DNA from: a virus
Length of the DNA: 25,739 nt
Virus record (IMG/VR): IMGVR_UViG_3300000956_000031
Span: 1 to 25,739 of that record
Direction: 5' to 3' (one strand)
The notes under the pieces were generated by a model that was not told where the DNA came from, did no database searches, and saw only the letters and a program-made list of their open reading frames with translations. Position numbers and translations under genes: made by a program. Position 1 is the stretch's first letter. Each line of letters starts with the position of its first letter. This document shows, one piece after another, positions 1-25,739 of this stretch.

Positions 1-792
1 GAGCTGCGCGCGCGATTTCCGCATCTGCGCCATCCGCCCATCAGCTTCACGTTCATCCTGGGGCTGCTCGCTGACAACAAGATCTTGCTCGAGAAAGACC
101 CCGACTATCCTGCGCGGCTACTGGCATTGCCGCGCGTCGAGCGCGAGCGCCTGCTGGGCAGCGGCAGAGGCGGCAGCTGGCTCATCCGTCCCGCCGCCGG
201 GCTGTACTTTCAGCGCAGCTGGTTCCGGGTCGTCGATGTCGCGCCCACCGACGTGGTGGCTGTGGTTCGAGCGTGGGACAAAGCCGCGACGCAAGTCACG
301 CCGCAGAGCTCCGATCCGGACTGGACGCGCGGGGTCAAGATGGCAGCCACGCGCTCGGGGCGCTTTGTCGTGCTTCACGTAGAATCGCTGCGTGGCTCGC
401 CGCACCAGGTCGACCGCGCGATGCAGAACATCGCCGCCCAAGACGGCAGCGCCGTCAAGATCTGCATCTGGCAGGACCCGGGCGGGGCGGGCGTGGTGGA
501 CGTCGCGCACATCAAGGGCATCCTGGCCGGCTATTGGGTCGAGTCGATCGTCGCGCGCGAGGACAAAGTCAGCTACGCCGGGCCGTTCTCAACCCAGGTC
601 GAGGCTGGCAACGTGGATGTACTGGCTGGCTCCTGGAACGAAGCGTTCTTGGCCGAGCTCGAGGGGTTCCCGGACGCAGCGCACGACGACATTGTCGACG
701 CGTGCTCCCGAGCGTTCCTGGCCCTTCACAAGCCGGGCGTCCTCGCGTACCAGAGCGCCATGGATGCGCTCAAGGTGGAGTTGCTGTCATGA
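1..792 (+). CDS. terL: Phage terminase large subunit, C-terminal part (cut by window edge)
   Basis: The frame is open from the first base, so only the last 263 codons are present; the ATPase domain lies outside the window. What remains looks like the RNase H-like nuclease domain that cuts concatemeric DNA during packaging. Acidic residues expected for metal binding are visible in order: AWDKA (Asp at visible residue 93), QDPGGAG (Asp 159) and HDDIVDA (Asp 229/230) near the end, followed by the typical SRAFLAL helix. The block FSTQVEAGNVDVL ahead of HDD is also typical of Terminase_6C proteins. The stop overlaps the portal start as ATGA. The order terminase-portal-MuF agrees with the call. The family is secure; the N-terminus cannot be judged. 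Confidence 0.93.
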   Translation, partial: ELRARFPHLRHPPISFTFILGLLADNKILLEKDPDYPARLLALPRVERERLLGSGRGGSWLIRPAAGLYFQRSWFRVVDVAPTDVVAVVRAWDKAATQVTPQSSDPDWTRGVKMAATRSGRFVVLHVESLRGSPHQVDRAMQNIAAQDGSAVKICIWQDPGGAGVVDVAHIKGILAGYWVESIVAREDKVSYAGPFSTQVEAGNVDVLAGSWNEAFLAELEGFPDAAHDDIVDACSRAFLALHKPGVLAYQSAMDALKVELLS

Positions 793-2456
793 AGGTGGTG
801 GGGCGCCTGGATAGCTGGATCAACGCGCTGACAGGGCTCGGGGGCTTGCGCGACAAGCTCACCTACCATCAGATCCTACCCGGGGTGCGCCTCACCGACG
901 GCGCGCTCGAGGCGCTCTACGACACCGACGACATCGCCGCCAAGATCGTCGACAAGCTGCCGCGCGACGCCACGCGACGGGGCTTTTCGCTGGAGTTCGA
1001 GGGCGACAGCGACGACGAGAGCGCCACCGCCATGCGCGCGCTGTATGCGCAGCTCGAAGACCTGGCGGTGCTGCCCAAGTTGCGCGAAGCCTGGATCTGG
1101 GCACGACTGTATGGCGCTGGCGCGGTGTACCTCGGCGCCGACGATGGGCTGCTGCCCGACGAGCCGTTGGCCGAAGACAAGATCGTAGAGGTGCGGTTTC
1201 TCAACGTGCTGAGGCGGCCGCAGCTGGAAGTGCGCAAGCGCTACAGCGACATCCATGGGCCGAAGTTCGGGCAGCCAGAACTGTACGCCGTGCGCCGCGC
1301 GGATGTCCGCAGAGACGCAGCGCTCGAGGTGCTCATCCATGAGTCGCGGTTGGTTTTTTTCCCGGGCGCTCTCACCGCGCGCAACGTGACGCAAGCCGCT
1401 GACGACTGGGATAACTCGGTGCTGCAGCGCGCGCATGATTGCCTCCGGCAAAGCGCAAGCGGCTGGCAATCAACCGCGCACCTCATGAGCGATGCAAGTC
1501 AGGCCGTGCTCAAAATCGACCACCTGTCTGAGATCATCGCGACTGGCGGGGAGGCGCGGCTGCGGGCGCGCATGGAAGTGATGGACATGGCGCGCTCGGT
1601 GTGCCGAGCGATCCTTGTTGACGCAGAGCGCGAGGAGTTCACCCGCGTCGCGACGAGCTTCGCTGGGCTGCCTGAGATCCTCGACAGGTTCATGATGCGC
1701 GACGCAGCAGCAGCCGAGATGCCGGTCGCGCTGCTCTACGGCCGATCGGCAGCCGGCTTGAACGCCACTGGCGAGAGCGACACGCGCGCCTGGTACGACG
1801 TGATCGAGGACGCGCAGAATGACGTGCTGCGCCCGCGGCTCGAGCGCGTGGTGCGGGTCTTCATGCTCGCCAAGAACGGGCCGACGCGCGGCCAAGAGCC
1901 CGAGAACTGGAAGCTCAGCTTCACGCCGCTCTGGCAGCCCACCGAGAAAGAGTCAGCTGAGACGCGCAAGATCAACGGCGACACCATCGCCACCCTGGTT
2001 CAGGCGCAGGTGATGCTACCCGAGGAGGGCGCGCTCGACCTGGCTCAGTCGGGCGACTTCTCAACGATCGACGTTGAGGCGCGCACGCAGGCGCTCGAGG
2101 TCGACAGGGAGCTTGCCGCCGACCCGGAGGGCATCGACCCGGCGACCGGGACCACCCCCGTTGCGGACGATCCCGGCGACCCCAAGGTGCAGGACACTGC
2201 GCTCAATGGGGCGCAAGTGACGTCGATGCTCGAGATCGTCACGGCGGTCGCCTCGGGGCAAATCCCCCGATCGACGGGTGTCCAGATGCTCACGCTCGCA
2301 TTTCAGATGACCACCGCTGAGGCGGAAAAGCTCATGGGCGAGACGGGTGCAGGCTTCGTTCCAGCAGCCAGCTCTGTGCCACCGCAACTGCAGCAGCCGC
2401 CGCCGCCGCCGCCGCCGCCTGCCTCGGCACCGACAGCGCCGCCGCAGGAGGAGTAA
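789..2456 (+). CDS. Phage portal protein, DUF1073 type
   Basis: A 555-residue protein expected to form the dodecameric portal at one capsid vertex, through which DNA is pumped and to which the neck attaches. The N-terminal third (LYDTDDIAAKIVDKLPRDA and WARLYGAGAVYLG) resembles DUF1073/phage_portal_3 proteins. The central part holds the usual long helices and the LYGRSAAGLNATGESD segment. The ATG at 789 is chosen because AAGGTGGAG lies about 8 bases upstream and the ATG overlaps the terminase stop; the frame is open further upstream but that part is terminase in another frame. The C-terminus is proline-rich, with eight consecutive prolines encoded by a CCG run, and is probably disordered. Confidence 0.9.
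   Translation: MKVVGRLDSWINALTGLGGLRDKLTYHQILPGVRLTDGALEALYDTDDIAAKIVDKLPRDATRRGFSLEFEGDSDDESATAMRALYAQLEDLAVLPKLREAWIWARLYGAGAVYLGADDGLLPDEPLAEDKIVEVRFLNVLRRPQLEVRKRYSDIHGPKFGQPELYAVRRADVRRDAALEVLIHESRLVFFPGALTARNVTQAADDWDNSVLQRAHDCLRQSASGWQSTAHLMSDASQAVLKIDHLSEIIATGGEARLRARMEVMDMARSVCRAILVDAEREEFTRVATSFAGLPEILDRFMMRDAAAAEMPVALLYGRSAAGLNATGESDTRAWYDVIEDAQNDVLRPRLERVVRVFMLAKNGPTRGQEPENWKLSFTPLWQPTEKESAETRKINGDTIATLVQAQVMLPEEGALDLAQSGDFSTIDVEARTQALEVDRELAADPEGIDPATGTTPVADDPGDPKVQDTALNGAQVTSMLEIVTAVASGQIPRSTGVQMLTLAFQMTTAEAEKLMGETGAGFVPAASSVPPQLQQPPPPPPPPASAPTAPPQEE
2397..2420 (+). repeat. CCG triplet run encoding polyproline in the portal tail
   Basis: Seven CCG codons followed by CCT form a short in-frame microsatellite near the 3' end of the portal gene. 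Slippage in steps of three would only change the length of a proline tract, so the frame is robust to it. Confidence 0.8.
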
Positions 2457-3439
2457 TGCGCGGGCTTGCTCGCGTTGCGCTGCAGCTCGAGTTGATGGGC
2501 CGAGTGCCCAATCGACGCAAGCGCAAGCGGGCGGTGCCCCAAGCACGGCAGCCGTCGGCGCCGCGCGTCGCGTACCTGCACGGGATCTTGCAGATGGTCA
2601 ACGCGATGCACGCTCGCGTCCGGCGCGACCTCCTGCCAGCGGTGCGCCCCATCATCGAAGCGCACAACGCGCTGCGCCCTGACGCCATAGAGCTGCGCAT
2701 TGACGCTACCGGGAGCCGCACCGCCGCCGAGATCGAGCGCATTCGAAAGGACCTCGAGCGCGAGATCCCCGAGCGCATGATTGCGCTACTGGCCGAGCAG
2801 AATGCCCTGCGCGTTGCCGAGCACAGCCGCAAGGAACTCAACCGCCAGGTGCGCACAGTCGCCAACATCGACGTGCATGCCGACCCGGCAATCCTCGCCG
2901 AGCACATCGAGGCGTTCGTCGAGGACAACGTGCGGCTTGTGAAGTCGCTAATGACCGACGAGCTCGACGCGCTCAAGGGCATCGTGCTGCGCGGCGCCCG
3001 GGCCGGGCTTCGGTACGAGGAAATCGCTGATGACATCGTCGAGAAGTTCGGCGCCACCAAGCGCCGCGCGGCGCTTATCGCTCGCGATCAGGTGACAACA
3101 CTCAACGCCGAGCTCACCCGCATCCGCCAGCAGCAGGTGGGGATCGAGCAGTACACCTGGTCCACGGTCAAGGATGAGCGCGTGCGCAAGAGCCACCGCG
3201 CGCTCGAGGGGACCACGCAGCGCTGGGACTCGCCACCCACCGTCGACGGCGAGAAAGCGCACCCCGGCCAGCCGATCAACTGCCGGTGCCAAGCCATCCC
3301 GGACGTCGACGCAGTGCTCCGCGAGGCCGGGCTGATCACCGGCACGACCGAGCCCCCGCCCGCACCCAGCACGCCGCCGCGGCGGCTGTCAGTGGTGCCG
3401 CCCCCTGAGCCCGCGCCCCGGAGGAAGCGCCGGCGGTGA
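2456..3439 (+). CDS. Minor head protein, Mu gpF / SPP1 gp7-like
   Basis: A 327-residue head morphogenesis protein. The diagnostic MuF part lies at about residues 200-285: RDQVTTLNAELTRIRQQQ, then YTWSTVKDERVRKSHRALEG, then HPGQPINCRCQAIP, with the conserved Cys-Arg-Cys. The N-terminal half is rich in charged helices and probably contacts the portal inside the head. The start ATG shares one base with the portal stop (TAATG) and is preceded by GGAGGAG. The last 35 residues are Pro/Arg-rich with no recognisable domain; there is no sign of a C-terminal toxin domain like those in some MuF proteins. This is the last + strand head gene before the antisense toxin-antitoxin cassette. Confidence 0.88.
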   Translation: MRGLARVALQLELMGRVPNRRKRKRAVPQARQPSAPRVAYLHGILQMVNAMHARVRRDLLPAVRPIIEAHNALRPDAIELRIDATGSRTAAEIERIRKDLEREIPERMIALLAEQNALRVAEHSRKELNRQVRTVANIDVHADPAILAEHIEAFVEDNVRLVKSLMTDELDALKGIVLRGARAGLRYEEIADDIVEKFGATKRRAALIARDQVTTLNAELTRIRQQQVGIEQYTWSTVKDERVRKSHRALEGTTQRWDSPPTVDGEKAHPGQPINCRCQAIPDVDAVLREAGLITGTTEPPPAPSTPPRRLSVVPPPEPAPRRKRRR

Positions 3440-3490
3440 CGTGCGCGTCCATCGGTACGAGCGGTGCTCGACGAGCTCACCGCGGCGTGA

Positions 3491-3796
3491 TCACCCCGCC
3501 TTGCGCTTCTTGGCGGCGAACTTGCCGCGGCCGAACTCGGCATCGACCCGCTCGCCCAGATACACCTTCATCAGCGACTGATAGGGCACGTCGAGCTTGG
3601 CGGCCAGTTGCTTCAGCTCCTCGAGCAGCGGCACGGGCAACCGCAGCGAGATCGAACGCGTGGGTGGCGCGTGGTCCTCATAGCGGCGTTCGGTCGCGGG
3701 ATCGGTGTAGTCAAGCGCGTTGGTCTTGGGGTCCTCCCAGAACGCGCGCTCGTCGGCTTCCGACTTGAACTTGGGCAGCTTCTTACTCTTGGCCAT
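3491..3796 (-). CDS. brnA: BrnA-family antitoxin (ribbon-helix-helix)
   Basis: A 101-residue antitoxin expected to bind and neutralise BrnT and to repress the operon. Residues 15-31 (DERAFWEDPKTNALDYT) match the BrnA N-terminal half, which contacts the toxin. Residues 48-80 (SISLRLPVPLLEELKQLA then PYQSLMKVYL) are a ribbon-helix-helix segment, placed C-terminally as in BrnA. The ATG at 3796 is preferred over a GTG at 3805, because GAGGAG lies 10 bases before the ATG but only one base before the GTG. It overlaps the end of brnT by 14 bases, so the two are co-translated. The strand is opposite to all neighbouring head genes. Confidence 0.9.
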   Translation of the reverse strand: MAKSKKLPKFKSEADERAFWEDPKTNALDYTDPATERRYEDHAPPTRSISLRLPVPLLEELKQLAAKLDVPYQSLMKVYLGERVDAEFGRGKFAAKKRKAG

Positions 3797-4088
3797 AGTG
3801 CTCACGCTCCTCTTTCCTCATCGCCCGCGCTGAGATGACACGCACCAGCGTGCCGCGTACGGTGAAAGCCACCGTCAACAGGCGGCCGCTATCAGTTCGC
3901 CCGAACGCCAGAGTGCGCACTTCATCGCCGACGCCGTAGGTCTCGCGAAACAACACCGGGCGATTGCTGAACACCTGCTCGGCCTCGGCCTGGCTGACGC
4001 CGTGCTTGTCAGCGCTCTTGCGCTCGTTGCCCGCGTCCCACTGGAACCCGGTGCAGCCGGCGAGATCGGTGGGGAATCGGTACGTCAC
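3783..4088 (-). CDS. brnT: BrnT-family ribonuclease toxin
   Basis: A 101-residue protein with the BrnT layout: FQWD at residues 15-18, KHGVS at 28-32, an acidic AEAEQVF helix, a central EVRTLAFGRTDSGRLLTVAFTVRG sheet region (about 56-79), and the C-terminal ISARAMRKEEREHY (85-98). BrnT proteins are RelE-fold ribonucleases that arrest translation until bound by BrnA. All conserved blocks are present, so it looks intact. The only plausible start is GTG at 4088; no Shine-Dalgarno sequence precedes it, and the predicted promoter would start the mRNA at or next to this GTG. The stop lies inside brnA. As a phage-carried cassette it may act in lysogen stability or superinfection exclusion; that is inference. 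Confidence 0.9.
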   Translation of the reverse strand: MTYRFPTDLAGCTGFQWDAGNERKSADKHGVSQAEAEQVFSNRPVLFRETYGVGDEVRTLAFGRTDSGRLLTVAFTVRGTLVRVISARAMRKEEREHYGQE

Positions 4089-4094
4089 AAGATT

Positions 4095-4122
4095 AGTATA
4101 TCACAGCGATATACAGCGTCAA
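4095..4122 (-). promoter_or_regulatory. brnTA promoter with dyad operator
   Basis: Read on the - strand, TTGACG (4122-4117) and TATACT (4100-4095) are separated by 16 bases, each one mismatch from the sigma-70 consensus. A perfect inverted repeat, GTATAT (4096-4101) and ATATAC (4109-4114) with a 7-base spacer, covers the -10 box and spacer. It is an AT-rich island in an otherwise GC-rich region. BrnA antitoxins autoregulate, so this is the natural operator candidate. The -10 box ends 6 bases before the brnT GTG. Confidence 0.75.
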
Positions 4123-4190
4123 GCGCATCCGGCCCAGCCATTGCCACCCACACCGGCGCAGCTAGAGGTGTAGTCCCGTAGCGTGCAGGC

Positions 4191-4228
4191 TTGACACCCC
4201 AAAAAGCCGCGCATACCAGCGGCTCGTG
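4191..4228 (+). promoter_or_regulatory. Shared promoter/operator-like element, copy A
   Basis: TTGACA lies exactly 35 bases before the GTG start of the DUF2213 gene. It is followed by a 22-base block (4207-4228, core GCATACCAGCGGCTCGTG) identical to the block before the gp25-like gene at 16003-16024. The block contains a small dyad, GCCGC / GCGGC (4206-4210 and 4219-4223). There is no Shine-Dalgarno sequence. A weak upstream resemblance (TAGCG..CAG) extends the similarity. The role is inferred: a phage promoter, operator or leaderless start signal. Confidence 0.6.
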
Positions 4229-5407
4229 CGCGTCAACCGCTTCGACGTAGCTGAGATCGGTAGGCCCGTCCGGACCCCGCAAGGCTTTATCCGGGTGCCC
4301 GCGTTCCTGACGCGGGCTGGCGTCCTTGAGTACAAGCGCGCCGACGGGAGCACCGTCCGCGAGCTGCGCCATCCCGACGAGGTGTTTCGACCCGACTCGC
4401 TAGCGTCGCTGTCGGCTGCGCCGCTCACCGATCTGCACCCCAAGGAGATGGTCAGCCCCAAGAACGTCCGCTCGCTGCGGGTGGGGCATGTCGGCGAGGC
4501 GGTGCGGCAGGACGGCCACCGGGTCGCCGCGACTGTCACGATCGAAGACGAGCAGGTGATCGCCGCGGTCGAGCGCGGCGACCGGCGCGAGATCAGCTGC
4601 GGCTATGCCTGCGCGATCGACGCGACCCCGGGCGAATGGAACGGGCAGCACTACGACGCGGTGCAGCGCGACATCGTGTACAACCACGCCGCGCTCGGGC
4701 CGCGCAACTGGGGACGCGCAGGTAGCGAAGTTGCGCTGCGCCTGGACTCTGGCGACGCGATGACCGCGTCCGCCCTTGGTGCGCCGCCAGAGCGGCGGGA
4801 CGACGGGCTCGGTGACCCGTCGGGAGGTGACGCGGAAATGGATAACGTAACGATTCGAGTGGATGGGCTCGACGTCCAGCTGCCCAAGCAATGGGCGCAG
4901 GTCGTCGAGTTGGCGATCAGCAAGCGGGATGCATCGCTTGCCGAGCGCACCAAGGAGCGCGACGCTGCGCAGGGCCGCCTCGACGCGCTCGCAAAAGAGC
5001 ACGACGAGCTCAAGACGAAGCTGGCGGCAGCCGATGATCCCAAGCGCCTGGACGCTGCGGTTCATGCACGCGCGACGCTGATCGAGCAAGCGCGCAAGGT
5101 GCTGCCAGCCGAGCACAAGTTCGACGGCCAAACCCCACGTCAGGTGCATGAGGCGGTGCTCAAGCAGCTCGACCCCAAGCTCGACCTCGCGGGCAAGAGC
5201 GACGAGTACATCGCCGCCCGCTTCGATCACGCTGTAGAGACTGCTGCGTCCAGCCAACCGGCCACCCGCAGCACATCGCTTGACCGCTCACGGGTGGTCA
5301 CCACGCAGTCAGTCTCTCGCATTCAACCAGCCACCGCACGGCAGGATGCTGCTGCCTATGTGCCCGAGTGGATGAAGCCGCTCGCGACGAGCAAGGACCG
5401 GCACTGA
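4226..5407 (+). CDS. DUF2213 phage protein: prohead protease with C-terminal scaffold
   Basis: 393 residues. Residues 10-180 carry DUF2213 signatures (RTPQGFIRVPAFLTRAGVL, ELRHPDEVFRPDSL, LTDLHPKE, REISCGYACAID, NHAALGPRNWGRAG). By position just before the capsid genes and by the His 71 / Ser 124 (SCGY) pattern, it is likely the head maturation protease, although catalysis is inferred. After a Gly/Asp-rich linker (about 185-205), the rest is helical with a coiled coil (about 230-275, ERTKERDAAQGRLDALAKEH), typical of scaffolding. The GTG at 4226 is the first start after an in-frame stop at 4163 and lacks a Shine-Dalgarno sequence. It sits right behind the antisense brnTA cassette and inside the shared regulatory element. 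The gene ends in TGATG with the next gene. Confidence 0.8.
   Translation: MRVNRFDVAEIGRPVRTPQGFIRVPAFLTRAGVLEYKRADGSTVRELRHPDEVFRPDSLASLSAAPLTDLHPKEMVSPKNVRSLRVGHVGEAVRQDGHRVAATVTIEDEQVIAAVERGDRREISCGYACAIDATPGEWNGQHYDAVQRDIVYNHAALGPRNWGRAGSEVALRLDSGDAMTASALGAPPERRDDGLGDPSGGDAEMDNVTIRVDGLDVQLPKQWAQVVELAISKRDASLAERTKERDAAQGRLDALAKEHDELKTKLAAADDPKRLDAAVHARATLIEQARKVLPAEHKFDGQTPRQVHEAVLKQLDPKLDLAGKSDEYIAARFDHAVETAASSQPATRSTSLDRSRVVTTQSVSRIQPATARQDAAAYVPEWMKPLATSKDRH
4838..5407 (+). CDS. Nested scaffold protein from an internal in-frame start (probable)
   Basis: Within the DUF2213 gene and in the same frame, ATG at 4838 is preceded by GGGAGGTGA ending 7 bases upstream. This is one of the best ribosome binding sites in the window. 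It would give a 189-residue product starting MDNVTIRVDGLDVQLPKQW and containing the coiled coil, but not the protease domain. Separate production of scaffold from a protease gene is known in lambda (C/Nu3). The start falls exactly at the junction between the linker and the scaffold domain, supporting independent translation. It is not proven. Confidence 0.6.
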   Translation: MDNVTIRVDGLDVQLPKQWAQVVELAISKRDASLAERTKERDAAQGRLDALAKEHDELKTKLAAADDPKRLDAAVHARATLIEQARKVLPAEHKFDGQTPRQVHEAVLKQLDPKLDLAGKSDEYIAARFDHAVETAASSQPATRSTSLDRSRVVTTQSVSRIQPATARQDAAAYVPEWMKPLATSKDRH

Positions 5408-5892
5408 TGCAACTCTCATACGAATACGCGCAGCCGGTGGCGGTCCTCGGGTTAGTCACCGAGGACTTCACCAAATACACCGACACCGTGATCCCACAGG
5501 TCACGGTCAAGATCGGCAAGTTGCTCACAGCAGATAAGACTGCCGGCAAGGTCCGCAACGCAGCGAAGTTGCCGGAGGCAGCAGCCGACGTCACCAAGCC
5601 CGGGGCGATGGGCATCACGTTCCTTGATTCCACCCGCGAGGGTGGCGACGACTACCCGGCAGCGCGGCCCATCGGAGTGATCCGACGCGGCCGGGTCTGG
5701 GTGCTGGCTGAGTCTGCTGTCGCGCGCTGGACGCACCCGTTCGTGCGCTTCGCCGCCGGTGCAGGCGGCACTGAGCTCGGCAGCTTCCGGGGCGACGTGG
5801 ACACCGCCTCAGCGGCGGAGCTGACGCACGCCATCTTTCTCACCGACGCCGGCGCGGGCGAACTCGTGTTGGTCGAGATCGACCTGTTCTAA
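5407..5892 (+). CDS. Capsid decoration / structural cement protein
   Basis: A 161-residue, beta-rich protein lying between protease/scaffold and major capsid genes, where head decoration or cement proteins usually sit. The central part (KPGAMGITFLDSTREGGDDY, then ARPIGVIRRGRVWVLAE) resembles the cement-protein pattern in which a short internal motif is followed by a statement of pseudo-constant beta strands. It would coat and stabilise the expanded capsid. The start ATG at 5407 overlaps the preceding stop (TGATG), with AAGGA about 10 bases upstream; the frame is open further upstream but that part belongs to the DUF2213 gene. The family assignment is moderate; the role rests mainly on position. 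Confidence 0.65.
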   Translation: MQLSYEYAQPVAVLGLVTEDFTKYTDTVIPQVTVKIGKLLTADKTAGKVRNAAKLPEAAADVTKPGAMGITFLDSTREGGDDYPAARPIGVIRRGRVWVLAESAVARWTHPFVRFAAGAGGTELGSFRGDVDTASAAELTHAIFLTDAGAGELVLVEIDLF

Positions 5893-5915
5893 GACGCGCG
5901 AAGGAGACCACCACC

Positions 5916-6992
5916 ATGCTCGTCCAACTGCAAACACTGTCGCCCTACAACCGAGACCAGATCGCGGGCGAACTCAGCCGGCTTTCGAGCGAGCGCCTAG
6001 ACGCCGTCGAACTCGATCGCATCTACACAGCGATGATCGTGCACCGCGCCGAGCTCTACGGAGCCGATCGGCTCGACGCCAACGAGACCATGATTCTCGA
6101 GAACCAGCTCGAGCAGATGCGCGCGCGCTCTGTTGACGTGCAGCGCCCCGAGTTCAAGGCGCGGCGCCTGGTGCCCGTCACCTCGGAGATCGACCCGGGT
6201 GCCGAGTCCTGGGCGTATTCGGTCTGGGATCGCGCCGGTATGGCCAAGGTCGTCGCGAACTATGCCGACGACATCCCCAAGGTCGCCACGTTCGCGAAGA
6301 AGTACACGCACACGATCGAGACCATCGCACTCGGCTATGAGTGGAGCTGGCTTGACCTGCTGCGCACCGCGCGCGCAGGTATCCCGCTGCGCGCTCGCAA
6401 GGCAGACGCAGTGCGCACGGGCTTTGAGCAGAAGATCGAGGAGATCGCCGCCGTCGGCATCAAAGAGACGGGCCTCACCGGCCTGCTCAACAACGCCAAC
6501 GTGCCTCAGATCAACGCAGCGCCGCCCGGCACCGGGAGCTCGTCTGCGTGGGACGGTGGGGACAAAACGCCGTCTGAAGTCCTCGCCGACCTGGTCGCGA
6601 TGGAAGATGCAATCATCACCACCACCAAGGGCGTGCACGGCCCCGACACGTTGGTGTTGCCGCTCGCGCAATACCGCTACATCAGTCGCACGCCGCTCTC
6701 CACCGTCGCGACTGCGGACCCCAAGGACACAATCTTGAAGGTGTTCCTCGAGCAATCCGAGGCCGTGCGCAACGTGGACTGGTGGCACTTCGCCGCCACT
6801 GCTGACGGCGGCAATCCGCGCGCAGTCATGTACCCGCGCAATCCGTCGGTGGTGCACCTCGAGATCCCGCAAGAGCAGCAGGAGCTCCCGCCGCAGCACA
6901 AGAACCTATCGTTCGAAGTCAACTCAGTCGGGCGCATCGGCGGCGTGGCGTTCGAGTACCCGCTCGGCGCCGTCTACATGGATGGGATTTGA
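5916..6992 (+). CDS. Major capsid protein, DUF2184 type
   Basis: 358 residues. It resembles DUF2184 major capsid proteins (HK97 fold), with the N-arm YNRDQIAGELSRLSSERLDA, the central stretch SWAYSVWDRAGMAKVVANYADDIP, the VGIKETGLTGLLNN loop near residue 185-198, and the C-terminal segment GRIGGVAFEYPLGAVYMDGI. It builds the icosahedral shell. AAGGAG lies 10 bases before the ATG, the clearest ribosome binding site in the head block, fitting the need for high expression. It is separated from the cement gene by 23 bases rather than overlapping it. There is no obvious N-terminal delta domain, consistent with a separate scaffold. Confidence 0.9.
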   Translation: MLVQLQTLSPYNRDQIAGELSRLSSERLDAVELDRIYTAMIVHRAELYGADRLDANETMILENQLEQMRARSVDVQRPEFKARRLVPVTSEIDPGAESWAYSVWDRAGMAKVVANYADDIPKVATFAKKYTHTIETIALGYEWSWLDLLRTARAGIPLRARKADAVRTGFEQKIEEIAAVGIKETGLTGLLNNANVPQINAAPPGTGSSSAWDGGDKTPSEVLADLVAMEDAIITTTKGVHGPDTLVLPLAQYRYISRTPLSTVATADPKDTILKVFLEQSEAVRNVDWWHFAATADGGNPRAVMYPRNPSVVHLEIPQEQQELPPQHKNLSFEVNSVGRIGGVAFEYPLGAVYMDGI

Positions 6993-6994
6993 TC

Positions 6995-7366
6995 ATGGCG
7001 AACCAAGTCACGATTCGAAACAAGACAGCCCACGTCAAGCAGATGCAGCTTGGCAATGGGCAGTCCATCACCGTCCCGCCTACTGCCGAAGGGTCTCCCG
7101 GCCTCACTGTGACATTCGAGAGCGACAAAGAGCGCGAGCGGTTCGAAGCCGCGCTCGGCAGCAAGGTCGTCAAGCGCTGGATCGAGCGCAAGGAGCTCGA
7201 GGTCGAGGGCGGCAAGACTGAAGGCAGCAAGACCGAGAGCGGCACGCCCGAGGGCGCGTCACCGGCATCGAAACAGACAGCACCGCCGCCATCGCCACCA
7301 CCCGCGCCGAGCCCGCCAGAACCCACGCCAAGTCGACACTTCGGCCGCCGAGGCGAGAGGGAGTAA
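6995..7366 (+). CDS. Small head-associated protein, unknown function
   Basis: 123 residues starting MANQVTIRNKTA at ATG 6995, two bases after the capsid stop; a TTG at 6989 in frame would add two residues and overlap the capsid gene. Residues 1-70 look like a small folded domain (VTFESDKERERFEAALGSKVVKRW), followed by a low-complexity Gly/Lys/Glu then Pro/Ser tail ending HFGRRGERE. I do not recognise a family. Its place between the major capsid protein and the head-tail connector suggests a capsid accessory or connector role; that is inference from gene order only. Confidence 0.6.
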   Translation: MANQVTIRNKTAHVKQMQLGNGQSITVPPTAEGSPGLTVTFESDKERERFEAALGSKVVKRWIERKELEVEGGKTEGSKTESGTPEGASPASKQTAPPPSPPPAPSPPEPTPSRHFGRRGERE

Positions 7367-7372
7367 ACGCGC

Positions 7373-7663
7373 GTGGCCGTCACCGTCGCACAGATCAAGG
7401 CTGAGTTTCCGGAGTTCGCGAACACGAGCGACGCGCTCATCGCTGCCAAGATCTCCGACGCGTCTGGGCAACTCTATCCAAGCGGATGGGGAGCCGGCTA
7501 CGACCAGGCGGTGAAGTACCAAGCCTGCCATCTGATCGCGTGCTCGCCGGGTGGCGAGTTCGCGCGCCTCGATCCAGCAAAGGAGCCCGACGGCGCGAGC
7601 ACGCTGTACGAGCGTCGTTACAACGCGCTGCAGCAATCCGTCGTCGGAGCCATGGTTGTGTGA
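7373..7663 (+). CDS. Head-tail connector, DUF4054-like
   Basis: 96 residues, starting at GTG 7373 with GAGGGAG about 11 bases upstream. The pattern TVAQIKAEFPEFANTSDALIAAKISDAS, then YDQAVKYQACHLIACSPGGEF, is that of DUF4054/gp6-type adaptors: a helical bundle that forms the ring below the portal. The usual C-terminal helix with a tyrosine (LYERRYNALQQS) is present. The stop overlaps the next start (TGATG). Its position after the capsid gene and before the completion protein agrees with the call. Confidence 0.8.
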   Translation: MAVTVAQIKAEFPEFANTSDALIAAKISDASGQLYPSGWGAGYDQAVKYQACHLIACSPGGEFARLDPAKEPDGASTLYERRYNALQQSVVGAMVV

Positions 7664-8172
7664 TGAGTGGCGCGACCCTCAAAGTCACCGACAAGGACGC
7701 GGGGTGGGACGCCCTCAAAGACCGCGTGCTCAAGCTGTCGGCGCCCGGCGCGTACGCTCTCGTCGGCGTGCAGGGGCAGCAAGCCGCGAGCGCGCATCGT
7801 GCAGCTGCGCCCATGACCGTGGTCGATCTCGCAGTGGTGCACGAGTTCGGCAAAGTCATCCACAAAGAGGATGGCACTGAAATCGTGATTCCACAGCGCA
7901 GCTTCATCCGCGCCACCATCGACGAGTATGCCCCCAAGCTGCAGCGCACCGCGTCGGCGCTGGGGCAGGGCGTGCTGATCGGCAAGTTCCAGACGCGCCA
8001 GGCGCTCGAGCTGCTCGGGCAGCAAGGCGTGGGGCTCATCCAGCAGCGGATCGCCGATGGCATCCCGCCTCCCAACGCGGATTCGACGAAAGCTCGGAAG
8101 GGTTCGAGCACACCGCTCGTCGACACCGGGCAGCTGCGCGGCTCGATCACCCATCGCGTCGAGGGCGGCTGA
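7663..8172 (+). CDS. Head-tail joining / tail completion protein (HK97 gp10- or Mu gpG-like)
   Basis: 169 residues starting MSGATLKVTDKD. The arrangement VVHEFGKVI ... IPQRSFIRATIDEY ... LLGQQGVGLIQQRIADGIPPP ... PLVDTGQLRGSITHRV is characteristic of gp10/gpG-type morphogenesis proteins: a G-containing beta strand with PxRSF, a long helix, and the closing DTGQLR.SI. The member closes the neck or terminates the tail tube. The ATG overlaps the connector stop; the frame is open upstream, but that part overlaps DUF4054 coding and is not typical. The following gene begins on the last base of this stop codon. Confidence 0.82.
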   Translation: MSGATLKVTDKDAGWDALKDRVLKLSAPGAYALVGVQGQQAASAHRAAAPMTVVDLAVVHEFGKVIHKEDGTEIVIPQRSFIRATIDEYAPKLQRTASALGQGVLIGKFQTRQALELLGQQGVGLIQQRIADGIPPPNADSTKARKGSSTPLVDTGQLRGSITHRVEGG

Positions 8173-8735
8173 TGGATTGGCAGCTTCTACACGATGGCCT
8201 CCGGCAATGGTTCGCTGATGTTAGCGGCGTGGCCCTCACTGAGATCGCGTGGGCCGGCGACCCGGTGGGCATGCGCAGCTATCCCTGGGCCGAGCTCACG
8301 CTGCTCGGGCAATCGGCCGAGCCCAGCACCGACGAGGTGCGCGCCACTGCTCTGGGCGATGACCTTGCGATCGAGGTGGTCGGCAATCGCCGCCTGACGC
8401 TCAGCTGCAAGATCGTCTCGCGTGACCAGCGCCCGGCCTACCGTGCGTATGCGCTGCTCGAGCGGGTGCGGGGGCGGCTGTACTTCCCATCTTCCCAAGC
8501 GACATTCCGCGGGCTCGGCGTGGGGCTGCGCGAGAGTCTTGCGCTCGTCGACCTCGGTCGCACGCACGACCAGCGTCAGGAGTCGGTGGCGTCGCTCGAC
8601 GTCGCATTCAACTGGGTTGATGCCCAGACCGATGCTCCCGTCGGGACCATCGGGAGCGTCGTGGTGGGGGGCACCGTGAAGCGCGACCCTGCGGATGCCG
8701 ACCCCATCATCATCGCCGAGCATGCCATTCCCTAG
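8172..8735 (+). CDS. Phage neck terminator protein, gp12-like
   Basis: 187 residues. The middle part (TLSCKIVSRDQRPAYRAYALLERVRGRLYFP) and the C-terminal RQESVASLDVAFNWVDAQTD match the neck terminator type found just upstream of sheath genes in DUF3383 phages. It would cap the tail tube at the neck. The ATG overlaps the previous stop (TGATG). The C-terminus (IGSVVVGGTVKRDPADADP) resembles the usual ending of the family. The family is recognised by pattern and position; residues essential for function are not known. Confidence 0.75.
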   Translation: MDWQLLHDGLRQWFADVSGVALTEIAWAGDPVGMRSYPWAELTLLGQSAEPSTDEVRATALGDDLAIEVVGNRRLTLSCKIVSRDQRPAYRAYALLERVRGRLYFPSSQATFRGLGVGLRESLALVDLGRTHDQRQESVASLDVAFNWVDAQTDAPVGTIGSVVVGGTVKRDPADADPIIIAEHAIP

Positions 8736-8747
8736 GAGGCATATGCC

Positions 8748-10070
8748 ATGAGCAGCGCGTCGGAAGTCGTTACCGTAACTATCGAGATCAAGGATGCCGC
8801 TGTCTCGCAGGCAGGCTTCGGCACTCCGCTCATCGCCGGCTACCATACGTACTGGCCCGAACTCGTCCGGACCTTTTCAGATCCCGACGAGATGACGCTC
8901 GCGCCGATGAGCATGCCGACCACCCATCCGATCTACCGCACCGCGCTGGCGCTCAAGTCGCAGAACCCGTGCCCGGCGCAGTTCAAGGTCGGCAAGTGCG
9001 CAGGCGTCACCAAGCAGACGGTGAGCCTCACCCCAAACACGCCGATCAGCGGCGAAGTGTTTAGCCTCGAAGTGGATGGCATCGCCGTGGTTGTCACCGC
9101 AAGCGCGGTCCCCACCATAGCGGAGATCACCGCCGCATTGGCTGCCGACATCAACACTGATGTTCCGGGCGTGACAGCAACCGATAGCCCCACCGCTGTC
9201 ACGGTGGAGGCCGATGAAGACGCCGAAGTCCATCGCTATGAAAACCTGTCGCCGAATCTCACACTCAAAGACGACACCCCCGACTCAACGACGGGGATCG
9301 CCGCCGATCTCACTGCCATTCGCGCCTATGACGCGGATTGGTATGGGTTGCTGCTGGATGACAGCAGCGCTGCGGTGATCACGGCTGCCGCCGCGTGGGC
9401 TGAGGCGCAGCGCGTGATCCTGTTCGTCAATCCGAGCGACTCTGAGATCAAGAACGGCTCAGTCACCGATGACGTCGGCAGCGACCTGAAAACTGCTGGC
9501 TACAACCGGACTGTGCCGCTCTACCACGGCAAGCCGAGTCAGTGCGCTGCAGCTGCGTGGGCGGGGCGCATGCTGCCCAAGGCGCCGGGCTCTGCGACGT
9601 GGGCCAACAAGAGCCTCGCCGGCGTGGACAAGTCGCCGCTCAGCGACACCGACCGCGGCGTGCTCAAGGACAAGAACGTCAACTACTATGTCGATGTGAA
9701 GGGGATCGGGTTCACGCTCGATGGCCGCGCAGCATCGGGCCGGTACATCGACATCACGCACGGCATCGATTGGTTCGACGCACGCGTGAGCGAGCGCATC
9801 GTGGCGCTGCTAGCCAACAACGACAAGGTCGCCTACACCGACAAAGGCATCGAACTCGTGCGCGGCCAAGTGCTCGGGCAGATCCTCGAAGGCATTAGCG
9901 CGACGCTGATCGATGGCGCTGCGCCCTACTCGGTGACGGTTCCGAAGGTGGCCGATATCAACCCCAACGATCGCACCGGGCGCATCTTGCCTGACGTCAA
10001 GTTCAGCTTCGTGCTGCAGGGCGCGGTGCATAAGGTGCTCATCTACGGGACCGTCCGCACGGCTTTGTAG
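8748..10070 (+). CDS. Tail sheath protein, DUF3383
   Basis: 440 residues. It begins with a variable N-terminal region and an inserted Thr/Ala-rich domain (about 85-180), then shows the sheath core: IRAYDADWYGLLLDD, WAEAQRVILFVNPSD, WAGRMLPKAPGSATWANKSLAGV, LKDKNVNYYVDVKGIGFTLDGRA and GHYIDI-like GRYIDITHGIDWFDAR. The C-terminal part (IELVRGQVLGQILEG ... VLIYGTVRTAL) provides the strands that link neighbouring subunits. This makes the tail contractile. TAGGAGG lies 10 bases before the ATG. The family is secure. Confidence 0.93.
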   Translation: MSSASEVVTVTIEIKDAAVSQAGFGTPLIAGYHTYWPELVRTFSDPDEMTLAPMSMPTTHPIYRTALALKSQNPCPAQFKVGKCAGVTKQTVSLTPNTPISGEVFSLEVDGIAVVVTASAVPTIAEITAALAADINTDVPGVTATDSPTAVTVEADEDAEVHRYENLSPNLTLKDDTPDSTTGIAADLTAIRAYDADWYGLLLDDSSAAVITAAAAWAEAQRVILFVNPSDSEIKNGSVTDDVGSDLKTAGYNRTVPLYHGKPSQCAAAAWAGRMLPKAPGSATWANKSLAGVDKSPLSDTDRGVLKDKNVNYYVDVKGIGFTLDGRAASGRYIDITHGIDWFDARVSERIVALLANNDKVAYTDKGIELVRGQVLGQILEGISATLIDGAAPYSVTVPKVADINPNDRTGRILPDVKFSFVLQGAVHKVLIYGTVRTAL

Positions 10071-10081
10071 GAGAGGTTGCT

Positions 10082-10519
10082 ATGGGATTCAAAGACTGGA
10101 ACATCAACGACCTCGCCATCAGCCTCAATGCGATCCCGCTCGACGACGGCGGCTACGCCGATGACGAGGTGTTCAGCCTCGAGTGGGACGACTCGCAGTT
10201 CCTCGACTTCACTGGCGCCGACGGCGAGGTCTCGCGGTACGCCACCAACAACTTCAAGGCGTTCGTAACGCTGCGCTATGCCAACACCGCCAACGCCAAT
10301 GATCGGCTGAGCTCGATGCTGCAGACCGATTTGAGCTTGCCCAACGGCGCCGGCGCGGGCGTGTTCAATGCGCGCGACAAAGAGGGGCGCCTGGTGGTGC
10401 TCTCTGAGCGCTCATGGATCACGGGCTTTCCGGCATACAAAGCAGGCAAGGCGGTGCAGGTCATCGAGTGGAAGATTCGACTAGCCGACGCGCGCGGCAG
10501 CTTCTTCGGCGGGCGGTAG
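10082..10519 (+). CDS. Tail tube protein, DUF3277
   Basis: 145 residues (MGFKDWNINDLAISLNAIPL ... VIEWKIRLADARGSFFGGR), matching DUF3277 tail tube proteins that stack as hexameric rings inside the sheath. It lies right behind the sheath gene, as usual, with GGAGAGG before the ATG. The conserved ending W.I....GSFFGG is present. Confidence 0.88.
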   Translation: MGFKDWNINDLAISLNAIPLDDGGYADDEVFSLEWDDSQFLDFTGADGEVSRYATNNFKAFVTLRYANTANANDRLSSMLQTDLSLPNGAGAGVFNARDKEGRLVVLSERSWITGFPAYKAGKAVQVIEWKIRLADARGSFFGGR

Positions 10520-10523
10520 CCGC

Positions 10524-11051
10524 ATGGCGATCGAAGCCCGCGAGAAGCGCATCGGCGAGCACACCTACCGCGTGACGCAGTTCGGCGCCAAGCAGGGGAG
10601 GGGCCTATTGGTTCGCCTGCTCAAGCTGGCTGGCCCGAGCCTTGGCGCAACACTCAGCAGCCTCGCCCAGGGCAAGCATACGGAGGTCGAGGCGGCGCTG
10701 GCGGCGGGATTGAGTCAAGGGCTCTACGAACTGGCAGACCGCTTGAACGAGGCGGAGGTGGCCGCGGTGCTCGACGACTTTGCCAAGCAGACTGTTATCG
10801 TGATCGGCGATCGCGAGCCACGCTTGTCTGACGTGTTCGACGCGCATTTTGCAGGCAAGTATGACGAGATGCTGCTCTGGGCGAGGTTCTGTTTGGAGGT
10901 GAACTACGCGAGTTTTTTCGTCGGGTCGAACGGCGGCCCCGGCCTAATCGGTCGGATCCAGAACGTGCTGTCAGCATCGCCGTCCCCGAGCGCATCGACT
11001 GGGACATCCACCGCGTCGCCACCAGCGCGAGGTACCATTCCGGTCTCGTAG
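10524..11051 (+). CDS. Tail assembly chaperone, zero-frame product
   Basis: 175 residues between tube and tape measure genes, where chaperones that coat the tape measure normally sit. The first part (ARQKRIGEHTYRVTQFGAKQG-like start, then LLVRLLKLAGPSLGATLSSLA) and the end of the folded part (DVFDAHFAGKYDEMLLWARFCLEVNYASFF) agree with the family. The remaining 40-odd residues are Ser/Thr/Pro/Ala low complexity, which suggests an out-of-phase read-through of sequence better used in the -1 frame. The stop at 11051 leaves 97 bases to the tape measure start, unlike the tight junctions elsewhere. Confidence 0.75.
   Translation: MAIEAREKRIGEHTYRVTQFGAKQGRGLLVRLLKLAGPSLGATLSSLAQGKHTEVEAALAAGLSQGLYELADRLNEAEVAAVLDDFAKQTVIVIGDREPRLSDVFDAHFAGKYDEMLLWARFCLEVNYASFFVGSNGGPGLIGRIQNVLSASPSPSASTGTSTASPPARGTIPVS
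10913..10919 (+). promoter_or_regulatory. Candidate -1 ribosomal slippery site T TTT TTC
   Basis: In the chaperone zero frame, codons TTT (10914) and TTC (10917) are preceded by T, giving the canonical X XXY YYZ heptamer in exact phase. A 6-bp stem CCGGCC / GGTCGG (one G-U pair) with a 5-base loop lies at 10939-10955, somewhat further downstream than usual. Third-position G/C suggests the zero frame is still favoured until about 10970, so a different slip point is possible. Confidence 0.5.
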
Positions 11052-11152
11052 AAATCCAAACCGCATGGTCGCTCGATGACCTGTATGAGGCCCACGACGT
11101 GCTGGACATGTACGAAGATCTCGAGCACCTGGCTGCGCGGAGTCGGTCATGA
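10919..11152 (+). CDS. -1-frame extension of the tail assembly chaperone
   Basis: This frame has no ATG, GTG or TTG start in its first two-thirds, yet it encodes a plausible globular sequence: PERIDWDIHRVATSARYHSG, then LVEIQTAWSLDDLYEAHDVL, then DMYEDLEHLAARSRS. Its codons from about 10970 have strongly G/C third positions, and its stop (11150-11152) forms an ATGA overlap with the tape measure start, matching other junctions here. A -1 slip in the preceding gene would give a fusion of about 209 residues, the pattern of lambda G/GT-type chaperones. An indel in the assembly is the main alternative. Confidence 0.65.
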   Translation, partial: RRVERRPRPNRSDPERAVSIAVPERIDWDIHRVATSARYHSGLVEIQTAWSLDDLYEAHDVLDMYEDLEHLAARSRS

Positions 11153-12930
11153 CGGTGCTGCGCGAGATCGTCGCGCGTCTTGGCTTCGAGGTCGATAAGA
11201 CGGGGTTCCAAGCCGCCGAGCGCGGGATCGCGCAGGTGCAGACGCAGCTCGCCGCGACAAGCAAGAAGCTCGGCGTCGTGGGCTCGGCAGCGACAGCGGC
11301 AGGTAGTCGGGTGGCCAGTGCGGGCGGCAGGTTCGCCGCGACGGGCAAGGCTGCAGCTAGCAGCCGGGCGGGCATGGCGGTCGCTGCGACCGGGGCCTCA
11401 GCGTTCGGCGGTGCGCTCGGCAAGCTGGTCGCGGCTGCGGGCATCACGCAGACCCTTCGGTCGATCGTTCAGCTTGCGTCCGATGCGAACGAGACGGGCA
11501 ACGTGCTCGAGCAGGTGTTCGGTGCGGAGGGCGCCGGCCAGGTCAAGAGCTGGTCGCAAGCAGCCTCGTCAAACCTGGGGCGCTCGCGCTTTCAGCTGCA
11601 GGAGTTCGCAGGCGGGCTCGGCGCGATGCTCGACCCGATGGTGCAGAACAAAGGCAAAGCGCAAGAGATGAGCACGACCCTCGCCACGCTTGCCGTGGAC
11701 CTCGGGAGCTTCTTCAACGCGACCGATCAGGATGCGCTCGTCGCACTGCGCGCTGGCATCTCGGGAGAGAGCGAGCCGCTCAAGCGCTTCGGCATCGTCA
11801 TGCAGGACGCGACGCTGCAGGAGTTCGCGCACACGCAGGGCATCCGCAAGAAAATCAGCGCGATGAATGTCGCCGAGAAGACCGATCTCCGCTATCAGTT
11901 CATCCTCGCGCGCACCAAGAACGCGCAGGGCGACGCGGCGCGCACCTCTGGCGGCTTTGCTAACTCGAGCAAAGCGCTCAAAGGGGCCCTGCGCGATCTC
12001 GGTACGGAGATGGGGCAAAAAGCCATGCCCGTGCTCGAGCGGATTGTGGCGGGCGCATCCAAAGCGGTGGAGCTGTTCAAGGATTGGACGAAGGGTACGC
12101 ACGCGCTCGAGATTGCCATGGGGCTCCTCGGTGCCGCTGCCTTCGCGCTCGGAATGAAGATGCTCGCGCCGTTCATCGTGCCCGCAGCCGCGGCGCTCGC
12201 ACTGTTCCTGATCGTCGATGAGCTCTTCAACCTGTTTTCGGGCGGCAAGAGCGTCATCGGCGACTACATCGAGGCGGTCGGTGGCCTGGGCACTGTCGAC
12301 GAAATGGTCCGCAACCTCGCGGCGGGCGTCGACATCCTCGCCGAGTCGTGGCGCAACCTGTGGGCAGGCGCGGACACAGGAAAGCTGCAAGAGCAGATCG
12401 GTTGGTTCGGCGAGCTCGAGCTGGCTGGCGAGCGCATGTACAACCTCTATGTCCGACTCGCCACTGCGGTCGCGGATTTTATTTGGAACCTGCCCGGCGG
12501 CGGCGCCATGTGGGGCCTGCAACGAGGGATTTCCTCGAGCGAGCGCGCTGCCGGCCAAGGGGTCAATGCTCCGCTCATGACTCCCGAGCAGGCGCGCCAG
12601 CAGGGGCTGAAAGAGAAGGCTGCCGACATCACCGCAGAACGCAACGCGACGAAAGCCGGTCGAGCCCTCGGGCGCGGTGTCAACGCGCCGGTGGAGGAAA
12701 TCCGATACGGCCGCGCGTCGCCCTCTGCGGTTGGCGCCTCGCCAACGGTGAGCGCCCCTGCCGCACCGACCAGCACGACGCCGCCGGTGGTCGTGCAGTC
12801 GGGCAACACGACCGTCACCATCAACGTGAACGGCGGCAACCCCGCCGACGTCCGCCGCGCTCTGCTCGACGCTCTGGCAGCCGAGCGCCGCAAGAACAAC
12901 GCCGCGCTGGCGCGTCCCGGGAGTAGCTGA
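11149..12930 (+). CDS. Tail tape measure protein
   Basis: 593 residues, the longest tail gene, at the expected place after the chaperone. Residues 1-100 are Ala/Gly/Ser-rich helical sequence. Residues about 110-310 contain the conserved block around FGAEGAGQVKSWSQAASSNL, GGLGAMLDPMV, LGSFFNATDQDALVALRAG and ESEPLKRFGIVM, typical of phage and SLT-less tape measures. Hydrophobic segments at about 322-360 may contact or cross the membrane on injection. The last 120 residues are disordered, ending in TVTINVNGGNPADVRRALLD. The length suggests a fairly short contractile tail. No lytic domain was recognised. Confidence 0.9.
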   Translation: MTVLREIVARLGFEVDKTGFQAAERGIAQVQTQLAATSKKLGVVGSAATAAGSRVASAGGRFAATGKAAASSRAGMAVAATGASAFGGALGKLVAAAGITQTLRSIVQLASDANETGNVLEQVFGAEGAGQVKSWSQAASSNLGRSRFQLQEFAGGLGAMLDPMVQNKGKAQEMSTTLATLAVDLGSFFNATDQDALVALRAGISGESEPLKRFGIVMQDATLQEFAHTQGIRKKISAMNVAEKTDLRYQFILARTKNAQGDAARTSGGFANSSKALKGALRDLGTEMGQKAMPVLERIVAGASKAVELFKDWTKGTHALEIAMGLLGAAAFALGMKMLAPFIVPAAAALALFLIVDELFNLFSGGKSVIGDYIEAVGGLGTVDEMVRNLAAGVDILAESWRNLWAGADTGKLQEQIGWFGELELAGERMYNLYVRLATAVADFIWNLPGGGAMWGLQRGISSSERAAGQGVNAPLMTPEQARQQGLKEKAADITAERNATKAGRALGRGVNAPVEEIRYGRASPSAVGASPTVSAPAAPTSTTPPVVVQSGNTTVTINVNGGNPADVRRALLDALAAERRKNNAALARPGSS

Positions 12931-12931
12931 G

Positions 12932-13699
12932 GTGGCAAACCGGCACGTCGAGATCGGCGACATCTGGATCGATGTCTCGGTCCGGGAGGGGCACGCCCTC
13001 ACGGCGGAAGTGACCGAGCATCCCGTCGAAACCGGCGCGGCTGTAGCCGATCACATCCGGCGCATGCCCGACACCATCGACATCGACGGCGTGGTCACCA
13101 ACCACCCCGTGGAGCTTCCCAAGTCGCACGTCGGGACGTCGCGCGTCAACCCGAGCCCCATCGAGATCGAAGGGGAACCGTCACTCGGTTCGATCGGATT
13201 GGTACCGGGCGCCGAGCAAGTAGCTGCGCTGCTCGGCGCGCTCAAGCTCGACGTGCGCACCAAGCGCGTGTTTTCGGCCAGCGTCCTGCACTTCACCGAG
13301 CCCTTTGATCGGGTGAGCGCAGTGCACGCCGCGCTCGTGTCGATCTTCGAGCGTCGCGCTCTGGTCACCGTCGTGACTGGACTCATGACCTATAAGAACG
13401 TGGCGCTGACCGCCCTCCACATCGAGCGCACCAGCGAAGCGGGGCAGGGGCGCCTCAACTTCTCGGCGTCCGGGCGAGTGCTGCGCATCGTCAGCAGCCA
13501 GGCGGCCGACCCTCCCGATCCGGTCGACGCGCGCGCCAAGCCGAAGAAGTCGCGCGGTAAGCAGCCCACCCAACCTGTCAGCCCGCCCCCGCCGAGCCTG
13601 GTCGCGCCCGGCGACACCGACAAGCAGAGCCTGCTCTCGAAGGCTGGGGAGATCTCGGTGGCCGACATCTTCAAGAAGATACTTGGGATGGGGTCCTGA
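12932..13699 (+). CDS. Dit-like baseplate/tail protein
   Basis: 255 residues starting at GTG 12932, one base after the tape measure stop. The N-terminal part (VSVREGHALTAEVTEHPVETGAAVADHIRRMPDTIDIDGVVTNHP) matches the Dit-like phage tail N-terminal domain, which forms a ring at the tail tip. A second beta-rich part with TGLMTYKNVALTALHIERTSEAGQGRLNF closes it. After residue 190 comes a Pro/Lys linker and a short amphipathic end (VADIFKKILGMGS). It is followed immediately by the baseplate plug gene, consistent with assembly of the tube-baseplate junction. Confidence 0.78.
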   Translation: MANRHVEIGDIWIDVSVREGHALTAEVTEHPVETGAAVADHIRRMPDTIDIDGVVTNHPVELPKSHVGTSRVNPSPIEIEGEPSLGSIGLVPGAEQVAALLGALKLDVRTKRVFSASVLHFTEPFDRVSAVHAALVSIFERRALVTVVTGLMTYKNVALTALHIERTSEAGQGRLNFSASGRVLRIVSSQAADPPDPVDARAKPKKSRGKQPTQPVSPPPPSLVAPGDTDKQSLLSKAGEISVADIFKKILGMGS

Positions 13700-13701
13700 A
13701 C

Positions 13702-14022
13702 ATGGGCATACGACTCATCCCAGTTGAGAGTTACCCCGACGCGACGCAGCAGTCCACGCTCGACGGTGTCACCTATACTTTTCGCTTCCGGTGGAACGAG
13801 CGGGGCGCCTGCTGGCACATGGATCTCTCGACGCTCGACGGCACGCCGATCGCGATGGGCGTGCGCCTGGTGACGCGCTTCCCGCTACTGCGCCGCAACT
13901 TGCACCCCGAGCGGCCGCCGGGCGAGCTGGTTCTGCTCGACGGCCAGGCGCGCGACGGCAACGCGACGTTCGCGGAGTTCGGGACGCGGTACTGCCTGCA
14001 CTACATCGAGGCGCTGTCATGA
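13702..14022 (+). CDS. Phage baseplate plug protein
   Basis: 106 residues (MGIRLIPVESYPDATQQSTL, then YTFRFRWNERGACWHMDLST, then GELVLLD). The order of a short N-terminal strand, a Q..TLDG..Y.F...WN motif, a Trp-containing strand and a GxLxLLD near the end match the baseplate plug family (DUF6983). It would close the tube until the baseplate opens. The stop overlaps the hub gene start (ATGA). Confidence 0.82.
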   Translation: MGIRLIPVESYPDATQQSTLDGVTYTFRFRWNERGACWHMDLSTLDGTPIAMGVRLVTRFPLLRRNLHPERPPGELVLLDGQARDGNATFAEFGTRYCLHYIEALS

Positions 14023-14849
14023 CGGTGCTGTTCGACCGCAAGGTGCGCGTGCAGGTCGACGACTTCGTGATCGAGGAACTCGACGTGGCGTTCGAGATCA
14101 CGAAGTCGCTCTCCGCCCAGACGCCCAACAGCGCCGAGATCCGCGTCTGGAACCTCAACGCCGAGCACCGCAAGCGCTTGCAGGAGCTCGAGAAGGTGTA
14201 CGTGTCGCTCGAGGCAGGCTACATCGGCGGCACATCGCTGCTCTTTCGCGGCGACCTGCGTGACGTGCTCAGCACGCGCGAGGGCACCGACTGGATCACT
14301 ACCATCACCAGCGACAGCGGCCGGCGCGCCCGCAAGCGGCGCATCCTCAAGAGCTTTGCGCCGGGCGCCACGGTGGAGGATGTGCTCATCGCAGCCGCGA
14401 AGGCGATGGGCGTGCGCCTCGGCAACACCGCCGCCAAGACCGTCAGCGCCAAGATCCATGGCACGCAGGCTGCCAAGTTCTGGAACGGCTATGCGCTCGC
14501 CGGCGCCATCGAAGGGGAGCTCGATCGCCTCGCCCGCAGCTGTGGCCTCGAGTGGTCGATCCAGGACGACGAGCTGCAGTTCCTCGACCAGGGCATGCCG
14601 CTCCAAGAGCTCGGCATCAAGCTGAGCCCCGAGACCGGGCTGATCGGCTCGCCCGAGCCCGGCAACAAGGGGATCACCGAGGCGCGCTGCCTGATGATCC
14701 CGGACCTCTTTCCCGGCCGTCGCATTCAGATCACGAGCGAGCACGTCACCGGGATCTATCGTGCCGAGACCACCAAGCATGTGGGCGACACCGCTGGCCA
14801 CGATTGGTACGTCGATCTCGAGCTGCGCAACGAGGAGCGCAAGCGATGA
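14019..14849 (+). CDS. Baseplate hub protein (gp27/gpD-like)
   Basis: 276 residues starting MTVLFDRKVRVQVDDFVIEE. FEITKSLSAQTPNSAEIRVWNLN, YVSLEAGYIGGTSLLFRGDL and the C-terminal GLIGSPEPGNKGITEARCLM, IPDLFPGRRIQITSEHVTGI are typical of hub proteins that join the tube to the spike. Four-base ATGA overlaps on both sides tie it to plug and spike genes. The upstream part of this open frame lies within the plug gene and is not used. Confidence 0.82.
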   Translation: MTVLFDRKVRVQVDDFVIEELDVAFEITKSLSAQTPNSAEIRVWNLNAEHRKRLQELEKVYVSLEAGYIGGTSLLFRGDLRDVLSTREGTDWITTITSDSGRRARKRRILKSFAPGATVEDVLIAAAKAMGVRLGNTAAKTVSAKIHGTQAAKFWNGYALAGAIEGELDRLARSCGLEWSIQDDELQFLDQGMPLQELGIKLSPETGLIGSPEPGNKGITEARCLMIPDLFPGRRIQITSEHVTGIYRAETTKHVGDTAGHDWYVDLELRNEERKR

Positions 14850-15526
14850 GCGTCACCCCCTCAGACCTCGACATTCAGCGCGCGGCGATGCAGGCCGAGC
14901 TCGGCGACGTTCATACCGCCATGCCAGCAGAGGTGCTACGCGTGCACGCGGGCGAGCACGGCCGGCAGTTCGTCGACGTGCAGCCGAGCCTGCAGCGGCG
15001 CGCCCCGAACGAGGATGGCGTCATGGTCGACGAGACGCTGCCGGTGATTCCGATGGTGCCGGTGGGCTACATGCAGGGCGGCGGGTTCTTTGTGAGCATG
15101 CCGCTCGCGGCCGGCGACTTCGTCCTGCTGGTGTTCGCCGAGCGCTCGCTTGACCAGTGGCTGCAGACGGCGCGTAAAGGCAGCCAGCGGGCGATCGTCC
15201 CGGGTGACATGGGGACCCACAGCCTCGAGGGCGCGGTGGCGTTGCCGTGCGGGCCAGCCCCCCGCACGGCGTTGTTAGAAGGCGTGCACGCGCAGAACCT
15301 CGTGATCGGCGTGTCAGGCGCCACCGCCAGCAAGCAGATCCACATCACCCCGGCCGGCGCCGTGCTGATCGGCGGCGACCTGGCGCTCGAGCCGATGGTG
15401 CTCGGCAACGCGATCAAGACATGGCTCAGCGCCCTGACGGTGCCCACCGCCATGGGGCCATCGGGCACCCCGATCAACGCATCCAGTCTCGGAACAATCC
15501 TCTCGTCGCTCCACAAACTGAAATGA
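14846..15526 (+). CDS. Baseplate spike protein, Gp138 N-terminal domain
   Basis: 226 residues. The N-terminal half (MPAEVLRVHAGEHGRQFVDV, then PVIPMVPVGYMQGGGFFVSMPLAAGDFVLLVFAERSLDQW) is the OB-fold Gp138_N domain of membrane-piercing spikes. The C-terminal part (HITPAGAVLIGGDLALEPMV, then a low-complexity end) would be the trimeric beta-helix, shorter than in long spikes. It puncture the outer membrane when the sheath contracts. The start is the ATG overlapping the hub stop. Confidence 0.85.
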   Translation: MSVTPSDLDIQRAAMQAELGDVHTAMPAEVLRVHAGEHGRQFVDVQPSLQRRAPNEDGVMVDETLPVIPMVPVGYMQGGGFFVSMPLAAGDFVLLVFAERSLDQWLQTARKGSQRAIVPGDMGTHSLEGAVALPCGPAPRTALLEGVHAQNLVIGVSGATASKQIHITPAGAVLIGGDLALEPMVLGNAIKTWLSALTVPTAMGPSGTPINASSLGTILSSLHKLK

Positions 15527-15978
15527 CGCTCGACAAGGCTTCGCTCAAGTCCGACCTGGAAGACATCGCCAAGGACCCGCCGGGCACTGTAGCCCTGTGC
15601 GCCAAGGCGTGGGCCGATGCAGTGGGGGCCTACGTCACGGCCCTGACACCACCTCCGACACCTGTCTCGATCACCGCCGCCACCGCAGCACTCGAGACGG
15701 CGCTGCTCTCAGCGTTCGGCACGGACGCGGCAGCAGCGCCGATGGAAGCTGCGTTCACGAGCCTCGCGGCGGCGCTCGGTACGGGGATGGCGGGGATGGT
15801 GCCACCCTTCACGGCCACGCCGCCGCCGGGTCCAGTCGGGTTTGCCACGCTGTTCAGCCCGCCGTTTCCGACGACGCACTCGGCCGCCGCCCAGGCTATC
15901 GCCGACGCGATTCATGCCTGGATAACGACCGGCACAGCTGTCCCGGCAACGGGCGGCGCGGCTGTCCCCTGGGCCTAG
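15523..15978 (+). CDS. Small baseplate-region protein, unknown function
   Basis: 151 residues, Ala/Pro/Thr-rich: MTLDKASLKSDLEDIAKDPP at the start, a helical stretch (TVALCAKAWADAVGAYVTAL), then PPPGPVGFATLFSPPFP and a closing AAQAIADAIHAWITTGTA. Proteins of this look occur between spike and gp25 genes in other phages, but I do not recognise a function. The ATG overlaps the spike stop. The gene is followed by an unusual 43-base gap holding the second copy of the shared regulatory element. Confidence 0.6.
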   Translation: MTLDKASLKSDLEDIAKDPPGTVALCAKAWADAVGAYVTALTPPPTPVSITAATAALETALLSAFGTDAAAAPMEAAFTSLAAALGTGMAGMVPPFTATPPPGPVGFATLFSPPFPTTHSAAAQAIADAIHAWITTGTAVPATGGAAVPWA

Positions 15979-15986
15979 CGCAGCGC

Positions 15987-16024
15987 TTGACCCCGTCTCG
16001 GTCCGCGCATACCAGCGGCTCGTG
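15987..16024 (+). promoter_or_regulatory. Shared promoter/operator-like element, copy B
   Basis: TTGACC lies 35 bases before the GTG start of the gp25-like gene, exactly as copy A is placed before the DUF2213 gene. The 22 bases from 16003 to 16024, including GTG, are identical to 4207-4228. The inner dyad CCGC / GCGG is retained. There is no Shine-Dalgarno sequence. This gap is the only break in an otherwise overlapping baseplate gene run. Confidence 0.6.
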
Positions 16025-16399
16025 TCGGACCTGGCGCTCGATCCTGCGACTGGCGACCTGGACTTGCAGCAAGGCGCTGCGCGCTTGTGTCAGGGTGCCG
16101 AGGCCGTAGCGCAGCTCTGGGCGTTCCACGTCACGATGTTCCGCGGCGAATGGTTCCAGGATCGCTCGCTCGGCATCGACTACCAGCACGACATCCTCGA
16201 GAAGGGTGTCAATCCCGCGGTGGTGCGCGCGATCTTCGCGACTGCGACGCGCGCAGTGCCAGGCGTCGCTGACGTGCGCGACATGCGCCTGAGCCTCGAC
16301 CGCACCACCCGGACGCTGACAGTCCGAGCCGAGGCGGTGCTCAGCAACGGGCAGGATGCGTCGCTCGGACTGACAGAGACGATCGGGGGATCGTCATGA
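16022..16399 (+). CDS. Baseplate wedge protein, gp25/GPW-like
   Basis: 125 residues: SDLALDPATGDLDLQQGAAR, then EAVAQLWAFHVTMFRGEWFQDRSLGIDYQHDIL, then a C-terminal half with VRAIFATATRAVPGVADVRD and strands ending in LTVRAEAVLSNG. This is the gp25/GPW fold (DUF2634-type) present in every contractile injection apparatus, where it starts sheath assembly on the baseplate; the GEW motif is conserved. The GTG at 16022 is aligned with the family start and is preceded by the shared regulatory element and no Shine-Dalgarno sequence. The stop overlaps the J-like gene (ATGA). Confidence 0.88.
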   Translation: MSDLALDPATGDLDLQQGAARLCQGAEAVAQLWAFHVTMFRGEWFQDRSLGIDYQHDILEKGVNPAVVRAIFATATRAVPGVADVRDMRLSLDRTTRTLTVRAEAVLSNGQDASLGLTETIGGSS

Positions 16400-17592
16400 G
16401 CTTCGGTCTCACCCCCGATGGGTTCGTTCCCAAGAGCCTCGAGGATGTGCTGAACGATGTAGTGACTCGCCAGCGAGCAGAGCTCGGCCCCGACATCGAC
16501 ACGAGCCCATTCAGCGTGATCGGCCAGCTCAACGGCATCTTCGCAAGCAAGTGTGTTGAGCTCTGGGAGTCCGGCCAGGAGCTCTATGACGCGCTCGACC
16601 CGGACATGGCCAGCGGCGTGCAGCAAGACGCGCTCTACAGCCTGACCAATACGCTGCGGCGGGGCGCAAAAAAGAGCACGGTAGTCGCCACCGTCAACCT
16701 TTCGGCAGCCACCACCATCGCAGCTCGCGAGGCGGTCGCGAGCGTGCAGGGCAACCCCGTCGCGCGGTTCGTGAACGTCGAGCCGATGCTGAACCCGGGC
16801 GGTGCACCCGCGAACGTAAGCGTGCTGTTTGAGGCCGAAGAGGTTGGGCCGGTCGTCGCGAACGCGACCACGCTCAACGTGATCGAGACGTTCATCGCGG
16901 GCTGGAACTCCATCACCAACGCCGAGGACGCAGCGCTCGGGTCGTTTGTGGAGACCGATGCTGCTTACCGCATCCGGCGCCTCAGTGAACTGGCGGCAGC
17001 TGGCGGCGGCACGGTCAACGGCATCCGCGCAGACTTGTCGCGACTGCCCGACGTGGTGGCCGTCATGGTGCTCGAGAACGTGACGGATGTGACGACCGCA
17101 GATGGCCTGCCGCCGCACTCGATCGAAGCGATCGTGCGGGGTGGTGACGCGCAGGCGATCGGCGAGAGTATTGCCACCAACAAAGTTGGCGGCATCCGCA
17201 CGCACGGCACCGAGCCACCCGTCATGGTGGTCGACGAGCAGGGCGAGACGTACGAGATCTATTTCAGCCGCCCCGACGAGGTCACGGTGTTTCTCGCGAT
17301 CGATGTGGTGACCAGCGACGAGTATGTGGGCGACGAAGCGCTCGCGCTCGCGCTGCAAGCTGCCACCACCAATAAGCTCGATCCCGCATATCTCGACGTG
17401 GGCACCGACGTCTACTCCGGCCAAATGGTGCGCGTCGCGCTACGGGTGACAGGCGTGCTCAATGCCAGCGTCGGGTTGTCGCTCACTGCCATCAGCGCTC
17501 CCGACGCGGGGCAGCCGTCGATCGCGATTGCGAGCCGACAGTTGGCGAGCGTTTTGCCAGAGAACATCACCGTGACGGAGTTTCCGTCATGA
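16396..17592 (+). CDS. Baseplate J-like wedge protein
   Basis: 398 residues. The start (FGLTPDGFVPKSLEDVLNDV, then ELGPDIDTSPFSVIGQLNGI) and the middle (ETFIAGWNSITNAEDAALGS, FVETDAAYRIRRLSELAAAG, GTVNGIRADLSRLPDVV) are typical of baseplate J/gp47-like proteins. The last third (VRVALRVTGVLNASVGL and following) forms the exposed wedge. It sits between gp25 and the DUF2612-like gene with ATGA overlaps on both sides, the classical wedge gene order. Confidence 0.88.
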   Translation: MSFGLTPDGFVPKSLEDVLNDVVTRQRAELGPDIDTSPFSVIGQLNGIFASKCVELWESGQELYDALDPDMASGVQQDALYSLTNTLRRGAKKSTVVATVNLSAATTIAAREAVASVQGNPVARFVNVEPMLNPGGAPANVSVLFEAEEVGPVVANATTLNVIETFIAGWNSITNAEDAALGSFVETDAAYRIRRLSELAAAGGGTVNGIRADLSRLPDVVAVMVLENVTDVTTADGLPPHSIEAIVRGGDAQAIGESIATNKVGGIRTHGTEPPVMVVDEQGETYEIYFSRPDEVTVFLAIDVVTSDEYVGDEALALALQAATTNKLDPAYLDVGTDVYSGQMVRVALRVTGVLNASVGLSLTAISAPDAGQPSIAIASRQLASVLPENITVTEFPS

Positions 17593-18221
17593 ACATCATT
17601 CTCACGCACGAGGTCGATGCGGTCGCGCTTCTTACCGATCGCTACCGCCAGCCCAAGATCTCAGCCCTGCTCGCTGCGTGGACGGCTGAGGTGCAGGCGC
17701 TCGAGCTGGCCTACTGGGACTTGCTCACCAAGCGCTCGCCCGCGACTGCCGAGGGCGCTGTGCTCGACCTGCTCGGCAAGATCGTAGGCCAGCCGCGCGA
17801 GGGGCGCACTGATGAGCAGTATCGGGTGTGGATTTCCGCGCGCGTCCTCGTCAATCAAAGCTCGGGTCTGTCGCGGCAACTCATCGCGCTGGCTGCAAAG
17901 CTCTGCCAAGTGCCGATCCGCATCGAGGACCACTACCCGGCGGCATTCACGATCCACGCGATGGGGCCGGTGCTGGGCGCTGACGGCGTGGAGATCGCGA
18001 AACTCATCGTGCTGGCCAAGGCGGCTGGCGTCCAAGCGTTCTTTCGCTGGAACGCCTCGTCCACAGCGTTCCGGTTCTCGGTGAGCGGCGAGTCGGTCTA
18101 TGACAGCCCGCGCGGTTTCAGTAGCGGGGAGCTCTCTGCCATCAGCGACGGCCGTGACATGACGTATCCCCCCGAAACGGAAACTGGGGCCCCCGACGGC
18201 GCCTTGCTGGTGGTGCTCTGA
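17589..18221 (+). CDS. Baseplate/tail protein, DUF2612-like
   Basis: 210 residues. The N-terminal half (LLTDRYRQPKISALLAAWTA, LAYWDLLTKRSPATAEGAVL, DLLGKIVGQPREGRTDEQYR, WISARVLVNQSSG) follows the DUF2612 pattern of wedge proteins that hold the fibres. The C-terminus (FRFSVSGESVYDSPRGFSSG) is beta-rich and likely carries the fibre attachment. The gene follows the J-like gene by ATGA and precedes the fibre genes. Confidence 0.75.
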   Translation: MNIILTHEVDAVALLTDRYRQPKISALLAAWTAEVQALELAYWDLLTKRSPATAEGAVLDLLGKIVGQPREGRTDEQYRVWISARVLVNQSSGLSRQLIALAAKLCQVPIRIEDHYPAAFTIHAMGPVLGADGVEIAKLIVLAKAAGVQAFFRWNASSTAFRFSVSGESVYDSPRGFSSGELSAISDGRDMTYPPETETGAPDGALLVVL

Positions 18222-19381
18222 TGGAACTCAAGCTTGACCAATGGGCGACAACGCCACCAGCCGGCTATCCCGGCCCGATCTCGCCGCCGACAGGCAAGCG
18301 CTCCGCGGGCTTTGCGAACGGCGAGGAGCCGCCGGCCGGGTACTTCAACCACGCATGGGACGCGCTCAGCGACATGCAGAACGAGCTGGCAAATCTCATC
18401 ACAGGCGCGGGGCTGACGCGCGTCGAGTCCGATCTCGCGCAGGTTCTGAAAGCGATCGATGTGCTCATCGGCCGCGCGCAGCTCAAGACAGCACTCACAA
18501 CAGTTCGCGTAATCTACGACACTGCAATCGGGCCGCAGACGCTCAAGGCGCTGGCCCGCGCGCCAGGCGACACTGGCAAGGCGATCGCGGTTGGAACGGA
18601 AGCCACCATCCAAGCCAACAGCGGACCCAACACCAGCTTTGCAGCGCAGACTGCCGGCGCGCCTTTCACGGGCGATTTCACTGACATCACGTATGACCCA
18701 ACACTCGGGCTGTTCATCGCTGTGGGTCAAGCCGGTGAGATTCAAACCTCGACAGGCAATGGGACATGGACGCGTCGCGCCAGTGGCGGCGCTCGCTTTC
18801 GCAAGGTGCTGACGAACGGACTCGGTCTATGCGTTGCTACCGGCGAAGGCAACGTCATCAAGTATTCGACCAATGGCACGACGTGGAACACCACGACGGG
18901 GCCATTCGAAAGTCAATGGCATACGGGACTCGTCTTCGGTGAGGGCGTGTTCGTGACCGTCACTGACGGCGGCTCGATCGCTTCATCGAGCGATGGTGTC
19001 ACGTGGATACCACGTCGAAGCGACGGCGGTGCAAGCGGCGCGGGCGAGGTCATCTATGACCCTGCGTTGGGGTTCATCTTCGGCGGCAACCCAGAGCACG
19101 ATGTCTATCGCTCGGCGGATGGGATCACGTGGACGCAAATTCATGATCAGTGTGCGATATACCAAAGCGGACTATTCGGCTCGCCGTATGGCTGGCTCGT
19201 AATGCTATGGAGCGCTGCCGGCACATCGGTCACCGCTCGCTACAGCGCAACCGCTGTCGACGCGCCGGCTGACTTCATTGTCGACTACGTGACCACCGAG
19301 CAGCTCATGTGGATGAAGTTCATCTATGGCCAGCTATGGGCGCTAGGTGGTACCAAGATCTATCTCGGGGGCGTGCTATGA
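18221..19381 (+). CDS. Tail fibre protein with beta-propeller-like repeats
   Basis: 386 residues. Residues 1-110 begin with a short Pro-rich attachment sequence and a helical stretch (NHAWDALSDMQNELANLITG), typical of fibre N-termini. Residues 145-380 contain at least four spaced motifs of the form S.DG.TW: TGNGTW (about 180), TNGTTW (217), SSDGVTW (256) and SADGITW (298), each in a strand-rich segment. These Asp-box-like repeats are seen in BNR/sialidase-like propellers, so the distal domain is probably a small propeller that binds a surface glycan. The lack of a canonical catalytic set means binding rather than cleavage is the safer guess. The start ATG overlaps the previous stop. Confidence 0.7.
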   Translation: MELKLDQWATTPPAGYPGPISPPTGKRSAGFANGEEPPAGYFNHAWDALSDMQNELANLITGAGLTRVESDLAQVLKAIDVLIGRAQLKTALTTVRVIYDTAIGPQTLKALARAPGDTGKAIAVGTEATIQANSGPNTSFAAQTAGAPFTGDFTDITYDPTLGLFIAVGQAGEIQTSTGNGTWTRRASGGARFRKVLTNGLGLCVATGEGNVIKYSTNGTTWNTTTGPFESQWHTGLVFGEGVFVTVTDGGSIASSSDGVTWIPRRSDGGASGAGEVIYDPALGFIFGGNPEHDVYRSADGITWTQIHDQCAIYQSGLFGSPYGWLVMLWSAAGTSVTARYSATAVDAPADFIVDYVTTEQLMWMKFIYGQLWALGGTKIYLGGVL

Positions 19382-19866
19382 GCGATCTCTTCTACAAAGA
19401 CCCCATTGCAGCGGCGCCGCTCAAGATGAAGTCGCGCCAGCCGGGCGATGCGATCATCCCGGCGCACGACGTTGAGACGTTGCCGGGAACAGTCGAGGCA
19501 GATATCGGTGCAAGCAAAGGCTTTCTGCAGACGATCGCCAGTGCAAGTGCACACCTTTCCAATCTGCCGACGATCGTCACCGGTCAAGCCGCGCCGGGTG
19601 CGATCTATGGTGGCCGCACCACGGTAGTCACACCCGGCACGCGCGTCCCGCTTGGCGCGAGTCAGCCGCTCACCGAGGGCGTGCTGCTGCGTGGTCTCGA
19701 TACCAACGTGCAGCTCGTCTATCCAGGCAACGCAACAGTGAGCGCCACGGCTGGCGGCACGCGGCTAGCACCGAGAGAACCACTGTTCATCCGCTGCAAC
19801 AACGTCAACCTTGTGTATCTCGACGCGGCAGCTGCTGGTGAAGGTGTGACATGGATCGGCTGGTAA
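19378..19866 (+). CDS. Small fibre-associated protein, unknown function
   Basis: 162 residues starting MSDLFYKDPIAAAPLKMKSR at an ATGA overlap with the preceding fibre gene. The C-terminal half (VVTPGTRVPLGASQPLTEGV, LLRGLDTNVQLVYPGNATVS, LFIRCNNVNLVYLDAAAAGE) is beta-rich and looks like a compact sandwich or head-fibre-type fold. Its place between two fibre genes suggests a connector or adapter. No specific family is claimed. Confidence 0.6.
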   Translation: MSDLFYKDPIAAAPLKMKSRQPGDAIIPAHDVETLPGTVEADIGASKGFLQTIASASAHLSNLPTIVTGQAAPGAIYGGRTTVVTPGTRVPLGASQPLTEGVLLRGLDTNVQLVYPGNATVSATAGGTRLAPREPLFIRCNNVNLVYLDAAAAGEGVTWIGW

Positions 19867-19882
19867 GGAGGCAACCTCCGCC

Positions 19883-22483
19883 GTGAGCTCGCGTACGCTG
19901 CGACGGCCGGCACCGCACCAACAGTGGCCGCTGGGGCGGCGGCCGGTGCTGCTAGACAACATCTCAGTTCCGGCCACGAACGCGTACTCGTGTTTTCGCA
20001 AACTGCGTGCATCATACACAGGCCCTGCATTCCGGGTCCGTAGGAGCTCAGATAGCGCAGAGCAGGACATAGGTTTCACGGGCGCCATACTCGACCAAGC
20101 TGCGCTCCTCGCATTCGTTGGCGCTGACTCTGGATACGTCAGCGTGCTGTACGATCAGAGCGGCAACGTTCGCAACCTGGCACAGGCTACCGCAGCTGCG
20201 CAGCCGCGCATCGTCAACGCGGGCGTCATCGAGAAACACGCATCGGGGCGTCCCGCCATGTATTTTGACGGCGTGGACGATCGTCTAGGAACGCCCACAG
20301 GCCCCGGACTTTCAGGCAATCCCAACGTGACAGCCGGATCGGCTATTACGTGGCAGAGCGCGGGCATGGCTTGGAGCTTCGGCAACAGTCTCGACGTTAC
20401 CGCCGGATCCAGAATGACCATGTACCGAGCCGGTACTGGCCTGAGCGCGATCGCCAAAGAGCACAAGAGCGGTTCCAGAAACTTCACGCCTATCAGCGAT
20501 CCCGGTACCGCGGCGCACTACTACGTCATGCAGCATACGGCCGGTGGTAGCACTCATTCGGGCACGCTTCGTCAAGATGGCGTCGACCTCGCTGGCGTTG
20601 GTGCAGGGACCAACACAGCCCTAGTGCTGGTCGACAACCTGGTCATGCTCGGAAGTGCCAGCAGCACCTCCTACTATGGGCGAGGTTGGCAGAACGCTTT
20701 CGTGTTGTTCAACGACGTGCTTTCGGGAACTGACTTGGCCGCTCTGGAGGCCGAGCTCGCTGAGCACATCGCGCCATTCCTGGCCCTCGACAAGATCTCG
20801 GTGCCCGCGAAGGTCGCCCTGTCCGCGGCTCGCCAGCTCGTCGGCACCTACAAAGGCGCAGCCATGCGCGTGCGCCGCAGCTCCGATAACACCGAGCAGG
20901 ACATCGGATTCGCTGGCAACGTGCTCGATCAGACCGCGCTTCTGGCATTCGCTGGCACCGACTCGGTGTATGTGACCACGCTCTACGATCAGAGCGGCAA
21001 CAACCGCCACCTGACCCAGACCGATCCGACTCGACAGCCACGCATCGTCAATGCGGGCGTGGTCGACGTGTTCGCCGGCGGCCCACCCGCGATGCAGTTT
21101 GACGGGGTCGACGACAAGCTATTCCGCTCCGTGGCGGGCAGTGCCCTCGGGCTCTCGGGCAATCCCAACGTCACGGCGGGTTCTGCATTCCAAATCAATA
21201 ACAGCAACAGCACCGTGCCGTGGTTCTTCGGCGACCAAGTCACGGGTCGGTCGTTCATGCTTCACTGGTCCACGTCGGCCTCGACCTCTATCAAAAAGCA
21301 GCACAGCAACCAAGACCGCAACCACCTGCTGGTCGCCAATAAGAACCTTCCTGGAGCCTACGTCGTGCAGCATACAGCTGGCGGCAACACGCACTCAGGC
21401 TCGGTTCGACAAAACAAAACCACGCTGACTCCAGGCAGCACGTTCGGCACGGCGATAGCGCTCAACCTGGCCGATGAGCATCTCTATCTTGGCGGCACCA
21501 ACGGCACACTGGCGCTTCTCGGCAAGGCCAACGCGCTGATCGTGTTCAACGCAGTGCTTGCAGGTGCCGACTTGACGACGTTCGAAGATGAGCTGGCCGC
21601 CCATGTCGCGCCACCCGTGCAGTTGGCACTCGACAAGATCTCAGTGCAGCCTCTGATAGCCGTCTCGGCGTCGCGCAAGCTTCGCGCCGCCTATTCGGGG
21701 CCCTGCATGCGCGTTCGTAGGAGCACAGACAACGCCGAGCAGGACATCGGATTTGTTAGCAACGTGCTCGACACCGCCGCGCTGCTTGCGTTCGTGGGTA
21801 GTGGCTCGGGCTATGTCCGTACCCTTTACGATCAGGGGGCCGGTGCGCGCCACCTGGGGCACTCCGATCCAACCCGGCAACCGATCATCGTCAATGCAGG
21901 CGCATTGGTTGTGACCCTGGGTCCTGGCTCACGGGGTGTGCCGACGATGGATCTAAACTTCGGGCGTACTGTCGAGCGCGCTGATGCATGCGGAATGACC
22001 GGCGCTCCAGCGCTGACCATGGCTTCACGGTTTCGCTCGGTGTCAGGCGAAGGGTATCCACAGTTCTGTTTCTTCGGCGCGTTGATCTTTGAGTCCCAGA
22101 ACTGTCTTGGTTTGGAGGTCGATGGGGGCTCTCTAAATAGGCTCTACCTAGGGATCGTAATGCATGGGCCAGACTTTGCTGTGAGCCCATGGATGGATTT
22201 GCCATCAGGCTATTATGTTGCCCTTACGGAAGCTGGTCAGCGCAATGACGCGTTTCGCTTGCGCCACAATGGATACCCGTCTGATCCGCTTTCGTTCTTT
22301 GGCGATGGTTCGCTGCCCATGAACCTGGCAGGCACTGGTACCGGCATCGGAGGCGGCAGAAGTGCTAGCTCAGCTGATCTGCGCTACTGCAACGGCGACT
22401 CCAACGTCCTGATGGTCTTCAACGCCGTGCTGGCCGGGGCTGACCTCACCGCGCTCGAGACTGAGCTGGAGGCGCACAGATGA
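19883..22483 (+). CDS. Tail fibre/depolymerase-like protein with three tandem arabinofuranosidase-like modules
   Basis: 866 residues. Three modules start at about residues 25, 303 and 584, each 278-283 long. Each opens with LD.IS....., a RKLR.AYTGP-like strand, R.RRS.D..EQDIGF, LLAF.G....YV..LYDQ and QP.IVNAG. This pattern resembles the alpha-L-arabinofuranosidase B (ArabFuran-catal, concanavalin-like) domain frequent in phage tail fibres, where it binds or cleaves host surface sugars. Each module ends in a VFN.VL.G.DL...E.EL..H sequence. The GTG at 19883 is preceded by AAGGAGG. The third module has lost the DQSGN version of the loop (DQGAGA) and its middle differs strongly. Enzymatic activity is not established. 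Confidence 0.82.
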   Translation: MSSRTLRRPAPHQQWPLGRRPVLLDNISVPATNAYSCFRKLRASYTGPAFRVRRSSDSAEQDIGFTGAILDQAALLAFVGADSGYVSVLYDQSGNVRNLAQATAAAQPRIVNAGVIEKHASGRPAMYFDGVDDRLGTPTGPGLSGNPNVTAGSAITWQSAGMAWSFGNSLDVTAGSRMTMYRAGTGLSAIAKEHKSGSRNFTPISDPGTAAHYYVMQHTAGGSTHSGTLRQDGVDLAGVGAGTNTALVLVDNLVMLGSASSTSYYGRGWQNAFVLFNDVLSGTDLAALEAELAEHIAPFLALDKISVPAKVALSAARQLVGTYKGAAMRVRRSSDNTEQDIGFAGNVLDQTALLAFAGTDSVYVTTLYDQSGNNRHLTQTDPTRQPRIVNAGVVDVFAGGPPAMQFDGVDDKLFRSVAGSALGLSGNPNVTAGSAFQINNSNSTVPWFFGDQVTGRSFMLHWSTSASTSIKKQHSNQDRNHLLVANKNLPGAYVVQHTAGGNTHSGSVRQNKTTLTPGSTFGTAIALNLADEHLYLGGTNGTLALLGKANALIVFNAVLAGADLTTFEDELAAHVAPPVQLALDKISVQPLIAVSASRKLRAAYSGPCMRVRRSTDNAEQDIGFVSNVLDTAALLAFVGSGSGYVRTLYDQGAGARHLGHSDPTRQPIIVNAGALVVTLGPGSRGVPTMDLNFGRTVERADACGMTGAPALTMASRFRSVSGEGYPQFCFFGALIFESQNCLGLEVDGGSLNRLYLGIVMHGPDFAVSPWMDLPSGYYVALTEAGQRNDAFRLRHNGYPSDPLSFFGDGSLPMNLAGTGTGIGGGRSASSADLRYCNGDSNVLMVFNAVLAGADLTALETELEAHR
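19955..20788 (+). repeat. Fibre module 1 (of 3)
   Basis: First tandem module, residues 25-302. It shares with module 2 the near-identical stretches YDQSGN, QPRIVNAGV and GNPNVTAGSA (20319 and 21159 at the DNA level) and HTAGG.THSG. Confidence 0.8.
20789..21631 (+). repeat. Fibre module 2 (of 3)
   Basis: Second tandem module, residues 303-583. It is closest to module 1 through its whole length and to module 3 in the first 120 and last 20 residues (SDPTRQP / TDPTRQP; FNAVLAGADLT). Confidence 0.8.
21632..22480 (+). repeat. Fibre module 3 (of 3), with a divergent middle
   Basis: Third module, residues 584-866. Its two ends align with modules 1 and 2. The middle (about 21930-22380) does not, and is visibly poorer in G/C. 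Confidence 0.75.
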
Positions 22484-22575
22484 ACGTCCGCGACCTGGCA
22501 ACCAGCCGGTTCGCACGGTGTAGAGGATCTAACAGTGGAGGTCTGCGATGCGTATCCCTATCGTTGTCGTTGTAG
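22480..22575 (+). CDS. Possible 31-residue leader or remnant ORF
   Basis: An ATG overlaps the fibre stop as ATGA, the junction style used by real genes here. It reads MNVRDLATSRFARC and stops after 31 codons, inside the start of the lipoprotein gene. It may be the remnant of a fibre-linked gene displaced by the lipoprotein gene, or it may be spurious. No family is recognised. Confidence 0.2.
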   Translation: MNVRDLATSRFARCRGSNSGGLRCVSLSLSL

Positions 22576-23411
22576 CTTGCGCGGCTCTGGTTGGCTGCGC
22601 GCACGCGCCCCCGACCCGTCTGCCGCACAACACCCCAAGACCCGGGCCGCACTCGGGCGTGCTTTGGACCGACGACATTCAGAACAGCTGCGGCGAAGCG
22701 CCCTACGGCTTTTCGCAAATCCAGCTGGAGCGTCCCATCGGTCAAGGCGTGCAGGGCAACGACGAGGTCGATCTCTACCGCACCGACAACCCCGATGGCG
22801 GCGCCGGCTTCGCGCTCAAGCACATCGCCACCTTCGACAACAACGGCGGTAGCCGCTCGCAGGCGGGCATCTACAGCTTCGCCAACGCCACATTCGACCA
22901 GCTCGTTAGGAGCTCCACCGGAGTCTACATCGCGGCGGAATGGTACTTCCCCGAGGCGATCACGGCCCACGAAGGCACCGACTCCAATCCGTGGGTGAAC
23001 CTCTGGGACTTCCATTCGGTCTCGCAGAGCGAACGCTGGCACACGCAACCCGGCCTGATGCTCGCCGAAGACGGATCCATGCGCGTCAAATGGAGCTGGA
23101 CCGCCGTCAACCCCGAGACCGACTGGTCAGAGATCGCGTTGCCGGTGGGCGAGTGGTTCGACATCGAGATGCACTATATCTGGGGAAGCGAGAGCACGGG
23201 ATGCGTGGGCGGGACGACCGTCACGCTCTGGGTCAACGGGGCAAAGACCCTCGAGCAGCGCGGCGTGACCACGCGCGGCGATGGGCACGACAGCGTCGAG
23301 ACTTACATGAAGTTCTACGGCAGCGCGAACAACGGCAACGAATGGGACCCGAAGCCATCGGTCAAGTACATGCGCAACGTGCGCATGTCTGACCGTCGGA
23401 TCTGGCGCTAG
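22548..23411 (+). CDS. Lipoprotein with possible polysaccharide-lyase/concanavalin-like fold
   Basis: 287 residues with a clear type II signal peptide: MRIP, a hydrophobic VVVVACAALVG stretch, and the lipobox LVGC with Cys 17, followed by a Pro-rich linker. The mature part (residues 40-287) is beta-rich with many Trp: YIAAEWYFPEAI, WVNLWDFHSVSQSERWHTQP, MRVKWSW, EWFDIEMHYIW, TVTLWVNGAK, VKYMRNVRMSD. Spacing of these strands recalls heparin lyase I-like/jelly-roll proteins; the assignment is moderate and catalytic residues are not identifiable by eye. GGAGGT sits 5 bases before the ATG. It is the last gene on the + strand run, convergent with the unknown operon, 6 bases away. It may modify or mask the lysogen surface. 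Confidence 0.6.
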   Translation: MRIPIVVVVACAALVGCAHAPPTRLPHNTPRPGPHSGVLWTDDIQNSCGEAPYGFSQIQLERPIGQGVQGNDEVDLYRTDNPDGGAGFALKHIATFDNNGGSRSQAGIYSFANATFDQLVRSSTGVYIAAEWYFPEAITAHEGTDSNPWVNLWDFHSVSQSERWHTQPGLMLAEDGSMRVKWSWTAVNPETDWSEIALPVGEWFDIEMHYIWGSESTGCVGGTTVTLWVNGAKTLEQRGVTTRGDGHDSVETYMKFYGSANNGNEWDPKPSVKYMRNVRMSDRRIWR

Positions 23412-23417
23412 CCCAGG

Positions 23418-23651
23418 TCAAAGCGCGGTTCCCTTCTTGGCCTCGAGCACGTCAGCATAGTCGCGAAACTGCTCGGCAGCCTCAATGTAACCTGCTAACC
23501 GCAGGCGCTCGGAGGCGATGCGAATGGCCTGGATGTGGGCTCGGTCGCGCTCGACCACCACTTTTTTGAGAAGCCCCCAGATGACGAGCGCCGACAGATT
23601 CAGCGCAACGATGAACAGCACGAGAACCACCGCGACCGCGAACGACTTCAT
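23418..23651 (-). CDS. Small single-span membrane protein, unknown function
   Basis: 77 residues. A long hydrophobic segment at about residues 4-28 (FAVAVVLVLFIVALNLSALV, IWGLL) is followed by a charged helical tail with regularly spaced Arg, Glu and Ala (VVVERDRAHIQAIRIASERL). This shape is found in small phage lysis proteins (holin- or i-spanin-like), but the sequence does not identify it. The ATG at 23651 lies one base after the stop of the upstream gene; a longer frame upstream overlaps that gene and is rejected. It ends 6 bases from the convergent lipoprotein gene. Confidence 0.6.
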   Translation of the reverse strand: MKSFAVAVVLVLFIVALNLSALVIWGLLKKVVVERDRAHIQAIRIASERLRLAGYIEAAEQFRDYADVLEAKKGTAL

Positions 23652-23652
23652 G

Positions 23653-23916
23653 TCATGAGCCTTGCTTCTGCAGCAGCAGCGCCTCGTCGTCGATGTTGTA
23701 ATACTTGCCGCGCTTGACGTTGGCAGCGAGTTCGCTGAGCCCCGCTTGCAGCAGGTGCTCGCACAACGTTCGCTGCGCTGCGTCATATGCATTCGGGTAG
23801 CCGCTGCGGTACCTGCACGCCCGCGCACGATCGAGGATCGCATCGCGCTTCGCGCTCGGCACTGCCGCTTCGAGGTCAGCGAGCAGCAGCAGCGTCGCTT
23901 GATCGTAGTTGGTCAT
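23653..23916 (-). CDS. Small helical protein, unknown function
   Basis: 87 residues, MTNYDQATLLLLADLEAAVP, then CEHLLQAGLSELAANVKRGK, ending DEALLLQKQGS. It appears helical and acidic to neutral, with no recognised motif. It is tightly coupled: its start overlaps the upstream stop as ATGA, and one base separates it from the membrane-protein gene. It belongs to the same - strand operon. Confidence 0.6.
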   Translation of the reverse strand: MTNYDQATLLLLADLEAAVPSAKRDAILDRARACRYRSGYPNAYDAAQRTLCEHLLQAGLSELAANVKRGKYYNIDDEALLLQKQGS

Positions 23917-24194
23917 CGCGCGACCTCGATGCGACTCGCGAACTCGAGAGCGCTCGCGACCATCTGCACGCAGACGTCGACAAGTTGACCATCCACTCGC
24001 GGCAACGCTTCGGCGGCCACTGGCGTGAACGGGGCGAGATTGTCGAGGTTGCTGCGCGCTAGCGTCATGCCTTCAAAGCGCATCATGTGTCTCGACAGCG
24101 CTTCGATTGGCCACTCACCGGCACGGCCGCGCTGGAGTAGATCGCGCACTGCTGCGAGCAACTCATCATCGGTCAGCTTGCGACGCTCAGCCAT
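23913..24194 (-). CDS. Small helical protein, unknown function
   Basis: 93 residues starting MAERRKLTDDELLAAVRDLL. The ATG at 24194 overlaps the end of the upstream gene by 8 bases; a longer frame upstream is shadow coding. The rest (LSRHMMRFEGMTLARSNLDN, then VDVCVQMVASALEFASRIEV) is predicted mainly helical. No family is recognised; it is part of the - strand run. Confidence 0.55.
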   Translation of the reverse strand: MAERRKLTDDELLAAVRDLLQRGRAGEWPIEALSRHMMRFEGMTLARSNLDNLAPFTPVAAEALPRVDGQLVDVCVQMVASALEFASRIEVAR

Positions 24195-24504
24195 GATTCG
24201 CCCCCGCTGCGCTGCGGTCGAGCGCCACGACCCGGTCGACCATCGCCTTCCAGTGCTCGAGCAGCTCGGCAGTGACGCTCGACGGCAGTTGATCACTGCG
24301 CGCGTCGAGCATCACGATCGGCTCGCCCTGCCCCGACGCGTACCCGTTGCCATCGATCACGCCGCGCGCGATCGGCTCTCGCTGCGGCCGCCACCTGCTG
24401 AGTTCGATGGAGCACACCGGCCCCATCACCACGAATCGACTGTGATCGGTGCGCACCTCGAAGCGCGCGCGGTGTTGCCCGATGCTGTGCCATTCGTCGC
24501 TCAT
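24187..24504 (-). CDS. Small protein, unknown function, first gene of the - strand operon
   Basis: 105 residues starting MSDEWHSIGQHRARFEVRTD at ATG 24504. GAGGGGG lies about 6 bases upstream, the best ribosome binding site of the operon. The sequence looks beta in its first half (RFVVMGPVCSIELSRW) and helical at the end (TAELLEHWKAMVDRVVALDR). No function can be assigned. Transcription should begin in the divergent region at 24505-24803. Confidence 0.55.
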   Translation of the reverse strand: MSDEWHSIGQHRARFEVRTDHSRFVVMGPVCSIELSRWRPQREPIARGVIDGNGYASGQGEPIVMLDARSDQLPSSVTAELLEHWKAMVDRVVALDRSAAGANHG

Positions 24505-24803
24505 CGCTGACCCCCTCGCGTTGAACTGCGTTCGGTCGCGACGGTAAAGCAGCACGCGATGCGCACGCAAGTTATGCCGCGCGACCGGGCGCAAGACTGA
24601 CCAAAGCGGGTCGGGTGCGATGTGTCGATAGCTAGTTCACAGCTATCTCGAGACGCGCGCGCAACACGCTTCGGGGCTGCGCGATGTGCCCCCGTTCAGC
24701 AGTCAGCGCGCGTCGAGCACCGACTCGAGTGCAGCTCGTGCAGTGCAGTGGACCGGGGTCTTGTCTCGCGATTCACGCGCTGATTCGGTAGGGTCCCGGC
24801 CCA
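24505..24803. other. Divergent intergenic region
   Basis: About 300 bases without a convincing gene, between the divergent starts of the - strand operon and the HTH gene. It should hold promoters for both directions. A 7-bp-arm dyad is at 24627-24647. I see no clear -35/-10 pair of consensus quality in either direction. Confidence 0.6.
24627..24647. promoter_or_regulatory. Dyad, probable operator
   Basis: GATAGCT and AGCTATC form a perfect inverted repeat with a 7-base spacer (AGTTCAC). It is AT-richer than its surroundings and lies in the middle of the divergent intergenic region, as expected for an operator or a control dyad. Confidence 0.5.
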
Positions 24804-25148
24804 ATGGCAAGCAACCGTCAACCACCACCCACGCAGCTGCGACCGACGATGCCGGCAGACCCGCTCGGGGAAGCGCTCGCCCGCGTGCTTGGCCCCATGC
24901 TCGAGCTTATGATCAAGCGCGCCGTGATCGATGCGCTCGCTGAGTACGGCGCGGGGGAACGAGCGCGACCCGAGTACGTCGACTGCGCCACGATGGCGGA
25001 ACTCGTTTACTGCTCGCAGGCGCAGATCCATCGCCTTTGTCATGAAGGGCTGCCATTCGTTCGCCTCGGTGAGGTCAAGCGGTTTCGGCCCGCTGCAGTG
25101 TGCGAGTGGCTCGAAGCGCGCACCGCCGAGCGCCGCGGCAAGGGCTAG
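24804..25148 (+). CDS. Excisionase/MerR-like HTH DNA-binding protein
   Basis: 114 residues. The C-terminal half has the HTH_17/excisionase layout: MAELVYCSQAQIHRLCHEGL, then PFVRLGEVKRFRPAAVCEWL, the recognition helix followed by a wing with R.R/K.R residues and the closing EWL helix. The N-terminal half is helical (LGEALARVLGPMLELMIKRA) and may mediate dimerisation. It is paralogous to the convergent gene just downstream. The ATG at 24804 is assumed, with no strong Shine-Dalgarno sequence; an inner ATG at 24849 (MPADPLGEAL) is possible and aligns with the paralogue's start. Confidence 0.75.
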   Translation: MASNRQPPPTQLRPTMPADPLGEALARVLGPMLELMIKRAVIDALAEYGAGERARPEYVDCATMAELVYCSQAQIHRLCHEGLPFVRLGEVKRFRPAAVCEWLEARTAERRGKG

Positions 25149-25462
25149 GCCCCGGGGTCGGGTGGTGTGCCCTGCCGTTCGGCGCTGCGGGTCTTCAACC
25201 ACGCCAGTACGTCAGCCGGATCATAGCGGACGCTATCGCCCACCATGACGCGCGGCAGTCCCCGCCGTTCTAAGTTCGCTATAGTCGCCGTGCAGACGCC
25301 CAGCTGCTCGGCGATGGCTACGCGGTCGACCAATCCTTTCGTCGCTGTTGGGCGCGCGAGTTCGCCGTCCATCAGCTCGGCGAACGCGTCGAACACCGCC
25401 TCGCGGACGATGGTGGCGAGCGCCTCGCCCAGGGCGGTGGCCGCGGCCCTGGCGGCAGGCAT
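25145..25462 (-). CDS. Excisionase/MerR-like HTH protein, paralogue of the convergent gene
   Basis: 105 residues with RVAIAEQLGVCTATIANLER, then RGLPRVMVGDSVRYDPADVL and AWLKTRSAERQ, clearly an HTH_17/excisionase domain. Its sequence aligns with the neighbouring HTH gene almost from end to end (LGEALA, AV.DA.AE, G.P....G...R..PA.V..WL..R.AER). The two genes point at each other and their stops share the palindrome CTAG (25145-25148). The ATG at 25462 is used; no obvious ribosome binding site precedes it. It probably acts in excision or in control of the region beside the attachment site. Confidence 0.72.
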   Translation of the reverse strand: MPAARAAATALGEALATIVREAVFDAFAELMDGELARPTATKGLVDRVAIAEQLGVCTATIANLERRGLPRVMVGDSVRYDPADVLAWLKTRSAERQGTPPDPGA

Positions 25463-25690
25463 GGGGGCTGGGATGGGCTTGGTGGCAGCTGGGCGACCTG
25501 GGTAGCGGCAGGCGGGCTGGAGCGCTTCATGGGGGCTTGGTAGCGCGACCCAGCGCGGTGCTGCAATGGGCAGTTCAGTGCGCCCCAGAGCGCTGCCCTA
25601 TTCGTTGCCCTGACGCTTTGCTCGTGTTTGTTGGGCGAGTTTGAGCCGCGAAACCATTACGGAAAGCGCGGCGGGAGACGCCCCCCAGCG
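25463..25690. other. Non-coding stretch between the HTH gene and the attachment site
   Basis: No convincing gene is seen; a 64-codon frame on the - strand (25372-25566) is low complexity. Inverted repeat GCCGCG/CGCGGC at 25645-25672 and a smaller GGCG/CGCC hairpin at 25670-25682 lie next to the att core and could be integrase or excisionase arm sites. Confidence 0.45.
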
Positions 25691-25692
25691 AT

Positions 25693-25733
25693 TCTTAATC
25701 CATTGGCCGGTGGTTCGAATCCACCATGACCCA
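25693..25733 (+). tRNA. tRNA-Lys(CTT) 3' half, probable prophage attachment site
   Basis: From the anticodon loop to the discriminator base: TCTTAA with anticodon CTT (25694-25696), anticodon stem 3' arm TCCAT, 5-base variable region, T stem GGTGG / CCACC with loop TTCGAAT (25709-25725), acceptor 3' arm ATGACCC and A. The 5' half (expected to begin GGGTCAT) is absent upstream, so this is a partial copy of the kind left at attP or attL/attR. No CCA is encoded; CCG follows the discriminator. Confidence 0.78.
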
Positions 25734-25739
25734 CCGGCA

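Follow-up and report, generated by a model that had tools for sequence, protein, structure and literature searches.

The stretch of DNA analysed here (25,739 nucleotides, hereafter the window) is a fragment, 25.7 kb in length, from the record of an uncultured virus. Its gene content is that of a contractile-tailed phage, with genes for a portal, a Mu F-like head protein, a protease, a cement protein, the major capsid protein, and the neck, sheath, tape measure, and baseplate. A megablast search of the window against phage records returned no match, and all of its protein matches among these records are below 60% identity. Two of its virion genes begin directly after copies of the same short element (sites A and B), and a candidate third copy (site C) lies in the terminase gene:

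725..730, + strand: -35-like element TTCACA of candidate site C, in the terminase gene (CTT CAC A), found by the matrix built from sites A and B only
748..753, + strand: -10-like element TACCAG of candidate site C, 17 bp 3' of the -35-like element
760..792, + strand: candidate leaderless mini-ORF of 10 codons (ATG to TGA) sharing the terminase frame; it begins 6 nt 3' of the candidate -10, and its TGA overlaps with the portal start codon at 789 (ATGA)
789..2456, + strand: portal gene (PF06381, 2e-80), start assigned from its overlap with the terminase stop
4191..4196, + strand: site A -35 element TTGACA; TTGAC is kept at the DUF2213 gene of relatives
4207..4228, + strand: 22-nt block of copy A, identical to the copy B block and ending in the GTG start codon
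4214..4219, + strand: site A -10-like element TACCAG, 17 bp 3' of the -35; T-A-n-C is kept in relatives
4226..5407, + strand: DUF2213 head maturation protease gene (PF09979, 2.9e-42; phrog_530, 1.4e-89), GTG start 6 nt after the site A -10
15987..15992, + strand: site B -35 element TTGACC, from the pattern scan and comparison of the copies
16003..16024, + strand: 22-nt block of copy B, identical to the copy A block and ending in the GTG start codon
16010..16015, + strand: site B -10-like element TACCAG, 17 bp 3' of the -35
16022..16399, + strand: gp25-like baseplate wedge gene (phrog_120, 2.4e-20), GTG start 6 nt after the site B -10

TTGAC begins at 4191 in copy A and at 15987 in copy B, in both cases 35 bases before the GTG (4226 and 16022), as the first-pass annotation had described together with the identity of the last 22 bases (4207-4228 and 16003-16024). 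This block is the longest exact direct repeat of the window, compared to a maximum of 19 in 200 dinucleotide shuffles. At up to three mismatches, GCATACCAGCGGCTCGTG occurs in the window only at sites A and B (0.13 expected), and TTGAC-N17..19-TASCRG has two matches (0.03 expected). The same annotation had assigned the copies to two different genes, a DUF2213 protease and a gp25 baseplate wedge, which the PF09979, phrog_530, and phrog_120 matches support. It also correctly described both starts as lacking a Shine-Dalgarno sequence, whereas many neighbouring genes carry one (at 2456, 3436, 5916, 8748, 10082, and 19883), and as following a break in the gene run, which consists of an antisense BrnT gene before A and a 43-nt gap before B. 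The former is a BrnT-like toxin gene (3786-4122, - strand), whose position is occupied by HicA/HicB in relative G003 (L075:16190-16830) and by a small AAA-type gene in G029.

Searching a viral collection yielded approximately 30 related contigs of uncultured soil phages, mostly metagenome fragments, in which the repeat is kept before the DUF2213 and gp25-like genes; since these contigs share descent, the copies they carry are not independent observations. The first-pass annotation had regarded absence of the repeat before the same two genes in all relatives as part of the grounds for abandoning its proposal, and the search thus left the proposal standing. Across 2.9 million viral contigs, TTGAC-N14-CGCATACCAGCG has 36 exact matches, 34 of which lie 3-6 nt before a DUF2213 or gp25 gene and two elsewhere. 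Among close-clade contigs long enough to hold both genes, G001-G007, G021, G023, and G025 each contain exactly two TTGAC-N17..19-TASCRG matches, always at DUF2213 and gp25. Among the listed relatives of 44% protein identity or more, all have TTGAC before DUF2213 apart from L152 (51% identity), in which the element is absent, as it is in still more distant relatives. Distant relatives with approximately 44-55% DUF2213 identity keep the layout with TAACAG, TACCTG, TAGCAG, TACCAC, TATCAA, or TAGCGG as the -10. Distant relatives that retain copy A (G029, G030, G031, and G039) have no copy B upstream of gp25, so that A is probably the older copy and B is specific to a subclade. No convincing second site was found in the TATCAA lineage, and, apart from sites A, B, and C, no exact copy of the CGCATACCAGCG block with the form of a promoter exists in the complete relatives. 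In L012, three TTGACCC motifs at 13-14 bp steps precede copy B upstream of gp25 (~9290-9340).

The layout consists of TTGAC(A), then TACCAG after 17 or, rarely, 18 bp, and then GTG or ATG after a further 5-7 nt. Among 37 distinct copies, the spacer between the -35 and the -10 measures 17 bp in 31 and 18 bp in six, and the distance from the -10 to the start codon is 5-7 nt in all; the outer spacer is almost free in sequence and CGCATACCAGCG is near-fixed. The scan pattern demands TTGAC and TAnC, so that their full conservation is partly by construction, and the list of DUF2213 genes, which was not selected by the scan, shows the same conservation at these positions. Like sigma70-type promoters, the element has a -35 near TTGACA (TTGAC in the 37 distinct copies) and a spacer within 16-18 bp. 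It departs from TAnnnT in that TA is kept but no copy ends its -10 with T. As in leaderless genes, a TA-like -10 lies about 12 bp before the start codon (its first T is 12 bp before the GTG in the window and 11-13 bp before the start in relatives), and a Shine-Dalgarno sequence is absent. A consensus promoter scan of window positions 1-20000 listed none of sites A, B, and C; sites of this kind escape standard promoter predictors.

Two further readings of the repeat concern the transcript or the protein rather than the promoter. AYQRL is in frame with the GTG in both window copies, as it would be in a shared N-terminal coding sequence or after recent recombination between the loci, yet we regard this origin as extremely improbable. 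The frame upstream of the DUF2213 start is shifted or stopped in L015, L016, L020, L022, and L025, which rules out a coding repeat for this gene, and because this frame is not conserved, the conservation does not serve the protein. In addition, neither window GTG has an in-frame ATG, GTG, or TTG upstream, and both copies occur in diverged genomes with differing spacers. An RNA-level element, transcribed from upstream and controlling translation of both genes, would adjoin the start codons at a near-fixed distance, as the repeat does. However, TTGAC and the 17-18 bp to the TA are kept while the spacer is mostly free, as is typical of a -35/-10 promoter, the consensus fold has three pairs and zero compensatory changes, and a Shine-Dalgarno sequence is lacking, making such an element very unlikely. 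A shared RNA structure was rejected, as there is neither covariation nor a common fold.

We therefore consider it likely that the element is a compact virion-gene promoter that yields leaderless mRNA, because of the 12-bp distance to the start codon, the strong -35 at the right spacing, the missing Shine-Dalgarno sequence, and the resemblance to the geometry of the BrnT gene, which also lies in the window and has a leaderless arrangement with a near-consensus -10 (TTGACG-16-TATACT-6-GTG). From the conserved sequence, spacing, and gene context we infer promoter activity, and with it the start point, leaderless translation, and timing. RNA polymerase would read TTGAC(A) as the -35 and TACCAG, 17 bp apart, as the -10, and the 5-7 nt discriminator would place the first transcribed base at the first base of the GTG or ATG, within ~1 nucleotide. 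Ribosomes would then initiate directly on the start codon at the 5' end, in the absence of a Shine-Dalgarno sequence. Within the long virion operon, site A may restart expression of the head genes (protease, cement, and major capsid) and site B that of the baseplate, and timed expression of virion genes is plausible. If so, ~38 bp would serve as both promoter and start site and restart virion expression within a packed operon. Counting against this model, the sixth -10 base is never T, unlike the TANNNT of known leaderless genes, and copies are missing where the distant relatives lack B before gp25 and L152 lacks the element before DUF2213.

The -10 without a final T bears on which form of the polymerase reads the sites, and recognition could require a factor from the phage or the host. 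The promoter may overlap with an operator or activator site bound by a phage regulator, with a phage protein reading CGCATACCAGCG and the weak -10 depending on it. This arrangement, which would be compatible with the promoter reading, seems possible but doubtful. It would account for the missing final T, for conservation that extends past the -10 hexamer (CGCA before, CG after), and for the almost invariant CGC-N6-GCG within the TACCAG group. On the other hand, the dyad is short. The CCGC..GCGG pairing noted in the first-pass annotation is present in the window, but across relatives only the three inner pairs are kept and the outer pair forms in just 8 of 18 aligned copies, so that a dyad operator was rejected for lack of a conserved inverted repeat. 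Of the promoter/operator combined with a leaderless start that had been proposed there, the promoter with its leaderless or near-leaderless start has the best support, given the fixed spacing of -35, -10, and start codon across diverged relatives whose spacers vary over most of their sequence, and the operator is not supported. Further points against a regulator are that the block has no exact extra copies elsewhere in complete relatives, and that similar -10s (TAGCGA and TAGCAG) precede leaderless-type genes in G029, which suggests ordinary recognition of such -10s. In that relative (L199, L197), these are two additional TTGAC-18-TAGCAG / TAGCGA sites before other genes. A search for sigma70 region 4 also speaks against it: in ten relatives, the Sigma70_r4 profile gave no match above the cut-off, and a phage sigma factor was rejected, although a novel factor could still exist.

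The third site had been missed in the first-pass annotation. A matrix built from sites A and B alone and run over 14 genomes recovered one further site in all nine genomes with a recognisable terminase end, of the form TTCACA (TTGCGA in G029)-17-TACCAG-6-ATG. This site outranks all other non-A/B positions with scores of 15.7-30.3; unrelated sites reach at most 11.2, and 30 shuffles at most 14.2. It is located in the last terminase codons (window 725-762), and in the nine genomes its ATG opens an ORF of 10-12 codons that ends at the portal start. Conserved terminase protein sequence that merely resembles a promoter is a serious alternative with a considerable chance of being right, though we lean away from it. 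In a wider, unselected terminase set, the site C pattern is found in the close clade and, as TTGCCA or TTGCGA, in a sister group; other terminases without the pattern still keep the Tyr-Gln and Ala-Met residues (YQxAM), and L228 and L229 use CTG in place of CTT. Protein constraint thus accounts for part of the conservation. Against a purely protein-based origin, the -35 lies on CTT, a leucine codon with a share of 8%; of 134 degenerate codon columns whose residue is conserved, this is the only one in which all nine genomes have the same rare codon. The matrix scores also exceed those of unrelated and shuffled sequence. Since Tyr-Gln and Ala-Met persist in terminases without the -35, we regard site C as a probable rather than an established third copy of the promoter. 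Such a copy at the end of the terminase gene would probably produce a leaderless ORF of 10-12 codons that hands ribosomes to the overlapping portal start, and would mean that coding sequence can accommodate the promoter together with a leaderless entry ORF. More tentatively, and with low confidence, the three sites might form a virion regulon with one promoter type, in which A and B sit on the start codons of the protease and baseplate genes, C is hidden in the terminase frame and feeds the portal through stop-start coupling from a leaderless terminase-tail ORF of 10-12 codons, and a modified or phage-assisted polymerase reads the TAnC -10 without its final T.

Leaderless late phage mRNAs and start-linked repeats are already known. 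The middle and late mRNAs of the Thermus phage phiYS40 are leaderless and translated from a 5' start codon (PMC3594737, a review), as proposed for the transcripts here. Phage and host are unrelated in the two cases, and the element described here combines a -35 close to consensus with an extended -10 block common to its copies and would serve only two to three virion transcription units. Leaderless promoters have also been predicted in mycobacteriophages (PMC4351075). Those of Cluster O are predicted to be SigA-like; our element differs by a -10 without the final T, and, unlike in Cluster O, near-identical copies precede two unrelated genes. In bacterial leaderless genes, a TA-like -10 is located ~12 bp before the start codon (PMC3160421; PMC12340547). 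The TANNNT leaderless genes of Actinobacteria and Deinococcus-Thermus share this distance and the lack of a Shine-Dalgarno sequence with our element, which differs by a G, A, or C as the sixth base, a strong -35, and an extended conserved block. The Start-Associated Sequences (SAS/ESAS) of Cluster K mycobacteriophages (PMC3203893) are likewise repeated directly upstream of start codons, in genes unrelated to one another, and are kept throughout the cluster. The SAS is GGGATAGGAGCCC, with a core that we read as Shine-Dalgarno-like, and the ESAS contains inverted repeats; our element has neither such a core nor a conserved inverted repeat, its sequence differs, and it occurs at two to three sites per genome instead of before many genes. 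The literature searched contained no report of this element. What appears to be new is a putative clade-specific promoter with a -10 lacking the last T that precedes two or three virion genes, with one copy apparently residing in coding sequence.

When genome contigs were searched for a host with the DUF2213 profile, only four relatives, all distant (28-39% identity), were recovered; the element is absent from the three of these genome-contig relatives that were checked, and L121 is also without it. Near the end of the window (25692-25733), a sequence resembling the 3' half of a tRNA-Lys(CTT) was recognised on visual inspection, an arrangement like that of phage attachment sites; at up to three mismatches, it had no match in 398 Pseudomonadota genomes. 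Several relatives encode integrases. Finally, a sequence of 171 nt is present in three diverged direct copies, ~840 bp apart, within the gene for an 866-aa virion protein (window 20015-21862).
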